This document shows positions 1 to 64,000 of a stretch of DNA of 64,000 nucleotides, one piece after another (the stretch's first letter is position 1; every line of letters begins with the position of its first letter). The translations under genes and the position numbers were made by a program. The stretch spans positions 9,955 through 73,954 of the forward strand of contig JAHBMJ010004240.1 in assembly GCA_018398765.1 (NCBI GenBank). The letters run 5' to 3'. Source of the stretch: Chromera velia. Its lineage: Eukaryota > Sar > Chromeraceae. The notes beneath the pieces were generated by a model. The model did no database searches and had not been told where the DNA came from. It saw only the letters and a list, made by a program, of their open reading frames with translations.

Positions 1-14
1 ATTAACCGTACTAT

Positions 15-255
15 AAGGCCCTTTTTGACCCTGTCCCCCCTTAAGGTACATCTCAGGGCTGAAGTGTACCTTAAAAGGGGGGTCTAAAAAATTTTTTTCG
101 TGGTACAGAGCTGACGAACGCTTATTTTGGTGCCATTAAGCGATTTCAGCAACTTTTTTTTTTGTACCACGAAAAAAAAATTTTGGACCCCCCCCTTAAG
201 GTATACTTCAGCCCTAAAATGTACCTTAAGGGGGGACGGGGTCAGAGGGGGCCTT
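15..255. repeat. Fold-back inverted repeat (MITE-like)
   Basis: Two arms of about 92 bp (15-106 and 164-255) are near-perfect reverse complements around a 57-bp loop. Both arms contain CCTTAAGGTA-like and GTGGTAC/GTACCAC motifs. Nothing in it is convincingly coding; open frames here are by-products of the palindrome. It is most likely a small non-autonomous DNA element. No clear target duplication was seen. Confidence 0.8.
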
Positions 256-938
256 GTGGTACAGTTAATGCAAAAAAAAAGAAGAGATGAGGCAGAAGGA
301 GCGGTACAGCCACCACCGGTACCCTCTAGGACGCAAGGCAGTTCACTTTTTAGGGCCTCATACATCCCCGTTCGCTCTAGCTAGCGTCCGTTGCGTCGTT
401 CCGGGCCTCTTCTCCATGTGTATGACGCCTTCGGCCCGGGACCCGCCCCCTACTCGGCACGACCCGTCCCGGCCGGCCCTACCCGGACCCCCTCTGAGTG
501 TATACGCCCCTTCCTCCCAGGACTAACACCCTTTCATAAGCACGGAGCTCCGTCTCTCTTGTCCACATAACTTCGTGCTACTCCCTCTGCAGCCTTTCTG
601 GGTCTGACAACCGCTTTGTGACGCCCGGTCCGGACCCTGCGCTGGACCTTGGCCTGGCTTGTCCTGGTCCGGCTATGGTGATGGCCAGCCCCGGCTCGAC
701 ACGAACCCGGACTGTCCTCTCTACCCGTTGATCCCCCAGCAGCACGTGGAGCTCCCTCTCTATCCCTTCTGGCGCCCGGCCGTCCTCTCTCTCTATTGCT
801 TTCCGTACATGCCTCTCTCACACCTCGCCCCAAGCCATCACATGTCCCCCGGTGGCACTGCCGTGCAACTCTACCCTGCACCTTACCCCTCCAAGCCCCT
901 AGAGCGACTGACCAAAGAAACAAAAGAGGCAGCCAACT
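256..938. other. No gene seen
   Basis: This is C-rich unique-looking sequence. Open frames on both strands have no recognisable domain, and the minus-strand frame runs into the tandem repeat that follows. I see nothing supportable here. Confidence 0.5.
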
Positions 939-1440
939 GAGCTCCAGCTTCCCAACGCATATATGAGGAAGCTTTACAGCCTGCATCCAGACAGACAGTG
1001 TGAATAGAATGAGGGCAAAAAAGAAAAAGAGGAGTGGGCATCTCTCTGACAGAATGCAACCGCTTGCCCAGCGTAACACAAAGAGACGTTTACGGCCAAA
1101 CTCACCAAAAATCCTAGCACAAAGAGCTCCAGCTTCCCAACACATATATGAGGAAGCCTTAAAGCCTACATCCAAACAGACAGTGTGAATAAAATGAGGG
1201 CAAGAAAGAAAAAGAGGAGTGGACATCTCTCTGACAGAACGTAACCGCTTGCCCAGCGTGACACAAAGAGACGCTTGCGGCCAGACTCACCAAAAATCCC
1301 AGCACAAAGAGCTCTAGCTCCCCAACGCACACACGAGGAAGCCTTAAAGCCTGCATCCAGACAGACAGTGTAAATAGAATGAGGGCAAGAAACAAAAAGA
1401 AGGATGGGCATCTCTCTGACAGAATGCAACCTCTTACCGC
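939..1440. repeat. 185-bp tandem repeat
   Basis: Units begin at 939, 1124 and 1309 with GAGCTCCAGCTTCCCAAC or a close variant, a period of exactly 185 bp. The third unit is cut short near 1440. The following 300 bp (to about 1740) keeps shorter degenerate matches, such as CTGCATCCA followed by an AATGAAAAGAAAGATGGG-like stretch, so the array once extended further. The open frames across it are repeats of the same translation. Confidence 0.85.
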
Positions 1441-2439
1441 CCTTGCACACAGAATCTCGCAATCGCAAACTGACCAGAGAGACGACACGAAAGCAACTCT
1501 CCTTCCACACGAAGGGCACGAAGGAGCACCAAACCCTGCATCCACGCAGCCAGAATGAAAAGAAAGATGGGTGAATAGAGGAACCCACGTGGATTATTCC
1601 CTGACATGAGTTGACCGACTGAAGCCACGTTGTACCCAGAGATGCCCAACCCCCAACTAACCAAAGAGACGAAATGAACGCAACTCCTTCCACACACCAG
1701 AGGCAAGCGAGAGCTCTAAACTCCTGCATCCATACCCTATGAAGAGGAAGGAAAAAGGGTAAACAGATACATCAACCTAGGTCTTTCTGACGTAATAATT
1801 AAAACCCCTTGCCTATACAAAGTGTTGTTTAAAAGGAGACGGCAAAGCTTAGCCCACCTCAAAAGTGCAGCCACACTACAGCACCGGCACACGATCCCCA
1901 GCAACAAGCCCACAACAAGTGCACTCTACAGAAAATCTGCATAGCAACGTGGAGATATAACTGAAGGGAATGAAGCGGGATCTTTTAATTTCTTCCTTGC
2001 TTTCTGACAGATGCCTCGGCCTGCAAAAGCATATAATCGGATTTCTACCATACAGCCGAATATTCGGATTGGGATGCGTGCATCAGTCAAGCGTGGCAGC
2101 CCGCGCGGGCCAGTTGGGGCAGGCCGCGGTACAGACGCACGTACGTACGGCGCGGCACTGCATGCCATGCGCGGCATGCACGCAGACCCGCCGGCCCGGC
2201 CTGCCACTATGCTACAACACTTCCAACCTTCACTCTCATACACTCCGGGCTTTAACTTAAAACCTTTAAAAACAATAAAAGAATCGCTAAAGATACACTT
2301 AAATGATTTTGAATATGTTTAAAAAAATTTTGGAGTTGGAATTAGCGTTGGAGTCGGTCTAGTCCCGTTTTCACATCCGTCACTCATAGCGCCGCCGCGC
2401 CGCCACGCCGCCACGCCTTGAGCCCGTCGCCTGCCCACT
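1441..2439. other. Degenerate repeat tail, then a GC-rich palindromic stretch
   Basis: The decayed end of the 185-bp array reaches about 1740. Between 2090 and 2200 the sequence turns GC-rich and holds a perfect 8-bp hairpin (TGCATGCC/GGCATGCA, about 2159-2180). A second GC-rich block (GCCGCC repeats) lies near 2395-2420. No gene is recognised. Confidence 0.5.
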
Positions 2440-3500
2440 GCCGTGTCCGGCCTACAGTCTCGTTTGAGTGCGTGACAGGCAGCACGGATGTGCCTCTTTT
2501 TGAAGCAATAGTTGCATTCGATCATAGAAGAAAGCAAACACCCTTCTGGTATGTGACCTTGCATGCCAGCACATCGGTTACAATGCGCTTTCTCATGTGC
2601 AATATAATTGGTAATAAAACTTGCAATGTCTGCAGTAAAATGGATTCTATCAGACGCGACTCGGTTCTGGTCCTGGGTTGAAGTTCTCGTAGGATTTGTA
2701 TGCGGTTGTGGTGTTTAATTGCCTGTCCGACAGTGGGGGTCTCATCTGGTCGCTCCACGACGAGAGAGACTAGTAGGTCGTGGGTGGATATTCTTGATGA
2801 GTTGGTGGGAGAGAAGGAACACCCATCTCGTCGAGACCCTGTTGGCCTTCTTCTATTTTCATGGTTGAGACATGACAAGAGACACTCGGAGCAATGAATG
2901 TGTATGTTTTTGCGTCTTAAAGGACGGATTAATTAGAAAGAGGAGTAGGCCTTTATACGGAAGGCAACTCGTACGGTTTTGTTTACAGAGTCCTAGACAG
3001 AGTCCTTTGATGAAGTATTTAAAAACATTGGATGAATCGATGTCCTTTCCGCTTTCATTGCAGAGGGTGTGAAACCTGCTTGCAAAGCTATCCAGAGATT
3101 CGGTCAGTTTCTGTTTGAGAAAGAACAGTCTTTCTTCTGCTGAGTCCTGATTTGCTTCTGTTAGCTAGTATTATTTAAAGAACAGATCAGTGAGTTGCTC
3201 AAGGTTGGTGATAAGCAGTACTCGTATCTGAGGCAACTGGTCGTACCAAGTCTTTGCTTTTCCCAAAGATCTGTGGGCAGGGTAGGAATAAAGGCAGAGA
3301 ACAGCATAGCCATAATGCTGAAGATCTGATGAGCAGCTCTAAAAGGTGACCAGTCGACAGGTGCGTGGGGGCCCAAAAACGGCAGCGTGCTGGAGAGGGG
3401 TATACCCGACGAAAACGAATCCCCGATACAGATGAGCAGAACAGCTTGGGCATAGCCAAAAAAATTGGAGGGTGCTGACCTTCTTTCGTTTCTGTGGCCC
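2440..3500 (-). pseudogene. Fossil retrotransposon gag with two zinc knuckles
   Basis: On the minus strand the conceptual translation shows an LTR-retroelement gag pattern. An A-x-TWYDQL stretch lies near 3250. A helix-rich segment with SFASRFHTLC and FKYFIKGL lies near 3020-3130. Two CCHC knuckles of form CxxC(x4-5)Hx4C lie near 2490-2610 (CNRCAGMQGHIPEGC and CNYCFKKRHIRAAC). The knuckles mark a nucleocapsid-type RNA-binding tail. The copy is broken, with several breaks, and no pol or LTR was recognised beside it. It is an old fragment; Ty3-like or copia-like origin cannot be decided from this piece. Confidence 0.65.
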
Positions 3501-4063
3501 CCGATCTCCATTGGAAGTTACGAAACTAATGGAACACTTTGGGTAAGCAGACTTGTACAAGACATAATCTTAGACATCAACTGCAGGGCATGTGATTCAA
3601 AAGACACGGTCATGCAGAAGAGGAAGGGCACTGAGTTTTGAAATGAAAAATACTACTATTGTTCAAGTTCGCCTGTTTGTAAAGAAAAAAAGGGTCGTTT
3701 CACATATAAAAAGTCTCTCTCAAACAACAAGTTTGACAGCCACATCATTCACTGGACCTATCTTTCATCTTTGCAACACCTGCTTTGCTTGAACGACTCA
3801 AAAAGATCGATCAAATACATTTTGCAAGTCTCAACCGGTGCTCTTTGTATGCGTGCATAAGCGTTCCATCAGTTTTGTAACCCTCGGTGCCCCTCCCCAC
3901 CCTTGTATGGGAGCCCCCATGCAGAAGGAAGGGGCGCCAGGCAGGCAGAGTGAATAGAAGGGAAGAAGATAGTCAGAGAAGCAGACAGACAGACGGACAA
4001 GCTCAGATAAGAGAGACTAAAAGAGCAGTGGAAGCGCATGCTGACAAACATGAAGAGAACGAA
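3501..4063. other. No gene seen
   Basis: Short open frames only. The stretch 3900-4060 is purine-rich (AGACAGACAGACGG-like) and leads straight into the direct repeat at 4064. Its last ~35 bp (GCATGCTGACAAACATGAAG and onward) match, inverted, the loop of the hairpin at 14067-14156. Confidence 0.5.
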
Positions 4064-4395
4064 GAGCTGTTGGCGTTACATTTGATTTGGTGTGTATGTG
4101 AGTGCGTGTTGGTGTTGCATTATGTTGCATGCATGCTAGTGTTGCTTTTTAAGGCCTCTCGCATGATGCACAGTGAGAATAATCTGCGCACGCACACGTT
4201 TGACCACAAAATTCGATCAAAAGCATATGTGTATGGTTGCATTAGATTAAGTGACTGTGGCTAGCCGGATGGCTTTCTTTTGAAGCATCCTTGCTTGTCA
4301 ATCACAACAAACCGAGACCTTAAAAAAAAAGTCGGCGTAGTGAAGACTACTGACTAGACTGTCCATCTAGCCTATAGCTTACCTTACAAGCTAGT
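4064..4395 (+). repeat. Left flanking direct repeat of the Penelope-like element (candidate pLTR)
   Basis: This 332-bp segment recurs in the same orientation at 14143-14449. By eye the pair differs by 18 transitions, 1 transversion and one 25-bp indel. Direct repeats bracketing the coding region fit the partial-tandem pLTR layout of Penelope-like elements. A chance pair of dispersed repeats is the alternative. I looked for the hammerhead core (CTGATGA...GAAA) known from Penelope pLTRs and did not find it. Confidence 0.6.
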
Positions 4396-4512
4396 TTGTA
4401 TACGGTGTGAATCCCTGTTTAGGAATATTACATTGCAGCAGATTCAGATTCAGACTGATGTAGCCTTATCACGTTTCCAGTTTCCAGTTTCCAGGTTTTG
4501 AGCTAAACTCTA

Positions 4513-5930
4513 TTGTTGTCGATATATGTTCTTTCTGAGAAGATGGAGAGAAAGCCTTTCCCGGTTCGAGTAGGAGGAGGGACAAGTGGACAAGGGACTA
4601 GACTCCGGGCAAGGAGACCCAGGTATGTGCAGTTGGTTGATGTCTTACCGACTGCTCCTGGGGCTCTCCTTGTTTTAAATCCAAACCAAGTCCCTGAGTC
4701 AACTGGTATTATTCTGCCTGTCCACTTCTCTAATACGCAGGCTGAGCAACTCAAGCAGATGGATGCACAAGGAGAGGAAGGAGGGCGGATGGTTGTGTCG
4801 GTCTAGCCCGTCAACGTCTATAAGAACCACACTCGGACGATGTTCCCGTTTGACCTTCAGGATCAGCCCAACCTGTACTACGAGCCCGAGTATACGAAGG
4901 CCTACGCAAGCAATGAGGCTGTGTCCAACGCTATGGCTGATTTCGCGCGGATGACCTTCAGCAAAGTGGGAGGCCTTGGTTCAGTGTTCGTGCTCGAGAA
5001 CGCTGCCAGTCGAGCGAAGCACCAGCAGATCGTGTTATACAACTGGGATCAGTTTCGGAAGCTCCTGGCTCTCGGACTTCAGTGTTTGTACATACTGATG
5101 GCAGAGTGTAGGTATGATCCAGACCGTTTGAAGAAGGCCTTTTGCAAGATCCTCTCCCAATTGCCCCCGGACCCTTTCCTTCCCCAGTATGGAGTGGCAG
5201 GATACTCCAATGTGCACGTTAGACCTGATCCTCAGGTCTTGATGTATTCAAACCCACTGGAGGCTGCCTTGGCGGCCTTGCAGACAGGTGAAGGTTGTCT
5301 GGGTGGGTAAGATGGCATCCCAGGTATGGCCAGTCAGCCCGTCGAGATCGAGGGATCGGACGTTAAGATATCGGCTGTACAGCCGTCTGGCAAGAGGCGA
5401 TGTCCATGTGAAGGAGCGAAGTCAGTGCTTGGCCCAGGTACTCTGGCTCAGCTCCAATAACAACCACAGCAACAGAAGCAGCAGCAGCAAACAAAGGATC
5501 AGCAGAAGACCATGAGCAGGAGAGAGGGACGGTCAGTCGCAGATCCCCTTGTCACCCCAGTGAGAGAGCAGCCTTCGCGGCTGTATGGTCGGGTCTGCGC
5601 TGAGCTCCCCATCCTGCAAGAAGTCGAGTATCTAATATTGGTGCAGAAAGCCAACGATCTGTACACCAACGTGGTTGGTTTCCTCTAAGCCCACGGTTAA
5701 CCAGTGGAGAAAGACTATGTGAAGACCCTTGTGATCAGGAATCTCCGTTAGTGGGAGGTTAGGAAGGATACCATCCCCCATGATACAGAACTGCAGGAGC
5801 TGCTCTTCTGTGCTATCCATCTCCACAAAGATGACAGCGGTGTTGACAAGCAGGCCACCTGAATATTGGGAGTCGTCCCGGCGAAGCAAGTGACTCCCCT
5901 GGTCAGTCTCGTTGTTCAAAAAAGCTAAAT
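4513..5930 (+). pseudogene. Decayed unidentified ORF
   Basis: One frame keeps protein-like composition for about 470 codons but contains about eight in-frame stops and no obvious frameshift. Visible pieces include a Y-E-P-E-Y and W-D-Q-F-containing segment (about 4840-5310), a Gln-rich run (about 5460-5510) and a charged C-terminal part. No domain is recognised. It sits between the left direct repeat and the GIY-YIG ORF, so it could be a first ORF of the Penelope-like element. Its higher GC content compared with the downstream ORFs would also fit an unrelated older insertion. Confidence 0.4.
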
Positions 5931-5945
5931 CGCTACATCATCAAT

Positions 5946-6946
5946 TTGATAAGAATGGATTCCTGGCAATTTTCTGTGTGTGCTGCAGGTGGGAGAGGGA
6001 ACAGAAGTAGCGAGGGGGAAGGGTATGAATTAGATCCATGGGCGCTTAGGGTGGAAGCGTTAAGCTCTGCAATGTGGAGAAGAATTGAACAGCTGCATGA
6101 TCTGGCAGATGCTTTGTTTACTCATGCTCCAAGGATCTGGAGAGAGAGGGATCCGTTGTCGCTAATATTTTTACATCTGGGTGCAATTCGTTCTTTGCTG
6201 TTGCAGTTATTACATAGACGCGTGCGTTTGGCTTGTCCTGTATGCCGTGACAATGTGCGTAAGTGTAGTTGTAAGCTAAATGTCGAATTGTCTCTGTCTC
6301 GATTTGTAGGTGGAGGGGGTATTAAGATTGTACTGCAACGCCGTGGGTGTGACGGGAGCCAGAGTGGTGCTTCAGGTGCGTCTCTCTGGCGGTCTTGTCA
6401 TGTTCAACGGCTGTTGCTTGATGCTGCTGATTCATTGTTTGTTGAGTGGTGTGAGCGGTGGTTAGAATTCGCTCCTACAAGATTTGTATTTTACCTCAAA
6501 TCTGTTCGTGATCGATTGCAAGCGTATGGAGTGCCCATCTGTGCATATTCGAATAGTAGAAATGTATTGTATATGATGTTTTCTCCTTTCTTTCATCATG
6601 GTCCTTATATTGGGTGTACTTCTCAATTTGTATCTCAAAGGTTGAGAGGGCATGTGAATGCAGCATTTTCTTTGACTCGTCGGGGTGGGCAACAAGCAAT
6701 GCATGCTTCTCGTCTGTACATCGCTTTTTCATTTGACTCTTTGCATTTATAGACGTTGATGCCAGTATGCCATGTAGCTGATACAAATGGATGGACTTCC
6801 AAAAAGCTCTTGCTGGTAACAGAAGCCTTGGCAATCTTGTAGCTGCAGCCCTCTCTGAATATGAAAGGAAATCCTTATTATTCCATTGGTGACAAATCAA
6901 TGATTCGTGTACCTGTGCAGGGTGAACACTTGCCGTCGCAGCACTC
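5946..6946 (+). CDS. GIY-YIG endonuclease part of Penelope-like element (decayed)
   Basis: The first 268 codons (5946-6752) start at an ATG. They contain a Cys cluster (CPVC...CSC, about 6235-6275) that may bind zinc, then the GIY-YIG core. An LY pair (about 6565) stands for GIY, and GPYIGCTS (about 6605) stands for YIG. The conserved Arg and His follow in QRLRGH (about 6640). After an in-frame stop the same frame continues with TEALAIL and LQPSLN, which supply the catalytic Glu and the conserved Asn of the family. The domain would nick target DNA to prime reverse transcription. The frame ends where the LINE begins. All signature residues are visible, but two in-frame stops make the copy inactive. 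Confidence 0.7.
6554..6946 (+). repeat. Left copy of ~390-bp target-site duplication of LINE-1
   Basis: It matches 11140-11532 at a constant offset of 4586 bp. By eye there are 12 differences, all transitions (about 3%). The match ends where the LINE 5' end starts. The second copy begins directly after the LINE's TAAG-repeat tail, so the pair is best read as the target duplication made by the LINE insertion. Confidence 0.8.
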
Positions 6947-9900
6947 ATTGCCACGCTGAATGTCGGGGGTCTTGATTCTTGTCTCAGGAATGAATCGCTT
7001 GACCGGTGGTTAGAAGGGATCGATGTCACAATCCTGACTGAAACGAAGTACACAACCACTTCAATCAACATACCTACCCACACAGGAAAAAACTTTAATC
7101 ATCGAGAATGGTACAGAAGAAAGCTAGGGGTACATAAAAGAGCAAAGGACAGGGAAGTAAAAACAGGGGGGGTGTGTATCCTTGTCCGATCATGCTTGGT
7201 CGCTAGTTTGAAGCCTTTTTGGGAGTTGGTGGGGCCCAGTATAGTCAAACTGACACTCAAGAGCTGCTTGCCGGCCGAGGAAGGGGGGGGGGCGAATGCA
7301 TTTCTGCACATTTTCGGTATCTATCTCCTCCAATCGGGGGCAGAGAAGAGACTAAGAAACAATAAACCGAAAGAGGTAGAGAGAGAGACGCTTCTCAACG
7401 CAGTCTGTGATGTTTCGCTATGTGACCTTCGCATTATGGCAGGAGACTTCAATTGCCACATAGGAAAGGAGGTCCCTAAAGGAATTTCATGGGAAAGGGA
7501 ACAGATCGGGGAGGTGGGTGACTTACAAGAGATCTTGGGGGGCAAGGGGGAAGAAGCAATCGAGGGACTGTCTCGCCGCTCTGACTGTTGTTCAATCGTA
7601 AACGAACCAGGAAGAGCTGCCATTTACTTTTGTGAGAAAGCAAACCTTCTTCCCTTGAATGGCCTGTCTTGGAAAGATGAAAAGAAAGGGATTGAAGTCG
7701 ACTTCACAGAGGCTTGCACTTATTATGAAGGGGGTGCCCCAGCTACGGTCATTGATTTGTTTTTGGTTGATCCTCCTCTTCTTGGTTTATGGAATTCTTT
7801 TGGGGTTGAGCTACAGCCTGACGCAGCCCCCGAACATGCGGCCGTTTCTCTATCTCTCAACCTCTCATCTCCGCCAAAACCGAATGACAACTCGCCGCCT
7901 CACCCTTCCCTTGTCCTATCCCCTTCTTTCACGAAGCCAGGAAGGCAAACGCCGGTCACCAATGATGAGATGATGCCTCTGGCAACTTCGGTAAAAGATT
8001 TAGCGGGGAAGCTTTGGCCTGGGTTGTGGGACGCCGGGATTCAGGAATCGAAAAAAGAAGGCAAGCCTATTCCATGCATACCTTCGCCTCCTCCTCCTCC
8101 CCTCTTCCTCCCTCCCCTTGTGTCTGTCCCTTCTTTTTACCCCGCTACTCAGATACCACTTTCTGCCTTTCCGTCTTCCACTTGTTCTATCTCTGTACCA
8201 CCGAAAAGCCAAATAGCCAGACTCACCCAACAGTGGGAGCATGTACTCGCACAACCCAGGGAGAGAAAACGAAAGCCAACTCATCTGAGGAAAAGTGAAA
8301 AGAAGGAAAAGGCTGTCGCACCTTGGAGAGATCAAGAATGCAGGGAGATTCAGAAGAGAGTTAAATCCGCAGAAAGGGAATGGAAGGAAGAAAGAGAACT
8401 CTGGGGGGACGAAGACGAGCGGTGCATCACAGCAAAGAGAAAGATGAACAGGTTAAATAGAGAGAGAGGGAAGTTGATAGCAAGAAAAAAGAGAAAGTAT
8501 GCCATTTTTCAGGCAGAGAGACTCGCAAAAGAAGCTGTTAAGGACCCAGCAGCCCTATGGAAATGGAAGAGGCAGAGAAAAAAGGCAGAGAGTAGGAGTG
8601 AGGGAGAAAAGCCGTCCGCCTTTTTGTTTTCAAATTTTTGGGCCGATGTGTTCAGTGGGGATGGACTGGAGCCTCAAAAAAAGGATAAAACACCAGCTCC
8701 CCCCCCGGCACCTTTCTTTTCTTTCGATAAATGTGAGAAGATACTGAAGGCAATCGACCCAAAGAAGGCAGCCAGCCTCGAAGGAATCTCCCCTGCGCAG
8801 GTACATTTATGTTTTTCCTCTTCTCGTCTGTCTCGTTTTCTTCTTTTCATTTTCTTCAATCTTTTTTTCCTTTTTTCTTTCTGGCCAGAAAAGTGGAACT
8901 TCATTCGAATCGCTCCTGTTCCAAAAGGTCACGTCTCTCCCTTTTGTGACGAATGGAGGCCTATACATATCGTCTGCCTTCTGGTAAAGTTATTCACGTT
9001 GTTGATGGATGGCCCGTTAAGGGAGACAACGAATATAGATGAACGACAGGTGGGTTTCAGGAAGGAGGTCGGTATAAGGGAAGCGATAGCTGCTCTTCAT
9101 GCTCTCACGGCTTCAGCAAAGAAGAGACACAGACCCCTCCTTACAGCGTTTGTTGACTTCAGCAAGGCATTTGACCGAGTACCCAGAAAGAAAATGATTG
9201 ACAGACTTAGAGAGGAAGGAGTCAGCGAGAAGGACGTATGCATGATTCATTCCATGTATATGAATGTGTGGGGAAGGGTAGATGGGTCAGATTGGGTCTT
9301 TCCCGAAAGTGCAGGGGTAAAACAGGGAGATCCACTTTCTCCTCTTCTTTTTCTTTTATTTATTAATAATATTCATTCTGCTCTGAGTGTTGAAGGGAGG
9401 GAAGCTGTTAATGGCTTGGATGGGGAATCAGATACGGATAAAAGACAGAGGGGGGGAGAATGCGGAGAGAGGAGGGAGGAGAGTGAAACAATGGAGCAGT
9501 GACCCCGTATTCCTGAGGAGGTAAGATTGGTGGACTTACTGCTTGAGAACATAGGTTACGCAGACGATCTTATTATTTTTGCTTACTCTTCTTCTGACCT
9601 GCAGTGGCGTTTGGACCGTTTGGCCTCTTATTGTCAGGAACATGGGTTGAAAATGAATTTAAAGAAAACAAAAGTTCTTGCACTCTCAGGCTCAAGAAGG
9701 GAAATAGAAGGGGAAGTGACTTTTAAAGAGAAGACAGTTGAACGTGTAAAGAGCTATAAGTACCTTGGGTGTCGTGTGTTTGAAGGAGGGGACCCATGAA
9801 AGTCAGTCAGGGACCGATTTGAAAGTGCTGAACGCTGTTTGGGGGCAGTGATGGGCACTTGTTCATCCTTAGGTCCTTTGCTCCCCCTGATGCAAAGTTC

Positions 9901-10694
9901 GTTTACTGCAGGCGCTCTGGGAGCCGGTAGCAACGTACTCACTGGAAGCCTTGCCGGTAAGTCAGAGAGATATCGTTGCACTTGATGTATTGCAGCTTCG
10001 ATTTGTGTGCTAGACATTCCGTTTGCCCTATAACTCTTTCAAGGTGCCAACTTTGGTTTCGGTTGGGGTGCATCCCATGAGAGAGATCCTTTCTTGTTGG
10101 TTGGGAGGTTTTATAGAAAGCATAAAAAGAACAGAAAGGGAGGTTCCTCGGGCAGTCTGGGATATATAGCATAGATCGCTGACCCCGGTGTGGGCCAATT
10201 CAGCCAGTAGCATGCTTCAGACAATCGCACCAGATCTTTTGAGAAAAGAAAGCCAGAGAGGGAGAAATAGAACGAATAAATAGACACTCAGGCAGAAAGC
10301 GAGGGAAAGTAAAGCCTCAGAATGGTTGTCGGAATGGTTGACTTCAAGACCCGTCGGCGAGCATAGGCTCACCTGTTCATGTGGCATCTATCCACGCAAC
10401 TCCCGACTGAGTAATTTTCAGATAGAAAACCGATCGCACCAGCGTCTGGCCATGTTACTTTTAGGGGGGAGGGTTAGAAAGGAGTGGGGTTACACAGTTC
10501 AATTGCGTACTCTGCCTCGCTCTCTCTTGTCTGGTGGTTCTCTTTTCACTTCTCTCCTTCGAGCATGTGCTGGTGGGGGAAAGAGACATGGTGGATCCTG
10601 CGAAGAACACTGTATTCACTGTCCTGCAGTCGAAGGTAAAAAGGTGATCAACGATGCGGTGCATCGATTGTCTGCGTACGTGCGAACAGAGTAG
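6947..10694 (+). CDS. LINE endonuclease-reverse transcriptase (decayed)
   Basis: The frame is open from 6947 to 9502. The APE endonuclease comes first, with LNVGGLDS, LTETKY, GGVCILVRS, AGDFNCHIG and a PEHAAVSLS end, corresponding to the usual N, E, D-x-N and H positions. Basic linker and RT follow: RIAPVPKG, a VDFSKAFDRVP motif A (about 9150) and GVKQGDPLSPLLF motif B (about 9320). After one in-frame TGA the same frame gives the catalytic GYADDLIIF (about 9555). A further TGA follows at about 9797. A Cys/His segment lies near 10560-10650 (CSCG, CEEHCIHCP), where the sister copy has its C-terminal zinc knuckle. The translation matches the minus-strand LINE at 52.6-58.6 kb closely, so both are one family. 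Damage is mainly in-frame stops. Confidence 0.85.
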
Positions 10695-11139
10695 CTTAGA
10701 TCCAAACTTCATTCGCTGGCAGGGAGAGTAAAAGAGAGAACAAGAATCGGTGAAAGGGTCTGTAGAGCAAGATGGACTGCTGCAGCTGGGGGAAGAGGTA
10801 TCGGGGAAGAAGAGACATATGTAAGAGAGCTCGTTTCATTCATTATAGACCGGGAGCCGAAGAAGGCAAGTGCACTGATCGAAGCTTGTCTGAAATGAGT
10901 GCACACGCGTCAAGTGTACTGATCGAAGCTTGTCTGAAATGAGTGCATGCGTGTCTTGTGTGGTTGTTCAGCCTTTAGCTTCAACTTAGGCTGCGGAGGG
11001 TCGTGGTTGTTCATATTCATGCAGAAGCAGGCTAAGCTGCGGCGGTTTGCTCCTTTTGTTTACAACTGCATGCATAGGTTGCCATTTGTCTCTAGTTTCA
11101 GAGACTCTAGGCTTAACCACAATTAAGTAAGTAAGTAAG
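6947..11139 (+). mobile_element. 5'-truncated APE-type LINE inserted in the Penelope-like element
   Basis: The element begins inside the endonuclease domain. It lacks the ~640-residue N-terminal region present in the sister copy at 52.6-58.6 kb, so it is 5'-truncated. Its 3' region holds two tandem copies of a 44-bp unit (from 10868 and 10912) and ends in four TAAG-like units (about 11124-11139). Target DNA is duplicated on both sides (6554-6946 and 11140-11532). By domain content (APE endonuclease, RT, Cys-His knuckle) it belongs to the broad Jockey/CR1/I group. Confidence 0.85.
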
Positions 11140-11532
11140 TAGTAGAAATGTATTGTATATGATATTTTCTCCTTTCTTTCATCGTGGTCCTTATATTGGG
11201 TGTACTTCTCAATTTGTATCTCAAAGGTTGAGAGGGCATGTGAATGCAGCATTTTCTTTGACTCGTCGGGATGGGCAACAAGCAATGCATGCTTCTCATC
11301 TATATATCGCTTTTTTATTTGACTCTTTGCATTTATAGACGTTGATGCCAGTATGCCATGTAGCTGATACAAATGGATAGACTTCCAAAAAGCTCTTGCT
11401 GGTAACAGAAGCCTTGGCAATCTTGTAGCTGCAGCCCTCTCTGAATATGAAAGGAAATCCTTATTATTCCATTGGTGACAAATCAATGATTCATGTACCT
11501 GTGCAGGGCGAACACTCGCCGTCGTAGCCCTC
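11140..11532 (+). repeat. Right copy of ~390-bp target-site duplication
   Basis: This repeats the end of the GIY-YIG region immediately after the LINE tail, and it runs on into the RT region of the Penelope-like element without a gap. That continuity is the main reason to read the pair as a target-site duplication rather than an independent tandem repeat. Confidence 0.8.
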
Positions 11533-13984
11533 GAGAAAGGGCAGGCGGGGGCAAGATACTTCGTCCAAGGCTACGTTGCCAAGATCGTTGTGTCCTCTCT
11601 CCTTACGAGAGATGATCATCAAAATTCCGCAAGGAAGGTGGAAGAAAGAGGATTTTATCAGAAGAGCAGATGCAATTGGGGCTGTGGGTGGGGCTGGGTC
11701 GTTGGCTTATCATCTGTGGCTTCGATCTTTTCTGGGAAGGAGAAGAAGATCGAAACAGCAATTAGGGTGGTTGCCAGTTGAGAAAAAAGATTTAATTGCA
11801 ATTATCAGGCAAGAGTTGCGGTATGCAGATGTGGAGTTCTTTCGAGGACTGTTTGTGTTGAATGTCAAACGCTTGTGTTTGTTGAGGGAATGGAAGTTAT
11901 CTGATGTCTTTTCATCTGTTTCTGTTTTTAATTTTTATGTCCCAAACGTCTCTCTTCCTCTTATCCTCAAGGTAGTTCGTGGATGCTTGTCCAGTCTTTT
12001 CTCTTCTTTTTCTCTTTCTACGTCTCTTCGAATTTGTCTACGCTCAGCTGAAGCCCCGAACTTGCTTAAATTACTGAAAAATGAGAAGGAGGCTTCGTTG
12101 AGCTTGAACGATAGGGATGCGGATTTCAATGTAGCACAGATGAATGAATGCAATTGCGAAAGGTTGATTCGTGAATTCAATCTAGAGCAATGTGAAGGGT
12201 ACGTGTGTGCACTCTTGTCTATGCCTCCTTCGTTGACTGATACTCTGTCTCTCCCTCTTTTCTAGAACTGCAAAACTCCTTTTCTCAATAAGGCATCTGA
12301 TTTATTGAGAGCATGCAAGAAAGAAGGAAGAAGGATTATTGCTCGGTTACCAAACAATGAGCCGCATCTAACAGAAGAAAGAAATATGAAGTTAAAAAGA
12401 CATTTACAGGAATGGAAAGAAACCTTTGAGTCAGCGGTGGACTCAACTCAAGCAAGAAAACGCCTATTTCCATCGCCCATTTGTCCGCCTTCGGCCTCTT
12501 TGATGCGCCGTCTAAGAAAGTCTTTGTCAATTGTGTTGGTTGATCACTCCAAGGGCGATTTGGCTTTTATATGCCCGAGGGTTTGTAAGCATTTTGGGGT
12601 TTTTGAGCTTTTTCCTGCCTCTAAAGCATTTGAGCATTTGACGGAGGAACAAATGAAAGAAAAGACAAGTCGACGGTTTTGGCCTGCTTGGCCGAAGGTG
12701 CTGCAGGAGGCAGCTGAAGTCTTCCCTCCTAGAAGTAAAGCATCTCACCAGTGGAGGCTTGGGGTAGCTCTTCCGAAAAGAAAATCTTGGAATGAGGAAG
12801 GAAAGCCTCCAAGTGGTTGGAGAGAAATGAAATTTCGTCTTTTATCTTCGTATTTTCATCATACTTGGAGAAAGGCTCTTTCTGTTGTTTGCCGGGCTCT
12901 GAATTTTTTGATATCTTCCATGTCTCCTCATGCTACATTCATAGCACCTGATCAATTCACCACTGCAGTAGATAGATTGAATTCAGGAGAGTCAGATTTG
13001 ACATGCGAATAATTTTCTTTGTGTAATCTACAAGGCCCGGCTCATGGAGCAAAACTGTCTGTGAAAAGAGAAGATATTAAAGAGTTTTTCCCTTCATGCC
13101 CGCGTGAAGAAGTACTTCAGGAAGTGAATAAACGCATCCGTGAAGTATACAAGGAAAAGAGAGCGAGGTTTGTATATTTTCCGAGGGGATTGGTTGAGAG
13201 AGTTTTTCGTCAGCAAACTAGACCTAGAGGTGGTCAATTTTTGGCATCATCTATGCATGTGCGCCCCATCCCGTTCTTTTTGTCACGTTGCAATTATTTT
13301 CATGCTGATGCCCTTCCTTTGTGGTGGGTGCCTGAGTTTTTGAAACTTGATTTTGAGACTTGTTGCATTAGAGTGGGTAAATGGTTTCTTCATCAGAAAG
13401 AAGGGTGGCCACAGGGGGCGCCAGTGTCTCCAGGGGGGACGCAGTTTTATGCTGCCCGCAAAGAGAGGCAATGGGCTCAGCATAGGGGTGTGGATTCTTT
13501 TAGAAGTGATGCATGGCTAATAGCTCATTGGATTGATGATCGTCTGATTGTGCTTCGGCATCAGGAGCAGCTTTCACTTAGCCAATCTCCTTTTCTTTCT
13601 GCTTTCCTCAATCCATAATTTTATGCTCCTACGTGCAAGCTTGTGCAACAAGAAAAGAATGACTTCTTGCAGTTTTATTTGTCGGTGTGTTCAGTTACTG
13701 CAAGACTGTTTTGTATGCCTAAGAAGTCAGTAGCTCCTTTACCTCACTATATGCATGCAGCTGCTGCTCATCCAAATTTCTTGAAAAAGAGGATTTTGAA
13801 AGGTCATTTCATGCGCGCGATGTTGTATTGTATCGGTCCCCCATCTATGTTGATTACTATAATACATGATTTAATTAATGAGTTGTGCTGTTTTGGGTAC
13901 CCACGAGAGTTGTGTGTGCATATAGTGAGGGATGTATATTATATGTTGTTTCGTTTGCCGTTGCCAGGCTGTTTATCAGATTGA
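11533..13984 (+). CDS. Penelope-type reverse transcriptase (decayed)
   Basis: One frame runs through about 800 codons with a few in-frame stops and no visible frameshift. RT motif A is DIKEFFPSCPREEVL (about 13070). Motif B is GWPQGAPVSPGG (about 13405-13440), after a KWFLHQ stretch that matches the family's Y-x-Q-x-x-G step. Motif C is HWIDDRLIVL (about 13530), with W in place of the common Y/F before I-DD. The thumb-like end has HPNFLKKRILKGHFMR and FGYPRELC (about 13770-13920), a typical Penelope feature. A 63-nt pyrimidine-rich stretch (about 12203-12265, GT...TCTAG) could be an in-frame intron covering one of the stops. It is in the same frame as the GIY-YIG part upstream of the LINE. 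Confidence 0.7.
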
Positions 13985-14066
13985 TTAGAAGAGTATGAAA
14001 GTGTAGGCAGTATGCCCCATATGTGCGTGTGTATGTTTGTATGCTGTTGGTGTTGCCGGGCACGGT

Positions 14067-14156
14067 AACGCCAACAGCTCTTCGTTTTCTTCGTACTTGT
14101 CGGCATGTGCAAGCGTATGCCTCCAAGCACTTCGTTCACTTCGAGCTGTTGGCGTT
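14067..14156. repeat. Hairpin at the start of the right direct repeat
   Basis: AACGCCAACAGCTC (14067-14080) and GAGCTGTTGGCGTT (14143-14156) are perfect 14-bp arms around a 62-bp loop. At the left repeat only one arm is present, and the loop sequence beside it is in the opposite orientation, as if the loop had flipped. The structure lies between the RT end and the right direct repeat. Confidence 0.75.
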
Positions 14157-14449
14157 GCATTTGATTTGGTGTATATGTGGGTGCGTGTTGGTGTTGTATT
14201 ATGTTGCATGTATGCTAGTGTTGCTTTTTAAGGCCTCTCGCGCACGCGCACGTTTGACCACAAAATTTGATCAAAGGCATACATGCGTGGTTGCATTGGA
14301 TTAAGTGACTGTGGCTAGCCGGATAGCTTTCTTTTGAAGCATCCTTGCTTATCAGTCACAACAAACCGAGACCTTAAAAAGAAAGTCGGCGCAGTGAAGA
14401 CTACTGACTAGACTGTCCATCTAGCCAATAGCTTACCTTACAAGCTAGT
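14143..14449 (+). repeat. Right flanking direct repeat (candidate pLTR)
   Basis: This 307-bp partner of 4064-4395 has the same orientation and lacks a 25-bp stretch present in the left copy. It follows the RT stop by about 160 bp, so it would be the 3' terminal repeat of the Penelope-like element. Confidence 0.6.
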
Positions 14450-15244
14450 GATTAATGAGCAGTGTTCCTAGATTCAGAACAGACGGGATGAACCGGAACC
14501 TTTTGACAGACTAGGCTAGATCCGCCCCTCATACACGGGGACGCGGCATGCATAACAAAAACCTCAATCAGTTCGCATACAAGGAGGCAGAAACAGAAAA
14601 ATCAACCAACCGACTAGAGAGAGGCAGCGCTGTCCAGAAACGGTCTCTGCAACATACTTAAACAACATACGCAAGCATCACACCAATCCATCGTCTCGCA
14701 TTGACTCTCTTTTGCTCTCTTTTTCTGTGCGCCTTCTTTTTTTTTCAGCTCGGGGACCTCATCGACCTCCCTGAACCTAACTACCACTTGAAAGTTGAAG
14801 CCGCATTTTTGGATAAGCTTGAAAGTCTGCGCCGCAGGTGCAGATCATTTATAGTATCTTGAAAGCCAAGGCCACGTATTTGGACGGTGTCTTGACCGTG
14901 TACGCTGCAAGCATGGACGGTCTCTTGAAAAACGATGCCGCAGATAGAGATCATCTTAATTGTATTTTTTTAAGTGGCACTTAGGTTCAAGGAGGTTACC
15001 TCATCTTGCTTCCATTCTAAGAATGGCACAGGTCCTGTATACGGATAAAAAAGTCAAACAAGGGTTGTTGATATGAAAACGGGTTAAAGTACATAGAGTG
15101 GGGATTTGGAAACGATCTCGAGAGGACTACAGTCGAAGAAAAGCCCGTTGAATTAAGGAGCGGGAAGACCGACAAAGAGACAGATAGGATGAGCGGTTCG
15201 AGCGACTGATACAAACAGAGTACCCATATGGTCAGAGTTGCTTT
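14450..15244. other. No gene seen; degenerate satellite
   Basis: This holds imperfect repeats around TTGAAAG...CCGCA...AGATCAT (about 14785-14960). The segment 15060-15200 (GGTTCGAGCGACTGATACA) resembles 16430-16540, so the DNA on either side of the AT-rich insert at 15.25-16.25 kb is related satellite. No coding signal. Confidence 0.45.
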
Positions 15245-16265
15245 TTCATCTGGTAATGACCCCTTTCTACCGGTAATTACCGGATTACCGGTAATGGACT
15301 CCGTTTACCTAAGTTTTACTGGAAAAAAATGAGGAGAAAATGAAGCTTCAAAAAAAAAAATTTGTGTGTGGCGCAACTCCTATTCTTTAGTTTTAAAGAC
15401 TTCTTTCAACGTTTTTGGCACTTTTAGGAATCGAATTAAGATTCTTTTAAAAATATGTTGTTTGTCTGCGCTTGTCTGCCTGGTTTGGAGATTTATGAAC
15501 CGGAAGCGGTAGTCATTACGGAGGTAAAGAGGCAGCTAGCAGGTGGTCTGGCCTTAAGATGTGAAAACCTCTTTTGAGAGGATGTGCTCACCTTCGAGGT
15601 TGTCAGATTTATTACATCAGACTTGCATGGTACCTATAAATATAGCATAACGGCCCACAAGAGTGTTAGTGGAGGCGAGTTATGCCGATTGTGCGCTGCA
15701 CACACTCCTAAATTTTTGGTACAACCTCTCTGAAAAGTGAATTTTGTGGCTTTTAAAGGGGGTTTTAGCATGGTTTTAGGGGGGTTTTCACCCCTCAGAA
15801 GAAGACCTTTTGCCTATAAATGAATTTTTGGCAGCTCATGGCCAAAACATGAAGCAATGGTTCATAAGTGCGTCCAGTGTAGCCGATTGTTTACCCTTTT
15901 TTGTCATCAACATGCTACTGAGATGCTATTGAGGCCAATGGCAATCCGTCTTTCTAGTTTTATCATTTAAAACAGCATGGCTACCTTTTAGTGTCTCACT
16001 TAAACCATAGATAACTTAATTTATAATACGTAAATGACTGTTAAACCTAGTTAAACCATATAAATGAATGAACAAATAATTCAAAATGCTTTAAAAAATG
16101 CTTATTATCGTAAACAGATTTTTTAAACTATAGTTTTGAATTATACTTTATCTTTACAGCCTTTACCAAACTTTTTGCTGGTGGCTGGCCACTCTACCGG
16201 TAATTACTGGTTAACCGGTAATCAGCTTGCTTTACTACCGGAAAAATCGGCAACCCTGCATATGG
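15245..16265. mobile_element. AT-rich non-autonomous element with ACCGGTAATTACCGG-like ends
   Basis: The two ends carry palindromic ACCGGTAAT motifs (about 15270-15295 and 16195-16225), and the flanks are related satellite sequence, so this looks like an insertion of about 1 kb. It is AT-rich and non-coding. A dispersed repeat (about 15695-15890) lies inside it. Exact ends and target duplication could not be fixed. Confidence 0.45.
15695..15890 (+). repeat. Dispersed repeat, copy 1 (SINE-like?)
   Basis: The segment with GAAGAAGACCTTTTGCCTAT and TTTTTGGCAGCTCATG recurs inverted at about 34340-34520. It is followed by GCAATGGTTCATAAGTGCGT, which resembles the D-arm part of the tRNA-like sequence next to the second copy. 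This suggests a family with a tRNA-like module. Confidence 0.6.
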
Positions 16266-16289
16266 TGTATCAACAAATTGGTATTGACC

Positions 16290-17207
16290 CTCCCGTTCCT
16301 TCAGCTCCGACGCCTTGCTTCGCTTCCACTCAGAACACGGAACGGACGTTGTGGGCAGAAAAGCCAGACAAGAGTGGATAGGTCTGAAAAGGGTGGGTAG
16401 TCAAGAGGCGAGTCTATGTGGGCAAAAGGGCGTGGGGAGCGAGGATATGGAAGGAACGCATCAGCCAGTCCATTGGAGGGCGACGGAGAGACGGAAAGGA
16501 TGGACGGTTCGAGCGACCGACACAGGTGGGCAGAGATATGATACATCACAAGATATTTTGAAGCTGCAAAGTGCTGACCTTCCCTTTCCTTCAGCTCCGA
16601 CGCCTCGCTTTACTTTCCATTCAGAGCCCAGTACGGACTCTGCAAGCCACAAAGCCAGAAAAGATGATTAGATGGATCTGTTGTGCATGACGAGTATGCA
16701 CGGTGGGTGGAAGGTAGTGGCCGTAGCATATCTGTTGGGAGAGGCTGGAGAGGGTCTGCATACGTGGGCCAAAGAATCTGATTCGTGTGTCAGAATAGGT
16801 AGGTCTGGAAAGGGTGTGTGCGGCGGGGCAGAGAGGGTCTGCACGGCCTAGCGCACGGCAGGGTAGGGAGATCTGGGAAGGGTCTGTGCGGCAGGGTGGG
16901 GAGGTCTGGAAATGGCTTCTCAAAGATTTGTGCCTGGGGTCAAAAGCGTCCCGCAGAGATCTATGCGGCAGGGTGGGGGGATCTGGGAAGGGTCATTGCG
17001 GTAAGTTGGGAGGGTCTGGGAAGGGCTTCTCAAAGATTTGTGCCTAAAGTCGAAAGCGTCCCACAAAGATCTGTGCGGTAGGGTGGGGGGATCTGGGAAA
17101 GGGCAAGTTGGGGAGGTCTGGGAAGGGCTTCTCAAAGACTCGTGCCTGGGGTCGAAAACGTCCCGCAGAGATTTGTGTGGCAGGGTGGGGAGGTCGGGAG
17201 TGAAAAG
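16290..17207. repeat. G-rich satellite left of the copia element
   Basis: Between 16810 and 17207 three or more units of about 102-110 bp repeat (markers TTCTCAAAGATTTGTGCC and GGGGGGATCTGGGAAGGG, near 16916, 17026 and 17128). Upstream, 16290-16680 carries two more loosely related units beginning TTCAGCTCCGACGCC. Similar GGGATCTGGGAAGGGTC sequence continues right of the copia element, so the element sits inside this satellite. Confidence 0.75.
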
Positions 17208-17439
17208 TGGTTGGACTCTAACAGATAATAGACATAGATTTACTTGGTCTCATAGTTTTATAGAGAGAGAACTGATAGAGAGAAGAAACTTCTTCTCTTC
17301 TGTCATTCAGTCTATTGTTGTATCCAAACGCAGATCTCACTTAGAATTAATTCAATGTACGGAGCGCACCCCTGCCGTATATGTCACTATCATACGGCGG
17401 CGGGACTGGCGGCGGGCAATCCTATACTGAGCCCTTACA
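17208..17439 (-). repeat. copia 3' LTR
   Basis: This 232-bp LTR is the 3' LTR of the minus-strand element. A purine run (minus-strand CAGGGGGTGAT) adjoins its inner edge and would serve as the polypurine tract. It differs from the 5' LTR by 12 transitions and no transversion or indel, by eye. Confidence 0.9.
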
Positions 17440-17474
17440 ATCACCCCCTGATTGTGAATACAATGAACAATCAC

Positions 17475-19075
17475 TCAGTTAGGGCGAACAAAGCGAACCT
17501 TCTTTGCAAAATCAATTACTTTCCGTCTCGCACCTGATTTGACTGCAGTCGATCGATCACGAGGGAGATACTGAGTGCCTCTGTCCCTTGAAAGTTTCAA
17601 TTTTGTCTGTCTATCTGCATGCATGAGATTTGTCGGGCACCACAGTGTTTTCGCTCTCATTGTTCTCAACTTTTGCCGAACAAATCGAAGCATGCCTTGC
17701 AAACGAGGCTCCGATCTTGCCTCTCCCGTCTCTAACTGTTTTATCAGAGGAGCAGAATCAGTCACGAATTTGATCGGGACTTTCTTCTGCCAGAGAGCCT
17801 CTGCAAACGACTTCCATGCATACGCTTTCTTCACTGTTTCATGCTGTGCGCAGAGCTTAGAAGACGTGCTGGAATTCAAGACTCTCTTAATTTGTTTAGA
17901 CTTCCACGTAAAAAGATTGCTCTCTCACATGGATTCAATTGACTTGCTCTGATTAACTAGAAAAGCCTCATACCCTGCCCACCCCTCCCTCCGAGAAAGA
18001 AAAAAAGAACCATTATGGAAGGGGACAATCTTAGAATTGGGATAAGGTGTGAAGACAAGAGACCTTTCTGTTTCTTGAGCATGCAGAAGAAAACGCAACA
18101 CCCCCTCAACCTTCTCTGCAGAAGGCCGAGTCGACCATCGAGACAACTCACTGAAAAGAAAAGAGATAGAAGGAAGTGTCCAAACAACCTACCCTGTAAT
18201 ACCTATACATTTTTGCATCAGAGGGATCAGATCATTCAAGACTTCCTGTGCTTTTGAAGCCTTAAGAAGAGATGCATTCAGTCTCCCTCCATGCAATTTT
18301 ATCTCATCAATCTCAATCAAATTGAGGTACTCCTTCTGCCCAATCTCATAACCATCCTTTGTTCGAGTCAGCGTCATACCGATGTACTCAAAACTTTCTC
18401 CCTCCTCCAATAATTCAAGCTCATCCATCTTGAGTCTCTTCTGGATGGGTGCAAAGTGAGTGAGAGGGTCAGCAGCAAAGATGAATAGATCATCCACATA
18501 CATGAGCATGACAGCTTCGATCTCTCCTTTTCCATTTTTCTTTGCAAACACACTTTCTCTCAACTCTTCCCAGCCCTCTTCTCTTGCAATCTTTCTGAAA
18601 CTCTGAGTGTACAGATGAGGAGCATCAGCCAGTCCATACATGGCTTTGTTCAATTTGAACATGCACCCCCCCTTCATCCACTCAGGCAGACTGTTAGGCA
18701 GATTGTCAAGGAAACGCACAAAGACTTCATCTTTCATTTCGGCAGTCAAAAAGGCAGTCCGCACATCAGACTTTGTACACCCCCACCCCTTAGTGGCAGC
18801 AAAAGAAAGAACAAGCAACACCGACTACCAATCAGCCATACCTGAATATGTTTGCAAGTCTTTTCGATCATCTTGAAAGCCTTTTACCACCAAACGAGCC
18901 TTCGCTACCCTCTCTCCTCCTTTTTTCTTCTAGGTGAGTACCCAATGACAACGCATCGCCTTCCTTCCCTGAGGTAAACGCACCCCCCGGGCAAACACCT
19001 TCTCTTCCAAGAACCTCTCAAGCTCACTGCGCATTCTGCCTTCATCACTCCCCTACGGTCCCGCACTCTTAGTAG
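17475..19075 (-). pseudogene. copia RT and RNase H (fossil)
   Basis: On the minus strand the RT region shows RCHWVLT and KARLVVKGF (about 18880-18990), SDVRTAFLTAEM, LNKAMYGLADAPHLY and the catalytic MYVDDLFIF (about 18490). The RNase H region follows (about 17475-17950), with ETVKKAYAWKSFAEALWQKK and FVTDSAPLIKQLE. These are Ty1/copia signatures. The region is broken in several places and is treated as a fossil. Confidence 0.88.
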
Positions 19076-19905
19076 TTTCTACTAACCCTAGGTTAGATAT
19101 AGGTACAGACTGCTAAGTCTACTATCAATCTAACCTCTAAAAACGCTTGTTTTAAGCTTTTTATAACATGTTGATTCAAGTTCTTAGGAGTTTCTTATAC
19201 CCAGATGAGAGATTGATGTTAGTTCCCGATGATAAAGTCATGTCCGAGCTTTTGGTTCTCACGTTAACCAAAAAGCCTAGGAACCGCCTTTTAGGAACCA
19301 TGAAGGAACCGGAAGGAACCGTCAAGGACCAATAAGAACTGACATTTTTTTGTAAAGAAATGCATTCAAAAGAGGCTGTAGATGAGTTTACAACTGATTA
19401 AATATAGACATAAGTCGTGCCAGCTCGTGCTAGCTCGCTCCCATCTATAAACATGCTTCTATCGACCCTCTTTAGCCCCCCTCCCGGAAGATGGCTTCCC
19501 TCTTGCCCAGTCTAAAGAAGCAAGCAGCACTAGTATCACTTAAGCACCAGGAGCGTCTCGGGCCAATTGAGGGACTAAATTCTTTGTAGTTCCCCAGACA
19601 GTTCTTAGTAACTTCCTACATAGTTCTTTGGTTCTCATACGGTTCCTACTGGTTTTTCAGGGTTCTTTCATGGATCCTAAGGTTCCTGTTTGATTTCCTA
19701 GCAATTTTGGTATTCATATACTTAATTTAGATCCTTTGTGGTTCCTGTGGCAGCCTTAGTTCAAAGTGGTCAGGAACCGTATTTTAGGAACTTAGGAACC
19801 AAAACGCTGGACATATACTTTTTGGGTGAAAACTAGTAGGAACCGGTTAAGAACCAAGCTAAAACATGTCACAATAGACTTTTTAGACATTATTTTATAT
19901 TTTAT
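19075..19905. mobile_element. Fold-back element nested in the copia element
   Basis: About 830 bp of non-coding sequence separates two copia-coding blocks. It holds inverted families of GGAACC/GGTTCC words: the arm about 19240-19350 pairs loosely with 19590-19840, for example TTTTGGTTCTCAC against GTTCCTAAGACG-type sequence. The outer ends are AT-rich. It is probably a non-autonomous DNA element; exact ends and target duplication were not resolved. Confidence 0.55.
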
Positions 19906-20733
19906 TTGATCAATTTTCTTTTAGACAGAATCTGTTTATCACTTTTGATACTAGAAACCAAGTGGGCATTACCATGGACCGCATACAGTGCGGCCCCATA
20001 GTGACTCCCCCCTGCCACTTCTTCTGCTGTTGCATCTATATGGCCCTTCCGGAGGTTCACGTGATCTATCATTTTCTTTTGAATCTTGGCATCAATCGGG
20101 ACAACACGGGGAAGAGGACATCTCCTCTTTTCTTTTTCCGTGATCACCTGCGCAAGCCGTTCTTTCAATTCTCTAAGGCGCTCCCTCAATGCCTCTTCTT
20201 CATCTTCCTTCTCCTTTTCATCTTCCGGTACCATGTATACCCCTTCCTTTTCCTTCTCTTTTTCAACTTCCTGCATACGAAGTGCATCCTCCTCTCTCCT
20301 AATCTAAATCCCTGACACAGCACTTACGACAGGGGACGGAGGCATTGCCCCGTCTTCTCTTCCTTCTCGACGGGCCTTTCGAGGATCCATGCATTCTTCA
20401 TTTCCCTCAGTCTCTTCTTTCTCTTTCCCTCCCTCCTGCTCGACATGTATCTCCAGTTAGCTGTTCTGGATTTACGAGCCTGCAGGTGCCTGAAGAAGAA
20501 GAGATGAAGCAGCACTCACACCCTCTAAGCTGGCTGACTCAGGGGAGACAAGGCAGCGCTCAAACAGCTTGGCAGCCATCCGAGAGACTTCAGGAAAGAA
20601 ACGAGCTGAAGTAAAAAAAAAAGAAAATCGGGTAGGATGAACATCATTTGTATCCTGCACTTCCTCTACATCAACGTCTGAGAAGGCATCATCCTTCTCA
20701 GCCCCATTTCTAACCCCCCCCTCCTCCCAGATC
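19906..20733 (-). pseudogene. copia integrase-RT linker region (fossil)
   Basis: The minus-strand translation is rich in Glu, Lys and Arg with coiled-coil character (EEEALRERLRELKERLAQV). It lies between the RT block and the DNA transposon insertion. It corresponds to the variable spacer between integrase and RT in copia polyproteins. It is broken and shows no catalytic motif. Confidence 0.55.
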
Positions 20734-20741
20734 CCAGAGAA
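20734..20741. repeat. Target-site duplication, left (CCAGAGAA)
   Basis: The 8-bp word CCAGAGAA directly precedes ATAGGGGTGTAT and recurs at 26912-26919, directly after ATACACCCCTAT. Confidence 0.85.
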
Positions 20742-23015
20742 ATAGGGGTGTATCCTCCTATTAGGACACCGGGGGGGGGGGNCGGGGGGGGGGGGGCATC
20801 CAAGCTTGCTCCATTATGCCCGTGGATGGCGGGACGGGCATCGGGCGCTTCGCGCCCGATGCGCCGGACACCGCTCCCCCCGGCGTCCGCTGCTACCGGC
20901 CCGTGCGAGAAGGGATACCCCCCCCCGGTGTCCATATAGAGTTGCCCACCGAGGCTGACGTTCAGCTTTTTAATGCATGCATACATGCATGCATGCATGC
21001 ATTTTTTTTCTTATAGAGGCCCATGCATGCAACGATGCTCCATAATAATACAATAACATGTTTTGTGTATGCAAACCGGGGAAAGTCTCTCAAAAGAATG
21101 CGGACCATCTTTGGAACTCAAACCGCACAACCTACCCCCAATGTTCAAAATTAATTTCACCTCCCGTGCACCTGAACGTGCTTGAACGGCAACACCCACC
21201 CAACCTTCCTCACTGAGTCCTCTGCCAATGAGCACCGGCCACTCAACCCAAAAAGTTCGGCAAACACGCTCTGCTCTGCTGAATCGGATGTCAGCTGATC
21301 TGAGGTAAACAGAGTGATTTTTTCTCAACGTGTCGATCAAGAAGGAAGTCAGTTTGTAAGTGTAGATCGGAACAGAGACGGGAGTGAGGCCGGAAAGATG
21401 ACGGCCCTTCCGTCGGTGTATTTTGGAGTGAATGTAAAGAGAAGGAAGCTTCACGAAAAAAGAGAACAATGTGAAGAGATCGTGTCGTTGAATCCTCGTC
21501 TGCTGGACTTTGTCCGCGTTGATCCCAATGACCCTTCTTCTGTATCAACCCATCTTTTTTGCGGTGTATCCCCTGCAAGATTGACATTCCTTTGAAGAGT
21601 GAGTGGGACTTTTCTCGTCCTCGAACTCACTGCCTTTCAGGTGTGCACCAGGCGATGGATCCGAAGCCCCCCGCTTGGAAAAACAAAGTGGGTGCTCTGG
21701 AGAAAATGAATTTCTTTACAGTTTGTGCTTGCAAACCCAAAGCTCAGCCTCCCATTCAACCACCACCAGCAGTAGCCCTGGCAGCAGCCGCTGCAACAGC
21801 CGTTGATGACGATGTGGTGATGGTTGATCCTCAACCTGATCCCGCCTCCCAGTCTCCTCAGCATGTTCAAGAGGTTGTGCACCCTTGTCCGGGTGTGATC
21901 AGCAAGAAATACTTTGTGCTGGCAGATTTCGTCTTGCCTTTGTACGGAGATGGAGGGGGAGATAAAGATGTGGAGGTAAAGGTGAAACCTGCAGAGATGT
22001 ACGAGGTGAAGGCAATCAAAAACTCTGAGGACGGAGAGAACCTTGGAGCAGTGTTTTCGAAAGTGTGTGGAGGGACAACGCGACTAACCAACAACCCCTG
22101 CAAGGATTGCAAGTCAGTCAGACTCGGCTCATCTCCCTACCATGTCCAGTACCACTCAGTCTGGTTCATCCCTTCTCTTTCTTTTCCTTCTTTCCCTTTC
22201 CGTCTGTTCTTGTCTGCAGGAACATTGTGAAGCTTCGGAAGTTCACGGCGCGGCTTGACCGGGTTCGGGAAACCTGGGCGGCCTTCCAGGCATTCATTTA
22301 CGAGTGTCATGGGGAGGAGGTTCCTGAATCTCTCTTCGCCTTGGCCATCCCTTCCAATCGGGAAAAGGCTGCAGCAAAGACAGAAGGAAGAGTCCTTAAA
22401 CATTCCCCCTGGGTGGATATGCAGGGTGAGGAGAGGATCCTTGCCCTCCGACAGAAGACGTTTGCCGCCCTTCAGATGAAAGTCATCAGACCCGAGTGGG
22501 AGAAGGAGTGGATGAGGGCAGAGCGAGTGTTCCAGACTGCTCAGAATGCGTCTCGTACTATGCATATCCCTGTTATGAACAAGGCCTTTTGGCAAGCGTT
22601 CCGAAAGAAACTGGAAGATGAGGGGAGGGGGGATTCAAAACAGATCGCTCTGGCTGTTCAACAGATCACAGACGGAGAAATGGAGAAAAAACAGGGTGTG
22701 CTGTATGGGTTCCTCATGATGGGGGCACAGGTGATTGACAAAAAAACACGGGGGGTAGGAATATAGGGAATCAAGTCGTACCCCCAGGTCTATGATTTCC
22801 TTCTGGCGATGCTGAAGTGGGGCAGCAAAGCCTCCGAGACCATGTCAAAGACGATGCTTGACTACACCATCACGTCTTTGAGGGCATGGCGCCAAAAGCG
22901 GCTGGACACTGATGAGTTTGAACTTCTTCAACCAGGTCAGCAGCTTCCAAGCAGTCTTTTTCTCTCTCCTTATCTCTTTTTCATTCATTTTTCTTTTTCT
23001 GCTTTCTCTCTTTCT

Positions 23016-23051
<36 letters not shown>

Positions 23052-25120
23052 GTGTGTGTATCTGTATCTGTGTGTGTCTACTTGTATCTGTGTGTGTGTG
23101 TGTGTGTGTGCGTGTAATTGTATTTGTTTTCACTCTTCACATCTTTCCCTTTTGGATGCAGATTTCTCTGCCCTTTGTGCAAACGTCGCCCTGAGCACCA
23201 AGTACGAGAAGACACCGGACCAGCAGCGCCAAGGAAGAAGAGCCCCGAAAGCCGTCGCCCATGACAGTACCTCTGTACTCAGACGGAGCGAGAAATACAA
23301 GGGAAAAATTACGGGTGGCAACAAAAACAAGAACCAGGCTCTTATTGAGGTGAGCAGCTCGGAGCAGCTTTTCTCATTTTTTCTTTCATTGAATCATGCG
23401 CCCTCTCTCTTACCTTTCTCTCAATTCTTCTTTTCTTTTTTCTGCGCATTCTTACTCTTTTCTTTCTTGTGTATCTCATCTCGATCACTCCACCGTCTCC
23501 CCTCTTTTATTTTTGCCTGCAGCTCCCTGAAAACACCACCGTCAAATCTTTGCACGAGTTGCTGAAGGACGTTCAGCTTGCGAACTTCGTTGCCGTCGGG
23601 TTTCTTGCCGGAACGAGTTGTGGTCACATGACCTTCCCCCTCTTTGTCTCCCCACACTGCGACGATAGCACCGTCAAGCAAGAAGTTGAGACCTTTACCA
23701 CCCTGATCAAAGCTGTCGAGACTGAGTACCCCTGTGTCGCTTTCCTTTCTAACACCGGCAAAGACTATACCGAGATTCAAAAGATCTGTCACAGCACCCA
23801 GACGGATCTAGGATGCATGAGTGAGATCATCACATCGCGCGTCCGCTCCTCTCTTCCCACTGCGTTTCCCGTTTTTTCTCCCATTCTTATCCGCATTCAG
23901 GTTGACCCCCACCCCGATCACCCCCTGACTGTGTTTCCCGATGGCCGTCATGGCCGCAAGAGTGGCCGATGGCAGAGTCTTGGTCTGCAAAACATCATCA
24001 AGCTTGGCCGTACATTCGCTGCTCTGCCGCTTTTGGAGAGGGCGGTTGGGGTTGAAGGGTTTTGGATTGGAAGAGAAACCCTGACCCCGTTTGATACCAT
24101 GTCAGACGAGCTTGCCATGCATGCTGCGTCTGCCCATGTGTTGAAAGACCTAGCCAAACTGCACAGCCCTGAGTGGGACTGTGAGGGAACAGCAGCACAC
24201 CTGTTCATATGGGGGGAATTGTGGGATCCTTCAGAAGTCTTTGATTTAGAAATCAGCAAGCGTGTGGCCAGGCTCATTTTCTCTAAGACGTGCTTGATTT
24301 TGGAGATGGAGTGTCGTCTGAAAGTCATCCAAGAGACTGGCATGTCTGCTGACCACATTGGTCCCCACCCCACCCCCTTCCTCACAGCAGTCCATCATAT
24401 CAACGCTGCTCTGGCATTGGTTGACACATGGCTGGATTTCTTCCCCGATGACCCTCTTCACCTCCCCGAATACACAAGCATGAAAGCCGAGCACTGCTTC
24501 GGGGGGGGGAGGACCCGGCATTAGACAGGCACCATGACGGTGCTTGATTGGGTGTACCACTTTGTGCACTGCATTGTTGAGCAGAAGCTTGAGCAGACAG
24601 GGTCGATTCGGTTCCCCAAAACAAAGAAGGGGTACATCAGAAACGACCCAACGTCTCGAACCCCTGCGTTTTCTTATCTCATTCCCTCTCGAGATGAGCT
24701 GAAGGCTATCATCCGCCATGCAGAGCTCACTGCCTACAAGTTCATGGAGGGTGTTACTGGGGAGAAGTTTTCCCCCCTTGGTCAGCTCCGTCCCGATGTG
24801 TTGGGAGGGGATACCACAGAAGGTGTGAGCGACTTTCTGACTCCCGAAACCTCAGAGTCTGACATGTCCATCCGTCTCATCGACTACCACGGTGTTGCCC
24901 TTATTGATAGCGAGGGAATGCTGCTGTCAACATCTCAGCGAGAGATGGAGGCCGTCTTTGACACAGAAGCAGGCACTCTCACCAAAGTGCACATGAACCA
25001 AAAGATCTGCTATGCTCTCCGCTCTTCCTCTCTTGAAGTACAGCGGGGGGCAGACGCGAACGCAGCGACAGAGATCATTGATCTCGAGCTGTTTGAGCCT
25101 CCCCTCGTCGCCGAACCAGC

Positions 25121-25154
<34 letters not shown>

Positions 25155-26182
25155 CCCCCTCCTACGCAACAGCCGTGGAAGAGAGGAGACGGTACGACTA
25201 CCTCCCGTTTTCTCACTTGTATTGAGCGGGTTGTTCAGGATAGGAAGAGAGGGGCAGCTTTCATTAAGGAGCTGGCCGCCATCCGTTGTCATATCGATCT
25301 TTGTGACTCAAATGGAAAGCGCCGCGTTGAAACACGTGGACAACCGTAGAGAGAGAGGGGGTTGGGAAAGGAAGAAAGCATCCTGAAATTTGAGGGAGAG
25401 GAGGCGAAAGAGAATTTGTCAAAGGCCCTTGCTGACTACCGTCGGAGGCAGAAGAAGGGGGATGAGTATACAAAGCAGGAAAGTCAGGTGATGGGTCGGT
25501 TGGTGAGATGGAAGTTGAGAGAGGCAGCAGGCTTTGCTCTGTGAGGGGGGGGCTCTTCCCTCATTGGCCCTGCCCAGCTGTACATGGCACGAATAGATAA
25601 GACAGTTGTGATTTTGTAGATCATTGCTGTGGGAAAGAAAACAGGCAGAGCATACACACACTTCGTTGGGTGTGGTCCCCTTGCAGAGGCAGAGAGGGCG
25701 ATCGTTCGCTCTCTATGCCAGGAAGAGGGGCCTGCAAAGGCTGTTTTTTCTTTTGAGGGGGCCAGCCGGAGTGCCACCCTGATGGTGGGGCTTGAGGGTA
25801 TAGTTTGCCCTCTCGTCCTCGGGGATAATTTCGACTCAAGGGAGGGAGGCATCGAGCTTCGCCCTCTTGCCCTTGCAAAGTTTGAAGAGATGCAGGCAGC
25901 AGAGCAGCAGAGAGCCTCCCGAACAAGACGACAGCGTCTACCGTGTCGAGAAGATTGTTAGTGGGGAGAAGCGGGGGAGGATAAGGTATTTCCTCATCAA
26001 GTGGGAGGGATACCCCGAGGAGGAGAACACCTGGGAGCCAGAGAGAAACCTCCTTGGTGCCTCTGTCAAGAGGATGGTCGCCGCCTACAAGAAGGCTAAC
26101 CGGATGAAGTGAAAGGAAAAATGCAGGAGAAGACGGGTTGGCCAAGCACACACACACATGCATGCAGAAAGAGAAAGAGACA

Positions 26183-26224
<42 letters not shown>

Positions 26225-26911
26225 GTGTGTGAGAGAGAGAGAGAAAGAGAGAGCTCCGAGTTATTTTCATTATGTATCTATAGATAGGTCGGACCTCGTG
26301 CCTGAAGGGGGTCCATAGGCTTGTCAGAACGTATCGGGATGACTTCGCATTGGGGTAGTCAGGTGTTCCAACGTTTTCTTCTCCTTCCTCAGTCCTTCTC
26401 TTTGCACGCAATTAGTGTATCGCATTCATACATGGTGTCTCGATGGACCGAGATCGAGTACATGCATGTATGACTCTATCGCCTTTCCCTCTATCGCCTT
26501 TCTCTCTCCTCTCAGCATCTCTCACTGTTCGGAGATCGAAAAATTACTGATGACTTGCATAGTCATTGACAAGTTGCACATGAATGAGATTGCACACGAT
26601 TGTTAACTAAGCTAGTGACATATTAGTAACATGATTAGTTTGAAGACACTTTTAAATAGCGTCTGATAGTTTAAGATATATTAGTGTTTTTGAGTTTTAA
26701 GATAGTTTTAGATAGTTAAAGAAATTTTAGGATATTGTTTAGCTGAGAAGTTAGGAGTTTTTTTTGTTCACCATTGTGCCTCACACCCCCCCGCCATCCG
26801 TAGTCCGGCGTTTTTAGATGACCTCATTCTGAATCACACCGGGGGGGGGCATCCACCCTCAGCTCTCGTAGCGCTGCACACCACCACCCCTCCGGTGTCA
26901 TACACCCCTAT
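20742..26911 (+). mobile_element. Chromodomain-bearing DNA transposon with 12-bp TIRs and 8-bp TSD
   Basis: The element is 6170 bp. It starts ATAGGGGTGTAT and ends with the exact reverse complement. Both ends have further GACACCGG and G/C-run inverted sequence (20763-20800 and 26838-26905). An 8-bp duplication of copia sequence flanks it. Inside is one intron-containing gene. An 8-bp duplication is known for hAT, P and Zisupton-like elements. I could not place the protein in any of these with confidence. An ambiguous base (N, about 20782) in the left G-run marks a sequencing problem. Confidence 0.85.
21314..26112 (+). CDS. Putative transposase: zinc finger, novel core, C-terminal chromodomain (decayed)
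   Basis: Early sequence carries a C2H2-like finger (CIPC...W...HCLSGVH, about 21560-21650). Acid-, Ala- and Pro-rich sequence and a large novel core follow. The last 60 residues (about 25930-26095) are a chromodomain: VYRVEKIVSGEKRGR, FLIKWEGYPEEENTWEPE, LL...MV. The aromatic cage positions (Y, W and the W of NTWEP) are present. Three GT-AG introns keep the frame: 22113-22219, 22936-23161 (with CT and GT runs) and 23350-23522. The frame then holds four or five in-frame stops, mostly TAG, and shifts at a T-run (about 21555) and just before the chromodomain (about 25920). A poly-C tract (25123-25150) encodes a Pro run. A chromodomain would tether the element to methylated histone. No catalytic triad was identified. 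Confidence 0.65.
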
Positions 26912-26919
26912 CCAGAGAA
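26912..26919. repeat. Target-site duplication, right (CCAGAGAA)
   Basis: This second copy of CCAGAGAA follows the transposon's right end. The copia coding sequence resumes immediately after it. Confidence 0.85.
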
Positions 26920-28220
26920 ACCCCAGAGTCCCCAAAAGAAGAGAGAAAAAGAGAAGAAAGAATAGATTTATATGCATCGGTACCTCTCCACACAACAAGA
27001 GAAACAGAGGATGGAGGAACACGAATAGGCTTCCATCCGTTCTTCTTCTGTACAATCACCACCACCACGTTCGAACTCTCAATGCCCCCAAAGAAGCCCT
27101 CGACCCCATACACATCCTCCTCATCCTTCTGTCTCAGCCGTGCATCATACATATACACTTGATCGCCTACAGTGATCGATGGAATCTCAGAAGCCCTCTC
27201 TTCCCCAAAGTACGCATGCACGGCTGACTGACCTGTTACTCTGGACACGCAGTTATTCAACTCCTGCACAACTCCTTTAAACAGCCACTTGTCTGTGTAT
27301 CTAGGCAGGCCTGTCTGTCTCCTCACTTTCTTGAGAAGCCTCTTGACTGTTCCGTTTGCCCTCTTTGCGTTTTTCTGATGTTGTGGTGTGCAGTCTGCCC
27401 CTCGTCTGTGGTGGATGCGCTCTTTCTAACAGAAGTGATCATACTGACCTGGCTTGTTGCCTTCGAATTTACCTCCGTTATCTGTCTACACCTGTTCTAC
27501 CTTGCTAAAACGGGGCTCATGACTACAGAACAAAGATGCCTGACTGCATGGGCTTTCTTTTTCAAAACTTCTCCATCTATCAGTCTTTTTGACCTCTCTG
27601 TCAGGAGACTTGCAGGCACACCCCCAGAAAGAAAAAGGAGATCCTGCGTCCAGTGCGAGCCTATACGTTCATTTCTCCCCCCACCCCTCTATCTAGCTAG
27701 AATCCGTCGCTGGCCGCGTGACCAAACCTTGCATACCACATGTTCAGTTCATGAGCAGTTATATGTACACCTTCCGTTGCAGAGAGTTTTCCTTTCTCAA
27801 TGGAGACAGATGAATTGTGGGGGGAAAGGGACTCATGTGCGATAGCAATAAACACGCTGTCTGAATTCTCATTCAATTGAGTAGAGGAAGAGAGAGAGAG
27901 AACACACACTATGTGGATACTGCCTCTCTCATATAAACACACGCGTACAGGCACCCCCCCCTGCCCAAGAAATTCAACCCAAAAGGGGGAGACAACTTTC
28001 TGCATCCTACAGCCCCTCACAGAGAGAAGAGAGGTGGGTACTGACGATTTAAAAGCTCCTTTGAAGAGAGAACGAACGGGATCTCCATCCACCCCCTCGA
28101 GAACAAGAACTGCCTCCACCTCTTCAGCACAATCTATCTCCCCCCTAGAGGCTTCCTCATACCGAAACTCACGAGGGCGACGGGAAACAATCGAGTCCTC
28201 CAGATCCCCCCTGATCAAAT
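26920..28220 (-). pseudogene. copia protease, GAG-pre-integrase and integrase (fossil)
   Basis: The minus-strand translation includes MWYARFGHAA (about 27715), the GAG-pre-integrase step. Further on there is an integrase end region with HAYFGE and a KVGF-like GDQVYMYDARLRQK segment (about 26900-27330). The protease-like part lies about 27740-28220. It is broken, with several breaks. It continues the copia polyprotein from the gag block at higher coordinates. Confidence 0.7.
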
Positions 28221-28389
28221 GCCGACTGCAACCAGTATCAGCAACGGGGAATTTCTTTCTCTACACCTATCTCGAGTCCTCTTTTCCCCCCGCTGCCCCC
28301 ACATGCTCCACCTCTTCATCTTCATCATCTGCAGTGCTGAGAGGCCCGAAAGAATTTCAGAGGCGGATCCCCCCCCTAGCTCGCACATC

Positions 28390-29660
28390 TCTCAACCCTC
28401 CCGAGCGTAGTCAGGGGCAGCTGCTGCTGCCCCCTCCCCCCCCAGAGTTCTTCTTGCACACAGGGGCCCTATCCCAATGTCCCTTCTCTCCGCACGCCCT
28501 GCAGGGGGGGGCGTCTTCCTGTGTAGCTCGGCACTAAACAGAGATAGAGTGCCGATTGCTGCAAGTGTAGCACACAGGAGGGGACTGAGAAGAGGAAGAA
28601 CCAGACCTCCTCCCCCCAGACTGTCCATTCTGCACACCCGACTGTCCGTCAAATGCGCCGTTTGCCCTCTCAACCCCTTCCGAACCTTTCTCTCTCTCCT
28701 GCTTCTGCTCTGTTTGGGGGCTGTCAGTCAGAGCGAATTTTTTGAGGATCTTTCGCAGCATCAAAAATTTGATACAGGAAAGGGAGAGGTCGTCAAGTTC
28801 GGCAATGTTGTCTGCCTCCTCAAAAACGTCATCGGGAAGCGCACGAAGGACCTCTTTGCGTTGCTCTCAAGTGAATAAATTCAGGACATTGGGGACCAGG
28901 CTGTCCTCGTCGATACAGTATTTCTCTTTTGATGCATCACCAAGAAGCTGATCAAGCCTCTTGTGAATGGTGTAGTAGGAGAAGACAAGGCCAGAGTAGA
29001 CAACAGGTAGGCTGTCTTTGTCAAGCTTCTTGCAGTGGTAAGGGAAGAACTGGATATGGAGGGTGATCTTGCTCTCTACGTTGAAGGTGACGAGGCCGTA
29101 CTCTTTCTTCAGAGTACAAAGGATGCTCTCTGCACACACACCCCGACCCAGCAGCTTCTGGATGTCAGCGCTCACGACCATGTTCTCGATCTTGTCATAG
29201 CAAACCTTCATTTTGTTCCTCCAACTCTCAAAATCAGGAAATCTTTCTCGAGGGAGCTGGTCGTTGCAGAAATTCTCCCACTTCTGGGCCCACTCCTTAA
29301 TGTTGTCTTTCCCCTTTATCTGGGGAACGGCAGTGAAGTCCACCTTCACGTACCAGTAGGAAGATGAAACAGGGGCAAAAGGGGCCTCTTCCTCCTCCTT
29401 ATATGCTTTTGGAGACAAAGTAACAGTAGGAGATGGCACGACCGGAGCTGTAAAAAGAGAAGAAGCAAGAGCAGCCATTCCTTGCTGAATCCCCTTTTAG
29501 ATAGAGGAATCAATTAAAGACTGTAAGTCTTTTCGGGAGAGAACAATCATCTCTTACCCCTCTGCTTGCGTAGCTGCAGCTGCTTTTGCTGCGGCTTCCT
29601 CTGCCTTCTTCCTTGCTCTCTTCTCTGCTCGAGTTTCAACCATTTTCAAAAATTGAAACT
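28390..29660 (-). pseudogene. copia gag (fossil)
   Basis: The block at 28867-29478 is a 203-residue gag-like segment with WAQKWENFCNDQL and FESWRNKMKVCYDKIENM. It is followed downstream by a Cys/Ser/Gly-rich region (about 28400-28760, CYTC...H) where a zinc knuckle is expected. The frame begins near a Lys/Ala-rich stretch by 29640, close to the 5' LTR. Protein blocks remain recognisable, but the copy is broken. Confidence 0.7.
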
Positions 29661-29696
29661 GGAGTCAATCAGATTGTGACACACTAAATTAAAAGG

Positions 29697-29928
29697 TGGT
29701 TAGACTCTAACAGACAATAGACATAGATTTACTTAGTCTCATAGTTTTATAGAGAGAGAACTGACAGAGAGAAGAAACTTCTTCTCTTCTGTCATTCAGT
29801 CTGTTGTTGTATCCAAACGCAGATCTCACTCAGAATTAGTTCAATATACGGAGTGCACCCCTGCCGCATATATCACTATCATACGGCGGCGGGACTGGCA
29901 GCGGGCAATCCTATACTGAGCCCTTACA
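29697..29928 (-). repeat. copia 5' LTR
   Basis: This 232-bp LTR is identical in length to the one at 17208-17439. Being at the right end of a minus-strand element, it would hold the promoter. It is followed at once by G-rich satellite. Confidence 0.9.
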
Positions 29929-30420
29929 GGGAGAGGGTCTATGCAGCAGAGTAGGGGGATCTGGGAAGGGTCGGTACTAAGGGTCGGTATAACAGGGTGG
30001 GGGGATCTGGGAAGGGTCTATATGGCAGGGTCCTGAAGGCTGGTGCCTGGATCTAGAAAACGTGGCAGAGTGGGCAGGTCTCGAAAGGTTCTGTGCAACA
30101 GGGGGGAAAGGATCTGAGTGGGGTCTCCGGAAGAGATGTGCAGCAGGGTGGAACGGATCTAAGTGGGGTCTCCGGAAGAGATGTGCGGCATGGGGGCTAC
30201 GGAAGATTTGGCAGGCAACGTATGAGAAGGGTTTGCGATGTCTGTGGACAATCTGAGAGACAACATAAAGGGATCTGCGGAAGATCTGCATGGTAGATAG
30301 GGTGAGGGGGGGTCTCCAGAGGATCTGGTACATCGGCAACGGGGGGGAGGCTCGCAAAGATCTGGCAGGCAACGTTTGGGGGTCTACAGAGGATCTGGTT
30401 CATGGGCACCATGGGGGTCT
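29929..30420. repeat. G-rich satellite right of the copia element
   Basis: Units around GGGGGGATCTGGGAAGGGTC, GGATCTGAGTGGGGTCTCCG and GAAGAGATGTGC(A/G)GCA repeat here. They relate to the array at 16810-17207, so the copia element was inserted in this satellite. Confidence 0.7.
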
Positions 30421-31599
30421 GAAGTCTACTAAAATCGGATCGGAGAGGAGTTGACCGACTGCGTGCTCCTAGTGGTAGGTTCTAGTGAAATTTAAATCCG
30501 AGGGGCAGGATGAGGGGATCTGCAAACGATCTGAAGAAAGGAAGAAGAAAGCAAAAACAAATGGCATTGCCCAAAAATATGCTGTGCAGCCTCAAAAAAT
30601 GGGGGGCGTACCTGCTTGGCAAATATTCTGATAGGCAATAAAGCCCCGCTCATCCGAGCTGAAATACTTTGATTCATAGGTCTGCATATTCACGCATAAA
30701 TAGGGGTGAAAAAACACATTTTGCTTAAGCATTTTCGATGGAAAAGGGTGGGTGAGAGTCTGCTCTCACTCACCTTTCGGGCACTCCTCCATCTGCCAGC
30801 TGTGCACAACGGGGGCGTGTAGCTCCGTCGCCCTTCATGCCCCCTTCCTCTAAAACCTGTACCGGTATACCAAATCTGCAGTCAATTGAGAAGGCGCCAT
30901 GTGTGCCCGTCAGAAAGAAAAGCCAAAAGAAGCCCATGCAGACTAAAGGCTGCATGCAGATCGATCCTTATGAAATGACTGCAAACAGTTAGGCAGTACA
31001 AGCTTCGTCTAGGAGCAGAAGACCCGTATGTCGTACACCATGCAGACAGCACAGAAGAGACTCACCCCCCTCTTGAGCAGTGATAAACTCTTTGCTCTCT
31101 CTTGTCCCTCCCCCGTCCTCCCTCTTAAAGTCCATATGTACTTTGGTCACTTGCAGTCAGTTGGACACAATGAATCAAAAGGGCAAACTCAAGCATGGCA
31201 TCGAGAGAGACTTATCCTGATATGCGTCATCTTGTCGTACTTCTATTGGCAGGGAACCCTGTTCCCCCCCTGTGAGGGTAGAAGGAAAAATAGATGTCAC
31301 AGATTCCTGAAGTCAAAAAAGTCTCATCGTATACGATCATACAGTCGCAGCAGTCTTCTTCAGTAGGCCTTTGCTTAGATTCGACCACCGGAGAAGGAAG
31401 GCAAATCCATCTTCACTTTTGGCATGTCTCTGTTCTGGGAATATGGTAGTAAAGGTCAAAATTCCTGACTAGCAGACGCACGCTGTGTGTTTGCGATTCC
31501 GCCAACGACTGTGACAAGGTTACCTTGCTTGTCAACTTTGAAAATCATTTGATCCCTGATTTTACAGGTCGATGAGTGTCTTTGGGTCGATCTAAGGGT
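30421..31599. other. No gene seen
   Basis: There are only short open frames and no recognised domain. The sequence is mixed in composition. On the minus strand the last ~250 bp may be the tail of the decayed gene described next. Confidence 0.4.
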
Positions 31600-31798
31600 C
31601 AATGCTCTGGAGAGGAATTCCCGTTCTTGCCGCTCTTTGAGGAGGCTGAGTGACCGAAGGTGCTGCTAGTACTGCTGCGGCTGCTGGCAGTGTGGGAGCT
31701 GCTGCTTGTTGGTTTAGGGCCCGGGCCCCTGCTGATTTTGGGGTGCGTTTCCGTCAACGTCTACCATCTGGACGTCTCCTTCTACATCGTGGTTGGCT

Positions 31799-31799
31799 T

Positions 31800-31843
<44 letters not shown>

Positions 31844-31890
31844 GCTGCTGCTCCTACTACTGCTGCTGCTGCTACTGCTGCTGCTACTGA
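31799..31890. repeat. CTG trinucleotide microsatellite
   Basis: About 30 CTG units with TAC and TCC interruptions. On the minus strand it encodes an alanine run, and on the plus strand a leucine run. Confidence 0.95.
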
Positions 31891-32193
31891 GTGGGAAGGT
31901 AGAATCTGATCCTGTTGGATGGGGTTCGGTTGCGAGTCTTGCTGTAGAGGAGGCCTATCAGGTTGGAGCTCGTTGTTCATCCCAAAATTTTGGGGTAGTA
32001 GATGGGCTGCTTTGGCTTTTGGTTAGACTTTAGCTTTTGCTGCTCCCTTCGCTTTCGGCTGTGCCTTTGGTTTGGGTTGTAGGTCCAGCTGTGCCTTCGG
32101 TTGTGCTTTTGCTTTCGCCTTCGCTTGTGGCATCGTGAGAAGAGCAGTGGAGACAGGGATCAGTCAAGCAAGACCAGTGACTGTTGGAGACAC

Positions 32194-32647
32194 GCATGCC
32201 GGGGGCGAGTGGGGTGCTTTTTGCCCCCTCCTCTGTATAGAAGACCGGCGCTTTTCTGCAAAAAACTCGTTCTCATAATTGGTAAGGAGTTAAAAGCTGA
32301 AACTTTGTGTAAGAAGACGTTGTAACGATAGAAAAAGAACTATAGAACAGATTTTTTATATCATTTCTAAAAACATAGGCTGCAATACAAATTTTGTAAG
32401 TTTTATACCGTTTTTTTTACTATTCAAAACCGTTAAAAAATGGTATCAAAATCAAAAAATTTGTATGACAGCCTGTATTTCTAGAAATGATACAAAAAAT
32501 CTGTTTCATCGTCCTTTTTCTATCGTTACAACGTCTTCTTACACAAAGTTTCAGCTTCTAACTGCTTACCAATTATGAGAACGAGTTTTTTGCGAAAATG
32601 TGCTGCTTTAGGGGGGCAAAAAGCACCCCACTCGTCCCCGGCATACG
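32194..32647. mobile_element. 454-bp fold-back element (MITE)
   Basis: The two halves (about 32194-32410 and 32425-32647) are reverse complements over roughly 210 bp, starting GCATGCCGGGG and ending CCCCGGCATACG. A 10-20 bp centre separates them. Open frames inside are palindrome by-products. It interrupts the minus-strand decayed gene. No transposase is encoded. Confidence 0.85.
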
Positions 32648-33480
32648 CAAGATACGGAGGTAAAAGGAAGTATTTCTCGTCTATGTACTTTTCTTGCTGT
32701 GAGGTGTCGAGACCGAGTGCCCTAGCAAGTGCCTTGAGTGTTCGTGAAGACTGATGGTTATATGCCCACACGCAGTAAGTGTACTGATCCAATGAGAAGA
32801 CTTTCTTGTTCTCTGGACTCTTGATGAAGTCAGAGTTGCTTTTGAGGGTTCTTTCTGTCAGAAGACGTGTTTGTTCATTTCTAGCTGTCAGAAGAGGGTA
32901 GATAGAGAGGTTCTCCCAGAAGGATAAATCTTGAACGCTTCTTTGTACGGGGAGAAGTCTGATCAAAATCGATCTAAAAAATTGATAGGTGGTCTCTTCA
33001 ATGTGGATAGTTCTTGATCAAAGTTGCTTGGCAGGGTGTATCAGTCAATTTTTCCTGTTTGCGGTTGAATTTTCTGCAGCGCTTCGCGGTCAGGTGCTGT
33101 TTCAGAGTAAATCTTCTCAAAAGGAAAGGAGGGATACACAGAAGGAATTTGGGCAACGCTCTGCGGTTTAGTTTTGTTCTGAGGGAAGTTTTCAGCAAAG
33201 TCTTGGATGTCTGCTTGGGAGTGGAGATCAATTACAGTGACGTCACTGTTAGACGGGGAAGAAGGAGGGAACCAAGGCTTCACGGTGGCGATGAAATTGC
33301 TGTAGTAGGTTTAGCAAGCCAAAGATGGCAGGATTAAGAGGAACTACTCGGGACCAGCTTTTGACTAAGTTCTTATTGAAAGGATACCAGTGCTTAGGCT
33401 TGGGTACAGCCAAGTCAAAAGCTAGGTCAAGAGGATGAAGGTGTGTCTGGATATGGAGCACTCGCAGGTGCCTGTTTTTG

Positions 33481-34278
33481 AAGGACAGGTACAGACCAAA
33501 TAGCTCGATCTTCTCCTTCTTGTGGCGGTTCGGTTCCTTAGTTAGAAAAAGGGTAGTGTCAGTGGAAGATGCGCCTAGATACTCGGAGGGGATCTCGCTT
33601 TTTCCCCCTTTTTAGCAGAGCTTGTTGTGCTTCAAGTCAGAAGAATTAGAGAGTTCGACTCTCGCTGGCGATGTTACCACATGTTCCGTACTCCTCCGAC
33701 GCGATTGGCCAGAAGGAGACAGAATTAATATAAAGGGCGCCTATAAGTATTGAGGATCCGACGTATCAGTATATGCAGTTAAAGCACTGTATCGGTTAAG
33801 GGTCTATTGAATATAATAGTTTAGTACTGGCTCTATTATATTGGTAGTATTCGTTAGTATGCGTATCGGTCTAGAAGGTTCAATGCTGGATGCTGGGTTC
33901 AATCTTTGCCAAGTCTGGAGGGTGCTCAGAGACTTCAATTGATCGAATATCTAAGTCAAGTTTGGAGTCAACTCCTAATCGCTCTCAATTAAGAAATTCT
34001 TGAATCGGATCTCATGATTCTCATTCCAAGATTTTCTTTGATTTGATCTTTGTATGCCATAAAATCTATAATTGCTGTTTGGTAATGCTGTGCATTACCT
34101 TTATAATGCGATACTTTACATGCAATGTAATACGGTAACTTACATTTGGCCTGTATCAAAACATAAAATGCGCATGCCTAAAAAGTAATGCAATGGCTTA
34201 CACTAGGGCTTACATTTGGCCTCGGGAAGCAAATTATACATGTGCATGCTTGTTCCTTTAAAATTGTAAAAGTAATGT
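33481..34278. other. No gene seen
   Basis: This AT-rich sequence has alternating GTAATGC-type words (about 34080-34220) and no open frame of note. Confidence 0.45.
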
Positions 34279-34366
34279 GATCGGGGTTTGAACCGGTGAC
34301 TCTTTGATTTTTAATTCAGAATCTGAACCCTTACACTGCATGCACTCATAAACCATTGGTTCACGT
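34279..34366 (-). repeat. tRNA-like sequence (tRNA-derived repeat)
   Basis: On the minus strand about 88 nt resemble a decayed tRNA. A D-arm-like AATGGTTTATGAGTGC is followed by GGTTCAGATTCTGAATT. A perfect Pol III B-box-like GGTTCAAACCC then precedes CGATCAC, which partly pairs with the 5' GTGAACC. The anticodon stem does not pair well, so a working tRNA is unlikely. It adjoins the dispersed repeat shared with 15.7 kb, so a SINE-type repeat is the best reading. Confidence 0.4.
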
Positions 34367-34520
34367 TTTGGTCATGAGCTGCCAAAAATTCATTTATAGG
34401 CAAAAAGTCTTCTTCTGAGGGGCGAAAACCCCCCTAAAACTACGCTAAAACCCCCTTTAAAAACCATAAAATTCACTTTTCAAAGAGGCTCTGCCAAAAA
34501 CTCAGGAGTGCGTACAGCGC
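34340..34520 (-). repeat. Dispersed repeat, copy 2 (inverted relative to 15.7 kb)
   Basis: The shared words TTCATTTATAGGCAAAAAG, CTTCTTCTGAGGGG and AAACCCCC(C)TAAAAC match the reverse complement of about 15695-15890. The two copies lie 18 kb apart in opposite orientation. Confidence 0.65.
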
Positions 34521-35494
34521 CTGAACCATATATATAACCAATATGCTATCATGGAGCACCGAACCAGCGAAATTCATTTTGTTAATTACTAATAATAATT
34601 TGAAAGTAATATAATTTTAGTACATTTTTTTAAAAATAAAAAACAGTGATCTAAATTTAGAATAATTTAGAACCTAAATTCACTTTAAAGTTCAACAAAA
34701 CACCTGTAAGAAGCCAGACTGAGTGTGCTTTGCACAGAACTTGCACCACAAGACGGGAGGCCCGACCTACAGAAAGGAACATGCGAAGCACGGAGAGAGA
34801 GAGGCAGCAAGACATGCTGGCTTGGTCTCTGGAGGCAGGGCAGTAACTGTGCTAATTGTTTCGCAGGCAGCCTCGTCACACAATGCCGCTGTAGACCTAC
34901 CGACACTGCTTGCCAACGTGTTTCGGAGAGCTACTGCCAGTCAGTCTGATGCGGTGGCAAAGAAGGAGTAAAAAGAGTGAAAAAGCTCCAAGTGCACGTC
35001 AGTCCCTCACTTTCGATTCTGTCAGCCTTGTCTGACAGAGGTTTCAGGGGGACAACAGTAAAAATTTTTCTCTCAATTTTTTCTAAAACAATGTTTTTTA
35101 TAGATTTCAGCAGTCTGCGATTCTATGAGTCAAAGCAACTGCAGCAGTTAACTGCTAGTCTTTTAGACAAAAAAATATAGTTTGGGTATTCAGATAATTC
35201 TATATTTTGAATATACTTGATTTGTTAGTCTGTTATCATAGACCATATTATTTTTGCAAAAAATCTAAACAATTTCTTTTTTTAAGTTTTAAAGCAAATA
35301 TCAAATTAATTAGATGGAAGTTAACTAGTGCTACTATAATGAAGGAATCATTACTGGCTAAATTAGCTATTATTATTTTTTATTTTACTTGTTTATTCAT
35401 TACTGCTCTTCTGACCCATGCACCTCTGAGTTTATTACTATTGATTGACTCTCGTTACACTACCGTTACTACAATGCTAATGACCTCTTTCAAA
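34521..35494. other. No gene seen; AT-rich
   Basis: Low-complexity AT-rich DNA with short open frames in both strands and no recognised domain. Confidence 0.45.
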
Positions 35495-35700
35495 CAGGGC
35501 CCCTTTTCAGACTGGGAGCCGAAGGATCTTCGTAGATCTTCGGGTAGTTACGGCTCTCAAAGGGTGCTTAATTCTAGGAAAAGCTAGAAAAGTGCCCGCC
35601 GTAACTACCCCCGCACCTTGTCGGAGTGGCGCTCCGTCAAAACGCAAATCCTGTGTATTATATATACTTTAGGGACCCTATAGTATCAGAAGAGTACATG
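35495..35700 (+). repeat. Hairpin-rich repeat, copy 1
   Basis: It starts CAGACTGGGAGCC (35508). A perfect 13-bp stem (35542-35554 with 35598-35610) encloses an 8-bp stem (35562-35569 with 35590-35597), which encloses a 6-bp stem TTCTAG/CTAGAA. Downstream, CTTGTCGGAG...CTCCG forms another hairpin, followed by a GGGACCCTATAGTATCAG motif. A further GCCGGCCA/TGGCCGG hairpin lies at about 35755-35776. Nested stems shared among copies suggest an RNA or DNA structure under constraint. Confidence 0.7.
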
Positions 35701-36104
35701 AATAACGCGGGCTAGCTTTAATAGAAGGCGTGGCGGCGCTTGTAGAGCCTTGAGCCGGCCATTAAAGTGGCCGGAAAGTGTACGCCGCCGCATCGTGTGG
35801 ACTAGCGTGGACCATCCAGACCCCGCGAGGAGACAACTAGGGAGACGGCTACCAAAGAAGCCAGAAGAAAGGAAGCAAAAAGATGAGACCAACGAATGTA
35901 AAGGCTTAAGATCGGGCTCAACCGATCAAACCAAGGCTAAGGGCGATCGGTTTCCACCAATACCTACTTTCTTACTGCTTGTTTGAATCCACCCTCTTCG
36001 TCGCGAGGCCGGACTGACTGCTCGGGCTGAGAACCCAATTGCAGAAGGACAGTTCCATACCAATTAGCAGGGGGAAGTAAGGCAGACATAAGTGTTTAGA
36101 GGAT

Positions 36105-36240
36105 CCATTTACGGTTGTGGGAGCCAAAGGATCTTCAGTTACGGCTCTCAAAGGGCGCTTAATTCTAGGCAAAGCCAGAAAACGTCAGAAAAGCGCCCGC
36201 GGTAACTACTCTCGCGCCTTGCCAGAGCTGCATACCATGC
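36105..36240 (+). repeat. Hairpin-rich repeat, copy 2 (shorter)
   Basis: It keeps GGGAGCC, GATCTTC, the outer stem AGTTACGGC/GCGGTAACT and the middle stem GGGCGCTT/AAGCGCCC. In copy 1 the middle stem has two G-U wobbles at the positions that are G-C pairs here, so pairing is preserved through changes. The 3' GTCGGAG hairpin is degenerate. Confidence 0.65.
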
Positions 36241-37095
36241 CCCTCCCCTGCATGAAAAGCAAAGGGAATACTTGAACCGGATGCTGCACGTTCAAACGGC
36301 AGTGCTGCACACGGTCAAGAAAAGATCAAATCAAAATAGAAGATTCACTATCGGAATAAGTAAGAAGGAAATAAAGACTCAAGGGATTGAATCCGGAATG
36401 ATAGTTTCGAAAACCGAAACGGAAGATCTGTTTCGGTGAGGCTCGATTAATTTATCTCTGAAGCCAAGATGGGTGACGGATCCTCAGACGGCAGGTGACC
36501 TGCACACTAGCCTGCACATGTTTTTGTCAAAAAATTGAGATACTGAGGTCGAGACGACCCCTCTCTGAGTCGATTTGGGAAGATCCGAATCTCTTCCAGT
36601 CATAAAAAAAGAGACCTTGTACAGAGCATAAGTCACTTCAGCAGAGCTGAGCTGATGGTCAGTAATCCACTCAGGTGCGCCAAGCGCCACCCAGTAGAGA
36701 AATTGACATCAGATCCAGCCACCTCCTGAGCACAAAAATCTCATTGCTCTCATCTTCTTCTTTCTGAGCGCAGCGCACAGAGACAATAGAGGGGGCCAAT
36801 CTGCCAGGACGGCGGGATGCAGTCTGAAAGACAGAGACAGACACAGGTCGGCAAGCTTCGAAAGAACAAAAGTTGGTCAAGATAAGACCATAAATAGCGA
36901 AACAACCGCCAGAACGAGACGGATACGAAAAGAGACAGAAGCGGTTGCTCAGAGAGCACAGCAGAAACAAATCAAAAAAGGCAGCATTGTCACCTCAAAA
37001 ATTCTCCTTAGCATAGAAACGTTAAGTCCTGCACTCCAATTCTCTTCCCCTTTACTTGTTCCTCTACAAACAGGTCTGGGATGCATTGGAACGCC
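36241..37095. other. No gene seen; leader of the next gene
   Basis: Minus-strand open frames of 70-100 codons occur here without recognisable motifs. The last part may be the 5' leader of the plus-strand gene that starts at about 37096. Confidence 0.4.
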
Positions 37096-38670
37096 ATGGC
37101 CCCAAAGCAGAAGGCCATCAAGAAGAAGGCGGGGGAGAGTGCCCCCAAAGCCGCACCACCCCCACCAGCTAAGCAGAAGAAAAAGACGACAACCGCTGCG
37201 CAAGCCAAAGCGGCTGCAGCCAAGGTGAAGAAATTGAAGGAGTAGCTCGAAGTTGTAGAGAAAGAACAGGAGGCAATGAACGAAGAAGAGTCAGACGAGG
37301 GAGGGGAGGATGGAGGAGATGAAGAGTCCCCAGAGGAAGCTGCCTTCTGGGGTTTCTTGACAAAAGCAGCAGAGGAGAAGGACAAAGCAGCAGGGAAGGC
37401 CCTCCATTCTAAGAAGGGGAATGCAATGGTTGCCTTCCTGCCCCAACTTCTAAAATTGAAGGAGGACATGAAAGAGACAAAGAAAGGACAGTCGAGAGCA
37501 GCAGCAGCAGCCGTCAACACTGACGGCGAAGTCCAAGTGAACGATACGGGGCTCCTCGGAGGAGACATCCACGAGCCCTCCCCCCACAACGATCCCACAC
37601 AGCAGCAGCCACTGCCTAAAGGCCCACTGAAGCGTTTCCGTGCACCTGTCCCCAACGAAGAGGGGGGAAAAGCGAAGAGACATGCCTCGAGGGTTCAAGC
37701 TGGCCAGCTACCTGAATGGACACAGGGTATGAGCAAACAGAATGCCGTCCAGGTATTCCGAACTCTGTGCGGAGAAGAAGACGAATACGAGGATGATGAA
37801 GATGACCCCATTCCGGTGATCTCCCCCCAGGAGAGCACAGAGCTCAACAAAGCCATAGTAGCAGAAGCAGGAGAACTAAGAGTCATCGTTCCCTACGTAG
37901 TCTTGGGTGTGCTAGCAGTCGGGGCGATCTTCGTGAAGCCCCCAGCAAAGAAGGGCACGTGTCACCCCGACAATGTCGCTCTGAAAGCATCAGAGCTCCC
38001 CGATCCCTTCGAAAAGGACATCACACAGCACCAAGCTAAGCAGTTCATCGAAGACGAAACTCCCCAAAAAGTGGTAGCACGACACCAGGTTCCCCCACCC
38101 GATACTGACCCTCCAAAAATTGAGTGGTGGGTGAGGGTATTGAGAAAAGCGCTGGCGGATGCAGTCAAATCCCTGAAGCAGGCCCACCGAGACCACAGAG
38201 AGGCGATGATGAAGGCAGAGAGAGAGCTCGCAGTGACAGCGATGCGCAAAGCAGCCAAAGACGTGAGAAACCTTTCTCTTATGCTCCGCCGTCTCACTGC
38301 CTATGAGGCAGCAGATTTGCGAATCAACGACAGTCGCTCAGCCTCTTCGATTCTCGTCCGCTCAGCAGTAGCAGACAGGATGAAACTTCTTGTAAGGGGG
38401 AAGCTGGGTGCCGCCTCTGTGCAGTTCTCTCCCGATATGTTGCACATCGCCCTCTTTTCCCTTGCCAACATGGTCTCAGAGTACATCAAGGGAGGGAGAA
38501 CCCCCTCAGCTAATCCCGCTTTGCCGCCTCCTTCACAAGCAGGCATAGAGAAAGGGGTCAAAAGGACAGGCAGGCAGGAGGAAGCAGAGGGGTGCAACAT
38601 GACTTCGGAGCCAGCAGCAGCAGCAGACGACCCACGCTCTGGTATCTCTGGTGTGATAATCACGCACTAA
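37096..38670 (+). CDS. Unidentified protein, Ala/Lys-rich N terminus; one in-frame stop
   Basis: The frame starts at ATG 37096 with a basic Lys/Ala/Pro-rich segment. It meets one in-frame TAG at 37243-37245 and is then open for 464 more codons from the next Met (37276). It has an acidic start (EEESDEGGEDGGDEE), a hydrophobic segment (about 37880-37945, VPYVVLGVLAVGAIFV) that could span a membrane, and a long helical region with Arg/Ala/Glu repeats (about 38120-38340). I do not recognise a family. The lone stop sits where Gln would fit the coiled-coil context. The gene may belong to an unidentified element, because no host synteny is visible. Confidence 0.45.
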
Positions 38671-38954
38671 AGTTCAACCTGCCCAGAGCCCTGGAAGACA
38701 AGCACTCGACTGCCCAGTGTCCAAAGGATGACATGCCCCTGCTGTGCACGCAGCCTGTGTGTCAAAGCATGGACCCACGCCTTCGCTATAAGGTGAATGG
38801 ACACATCTGCAAGGCAGTGCACGCCATCGCACAGAGCATGTGGAGAGCGTCGGTCATGCCCTCCCTGCATGGTCAAAAGGGGGGGAAAGTCTCTGCTGCG
38901 AGGGGCGACACTGACTCGAGAGCCCCTCCGAGCGGGGGAGGGATGCACGGGTGA
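38592..38954 (+). CDS. Possible small Cys/His-rich ORF overlapping the previous gene
   Basis: A 120-codon frame overlaps the end of the previous ORF in another frame. It contains WCDNHALKFNLPRALEDKH, C..C spacing (CTQPVC) and GHICKAVHAIAQ, so it could be a zinc-binding tail reached by splicing or a frameshift. No family is recognised and it may be a chance frame. Confidence 0.3.
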   Translation: MQHDFGASSSSRRPTLWYLWCDNHALKFNLPRALEDKHSTAQCPKDDMPLLCTQPVCQSMDPRLRYKVNGHICKAVHAIAQSMWRASVMPSLHGQKGGKVSAARGDTDSRAPPSGGGMHG

Positions 38955-40892
38955 GGAAAGGGTCCAGTGCAGCGTGGTGCAAGGAAAGGGAAAGAAGGGG
39001 GTGTTGGGGTGACGCCAGGTTAGGGGAGAAGGATGATAGAAGGGACGGAGGCCAGGATTTGAGCGCCAAACAAGTAGGCCCGAAAGATCTCTCTGTCCCT
39101 TTCTGCATCTCTTTCTGATCCTCCTCAAACGCTGTGTGTCAATCTGATTCACCTGCCATGTTCCCTCTCTTCCTGTGTCGCTACGCCCTGCTCTTTTCTA
39201 CCTGACATGCAAGCAAGGAAGGGGGGGAGAGAAGGAATGAATGGGAAGCCTGATAGGGCAGGCTGAGACAGCTCCCCTGGAGACCAGGGCATAAACATGT
39301 CTAACTCCCATGATTCTTTTCTGTTCCATCGATCCAACGTCCCCCTTCTCAATCGTTTTATCAATGATCAAACGAATGAATTCATAAGAAAAGATTGAAT
39401 GGACAAGTGAATATACGAATGACTGGAGGATGGAATGAATAGATGGATAAAAAAGTGAATGAATGAATGAATGAATGAATGAGTCAATGAATGAATGGAA
39501 GAGTGATTGAATGGACGTGCTGTGCGGACGTCGATCGGAGATGCGCTCCACCAGTATACGGTGTACAGAGTTCCCAGTTGGGTCAATTTGTCTGGCTCGC
39601 GATACAAATCGCCGGGGCGCCGACTCAAAAGGAAGGGATGGGTTAAAGAGCTGCTCAGCATATGTATTATTTATTCAATTTTTACCTTTTGCTTCGTTCA
39701 AAATTTGCTGCCTCTCCCTGTGTGTGTCTGGGTTGTGAAGAGGGCAATTGAAAGAAGATTTAGAAACGAGCGTGCAACGACAAGAGATCGTCAGCGCTCA
39801 TTGACAAATGCTGCGTGTTGTGTGCGTTCATGAATAACATGGAGATTGACTTTCTGCATGATGCTGCGAACTGAGCCTGACCAGACAGACGAAAAAGAAA
39901 TTACAAGAAAGCGGACTTCCCGGAGGGATGTGCGTTAGAGATGATCGATCGGTCTCTCTATTATCCACCTTCGTTCTCTGGTTCTGTCTGAAAACAGGAT
40001 GAGAAAAGAAGAAAAAAAGATAGACAAACTGGAGGAAACATACTTTTACACACATACAGAGAGAAAAAGAATGGAAAACCAGAGAGAAACATAGCAAACA
40101 TGAGACGAGAAACAAATGGTTTACTACTATTGGCTACGCGAGGCTGCAGCCAAACCGGAACCAATGACCATATAAAGCCAGTCAAGAACTTGTATATCGC
40201 AAAACCTGACACACAGAGTGTGTTTCCTCATCCTTCTTGAGTATTCTTGAATTTATTACCAGATTCTAAAAAAATTAAAAGAATGAGAATTAAAATAAAC
40301 TCAAACAATTATACAAGTTAAGTATATAGTTAAACTTACTCTGAATAAATTAAATATTTAATTTAAAGTGAAATTAGACTATACTAAAGTCTAAAGTTGT
40401 AATTACTGGAATTTAAAATCAATTGATTGATTGATTATCAGATTGATTTATTAATGCGAACTGATCGTGACTGTTTTATTATAACAATTTACAGTGTTCA
40501 TCATTGTTCGATATGTACAAACCTCAGCGAACTGAGCAAAGATTGAAGTCTCTGGTGAAATCGATCCATGTATTATGTCCGGAGGACTAGTTAGTAGTTT
40601 CCTGCCAAAGTGCCAAATGTAGTCGCACTAATAGCCAAATGTCTCATAAGTAGCTTCGACAGAAAGCGCTTAGACGCATCAAACCTTTCTTGACCAGCCT
40701 AGATAGGTTTGATCTATCTATTTTAGTATATGTGACACAGGCAAACGTACCACACACTTGTAGATACCCCTATGCAGAGACCATACATGTACTACACACA
40801 AACAGAGCCAGCTTATAGTATGCAATTCAAATAAAGCGCCAAGAGCGCTTTATAAATGCCTATAAGCATGCCACTGTTTTATATATTACAGA
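38955..40892. other. No gene seen; AATG microsatellite and AT-rich DNA
   Basis: An AATG tetranucleotide run lies at about 39455-39505. The stretch 40250-40480 is strongly AT-rich. No supportable coding region was found. Confidence 0.5.
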
Positions 40893-41100
40893 TTGGGGAC
40901 CCGCTTCAGACTGGGAGCCGCGTGGGATCTCCGTAGGCGGCTAGATGTAAAAAGTGACCAGCTCTACGCAGAGTATCAGTAAGTGTAGAGCAACTTTACG
41001 ACCGGAACCGCCTTCACGACTTGTCGGAGTCACCCTCCGCCAAGGCGTAAATCCTACGTTCGAGGCTTCTAGCGGGACCCTTAGACTATACAGAAAAGTA
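40893..41100 (+). repeat. Hairpin-rich repeat, copy 3
   Basis: It shares CAGACTGGGAGCCG at its start (40907), the CTTGTCGGAG..CTCCG hairpin and the GGGACCCTTAGACTATAC motif with copy 1. The central hairpin has a different sequence but is again nested: GGCGG/CCGCC (40936-40940 with 41008-41012) around GCTCTAC/GTAGAGC (40961-40967 with 40985-40991). Shape is kept while sequence changes. Confidence 0.65.
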
Positions 41101-41767
41101 TAAGGCGCAAGCAGTGACAAGCTAGAGTTTGAATGATGATATTGAGCTCACCGCCAGGCCTAGGCGCCGGCATAGGTTTGTGCCCTAGAAGCGTACACCA
41201 TAGTGTCAGAAACCTAGGCACTGACCCAAGCTAGATGACACGGAGGCCGGGTGATCCAGACGGAACCTCGATCGATCACTAATTGACTAACGCCAGGCCT
41301 AGAAAGGCAAACGCACTCAAGCAAGGGAAGCGAAGACCCGGAAGAACCGAGGCCGGACATGACACTGAAAGGCGATGCTCTTCTGTTACCGAAAGAAACC
41401 CAGAGAAGAAAAATCCTGTCCATAGACACGACGGGTCGTGCATGCACACTGCGGAAAGAAACTCACAAAAAGCGTGACATGAAGGAAACCACAAGAAAAA
41501 ACATGGATGCAACGTAGGCAGAGCGCAGGCGAGAGCGGTGCCGGAAAGATCCCAAAATCAGGGCTAAAGCACACCACTCCGCGGCGCATCACGCACCACA
41601 CACATTCTTGCTTCAACAAAAGACAGTTAAAGCAATTTGCATACACAAATAATACTCCCAAAGGCAACTTGGATTCACTTTAAGGAGTGTATGCAAGCAC
41701 GTAGATAACAAAATAACACAGCGAAAAAACGAGAGACATATAATCATCATAGTTTGATTAACTCCCT
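41101..41767. other. 3' side of the RLE retrotransposon; no gene seen
   Basis: This is non-coding on both strands apart from short frames. On the minus strand it follows the RT stop and may contain that element's 3' untranslated region. Its exact 3' end and target duplication were not found. Confidence 0.45.
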
Positions 41768-44494
41768 TCACGCAGCCGACTCAGGGTCCTCCCGCACAAA
41801 GCGGTCTCTCTCGTGAGACAGCTGCATGGAAAACTCCCGACCAAGAAGAGAGACTGGCTGGAACGGCCCCCTCTGACCCCTGCCGTGGAATGCAGAGGTC
41901 AGAACATTGATCGCCACATATCTCTGAAGCGTGCAACCGAGGATCTTCCAGTAACGATCAGTCAACCGAGCCTGTACAGCCATCAGCTCACCCTCTGTCG
42001 AAAACCCCGCCCTCGAACTAGCCACACTGACCAGCTCTTTGACGAAAGAGACAGTCTCCCTGTCCGGACGTCCAAAGGTCTCGAAGACCAATGGGACAAA
42101 CCGCAATCCCACAGCGCGTGCTGCTACTGCGTACTTCCGCACTTTCTCCTCGCTCTTCGTCTTTGCTGCTGCCCCTGCTGTTTTAGACCTTGTACGCAGG
42201 CGGGAAGCATCGGAAGAAATCGGAAAAGTCACAGAAACGTCCGCAAGGAGGGTGTCTCCATTCGATAGAGAGGCAAAAAGGTCCACTCGCTTGTTGCGCT
42301 CCTCGGTGAGTCTTGAGTCCGTCGCCACCCCCACGTGCCCAAAAGTCGTCTCCTCAAGCACATGAGTATGTCGGAGACCCCCCAGGATCTGGGTAAATGC
42401 ACATTTTACCTGCTCATGCCGCCAGTGCACTCCCCCCCCATTCGGGCATTTCTGTGCATGGTGGCCCCGAGGGTCGAGCGGTGACCCACATACACACACA
42501 CCTGCCCTTCGCATCTCGGGGATTGGGAGGCCCAAACGAATGCGGAGTGCGACTCTGTACACTGCCGGAGGGAAGCGTAACCAACCTGATGACGGGATGG
42601 TGCTGAGCCACGCGGAGGCTCCGTTGCTAGAGCATGAATGGAGATGGACACGCTCAGACAGCCCTACCTTAGAGAAGAGGAAGACCCTGCGGGATCGATG
42701 GAGCGCGTCCGTTATCCTCTGCTGCTCTTGGGTATGAGGGGCTCTCCACCAGCGTCTTGACTGAGCGTCCCATCCTTGGCGCAGAGGATGGTGGGCCTTC
42801 AGCTTCACAGACTCCGTCGCGCTCTCTGCTCTCTCATATTCCCTCTTCGACGCCTGCAGCCAGGGGAGCGCAAAAAAGGCATCTCTGTCTGGGGACTGAC
42901 TGGAGCCCAAGAAAGACTGGTCGGTGAGACGTTCTATCACCGTCGACAGGGTCGCCCCACAGCTGCCTAGCAGACCTGCCGTTGCGGTCGCTCGAAAGCA
43001 GGTAAGACCTAGTCCACCCTGGTACTGCGGTAAGTACGCCTGATTCCGCACCTCCCCGTACGCCCATTCCTGCTCCATTATACCTATGATACGCGCCCAC
43101 GATTCGCCTAGCTCTCTGTCTGCCTGAGACCATTCGTCTAGCGCAATGACGTCACCCATAATCCTTGTCAGATAAATCAGCTTCGGCAGAACACAGAAAC
43201 GGAAAAGGAGGTGGGCTCCTTGGGGGTCACCGTACCCTTCCACTGCCTGGCTCAACTCCCGCGCCTCTTTCAGCTTTTTATCAAAGTGTGCCCTCTGATA
43301 CTCTGTAGTCCCACTGGCCGCCCCACAGAGTCGGAAACCTGCAAGGGATGGGATGATTCCAGGCGGTGATGGGTATGCGCTCGGATATTCCCTGAGCCCT
43401 TGCCACGAAGGTGAGTGGACCGAGCTCTTGTCAGGTCGCAGGGTTAACCCGAAACTCTGCAACCTGGCTACGCTCACTCTCCACGCATGCAAGATGCTGT
43501 CGTCATGTCCGTCTGTAGGGATCTGCTGGAAAGGACAGAGGGGGAAAACCATAGACACGTCGTCCATGAAGGCGCCGACGAAACACCCCCTTCCCCCGTG
43601 CTTTGCCTGCAAATCCCCCAGCAACCCGTCTAAGGAAGGTTTTAGCGGCCCCATGCAGAAGAGAAGGGGACCCGCCACATCCCCCTGTTGCACCCCCTCT
43701 TCGCATGTGATCCTCCGGAGGAGCCCTGACTGGTCTCTGAAGACTAAGTCTGAAGGAGTTTCATACCACAAAGCGAAGAAAGAGTACAACTGGGGGAAAT
43801 AAGCATGAACCTGGTCCATAATCACCTGCCGGTCATATGCATTGAAGGCGTTCGATGCGTCCAAGTTCAGCACAGCTGACGAGGGGGACCGCTGCAAGCA
43901 CGTCTGCACACAACGGAACAATTTCTCTATGCCTGCCCTTGTACGCACTGCAAACTGTAGGGGGCCCAGGTGCCTCTCGAACTGCACGCCAAACTCCAGC
44001 AGGATTGCCCTCGTCACCCACCGACGAAGGACGTCCCCTACCACAATGGGTCTCACCTCTGTCCCTCTGGCATTCTTATTCAAGGCGAAACACCTGCCCC
44101 CCGCGAGCAGTGAGATGAAACCCACTGGGGCGTCTCCTCTTGCAAGACATGTGGCAATACGAAGGATGCGCGCCTGCGCTGAGCCGTCTCTGGGGAGGAA
44201 GTAGCTCAAGTGTTCGTAACGCCATCCCGTGACCCCCTGTGCTGATCCTTTTGGCGCAGACCTAATCGCTTTAAGCAGATTGTCGCGAGACAGTGTGAGC
44301 AGAGGAGATTGAGAGCCTGAGGACTGTGACTGAGAGTCGCTCTGGGGCGGGCCCCGGAGGAGAAGAGGGTGGGCTCTACGCGGAAACATACCTGCTACCT
44401 TCCTGAAGGTAGCTGGTGACGCTGGGGCCACTCCGAAGGATTGGAGACGGGAGGCGGCTTTTGACAACGCCCCCTCCTCTATCAGACCCTGCAC
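41768..44494 (-). CDS. Reverse transcriptase with C-terminal restriction-like endonuclease
   Basis: This is an intact 908-codon frame. RT motif A is LDASNAFNAYDR (about residues 210-222), motif B is GVQQGDVAGPLLF (about 268-280) and motif C is GAFMDDVSMVF (about 308-318). A Cys/His cluster CVCGSP...GHHAQKCP...RH (about residues 655-690) precedes the endonuclease. The nuclease has NKRVDLFASL, LLADVSVTFP, a Lys-containing EEKVRKY and FVPLVFETFGR (about 735-830), a PD-(D/E)XK-type layout. It would cut a specific target and prime cDNA synthesis there. Its first Met lies inside the upstream ORF, one nucleotide (+1) off that frame, so translation may need a +1 shift or re-initiation. Confidence 0.88.
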   Translation of the reverse strand: MQGLIEEGALSKAASRLQSFGVAPASPATFRKVAGMFPRRAHPLLLRGPPQSDSQSQSSGSQSPLLTLSRDNLLKAIRSAPKGSAQGVTGWRYEHLSYFLPRDGSAQARILRIATCLARGDAPVGFISLLAGGRCFALNKNARGTEVRPIVVGDVLRRWVTRAILLEFGVQFERHLGPLQFAVRTRAGIEKLFRCVQTCLQRSPSSAVLNLDASNAFNAYDRQVIMDQVHAYFPQLYSFFALWYETPSDLVFRDQSGLLRRITCEEGVQQGDVAGPLLFCMGPLKPSLDGLLGDLQAKHGGRGCFVGAFMDDVSMVFPLCPFQQIPTDGHDDSILHAWRVSVARLQSFGLTLRPDKSSVHSPSWQGLREYPSAYPSPPGIIPSLAGFRLCGAASGTTEYQRAHFDKKLKEARELSQAVEGYGDPQGAHLLFRFCVLPKLIYLTRIMGDVIALDEWSQADRELGESWARIIGIMEQEWAYGEVRNQAYLPQYQGGLGLTCFRATATAGLLGSCGATLSTVIERLTDQSFLGSSQSPDRDAFFALPWLQASKREYERAESATESVKLKAHHPLRQGWDAQSRRWWRAPHTQEQQRITDALHRSRRVFLFSKVGLSERVHLHSCSSNGASAWLSTIPSSGWLRFPPAVYRVALRIRLGLPIPEMRRAGVCVCGSPLDPRGHHAQKCPNGGGVHWRHEQVKCAFTQILGGLRHTHVLEETTFGHVGVATDSRLTEERNKRVDLFASLSNGDTLLADVSVTFPISSDASRLRTRSKTAGAAAKTKSEEKVRKYAVAARAVGLRFVPLVFETFGRPDRETVSFVKELVSVASSRAGFSTEGELMAVQARLTDRYWKILGCTLQRYVAINVLTSAFHGRGQRGPFQPVSLLGREFSMQLSHERDRFVREDPESAA

Positions 44495-46247
44495 TTGTTT
44501 CCGTCCGTTTGGAAACCAGGTCGTCTTCTGTACGTTGCTGGGTGGAACGACGCCCCCTCCTCTCCTGGCCCTTTCGTTGGCTCTCCCTCATGCGCACCAC
44601 GTCCTCCCGCAGAACTTGCACTAGCGACTCAAAGTCTCCCTCCCAAAAGGCTTTGATCCGCCGCCTGCGCGCTGACAAGGAAGCAGGTCCCCCTCGTCTG
44701 TCCTTACGGAAAAAAATCGAAGGAAAATAGGCCAGAGCTTTCCACGCACGTTCTGCTTTGATGGCGTCCTCGTCTCCTATCCGGTCCACAATCTCTTCAA
44801 TGACAGCTGCCAAGGCGGGGCGCAGTCTCGGGTCGATGTGCCTGTCTGTAGGAATATCCAAGTCATCCCACACTTCTACTGTCCAATCGACAGAATCCCA
44901 GAAGGCCCATTTACTTTCCCACCCCGCCGCCCGCTCTGAAGCATCCCCTCCGTCGTCTGGGTCTCCGTCACTACCTGCCTCGCTTCGCTGGTCTTGCTCG
45001 TCCTGCGCTGGGGCCTGTCCGTTTGCTGCCGTCGCCGTCTCTGCTTGTCCGTCCATCGGGTCATCCCCTTCTCCTGTGGGGGGATCCGAAGAAAGAGGAA
45101 TCTGGACCCCCGTGTCATCGCCTTCCGCGCCCCCCGTGCCTTCGTCTTGAGGAGATGGAACCCCCACGCTTCGTGTTTCCTCTGGATCGGAATCTGTGTC
45201 TGTGGGTGCTCGAGATGCCACAGCGTCTTGCAAATCCCCCGGGCGGTGTCGGCCCCCTGAGGAGAAGTCCCCCCCCGGTGCCCAACCCGCTGCCGCCCGC
45301 TGCTCTGCGCCCTCTCCTGCTTGTTGCCTTGCCCGGAGGGATGTCTCTACGATGGACTGTCTCAAGGGGGTGGGCAGGAAACGAGACACTACTGATACCG
45401 TCGGTGACCTCCTGGGGGCTGCCGCCGCCGCGGCCGCTGCTGCTGGTGGTGGAAACAACGCCGCGGGCATTGGCGATGCTAACGTGGCAGCCGATGCATT
45501 CTGTCTGGGGGAGGGGGCAGGCATTGAAGACGAAGAGGAAGAAGCGGAGGCGGAGGCCGAGGCCGAGGCTGAGGCTGAATTTGCTATTTGGAGCGGGCCT
45601 GGCCCTTTCAGTGAGGAGGCGGGAGCGGGAGCAGAACTGCTGGCTGAGGCGGAGGCTAAACTTGCGTCAGCTACATCCTGCCTCCGCTGTGGTCCGTGGT
45701 TTGAAGGAAGCGGCGCATTCTGTATCCGTCTTTTCTCTCTCCCCATCTGTCTCGTCACCCCTGCGGCCTGGCGTGGTGCTCGTTGGGCCCCGGGTGTCAC
45801 AAGTTGGGGTGCTGTAACCGCTAGGATGGGATTTGACCAACGCTGTGTCGGATGGGGGTGCCGTGCAAAGCGGGTCTCCGGGTCAATTCTGGAAGGGGCA
45901 ATGGGAGGCCTGGTGCGTGGGGAAAGCTCGTCTGGTTCGATCGGTTCTCCCTGGGTCCACGGCTCCTCGTCTTCTCTGTCCGATTCCCCCCCGTGACGGT
46001 CCCTCCGGTTGTTGTCTCCTTCCCGTGATGGTATGTTGCCCTCGGTGGAGTGCACAGCCCTGTTGACGTCCCCCCCGAATCCCCCCATGCGGGCTAGCAA
46101 GTGCCGTGCCTCGAGGTCGGGAGGGGGAGGCCGACGGCCCTGGAGTCCTGCCTGCTGCACCTGCGAGAGAAAGAGGGAAAAGAATATGAACGCCGTGAAA
46201 AGACGCCCAGGCCCCCCCTGACGTCTGTGGACAACCCTCTCTGCCAC
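44376..46247 (-). CDS. RLE retrotransposon ORF1 (low-complexity plus pre-RT region)
   Basis: This 623-codon frame is intact. The first ~400 residues are Pro/Ser/Ala/Gln-rich with acidic patches, and include SASASASASS and poly-Ala runs. The last ~180 residues hold a conserved-looking block: WDSVDWTVEVWDDLDIP, ERAWKALAYFPSIFFRKD and RRGGPASLSARRRRIKAFWEGD. In related non-LTR elements this stands just before the RT. A pyrimidine tract ending TTTCTCTCGCAG (minus strand, about 46165-46190) lies inside the N-terminal codons, so the true protein may start in an upstream exon. Confidence 0.7.
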   Translation of the reverse strand: MAERVVHRRQGGPGRLFTAFIFFSLFLSQVQQAGLQGRRPPPPDLEARHLLARMGGFGGDVNRAVHSTEGNIPSREGDNNRRDRHGGESDREDEEPWTQGEPIEPDELSPRTRPPIAPSRIDPETRFARHPHPTQRWSNPILAVTAPQLVTPGAQRAPRQAAGVTRQMGREKRRIQNAPLPSNHGPQRRQDVADASLASASASSSAPAPASSLKGPGPLQIANSASASASASASASSSSSSMPAPSPRQNASAATLASPMPAALFPPPAAAAAAAAAPRRSPTVSVVSRFLPTPLRQSIVETSLRARQQAGEGAEQRAAAGWAPGGDFSSGGRHRPGDLQDAVASRAPTDTDSDPEETRSVGVPSPQDEGTGGAEGDDTGVQIPLSSDPPTGEGDDPMDGQAETATAANGQAPAQDEQDQRSEAGSDGDPDDGGDASERAAGWESKWAFWDSVDWTVEVWDDLDIPTDRHIDPRLRPALAAVIEEIVDRIGDEDAIKAERAWKALAYFPSIFFRKDRRGGPASLSARRRRIKAFWEGDFESLVQVLREDVVRMRESQRKGQERRGRRSTQQRTEDDLVSKRTETSAGSDRGGGVVKSRLPSPILRSGPSVTSYLQEGSRYVSA

Positions 46248-46439
46248 ACGCGTTTACTGGGGGTGAAGGCCAGCTGTCGCCAGCTGGTCAGCGCCTCCCC
46301 CCCTCGAGGCCTCTGGGCCTGGGCGGGTGGTTGCTCCACCGCCGTAGGAATAGGCCCGCCCTGGCTGGTGTCTTCCCCACCTGGGGTGCCAGACCCTCTC
46401 CCGTCTCAAAACCCCGTTCTCTTTGTGCAGATCGCCGGC

Positions 46440-47381
46440 CTACACCCCGCCTGGCTCGACGTCCACTCCTTCTCGGTGTGGGTGAAAAGGGTGGACCGCC
46501 CTCCCCTTCCCTCCTTCCCTCTGCTTTAACTTCCCCCTGGGCCTACGTAGGCCTGAGGATGAGGTTGAGCCGTGGGAAGAGGGCAGGGCCGCCTCTGTGC
46601 TGGATACAGCATCGAAAACGGGGGTACCTGTCTGCGTCACTCCCTTGAGGGTCACCCTGGTGTGAATTCCTCCGGTGAGCGAGATTGCTCTGCCTGCACA
46701 CATATGGCCGGAGCCAGGGAGGGAAGGAGAGGTTGTAGCACCTGTAAGAGGTGACGCGGCTCTGCCTGCGCAGACTGCCAGCGCTATGCAAGCACTCAGG
46801 ACAATGACGCCTCCAAAACGAATTGACCTGGCTTTGCGGAACAGCTCCCTGGTAGAATATGCACGTGTTGCCCGCCTTGGCTCGACTTTGTCCCCGAGGA
46901 ATGCGGCCTCCAGGGAGACCCACGCCGCCTTCCAGACAAAAGTTGTCGCTTCAAGGGCAATAACCCCAACTTCGAAACCCGTCGTGACCACTGCAGAGAT
47001 GATGGTGGCGAGGCAGCTGGCGAAGGCACAGAGGGCGTAGAGGAGTAGATGCAGGGCAACAGCGAAGCCGATTACTGTTGCCTGCACGATACAGTCGAGC
47101 CAGTCAATTTGGCCAAGGAGTGTCATCACCACCGCGAGCGAAGCAATGGATTCCGCTGCGCTCTGCTGCTGGAGAATAGACAGGCCGAAGGCGTAGACGG
47201 TGGCCAGTGTGACGGCCTGCGGCAACGAGTGGAAAAGTGGCGGAGAGGAGGCGACAGATTGGGAAAGCATGCCATCAAGGTCAGGCGTTTTGGGCTGGTT
47301 GACGATTGGGAACCTCAGAGTAGGAGAAGGGCGAATGCGGCCTCTCCGGCGTCTCCTGGGAGTTTGAATGGCCGCTCGCAA
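46440..47381 (-). CDS. Predicted multi-pass membrane protein, unidentified
   Basis: This 313-codon frame starts at ATG 47381. A basic N terminus (TPRRRRRGR) is followed by four or five hydrophobic segments between about residues 50 and 200, for example AVTLATVYAFGLSIL, LLLYALCAFASCLATIISAV and VIVLSACIALAVCA. The C-terminal third is Gly/Ser/Thr-rich and polar. No family is recognised. It is divergent from the flavoprotein gene about 200 bp away, so it could be a host gene sharing that promoter region. It also lies just upstream of the RLE element on the same strand and could be an upstream exon of it. Confidence 0.45.
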   Translation of the reverse strand: MRAAIQTPRRRRRGRIRPSPTLRFPIVNQPKTPDLDGMLSQSVASSPPLFHSLPQAVTLATVYAFGLSILQQQSAAESIASLAVVMTLLGQIDWLDCIVQATVIGFAVALHLLLYALCAFASCLATIISAVVTTGFEVGVIALEATTFVWKAAWVSLEAAFLGDKVEPRRATRAYSTRELFRKARSIRFGGVIVLSACIALAVCAGRAASPLTGATTSPSLPGSGHMCAGRAISLTGGIHTRVTLKGVTQTGTPVFDAVSSTEAALPSSHGSTSSSGLRRPRGKLKQREGGKGRAVHPFHPHREGVDVEPGGV

Positions 47382-47585
47382 AATATCTCGATCGTCGTTT
47401 TTTTGTGGAAATCGATGTCAGTCCAGTTTTGAACCGCGCACGGTTTGAAAAACCGAGCAGCCAGTCTCGGAACATTTCGGAACATGTTTCTGAACTACAA
47501 ATTCCAAAGCTCTCCGGAATCGATTGGCATCACGCAAGCTTTCGGTGTGAGCCAGATACTCTCTGTTTGTCCTTTGATTCATTAA
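47382..47585. promoter_or_regulatory. Divergent intergenic region
   Basis: About 200 bp separates two outward-facing frames. It contains AT-poor sequence and the inverted words CGGAACATTTCGGAACATG and GAACCGCGCACGGTTTGAAAAACCG. No TATA box is evident. A shared promoter is inferred from layout only. Confidence 0.3.
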
Positions 47586-50500
47586 GACTTCAGCTGCAGC
47601 ACAGAGGCGCCAAACGAGGTATTTCTTGCGGAGACGGTCAGGAGACGAACTCAACCATGTGTGACGCAGCCTTCCACTGTTCCCAACGTTCTTATCGTCG
47701 GTGCGGGCCCCCACAGTCTCTCTCTAGCCACGCGACTTATTGAAGACATCCCTGACCATCTCCCTCCCCACCAGTTTCGCCGCCTTGTCGCCAACCGAAA
47801 ACGAAATCGGTTGACTGCCGCTGGAGGACAACCTCGCCTTCACATTGCAGTCGTCGACCCGTGCGCCCACTGGATGTCCAATTGGAACCACCTGTTCAAT
47901 CTCCTCAGAATTCCCTACCTGCGCTCTCCCGCCTTCCTTCATCCCGATCCTGAGCACCCTGACAGCCTGCAGGTCAGCCACATTCTTCGGCAAATATTTT
48001 GTTCGACTGTTTCGGATTTTCTCACACTCAGTGAGGCTCGTCTGACCTTGGAGACGGCTGAGACGTGGCTTTCTCTTTTCGTTTGCGTTCAATGGTGCTT
48101 CAAAGAATGCATGTGCATGTTGATGAAATGCAGGCTTTTGCATTTGACAAGGAGAACTCAAAGAATGTGCATGTTGATGAAATGCAGGCTTTTGCATTTG
48201 ACAAGGAGAACCTGCGTGACCTGCCTGGCCGTGGGCAGTCTGGACGATTCGGAAGGAAGAATGATTCTTCCAAACCACCCGACTTCATTCCGATTGACGC
48301 CATCACTTTCTGCTCTCGAAAGAAAAAAGACCTCAAGACCAAGGGACACAAAAACTTCACACAGACAGGAGCAAAGGGAGCGCCAGTCACCAGATCCGAC
48401 CGTGACGCTACCTATCAACTTCCCTCCTCTGCCATATTCCAAAATTTCTGTGCCCATGTCGTTTCCAAGTACAAACTCGATTCCTCTATCCTGCAAGGAA
48501 AAGCCAAAGCAGTCAGACGGGTCAAGGTCTCCCCCCCTTCCTGCTGTCCCTCTTTCCCGAAAGTGTATGAAGTCGAGTTAGAGAGTGGAGAGAAGAGGTA
48601 TGCGCGGTGTGTGGTGCTTGGCATCGGCCCCACCAACCAGCCGAACATCCCACCTTGGGCCTCTTCAGTGAGACCCAACGGAGACGCCCACCCCCCCTCT
48701 TTGCCGTCTCCTGCCCACGAGATCCTCCACATCTTTGAGGGACACGAGACCATATGCCACCAGTCAATGCAAACAAAGACGACCGCCTGTGCATCCGACC
48801 AGACAGCCCGCTCTGCTGGGTGTGCAGAGCCATTCAACACTAGACCTGCAGCAACTCAACCCGACCCCTCCCCCCCCATCCACCTGCACCCCCCCCAAGC
48901 CCACTGTGACTGCAGAGAGCCTCAAACAGAGGCAGACGCAGACACAGAGCAGGAGAACGAAGAGAACGTCAAGGGCAGACCCAACTGTCCCCCCATACAC
49001 ACCCACACCTCCACTCTGATCCCTGCAGAGACTGCCCCAACTGACACCACTCCATCCCCTCCCCCGTCTCCGTCCCCGAAGACCATAGCCGCCCCTCGTC
49101 ACGGCATTCCTGGCAGAGTCTCTTCCTCCTCGTCCACCTCCCAGGAGGCCTCTCTCGCCCCCCCCCTCTCTCTGCCTCTGAATACCGAGTCTCCCCACCC
49201 GCATTGCACCCCCTCCCACGTCTGCTCAGGAGCCCGAAAGGCACGCAGAGGGGAAGCCTGCGGCGATGCAGACGGGATTGATGCTGCAGCGGAAGTGGGT
49301 GGAAGAAACGAGAGAAAGGCAGAGGGGGAAGATGTGTTGTCTTCCAGAGGAAATGTGCAGCAAAAGCAGAAGCAGAAGAAGCAACCGACAACGGATGTGC
49401 ATGGGCAGTCTCTCAACGAAAACATCCCTTCAGCGTCCCTCCCTCAGGGTGGTCTTCCCGCAGAAAAGAATTGCTCTGCCGTCTCCCCCCCCGAGAACGT
49501 GCAAGTTTGCCGTCTCCCCAACGAGACAGACAGTGTTCCCGTCTCCAAAGAGATCGAGGGGGGGGACGGACGGAGGAAGGTAAAGGGAAGAGCTGGGGCT
49601 GGCGGGAGAAGGAGAAAGGAGAAGGGGGGGGGATGCAAAGCGTCTGCGTGCAATGACGCTGGCGGTAAGTGTTGTGAGACGGTGTGCGAGGAAGGGCTCG
49701 GCTATGCGGCAGGAAAGAGGGTGGTGGTGGTTGGAGGTGGGATCTCCTCTGCGCACCTGACGCTCGCAGCGCTCGCGGGGGGTGCGTCTCATGTATTTTT
49801 TCTTTGCCGGGGTATTCTCAAGGAACGTCAGTTTGACTTGTCTACTGAATGGTTCGGGAAGTACCGGGGGTTGAAGCAGTACGAATTCAAAGAACTTCCA
49901 GAGAGTGACAAACGTGCGTTCATCGCAAAAGAGAGGGGAGGGGGGAGCATTCCGAAAGAGCTTCTTGCTCAGCTTCGAGTCGTTCAGAGGGAGGGAAAGG
50001 TGACCGTGATGGAAATGTCAACGGTAGAGTCTGCTCGTTGGTGTGAGGGGGGGGGGATGTGGGAATTGGGTGTGACGACCAAGAAATGTGCATTATCTCC
50101 CAGTTGCGAGGAGGCTGGACAGCCTGAGGGGGAGTTTGTGAATGTGAAAGTTGTGCGTGCAGAGTTTGTTCGTCTTTGCACAGGCGCGTCCCTGTCTGTG
50201 AGGGGGGACCCTCTCCTCTCACAGATTGCCAACGAATTCAAACAGGGCAAGGGGAAGAAAGGAGGTCTAGGACAGGTCTGCGGTCTACCCCTCGTCTCTC
50301 CAGACCTCCGATGGTCCAGAGAGGTCCTTCCCTCCCCTTCTCCTCCTTCCTCTGTGACTGCTCAGGTTTGCCCAGTCAACACGCAGAAAGAGGAGACGGC
50401 TGATGGCATGGAGGACGTAGGAGAGGAGCAGGGGGGGACAGTTCAGGAGGAAAAGGAAGAGGAGGAGGACATTTTTGTGTTGGGGGCCTATGCCGCTCTC

Positions 50501-51007
50501 CAGCTAGGGCCTGATGCTCTGAACCTGGCAGGTGCAAGGGGGGGGAGTCGGATAGTTGCCACATCAATCAAGGAGCAGGTCTTCGGACAAGAAGAAACCG
50601 AAAAGACGCCCTCGCGGGCCGTGTCTCCTATTCGTGCACGTGCGAAGGGCTGTCCGCTGTCCAAGTGGGGGGCGGCCTTTGCCTCTGGACAGGTGGGGGG
50701 TGGGTCGGGTGGCGCCGTCTCAGTGACGGTTGATGTGGGCGACGCTCTAGGCCTTTCCGTGTCGTCACCGCACGTGTTGGACTCCCCGGTGGCTGCCAGC
50801 GGCTCCATGCAGAGACAGCGGGGGGAGGAGGAAGAGGAACGGCCGGAAGGGGCTGTTGGCAGTGCGCAGACAGGTGAAGCAGACTGGGGAGAGTACTACT
50901 TTGGTAACACGTTTGCCGCCCTGGAGGGTCAGGAGGAGGAAGGGGAGGGGGGGGGAAAGGGGGAGGAAGAGGAGGAAACAGATGTCAGTCAAGAAGACAG
51001 TGAGTGA
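47586..51007 (+). CDS. FAD/NAD(P)-binding flavoprotein monooxygenase-like protein
   Basis: This is the clearest host gene. Exon 1 (open from 47586) encodes NVLIVGAGPHSLSLATRL (about 47690-47735), an FAD-binding GxGxxx motif, and later LRIPYLRSPAFLHPDPEHP, typical of lysine/ornithine-hydroxylase-like flavoproteins. Donor CAG/GTCAGC is at 47973. Acceptors are at 48133 or 48187, so exon 2 starts at 48134 or 48188 and runs to TGA 51007. Exon 2 has VLGIGPTNQPNIP (about 48620), a disordered Pro/Ser/Lys insert of ~300 residues (about 48690-49650), a second Rossmann motif VVVVGGGISSAH (about 49720), LCTGASLSVRGD (about 50175) and a closing VLGAYAALQLGPDALNLAG (about 50475). It would use NAD(P)H and O2 to oxidise an unknown substrate. 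No in-frame ATG precedes the first motif, so the start probably lies in an upstream exon. Confidence 0.8.
47973..48187 (+). other. Intron with duplicated 3' splice site
   Basis: A ~55-bp tandem duplication contains GATGAAATGCAG followed by GCTTTTGCATTTGAC twice, giving two AG acceptors 54 nt apart (48133 and 48187). Both are in frame. Using the first adds 18 residues (from AFAFDKENS to HVDEMQ). Using the second joins DSLQ directly to AFAFDKENLRDLPG, the better fit to related flavoproteins. Confidence 0.7.
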
Positions 51008-52369
51008 GTAAGAGACAGACAGAGAGACGGGTAGACAGAGAGAGAGAGAAGGGGGCTGGGAAGGAAGCTAACTCGTACGAGAATTACGAGTTTGGTTTTG
51101 TGGAGTTGACGTCCCAAGCCAATCAACATTTGTCAACGAGTACAGTTTGTGATTTCAACGTAGAGAGTTAGTAACCCCAGTGGATGGATCGGTTGGTTGG
51201 GAGGGAGACTGGGGTTGGTTGGTGCAGACGACTGCATGCCTTTCGTGTGGGGAGTTGTGGGAAGGTGTGCAGGATGGATGCACCTCTCAATTTGAATTCA
51301 TTCAGGGAGTAGAAATGCAACAAATTTCGAATTCAGTCACATGACCCTTTCCTTCTTCCTTCCTTCCTTCCTTCCTTCCTTCCTTTCTTCCGATGATCTC
51401 GTACTCTGCTCAGTGAGTCGCGACAGTGACACGTCGATGCGTGTGCATAGAGGGCGAGCAGGAGTGAAGTCGTACACATGGAGTGTAGTGAAGTTTGAAT
51501 ACCGGAGTGCAGTCTCAGTCTGAAGTCGCAGTCAGCTGGCAAAAATTGACAGGCGTCAATAATCTCAAGATTCAAAAGATCAGCGCTTTTGTTTTTTGGA
51601 ACAATTGTGTTTCATGTCCGTGTGTGTCTCCACGGTGGGAGGAGTTGACACCCAGAAGAGAGGTGGATATGCAAACCGGTCACCGGTGTACACTTTTATC
51701 CGATATTGATGCAAAACGTCTGAATCCCTGGCACATGCAGATCCAGTCGTCACCCCGAGAAGTCAACGGAGACTTCAAGTTGCTGCTACTTGTTACAGCT
51801 AGTGTTACAGTGGCGGGGCTTCTGACTGTTACATATGTTTGTTGTTTTAGTTTTTTCAAAAATGTTTTTTAATGAATAAAATAATCATTGAATGGGGGAT
51901 AACTCAGGTAGGGGAATGCTGAGGACTGTGGCCTGATATCTAAAAATTTATATTATACATTGATATGCAACTTAAATTAGGGGCCATGTCTAGGCATGGT
52001 TTATACATACGTACATTCTTACATACATTCTGGACTTGGAGAATATAATGTATACACAATGTATATAAACATTATTAAAAAAAAATAGTAGAGTAATAGG
52101 GCTTGGAAAAGGTGCACCCCAGAAAAGGTGCAAACCAGACAGTTGTACCAGATGCACCTGTTTTGCACCTGATGCACCTGTTTTACACCTGATAGAATGG
52201 AATTGGGTGAAAAGTGTCAGCGTCATGGTCATGCAACGCGTCATGGTCCCGCCCTTACGGCTCCTTGCGGCCCCAAACGCGCGCGTGTTGCCGGGCCGCG
52301 GTGCACAGAACAAATCCGATCACCCGATTTTTGAGATGAAAATCGGCTGCAAGGCTCACTGCATGCATG
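51008..52369. other. Intergenic; no gene seen
   Basis: It contains a CCTT microsatellite (about 51347-51390), AT-rich DNA with TACATAC words (about 51990-52080) related in inverted orientation to 63.7-63.8 kb, and a GGTGCA-rich repeat (about 52110-52200) related in inverted orientation to 60.5-60.6 kb. No supportable gene. Confidence 0.5.
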
Positions 52370-52582
52370 AACGAATGCATGTTCGACAACGCATATGCGC
52401 TGCATAAAATCAAGTCTAGCTATATCATGTGAGAACCTCTTCTCTTTGCAGCATGAGAACTGTTTTATGAGCTGCTCTATGTAACAGAAACGACTGCATG
52501 TGCATGCATAGCAACGAGGAGCACACGAAGGTAAAAGGATCAGAACAACAGGTTTGAGTTAAGAAGCTACGCAAGCAGACTG
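52370..52582 (+). repeat. Left long direct repeat flanking LINE-2
   Basis: About 210 bp (marker CTCTTCTCTTTGCAGCATGA) recurs at 58625-58853 in the same orientation at roughly 80% identity. It ends AGACTGA directly against the (TGA)n tail of the minus-strand LINE. This matches the LINE-1 situation but with a more diverged pair. Confidence 0.6.
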
Positions 52583-52791
52583 ATGATGATGATGATGATT
52601 GAGGGTTAAATCCTAGATTTAGCGCGCCAATTCCTAAGCTACTAGCAAGGCTTTGAGGACAACCCAGAGCACACATTCATGGGGGGGGGGGATGAGGAAG
52701 CCTGCATGCCAATCGGATCGAATCACCTCAACTTGCCTTATCGACAGAATGGACCTTCTTGAGACAGTTGGCTATAGCTTTGGAACCGCTT

Positions 52792-53814
52792 CTAGGCAGA
52801 AATTGTGCACAACAGCAACACCATATCCTTCATTTTTTTCTCATTATTAGAAGTGCCCCTCCCGGTTGCACCTGCAACGCGTTGTGCGATCTGTATTCTT
52901 ATGTCAATGGGTGCTTTCTGCTTCGCAATTTCGTACAGTTCTTTCAGCCTGTTCCGTTCCCTTTCTGTGTCCTTACATTCCGTCAGAACATGAACCTCAT
53001 CTTTGATCACACGCGAGGGGGACAAACATTTATCGCACAGCCGTTCCGGTTGGGTTCTATCTATATCCCCCCCTGTGAGAGCCCTGAAAAGCGTACGGAA
53101 GCCTGCGGAGGACTGCAACAGACTCTTTGGCAGAGGTTCAACACTGCACTCTATCATTTCACTTCTCAGACACCATTTCCTTTCACTCAGAAGGTGCATG
53201 GCCAAACGTTGTCTGGACGGATTCTCTGATTGGAAAGGGGAGAGATTCGCAAGGTGGGGAAAAATTCCATCCCTGTCTCTAATGTTTCTAGTTTCTTTTT
53301 TCAACCAGTCGGACAGCCAGGTACCCTCTACAATCTTTTTTGCCGCCCTTTTCCTTCTGCCTTTGCCCTTCCCTTTAAACTTGTCCCCCACCGTGTTTGG
53401 CAATGGAGGCCACAAAAAGGAGCAATCTAATGGAACGGCCAGCCATTTTACTGTCTTAACGAAGGGTTTATATGAGCCAGCCAAGCACTCATTCCACACT
53501 GCCCGGGGTAGAGCACGGTCGATCGATTTGATGCATTGGATGAAGCCCCCACTCAACTTACCAAGTAGAGAACTGAATAGCTCGAGAGAGAGAGAGAGAA
53601 GGGAAGGCGAAACAAAGGAGTGATAGGAGAGACCAAAACAACATCGAACAAAACGTAACTGTAATGCATCGAGGCAGGCAACATCTGTCTTTCTCAGCGG
53701 GATCGTTTCCAGTCCATACAGTACGACTGACAGCCAGAGGGCCTTGAACAAAGTAATTTTAGAAAAGGGAGAAACAAAGCCCAGAGAAGAGAGAGTACCA
53801 AACACTGCCCCCAA
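52792..53814 (-). CDS. LINE-2 C-terminal region with zinc knuckle
   Basis: This 340-codon block follows the RT palm. It contains a thumb-like helical part (KALWLSVVLYGLETIPLRK) and the terminal CDKCLSPSRVIKDEVHVLTECKD knuckle of C-x2-C...H-x4-C type, common at the ends of Jockey/CR1/R1 proteins. It is continuous in frame with the YVDD block upstream across one in-frame stop (about 53880). Confidence 0.75.
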   Translation of the reverse strand: MGAVFGTLSSLGFVSPFSKITLFKALWLSVVLYGLETIPLRKTDVACLDALQLRFVRCCFGLSYHSFVSPSLLSLSLELFSSLLGKLSGGFIQCIKSIDRALPRAVWNECLAGSYKPFVKTVKWLAVPLDCSFLWPPLPNTVGDKFKGKGKGRRKRAAKKIVEGTWLSDWLKKETRNIRDRDGIFPHLANLSPFQSENPSRQRLAMHLLSERKWCLRSEMIECSVEPLPKSLLQSSAGFRTLFRALTGGDIDRTQPERLCDKCLSPSRVIKDEVHVLTECKDTERERNRLKELYEIAKQKAPIDIRIQIAQRVAGATGRGTSNNEKKMKDMVLLLCTISA

Positions 53815-53877
53815 TGCCTTCTCTGCCGCCTCAATGCGGGCTTCGACTGTCTTGCTAAGGTCCCCGCCCTCAAAAAC

Positions 53878-54847
53878 CTAGTTGCCCAAATACTTATATT
53901 TACTCACCGCTTCCACTGGTCTGCTTTCATAAAGAAAAGGGGTCCGGGACACTAGGTCGGGGTGGGGGGAGGAGAGACATATAACTTTTGTCTTCTTTAA
54001 ATTCACCTTCAGGCCGTGCTCCTTACAATAGTCCTCGAGGCGAGACAGGCGTTTCTGCAAGTCAGAAGCACTGTGAGCAAACAGAACAAGGTCGTCAACG
54101 TATCCGATGCTTTCGATTAAAACGTCAGACAATCTGACAGGAGTCTCTCTATCAGTACCCCCAGCCGAGCTTTGATTCCTGTTTTCATTATCGGAGCTGA
54201 TAGACTTATGCAGATTGTTGATGAAAAGAAGAAAAAGGAGAGGAGAGAGAGGATCGCCTTGTTTTACTCCTCCGCCTTCTGGAAAGCATTCCATCCACCC
54301 GAGCCTTCACCTGACTATACATCGAATGAATCATCCAAACATTGGCTTGGCTTACTCCTTCCTCCCTGAGCCTCTCTAACATTTTGACCCAAGGAACTGT
54401 ATCAAACGCCTTGCTGAAATCAACAAACGCAGCAATCAGAGGGCTCTTCTTCTTTTTGGAGCTGAGAATTAACGAAGACAGAGCAGCGAAGGCCTCCCTT
54501 GTCCCTACTCCCTGTCTGAAGCCGAGCTGCCTTTCGTCAATTTTCACCTCTTTCCTGATCTTTGAGTCCATCAATAAAGTAAAAATCTTATTCAAAAGCC
54601 CCACAATATGGATCGGGCACCATTTGTTACAGTCGAGACTCGGTGGGCCCTTGGGGATGGGAGCAATGCGCAATACATTCCAGCGTTCAGGCCAAAAAGA
54701 AAAAAGGTGAAACAAATTGAAAAGGACAAAGAGCAGCAAGCGGAAGAGAGGAGAAAAACCAAAACATAACGAGAGGTGACAGGGGCCAACCCTATCTAAA
54801 CCCAGCGCCTTCTTTGGGTCAATTCCTTTCAGTGTTTCCTCGATCAT
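53878..54847 (-). CDS. LINE-2 reverse transcriptase
   Basis: Two overlapping frames together span the RT domain. The first (54847-54206) has GIDPKKALGLDRVGPCHL, RIAPIPKGPP and motif A FVDFSKAFDTVP. The second (54294-53878) has motif B GGGVKQGDPLSPLLF and motif C GYVDDLVLFA, then GLKVNLKKTKV. The change of frame lies just before motif B. The gene is therefore no longer functional here, although all catalytic aspartates are present. Confidence 0.85.
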
Positions 54848-55400
54848 GTGTATAGAGAAGGCGGGCTGAGAAGGAGGGGGGAAGGCCAGACTAACAGGTG
54901 CAGGCGGAAGACCAGGACCGTCGAAGACCCCTGCCCAGAACTAAGTGAAAGAAGGTGCAGCGGGTTTATTATCCCCTCCCCCCTGTGTTTTGATTTTCCT
55001 GTTCCATTGCCAAACTTTCGAGGGGTCAACTGCTGCTTCTCTAGGCTAGCCTCTCTGCTGTCTGTTGCTCGAGCTTACTCCTTTTTGCTGCAAACAGTCA
55101 AGCTCTTTCCCTTCTCAGTTTGACACATTCTTTTTGCAGAGGGTGAGAAGGGTTCGGAACATGTCTTGCCTTTTCTTCTGCCTCTTTCACCTTCAAATGA
55201 ATCAGGCGGCATTGAGGGTCCCACCAAGCCTGACGGGTGTTCTGCTTTCTCCCAGACTGTCTTCTCTTCTTGGATGTCTTTCCCCCGTCTACCACTGCAC
55301 CCACTTTACTGTCTACCAGCCTTTCTTCCCAGGAAAGACCCAACTATTCCAATTGGTCAAGATAAGAAGCCTTGCTGAGAGAGTTGGGGGGGGGAGCATT

Positions 55401-58400
55401 CTAAGGGGGAGGTGGTTGTGGGGGAAGGGGTAGTGGGTCAGGGGGAGGTGGGACAAGGGGAACAACTTGACCTCCTTCACGCAGTTCGTTTACCCCTCTG
55501 TCGAACAGGCCGGGAAAAACCGTCTCAGAAAACGGTAGGACCGCTCTGGCGAGAGGAATCATTTCATCATCAGTCACCGGGGAAGTTCTATTAACAGTGA
55601 GGAGAGGGGGGAGAAAAGAGAAATTTTTTTCGCCCGTGGGGGCATGCGGAGGATCAGAAGACATAGAAGGAGGAGATGAATCAAGAAAAAAAGAAAGAGA
55701 AAGAACAACATGTTGAGGGGCAAAGTCAGCTTCCAGGTTTGAAGTGGCAGAGGACCAGGCTGTCAAAAGAAAAGGATCTATAAAAAAGTGATCAATCGCT
55801 GTTATTTCTTCTCCTGCTTTAAAAAAGGTGCACGGGCCCGGAAAGGAGACATCAACACCCAGTCTCTCGCATTTCAAGGACAGGCTGTGAAGAGGAATTA
55901 AGTCAGAGCGTTCACAAAGACGGATCAGCCAATTCCCTTGCTCGTCAGGTTGACTGCCATGGCTGCAGGCTGACAATCGAGAGGGCTTGCAAGCATCAAC
56001 TTCGTTCTCTTCTCTGCTTTCATCAGTGGGACATAGCATTCTTTCCCAAGTCAGCCCTTCCAGCACCCGAGTCCCCAGCTTGCCGTTCATGTCCCCAACC
56101 AGGATACGCAAATCCTCGAGAGGTACCTGACACAGTGCATCGATCACACCCTCTCTCTCTCTGTCTCTTTGCTCCCTGTCTCTCTGTCTCAGGTCAGACC
56201 CTCTAGGTAGAAAGTACACACCGAAGACATGGAAGACTCTTGTGGCTGACTCCCCCCCTTCTGAGGGAGAAGGCACATTCACTGACAGACGGACCAGATT
56301 TTGACCCACCAGCTCCCACCTTGGCTGCAGTTCATGAACTAAAGAATTCCTGACTAGGATGCATACACCCCCTGTCCTTGCTTCCCCGATGGTTACGGCT
56401 TTCCTTCTCGACCCTTCTGCTTTGATTTTCCTTCTCACCCACTCAAAGTGATCGAAATTATGCCCTGTATGAGTGGATGTTCTTACGGGCATGGAAGGGC
56501 ACTTCGTTTCTGTTAACACCACAATGTCTGCCTGGCAAGCGGCCAGCCACCGCTCGAGAGCCTTGCTTCGTATGCGTGACCCCAGCTCCCCCACATTTAC
56601 CGTTTTTATTGTGAGTTTCCTTCTTCCTGAAGCCATGAGACCAGACCTCACATCGTAAGAAGGAGAGAAAACATTGTGGGAGGATGAGGATGCAGAAGAA
56701 AAGAGAAGGGAGGAGGGGGACGGCTGAAAGACCCATTGAGGGATTGAAGAGGTTGCGGAGGGGCACACCAGTGGGGCAGAAGCAGAAGCATATATAGAAG
56801 CCGAAGCAGAAGAGGAAGAAGAAAAAGAAACAGAAGCAGAAGAAGAAGAAGAAAAAGAAGAAGAAGAAGAAGAAGAAGAACAAGAAGAAAAAGAACAAGA
56901 AGAAAAAGAAGAAAAAGAAGAAGAAGAAGAGGGGGATGAGGAAGAAGGAGAAGAGGAGGAGGAGGAGGAGGAGGAGGAGGACGACGACGACGACACTGCA
57001 ACCGGAGGGGGGGGAAGGTTGGAAGGAGAACCTGCATGACGCTTTTGTCGGTCTGAAACTTCACATTTTCTAAGTCTGCATGCTTCCCTGCGACCGGCCC
57101 AGAAGGCACACACCAGACGCTTCTCGTCTTTCTTTAGTTGATCTGCGCTTATCCATGTGAAGTCAGAAGCGCCCCTCCTCCAAAAATTATATTCTCTTCT
57201 CTTTCTCTTTCCGCCCCTCACTGCACGAATTCTTGCAGAAGAGCGTGAGCCTCCATGTATGAGGGCTCGGTCCTCCTCGTCCCTGTCATCAAAAGATCTA
57301 AAAGAAGAGAAAGAAGAATCAGAGACAGAAGAAGAGGAAGAGGGGGAAGGCGAGGACAGAAAATCATGCTCAATGACATGTCTCCTCCTACGGCATTCTC
57401 TTTCTTGTTGTCTGTCCTCATGCAGCTCTCGTTGAGGGGCGGATATGAGATTCTTTCCATTTAGGAGGTTATTGCAGCACCCTTTTTCGAGATAGTCGCA
57501 ATCGACGCAGGGTCTTGCTGGGAGAGATTCCGACCTTCTAACGTATGAGCATCTGGATGACAGACGACATCCGCCTGCTGAAGCCTTACAGTTACAACAT
57601 TTCCCTTTATGGTTCCCCCCCCGTCTGTTACGGCCCTGCTTGTCGGGCTTTTCCCTGCCATTCTCTTTCTTTTCATTTCTCTCCTTTGCATCATATCTCT
57701 CCCTCTCTTTACTTTTCTCTCCGTCCCCCAATTTGCTACCTGAGGCCTGTCTGTATGACTGCTGCTCCCCCTGTCCATATTCTCTCTGCGGGGGGGGTAG
57801 GAAGGAAAAAGCAGAACGAGAACGGATGGGCGGAACAAGAGGGAGAGAGGAAGCTGAGAAAAAGAAAGAAGCACCATGAAGAACACCGTAACTTGGTCCG
57901 CAGGCCGCTTGAACAACAGGCAGAGAGGACAGAGAGGAGCAAAAAGGAGGGGGTGCCACTGGAGGTAGAGTGAGGGGAAATGGAAGTGAGACAGGTGGGG
58001 AAGGAGCAGCAACAGCAAAGTGAGAAGGAGGAGGAGGAGGTTCAGGAGGGGGACGAGGAGCCTCCGGGGAAGGAGGCAGAGGGGGAGGTGGCGGGGGGGG
58101 AAGAAAATGAGATGGGGAAGGGGAAAGCAATGGAGGCGAGCAGAGGGTTGGGGCGGAGGGTTGAACAGAACCATGACAAGAATTTATGGATACAAAAGAA
58201 GGGGGGAGGATAACAGATGAGGACCGACCAAAAGCAAACTGAGAGGCAACAGGGAGAGAGAAGCATGGAGGAAGACATGTACATGGAAAGGATGCATCAT
58301 ACAGTAAACACGTACAGTTAATTCGTTGCTGCCTATCTAGATTTTTCCTTGTCCGTGCCCTCCCTCTGCTCTTATTAGACTTTCTTCTCATCTCTTTCCT

Positions 58401-58553
58401 CTGTGTCTGCCTCTTCTTCTGTGAAGTTTCCCCTCGAGAGTGAGGGAAGAAGGAAAGACACTGAGAAGCCCGTCTGCCTAATGTATCTGTACAAAGCTTT
58501 TCTGCGAACTCATCTGTTTCTGCCTGAAGTATGCTCCATCTGTTGGTGCTCAT
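55401..58553 (-). CDS. LINE-2 N-terminal region and APE endonuclease
   Basis: An unbroken frame of 1050 codons. The N-terminal ~640 residues are Pro- and Ser-rich with a basic start. They hold a Cys cluster (CCNCKASAGGCRLSSRC, PCVDCDYLEKGCC), a CCCH-like finger (CAFWAGRREACRLRKCEVSD...H) and a Ser run from GAA/GGA repeats (56800-57000); these would bind RNA. The endonuclease (about residues 640-960) has TVNVGELGSR, LTETKCPS, GGVCILVRNSL, VGDMNGKLG, TAIDHFFID and PQHVVLSLSF. The frame stops at 55401, and the same frame then continues in sister-like linker sequence to about 55098 with further in-frame stops. Confidence 0.85.
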   Translation of the reverse strand: MSTNRWSILQAETDEFAEKLCTDTLGRRASQCLSFFPHSRGETSQKKRQTQRKEMRRKSNKSRGRARTRKNLDRQQRINCTCLLYDASFPCTCLPPCFSLPVASQFAFGRSSSVILPPSFVSINSCHGSVQPSAPTLCSPPLLSPSPSHFLPPPPPPPLPPSPEAPRPPPEPPPPPSHFAVAAPSPPVSLPFPLTLPPVAPPPFCSSLSSLPVVQAACGPSYGVLHGASFFFSASSLPLVPPIRSRSAFSFLPPPQREYGQGEQQSYRQASGSKLGDGEKSKERERYDAKERNEKKENGREKPDKQGRNRRGGNHKGKCCNCKASAGGCRLSSRCSYVRRSESLPARPCVDCDYLEKGCCNNLLNGKNLISAPQRELHEDRQQERECRRRRHVIEHDFLSSPSPSSSSSVSDSSFSSFRSFDDRDEEDRALIHGGSRSSARIRAVRGGKRKRREYNFWRRGASDFTWISADQLKKDEKRLVCAFWAGRREACRLRKCEVSDRQKRHAGSPSNLPPPPVAVSSSSSSSSSSSSSSSPSSSSPSSSSSFSSFSSCSFSSCSSSSSSSSFSSSSSASVSFSSSSSASASIYASASAPLVCPSATSSIPQWVFQPSPSSLLFSSASSSSHNVFSPSYDVRSGLMASGRRKLTIKTVNVGELGSRIRSKALERWLAACQADIVVLTETKCPSMPVRTSTHTGHNFDHFEWVRRKIKAEGSRRKAVTIGEARTGGVCILVRNSLVHELQPRWELVGQNLVRLSVNVPSPSEGGESATRVFHVFGVYFLPRGSDLRQRDREQRDREREGVIDALCQVPLEDLRILVGDMNGKLGTRVLEGLTWERMLCPTDESREENEVDACKPSRLSACSHGSQPDEQGNWLIRLCERSDLIPLHSLSLKCERLGVDVSFPGPCTFFKAGEEITAIDHFFIDPFLLTAWSSATSNLEADFAPQHVVLSLSFFLDSSPPSMSSDPPHAPTGEKNFSFLPPLLTVNRTSPVTDDEMIPLARAVLPFSETVFPGLFDRGVNELREGGQVVPLVPPPPDPLPLPPQPPPP

Positions 58554-58624
58554 CGTCTGTCTAACTGCATGCCTTTCTGCTTTCCAAGAAAAAATTAAAA
58601 TCGGTTACATGCATGCATACAGAG

Positions 58625-58853
58625 TTCACTGAACACACGTTCGACAACGTATATGCGCTGTATGAAATCAAGTCCATTGGAGCATGAGTACCTCTTCTCT
58701 TTGCAGCATGAGAACTGTTTTATGGGCTGCCTTATATAAGAGAAACGACTGCATATACACGTATAGCAACATATAGCAACGCGGAGCGGATAAGGGTAAA
58801 AAGACCAGAACAACACGTTTATCAATGAGTCAAAAAGCTGAGTAAGTAGACTG
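58625..58853 (+). repeat. Right long direct repeat flanking LINE-2
   Basis: This partner of 52370-52582 includes ACGTTCGACAACG, CTCTTCTCTTTGCAGCATGA, GAACTGTTTTATG and AGAAACGACTGCAT. It ends AGACTGA, like the left copy, and then runs into unrelated sequence. Confidence 0.6.
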
Positions 58854-59455
58854 AGTCCGTTTACAAAACAATGTCATAATGCTAAACGGTTTGCCAGGAG
58901 GAAAACAGCTTCGTCGACCTTTAGCAATCAAGGATGAATGCCAACACAGTGCTGTATGGATATTCTTTTTCATATTAATATGAAGAAAAGAAGCAGAAAC
59001 GGCACACACATGGGAACACATATAGTATTACATGAAGGTACGTCCCTCTCGGTTGCAGGTAAGGACTTTTAGAACCTGGTGCCGGGCGCTCTTTACGATT
59101 GGCAGGCTCGATCTAGCTTGGTCAGTAAGAGTCCAATTGGTTTGATCATTCAATTTGCTGCTTTGCATCAGAGAGTGGAACCATTCGTCACTTCCGTCTG
59201 CTGATGGCTCGTCAAGTTTCCATGCTTACATACATATCTGTATCTGACTTTCTGTCATACCACGGCTTCTCGTTGCGTTTGGTACTTCCAGAAGGTTTGA
59301 AGACCGTCTGTAAAGGGAAGTGCAGCTTTTGTAGGGGCGTTCATCCCTTCGTTTGCGAGTCGTCAGTCATACTGGTCCTGTATACCGGTCACTACAGTTA
59401 ATCACTTCTCAATTTCATAAACTGGGGCCCTGTCCAGATAGACGGCTTCACACAA
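58854..59455. other. No clear gene
   Basis: A plus-strand frame (59204-59401) encodes a small Cys/His motif (CKGKCSFCRGVHPFVC) that could be a zinc-binding remnant. Nothing else is recognised. Confidence 0.3.
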
Positions 59456-59824
59456 ATGTCAGCAAACAAAAGAGAAGCTGTTCAAAAACAGAGAGAGCCT
59501 TCTTTTAGATCTGAAGATGGAGAAAATACTTGTACCAGCCATGTAGATCCTTGTAGGTGGCTCAGGAGGGTATGGGAAGACATGCTAGTCTGGATAAACA
59601 TCATGAATGAAGCCGGGTCAGTCGAAAGAAGAGGGTCTAAGGTTAGGAATCGCACCTGTCCGACTCTGTCTATGTTTCTCTCATTCTTCAAAGCCAAACT
59701 TAAATCAAAAGCCAAAGCCTCCCCTCTGCCCCAACCAGCCCGCATCAAACCCGAGGAGTTTTTAGGGAAGAAAGACGTCATAGTACTCAGTCTGAGGTCG
59801 ATTTTCAAGTCGGACTTCGAGTGA
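59456..59824 (+). CDS. Small unidentified ORF
   Basis: A 122-codon frame starts at ATG and ends TGA. It is basic and polar with a WLRRVWEDMLVWINIMNEAG helix and a KAKLKSKAKA stretch. The opposite strand is also open for 108 codons, so coding strand and reality are uncertain. No family is recognised. Confidence 0.3.
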   Translation: MSANKREAVQKQREPSFRSEDGENTCTSHVDPCRWLRRVWEDMLVWINIMNEAGSVERRGSKVRNRTCPTLSMFLSFFKAKLKSKAKASPLPQPARIKPEEFLGKKDVIVLSLRSIFKSDFE

Positions 59825-60775
59825 GAGAAAGTTTGTGAGGAGTCTGCTCTCTCCTCTTCTTTCTCCTCTTCTTCTTTCTCTCCTTTGTCTTTCTTGTCTA
59901 GTTTTTGTCCTCCGTTGTCGTTTTAGGGAGGGGGGTGAGTGAAGAAGTGAACTAAGGTATGATGGGGCTGGGTTCTGAGCCTTTGAGACCAGGCCCTCGC
60001 TTGCCTTTGCTCAGAGACGAAATCCAAAAAAACCTTCCTTTGTTTCATTCTTTCTTCTTTTTCTTTTTCATGAAAATGCACCATTTGTGGTTGCTTTCTT
60101 CAGGAGTTTGCTCCAAAGGGGCATGCGTGTGCAGTTTGAAGGATTTATGGATCGTATAAGCTAAGACGCAACTGGACTACGGTGCAGCAGGCAAACGGCG
60201 CCAAACATATTCAAACGCTATAGATCATACATACAAAGCATTGAACAGGTTTTAAATGAAAAAAAGAGACCCAGAAAGAGACCGAAGTCATGATATAGTC
60301 AGAGACATATAGTCTTTAATTGCATGCAAGATTTTTTTTTTTTCGTTTTTTTACTGACATTTCTAGTGACATTTTATATGATTTTGCACAATAAAAGTTT
60401 GTGTAGCTATGCTGCATCATAAAAAGCTTTTAAGCGTTGAATGAGGTGCCTTTTGGCCGCTAGAAACACTAGAAATCAACCGTAGAAACCTAGTTGTCAT
60501 ATGGTAAACGGTGCACTTTATTTTGCACATGTTTTGCACCTGATTTAAGGTGCAAACTTGTTTTTGCACCAGCACCAGCACCTTATGCACCTTTTCTCAG
60601 CCTTATAGAGTAATCAACTCATTATTAAATTAGTTCTAATAAAATATCTAGTAACATATACACACTATTATAAATTAATAAAATTATATACTTTGTATGT
60701 AAAATTTTATTGGCAGTCGACTTATCAATTCTCAAGGGCCCTCTATCTACCTCTATCTCAGCCTCTATCCCTTCT
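59825..60775. other. No gene seen; GGTGCA repeat
   Basis: This AT-rich sequence has a GGTGCA/TGCACC-rich stretch (about 60510-60605) resembling, inverted, the one at 52.1-52.2 kb. No coding region. Confidence 0.45.
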
Positions 60776-61384
60776 TCACACTGCAGCGATCACACCAGTC
60801 TTTTCATCAAAAAAAAACTTTGCGTTCTCTGCGATTGTGGGCTTCCCATCTACCCAGGCAAGACGGACCTGGGGAATGAACCACAGAACCTTACCGAATT
60901 TGGCAGAGTGCACGATAATGGCGCCTTCATCGGAGCTATTAATCAGCTGGTCCCTGCCTGCAAAATACATAACCCCGTCCTTGTAGAATGCATCCCACCC
61001 CTCTTCGAGGGTCTCAGCTGCATCTTCAAGGAGGGTCTGCATATCGTTGTCCTCCGATTTTTTGTCTTTCTCATCCTTGTCTCCTTGTTTCTCATCCTCC
61101 TCATCTTCATCTTCTTTATCAAATGCGCAAGACCGTTCATCCCCGCTCTCAAAGGCTTCATCCGAGGAGCCCTCGAACTCATCATCATCCTCTTCCTCAT
61201 CTTCAATCTCCCCCCCTTCTTTCTCTTCACCCTCTTTCTTCTCAGGGACATAAAATCCCATACCAGGGAACTGAACATTCTTTGTATTGATTTCAACCCC
61301 CTCTGCTTCTGCTTCAGCTTCTGTATAAATATGATATTCATCCTTCATTATCTCGTTATGCTTCTGTGTAAATATGATATTCAT
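60776..61384 (-). CDS. Acidic protein, unidentified
   Basis: A 202-codon frame. The middle is a long Glu/Asp-rich tract (about residues 45-125). The C-terminal 75 residues look folded: GWDAFYKDGVMYFAGRD, AIIVHSAKFGKVLWFIPQVR and LAWVDGKPTIAENAKFFFDE. No family is recognised. It begins about 10 bp from the start of the plus-strand transposase-like gene, next to a 28-bp near-repeat (AAATATGATATTCATCCTTC twice, 61328-61388). The pair is divergent and may be the two genes of one element. Confidence 0.5.
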   Translation of the reverse strand: MNIIFTQKHNEIMKDEYHIYTEAEAEAEGVEINTKNVQFPGMGFYVPEKKEGEEKEGGEIEDEEEDDDEFEGSSDEAFESGDERSCAFDKEDEDEEDEKQGDKDEKDKKSEDNDMQTLLEDAAETLEEGWDAFYKDGVMYFAGRDQLINSSDEGAIIVHSAKFGKVLWFIPQVRLAWVDGKPTIAENAKFFFDEKTGVIAAV

Positions 61385-62883
61385 CCTTCATTATTGTGAA
61401 GTATGTCACAAAGTACTATGGAAAAGGAACCTTTCTCCTCATCAAAGAAGATGCAACTGGTCTGATTCCTAAACTTGACGTCAACATGCAAACAGGGGAG
61501 ATATTCAACTACGTGGTCGAAGTAGCCAGTAGCACAGCTGCGAACCATCGTGTCTTTGCCTCAACTCGTGCTGAGGTGATGGCACTGATCGGTGATAACA
61601 AGAACGTAGCATCCCTTATCTATTGCTACATAGTCATCCCCGTGAATGGAGGGAGGCCTCCCCTGATTGTCGCCTCGTTTCCAACGAGCAATCGTTTCAC
61701 GTTAAGCACATTAAAGTACCGCTGAGAGCGTCTGACAGAGATGTTCAATGAAGAAGGCAGCCCAGTCTGGTCCTTTGGATCAGATGGAGACGCACACGTT
61801 CCCTCGTAAGCCAAATGGCCTACACAGTCGATCCGAATAACACTCTCAAGGACAAAAAAGACATTGACCACCCTAGATGGATCTTTGATCGATTCATGAT
61901 GCAGAAGAGACAGCGCAAACTCCTTTATGTGCAAGATCCTATCCACCTTGCTACAAAAATTTGAAACCTCCTTTGGAAGAAAGCGACACTCAGGATTAAG
62001 GGATCTGCTGTGTCTATCGGAGATTTGAAAACAGTCAGACTCGCTGGCACTAGCCGATAAGAACGTATGAATGTTGACACTCTCCAAAAAATGATAGCAG
62101 AAAGCACCATTCAAAAGGTCAAGGGACTGCCTAAGGTAAAAGCGACAGCACTCATACTGGAAATCGCTCGATGCACAGACCAAGCCTGGACAAGGGTGTC
62201 GTTGAGACCAGAAGAGAGGATCAAGCTGGCTTGGTATGCTGTTTGGATCGCACGGTTTTGGAAAGAAGATCTCCTACGGAGGAGAGGAGAGAAGCTTGGA
62301 CGGTTGGTAGACTTTATACTTTTTTAACAGTTTTCAGTTGCGGTCTCTTTTAATTGAAGTTCATTTTCTTTGTTGTCTTTTTTCTGTTGCCTTGCAGATA
62401 CCGGTGCAATTTTATCACTTACAACGCAGAGCTGGGTTTGGAGGTGAATGCTCACACTCTGCTATGGCTCCTGCGACGATCTCGTGATACTGCGACGCCA
62501 CTCGCAACATGGCTCTTTGGAAGCCAGCATTGCGAATTTTTTTTTTGCATCATACGACTTTACCAGAGCGCCTTCACTGTGCACCTGGCATGTACAGAAA
62601 AAGGGTTCATTGAGCGTGCCAAGAAGTACCTACTCGATATTGAGCTCTTTGATGATACCGACATCGAGGGCCCTGACAAGCGGAAGACCCCGCAGGACAT
62701 CCCTCATTGGTTAACGCCTCCACAGACCATCGACATCACCGATAAGCAAGTTCAAGAAGCAATCCACGAAGCAGCTCTCGGTGCCGGTCTGTCTCCTTTT
62801 CCCTCTCGGAGTCTCCCTTTCTCTCTTAGCTCTCTTCTAGCTCTCTCTCTCTCTCTCTCTCTCTCTCCCTATCCTTCTGTGTA

Positions 62884-62928
<45 letters not shown>

Positions 62929-63599
62929 CCTGTGCCAATCGAAGTCAACGCAGAAGGAGAAGGGGAGAAGGACCAGTTCGGACGGCTGGTGGTGCTTATC
63001 CGGGAGGGAGAGCTCGAAGCGATTGGTCTCGTCTTGAATGCAGAGCAGAAACAGCAGAGAGACTCAGACTTAACTGGCGTTGCTCGTGAAAATTTTTAGC
63101 TAACCAAAGTAATGCGAGCAGATAGAGTCAAAGTGGGGGGGCCTGGTGAGACTGACTATGAGGCTCCTATTTTGATGGAGAAGACCATTGTATGGATGAA
63201 GACGGAGAGAGATGATGTGCAGCCACTGGTAAGTGCTCAGCCCACTGCTTCCTCTGCTGCAGCTGCAGCTGTGGCTGTTGATGCAGAAGGTAGGAAAAAG
63301 GGGAGAAAACGACAATAGGAGGAGAGAGGAGCGACAGAGGTCCTGGAATTAGGAATTATTGACGTTGTAAAGTCAGCAAGTGGCACCCAACTATCAAAAG
63401 GAGTTTTTCTGGAGCCTAAGAACAAATCAATGAAGTTGAAGGTTCTTCGTTGTGTACAAAAAACCGAATCTATCGATGCAATGTCCGTTTTGTTTGCTGT
63501 ACACCAGAGAAAAGACTGGTCTGAGCAATTTCTAATGGAGAATGCACCAGCTTTGTTACTAGTATATAGTAACAGACTAACTACTAAACTCACTATATA
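61385..63599 (+). pseudogene. Decayed transposase-like gene with introns (P/THAP-like layout suspected)
   Basis: The first block (from about 61396) has KEDATGLIPKLDVNMQTGEI and PPLIVASFPTSNRFT, then SFGSDGDAH (about 61770), a likely catalytic-Asp motif. The next block has LYVQDPIHLATK (about 61930), GSAVSIGDLKTV and LRPEERIKLAWYAVWIARFWKE. After an in-frame GT-AG intron (62303-62397) it has NFITYNAELGLEVNAHTLLW and WLFGSQHCEFFF (about 62515-62550). A second intron (62787-62953) also keeps the frame, and the C-terminal part reaches 63599. The order matches, from memory, a repetitive protein family of cnidarian and mollusc genomes. The SQxCExFF step recalls the final Glu of P-element-type RNase H folds. 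About six in-frame stops and one frame change make it dead. Confidence 0.55.
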
Positions 63600-64000
63600 A
63601 AGTAGTATATAAAGTTGATCTAGAACTTGATTAGAAACTTAAGTGGCATTGTTTCAGGCTTTGTCAGGAATTTTATTTTGAAAATGACTTTTACAACATT
63701 AGTTTACATACATTACATACATATATACATACATATATACATTCTTGATAGACAGAATTTAATGTATGTATTTATGTATAAACCATGCCTAGGGCCATGT
63801 AAAAATTCATTTACATACCAATCGCACGCAAACGGGCTCTATAGGGGGGGGGGGGTCTTTGCATGCCATCGAGCCTTTTTTAGGCATTCATCTCAGTGGG
63901 GTCTGGTAAACAAGCCGTAAGTACTCAATCTTGATCCCTATGGTTGCCACATAAAAGCCATGAAATGGTTTCTTCAGATGTCATCTGGTCTTGAAGCACC
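63600..64000. other. No gene seen; TACA microsatellite
   Basis: A TACATA-rich run lies at about 63705-63745. AAACCATGCCTAGGGCCATG (about 63780) resembles, inverted, the repeat near 51.98-52.01 kb. A G-run lies at 63845-63856. Confidence 0.5.

Follow-up and report, generated by a model that had tools for sequence, protein, structure and literature searches.

A decayed Chromera velia DNA transposon with a C-terminal chromodomain and a transposase probably related to the P element

C-terminal chromodomains are a well-known combination in retrotransposons. A 64,000-nucleotide stretch of Chromera velia DNA, here called the window, raises the question of whether a cut-and-paste DNA transposon can carry such a domain on its own protein and, if so, to which superfamily its transposase belongs. 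The initial annotation described such a protein, and the copies of the element elsewhere in the genome, together with a second family, make it possible to address both points.

Element boundaries and gene decay

The window contains a cut-and-paste DNA transposon of 6,170 bp (20742–26911), once autonomous and now decayed, whose ends, 8-bp duplication and gene order are established by direct observation (Table 1). Apart from its two terminal inverted repeats (TIRs), the 64-kb window holds no 12-mer within one mismatch of ATAGGGGTGTAT. The genome survey set consists of 36 further copies, from 39 other contigs listed. Both TIRs are present, with up to three mismatches, in 29 of them, and the seven copies lacking one or both are left out of the count of target site duplications (TSDs). 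Allowing up to one mismatch, an 8-bp TSD flanks 23 of the 29 two-ended copies (14 perfectly), compared with 0 of 812 control cross-pairings of left and right flanks. The perfect TIRs and the target duplication noticed initially are thereby confirmed, and the duplication length is that expected of a member of the P superfamily. The element has many mobilised deletion derivatives.

Table 1. Features of the window element (positions in the window)
Feature	Position	Strand	Basis
Left TSD, 8 bp, CCAGAGAA	20734..20741	.	TSD survey of 36 copies
Left TIR, 12 bp, ATAGGGGTGTAT	20742..20753	+	Perfect inverse at right end
Exon 1: ATG and N-terminal region, C-x2-C...H..H zinc-finger-like motif	21398..22112	+	Compared by eye with L013 exon 1
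Intron 1, GT..AG, modelled	22113..22219	+	Frame restoration
Exon 2: region upstream of catalytic core	22220..22935	+	Stop 22764-22766, sense in sister copies
Intron 2, GT..AG, modelled	22936..23161	+	Frame restoration
Exon 3: holds proposed first catalytic Asp	23162..23349	+	Pair alignment, anchor test
Proposed first catalytic Asp (exon 3)	23263..23265	+	Pair alignment, anchor test
Intron 3, GT..AG, modelled	23350..23522	+	Frame restoration
Exon 4: rest of proposed RNase H-like core, linker, chromodomain	23523..26112	+	Four stops, one frame change
Proposed second catalytic position: Asn in window, Asp in L013	23751..23753	+	Pair alignment, anchor test
Candidate D(2)H motif of P-type signature (DGRH)	23940..23951	+	Pair alignment, anchor test; signature as in PMC8230255 (part of the text)
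Proposed catalytic Glu in EHxFGxxRxR	24489..24491	+	Pair alignment, anchor test
HP1-like chromodomain	25939..26094	+	Pfam PF00385 E=1.6e-13; PDB best match HP1 1kna E=5.1e-11
Right TIR, 12 bp	26900..26911	-	Inverse of ATAGGGGTGTAT
Right TSD, 8 bp, CCAGAGAA	26912..26919	.	Copy of left TSD

The transposase gene is presumably spliced. Three modelled GT..AG introns restore its reading frame, in agreement with the initial count of at least three in-frame introns, and intron 2 occupies the sole intron position that the window copy has in common with L013, as judged by eye. In-frame stops lie at 22764, 24522, 25347, 25542 and 25617. The frame also changes twice: once in exon 1, between about 21532 and 21592, through a frameshift or possibly an unrecognised intron, and once directly upstream of the chromodomain. 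With five stops and two frame changes, the window copy is dead and encodes no intact protein, which corrects the initial reading. Because several of the stops fall at Gln positions of L013, a genetic code in which TAG specifies Gln was considered; it is rejected, since at four of the five stops the sister copies have a sense codon, the fifth (24522) being covered by none of the listed copies.

A second full-length element of 6,514 bp (C3873:20387-26900) has 11 of 12 TIR bases in common with the window element and the TSD GTCTCATT. Over the core region, the joined proteins of the two families share 35% identity, and the second also bears a C-terminal chromodomain (E=2.3e-8). The same architecture is consequently present in two diverged families.

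Placement of the transposase core

The reading that we favour, with some reservation, is that of a decayed autonomous transposon encoding a DDE transposase distantly related to the P element, with a zinc finger and an HP1-like chromodomain that would act on silent chromatin. The signature of the P superfamily comprises D, D, [C/D](2)H and E in an RNase H-like fold (PMC8230255, part of the text). In a guided test, the P anchors D230, D303, D339 and E531 (letters from 6p5a) were placed on the aligned pair of the window protein and L013 and compared with shuffles. The four anchors score 50 versus 20.1±6.0 when the first window is shortened to match Hermes (0/600 shuffles), and looser spacing likewise gives 0/600; with full windows the score is 42 versus 17.1±6.6 (6/3000 shuffles). 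Five anchors score 52 versus 19.0±7.0, reached by 1/3000 shuffles and 2/3000 sets of other acidic windows; with two placeholder-derived columns still included, the score is 37 (20/1000 shuffles, 23/1000 other windows).

The best placement of the four anchors (window/L013) is HDSTS/EDSAS, SNTGKDY/TDCGKDY, DGRHGRKSGR/GGKHGVKASR and EHCFGGGRTR/EHFFGNGRTR. Two of the proposed positions are substituted in one member of the pair, the Asp of D(2)H being Gly in L013 and the second Asp being Asn in the window copy. The window protein contains VFxDxxHxxKxxR, both proteins contain EHxFGxxRxR, and the D(2)H-to-E distance of 183 residues in the window protein is near the 192 of P (PMC8230255, part of the text). 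The length of this insertion fits a GTP-binding insertion domain, and a D444-like stretch can be seen by eye, but the five-anchor run places D444 elsewhere.

The main alternative is a new superfamily, that is, an RNase H-like DDE transposase with 8-bp TSDs and a chromodomain of its own that is not specifically related to P. The initial annotation could not assign the core to P and suggested this possibility. The first part of that statement stands for blind searches. No P-type model is found in Pfam at E<=10 with the whole protein or its pieces, no transposase family of any kind is matched in Pfam or PDB at this threshold with the core or pieces, and 6p5a is missed by PDB phmmer and profile searches. 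Plain Smith-Waterman comparison with P is at chance for the window protein (36 versus 36.4, 151/300) and for L013 (32 versus 36.8, 269/300). The initial annotation had also proposed HMM-HMM comparison in addition to structure prediction for a DD(E/D) triad. The hhalign match to P is weak (probability 1.5%, P=0.034), its alignment falling on the E531 block, and guided anchors on single sequences are weak as well, in contrast to the pair. At ±7, 10 and 13, these single-sequence tests give 221, 138 and 359/500 for the window protein and 153, 23 and 12/500 for L013; the reversed window sequence gives 30/500. Further points in favour of a new superfamily are the spacing between the first and second acidic positions, 105 residues in the window protein versus 73 in P (PMC8230255, part of the text), and the absence of a THAP match in the N-terminal piece of L013 or the whole L013 protein, where C-x2-C..H-x5-H is seen by eye instead. 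Against it stand the ordered P sites on the pair and the two P-like motifs. There is no need to invoke a new superfamily, given that the agreement of the conserved sites with the P-element signature exceeds chance, and we regard this alternative as unlikely.

A strongly diverged hAT element is considerably less probable still. The TIR, TAGGGGTGTA, resembles the ends of Ac/Tol2, the N-terminal finger appears BED-like by eye, and hAT genes are present in the same genome. Hermes, Ac and Tol2 also have the 8-bp TSD (PMC12730594, part of the text). However, the Hermes-type blocks (D180, D248, C(2)H, E572) score at chance, with 19.5 versus 20.4±6.1 (327/600) and, with looser spacing, 28.0 versus 26.1±6.2 (215/600). 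No hAT dimerisation domain is found, whereas the same scan detects it in L027, a hAT fragment from this genome, at E=5.6e-9. On these two grounds hAT is rejected. The hAT target consensus is nTnnnnAn, and the 23 TSDs show no such preference.

KDZ (Kyakuja-Dileera-Zisupton) elements are known from algae (PMC12477816, part of the text), and Zisupton likewise has 8-bp TSDs (PMC12730594, part of the text). This placement is also rejected, as the protein has no match to Pfam PF18758 at E<=10; a genome search for KDZ gave no match, but the control genomes were silent too. The initial failure to assign the core to hAT or KDZ is therefore upheld by the Pfam scans and the Hermes test.

The chromodomain as part of the transposon gene

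The chromodomain is part of the transposon's own gene. In addition to the Pfam Chromo match, Y, W and Y of the window domain align with HP1 1kna at the aromatic cage positions. In the window copy, the core frame continues into the linker, broken by stops alone. In the sister copy L033, a single frame spans linker and chromodomain and is interrupted by three stops particular to that copy, and in L013 and L022 the last linker stretch and the chromodomain lie in one open exon. The initial description of a cut-and-paste transposon protein with a C-terminal chromodomain is borne out by the L033 frame, the second family and the Pfam score. That the domain comes from a distinct gene, of the host or of a retrotransposon, adjoining an unrelated transposon is extremely unlikely: the window chromodomain does lie in a different frame from the upstream ORF, and chromodomain-like matches are common in the genome (146, the element's copies included, with 150 of 387 candidates scored), but the domain lies inside the TIRs, the frames run from core to linker in the window and from linker to chromodomain in L033, and the gene of the second family ends likewise.

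Proposed mechanism and relation to known systems

According to the favoured P-related reading, one spliced gene would produce a DDE-type transposase, as the guided motif test suggests. Its N-terminal zinc finger, C2H2-like but not of the THAP type, would serve DNA binding. The RNase H-like core would carry the putative catalytic signature D, D, D(2)H, E together with an insertion some 180 residues long, and after it a C-terminal linker would lead to the captured HP1-like chromodomain at the very end of the protein. Bound to the 12-bp ends, this enzyme would cut the element out and insert it into target DNA, with a stagger of 8 bp. In Ty3/gypsy integrases, chromodomains anchor the integration complex to silent chromatin. 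By analogy, the captured domain probably tethers integration to methylated-histone chromatin, where it would read a methyl-lysine mark, probably of the H3K9me type, and keep the integration complex on silent chromatin.

P-like transposases are best known from animals. The window element has in common with P/THAP9 elements (Drosophila P, zebrafish Pdre2) the 8-bp TSD, TIRs (13 bp in zebrafish P-type elements; PMC8230255 and PMC7776569, each in part), many internally deleted copies, the putative D-D-D(2)H-E order and, between the proposed D(2)H and E, an insertion of roughly 180-200 residues. It differs in having no detectable THAP domain, a longer first acidic spacing and a C-terminal chromodomain, and it has no significant sequence similarity to P outside the signature blocks. 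If the relationship is true, the range of P-like transposases extends to a distant eukaryote, where the enzyme would have another type of DNA-binding domain.

No chromodomain on a cut-and-paste transposase appears in the titles and abstract openings of the papers listed, and searching the text of the Ginger paper (PMC2836005) for 'chromo' gave no hit. In an IMG/VR search for relatives, 41 stretches fit the pattern and none was confirmed. It may tentatively be proposed that the two families are the first known members of a cut-and-paste lineage, either a new superfamily or a very deep P branch, which acquired an HP1-like chromodomain and aims integration with it at methylated-histone chromatin, a strategy that would have arisen independently of Ty3/gypsy integrases. 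Should the chromodomain indeed tether this cut-and-paste enzyme to silent chromatin, the same targeting device would have arisen convergently in retrotransposons and DNA transposons, an idea that a single isolated domain and a map of insertions make testable. Chromoviruses and other chromodomain-bearing Ty3/gypsy elements likewise carry the domain at the C-terminus of a DNA-inserting enzyme, but they are retrotransposons with an integrase, whereas the window element is bounded by TIRs and an 8-bp TSD and has a gene of the cut-and-paste type. Among brown-algal Gypsy elements, chromodomains also occur outside the chromovirus lineage (PMC12477816, part of the text).

A chromodomain within the transposase gene

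The initial annotation held that the transposase ends in a chromodomain, and the reading frames bear this out. The predicted protein comprises, in order, a zinc-finger-like motif, an N-terminal region, the core, a linker, and an HP1-like chromodomain (top PDB match 1kna, E=5.1e-11). In the window copy, the core frame continues into the linker, broken by stops only. Sister copy L033 has no core, and there a single frame, interrupted by three stops of that copy's own, spans linker and chromodomain. In L013, which carries the full-length element of a second, diverged family, and in a further locus, L022, the last part of the linker lies in a single open exon together with the chromodomain. This continuity indicates that the chromodomain belongs to the transposase; on these sequences, it is very unlikely to be a neighbouring gene.

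The window copy is dead: its reading frame changes twice and is broken by five stops, although the frame change in exon 1 could alternatively be an unrecognised intron. Sister copies have sense codons at all four window stops that they cover; consequently, these four stops represent decay, and a special genetic code is ruled out. Comparison of the window element with its sister copies L032 and L033 gives 308 transitions and 43 transversions, and the substitution rate per site is highest at CpG (0.142), followed by CHH (0.087) and CHG (0.048). The excess of transitions and CpG changes suggests that methylated cytosines have been deaminated in copies under silencing.

At least three introns had been proposed, and three are modelled in the window gene, whose transcript would be spliced. 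The L013 gene has about eight, with a single common position as judged by eye. Its model is imperfect: a stop falls at one of the exon junctions, and the intron splitting an EHFF-G motif (L013 about 5098-5190, minus strand) lacks an in-phase GT donor, reflecting either non-canonical splicing at this site or an indel nearby.

Ends, duplications, and copies in the genome

The terminal inverted repeats (TIRs) and target site duplication (TSD) described initially are perfect in the window element (see the table), and copies elsewhere in the 178 Mb assembly agree. At least 115 matching pieces, among them the window copy itself and a number of matches to simple repeats, were found, with 39 other contigs represented (40 of 407 candidates scored). 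Judged by matched ranges, none among the matches listed covers the whole interior, and many are ends only. The copy survey covered 36 of these 39 contigs, three partial ones being omitted. Both TIRs, with at most three mismatches, are present in 29 of the 36 copies. Of these 29, 23 are flanked by an 8-bp TSD carrying no more than one mismatch, and 14 of those TSDs are perfect. As a control, the left flank of one copy was combined with the right flank of another, and every one of the 812 such pairs had at least two mismatches. The six exceptions include three copies with a common flank, which probably derive from one insertion event, one running into N, and two with two and three mismatches. 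No clear target consensus emerged among the surveyed TSDs.

Loci L052, L053, and L057 have an identical left flank, and in each the left TIR is apparently separated from its duplication by four additional bases, ATAT; given their common flanking sequence, they are probably a single insertion copied inside a larger repeat. The 8-bp motif GACACCGG occurs inverted at window 20765-20772 and 26892-26899, 11 bp and 0 bp past the TIR, and is possibly a subterminal transposase-binding site.

Principal features of the window and of the second family
Feature	Location	Strand	Details
Transposon	window 20742-26911		6,170 bp; perfect 12-bp inverted ends; 8-bp duplication of CCAGAGAA
Second-family element	C3873, L013:2888-9401	-	6,514 bp; ends ATAGGGGTGTAA; TSD GTCTCATT
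Large ORF	window 6926-9499	+	reverse transcriptase domain, as in non-LTR retrotransposons
Large ORF	window 41771-44587	-	reverse transcriptase domain, as in non-LTR retrotransposons
Large ORF	window 55404-58604	-	endonuclease domain, as in non-LTR retrotransposons

A protein search of the genome with the core found one other place only, the second-family element on contig C3873, whose protein is 35% identical to that of the window across the joined core region. This family has at least 108 matching pieces, the L013 element included (40 of 495 candidates scored), with many deleted copies. A TSD is present in two of three checkable elements; the deleted derivative on C3313 has GCTATATG, and that on C224 has none.

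Relationship of the core to known transposases

The core had been left unassigned, and Pfam and PDB searches found no relative of it. The same scan readily picked up a hAT fragment from this genome (E=5.6e-9), so a conventional hAT probably would have been detected. The P signature residues are D230, D303, D339 of D(2)H, and E531, according to PMC8230255. In an anchor test, short windows around these residues were placed in order on the conserved window/L013 pair, using letters of Drosophila P transposase (6p5a) and of the hAT transposase Hermes taken from PDB via consensus baits. When the first window was trimmed to correspond to the available Hermes letters, all four P anchors were placed on conserved blocks, scoring 50 against 20.1±6.0 (0/600 shuffles), while Hermes windows remained at chance level (327/600 shuffles reach the score). 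Full windows gave 42 for four anchors (6/3000 shuffles) and 52 for five, with D444 added (1/3000 shuffles; 2/3000 sets of other acidic windows), or 37 for five before removal of two placeholder columns (20/1000 shuffles; 23/1000 other windows); since the P resemblance was noticed beforehand, such figures are not equal to those of a blind search. At the three anchor-window sizes tried, the P anchors were not significant on the window sequence alone (221, 138, and 359 of 500), uneven on L013 alone (153, 23, and 12 of 500), and reached 30/500 on the reversed window sequence. Ordinary pairwise scores against P were at chance level, and neither of two defining P features, a THAP domain and a recognisable P profile match, was found. 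The core is therefore described as P-like rather than as a P member.

Proposed mechanism and surroundings

Terminal repeats, 8-bp duplications, and a chromodomain-ended gene are directly observed, and two diverged families share this arrangement. The zinc finger may bind the element ends, and the acidic residues of the D, D, D(2)H, E sites would perform DDE catalysis. The proposed second position is Asn in the window copy (23751-23753) and Asp in L013, which would fit decay of the former. By analogy, the chromodomain may tether the transposase to methyl-lysine chromatin.

Chromodomains are established in Ty3/gypsy integrases, which have this domain in common with the window transposase. Brown algae have their own chromodomain Gypsy lineages (PMC12477816). 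No chromodomain-bearing cut-and-paste transposase appeared among the matches listed in a literature search, whose scope excluded Repbase and most subscription papers.

Transposable elements are abundant in the window. Beside the transposon, an ORF at window 26898-27425 (minus strand) is retroelement-integrase-like by eye, with no Pfam match at E≤0.01; the transposon appears, as an anecdote only, to be located inside or next to an old retroelement.
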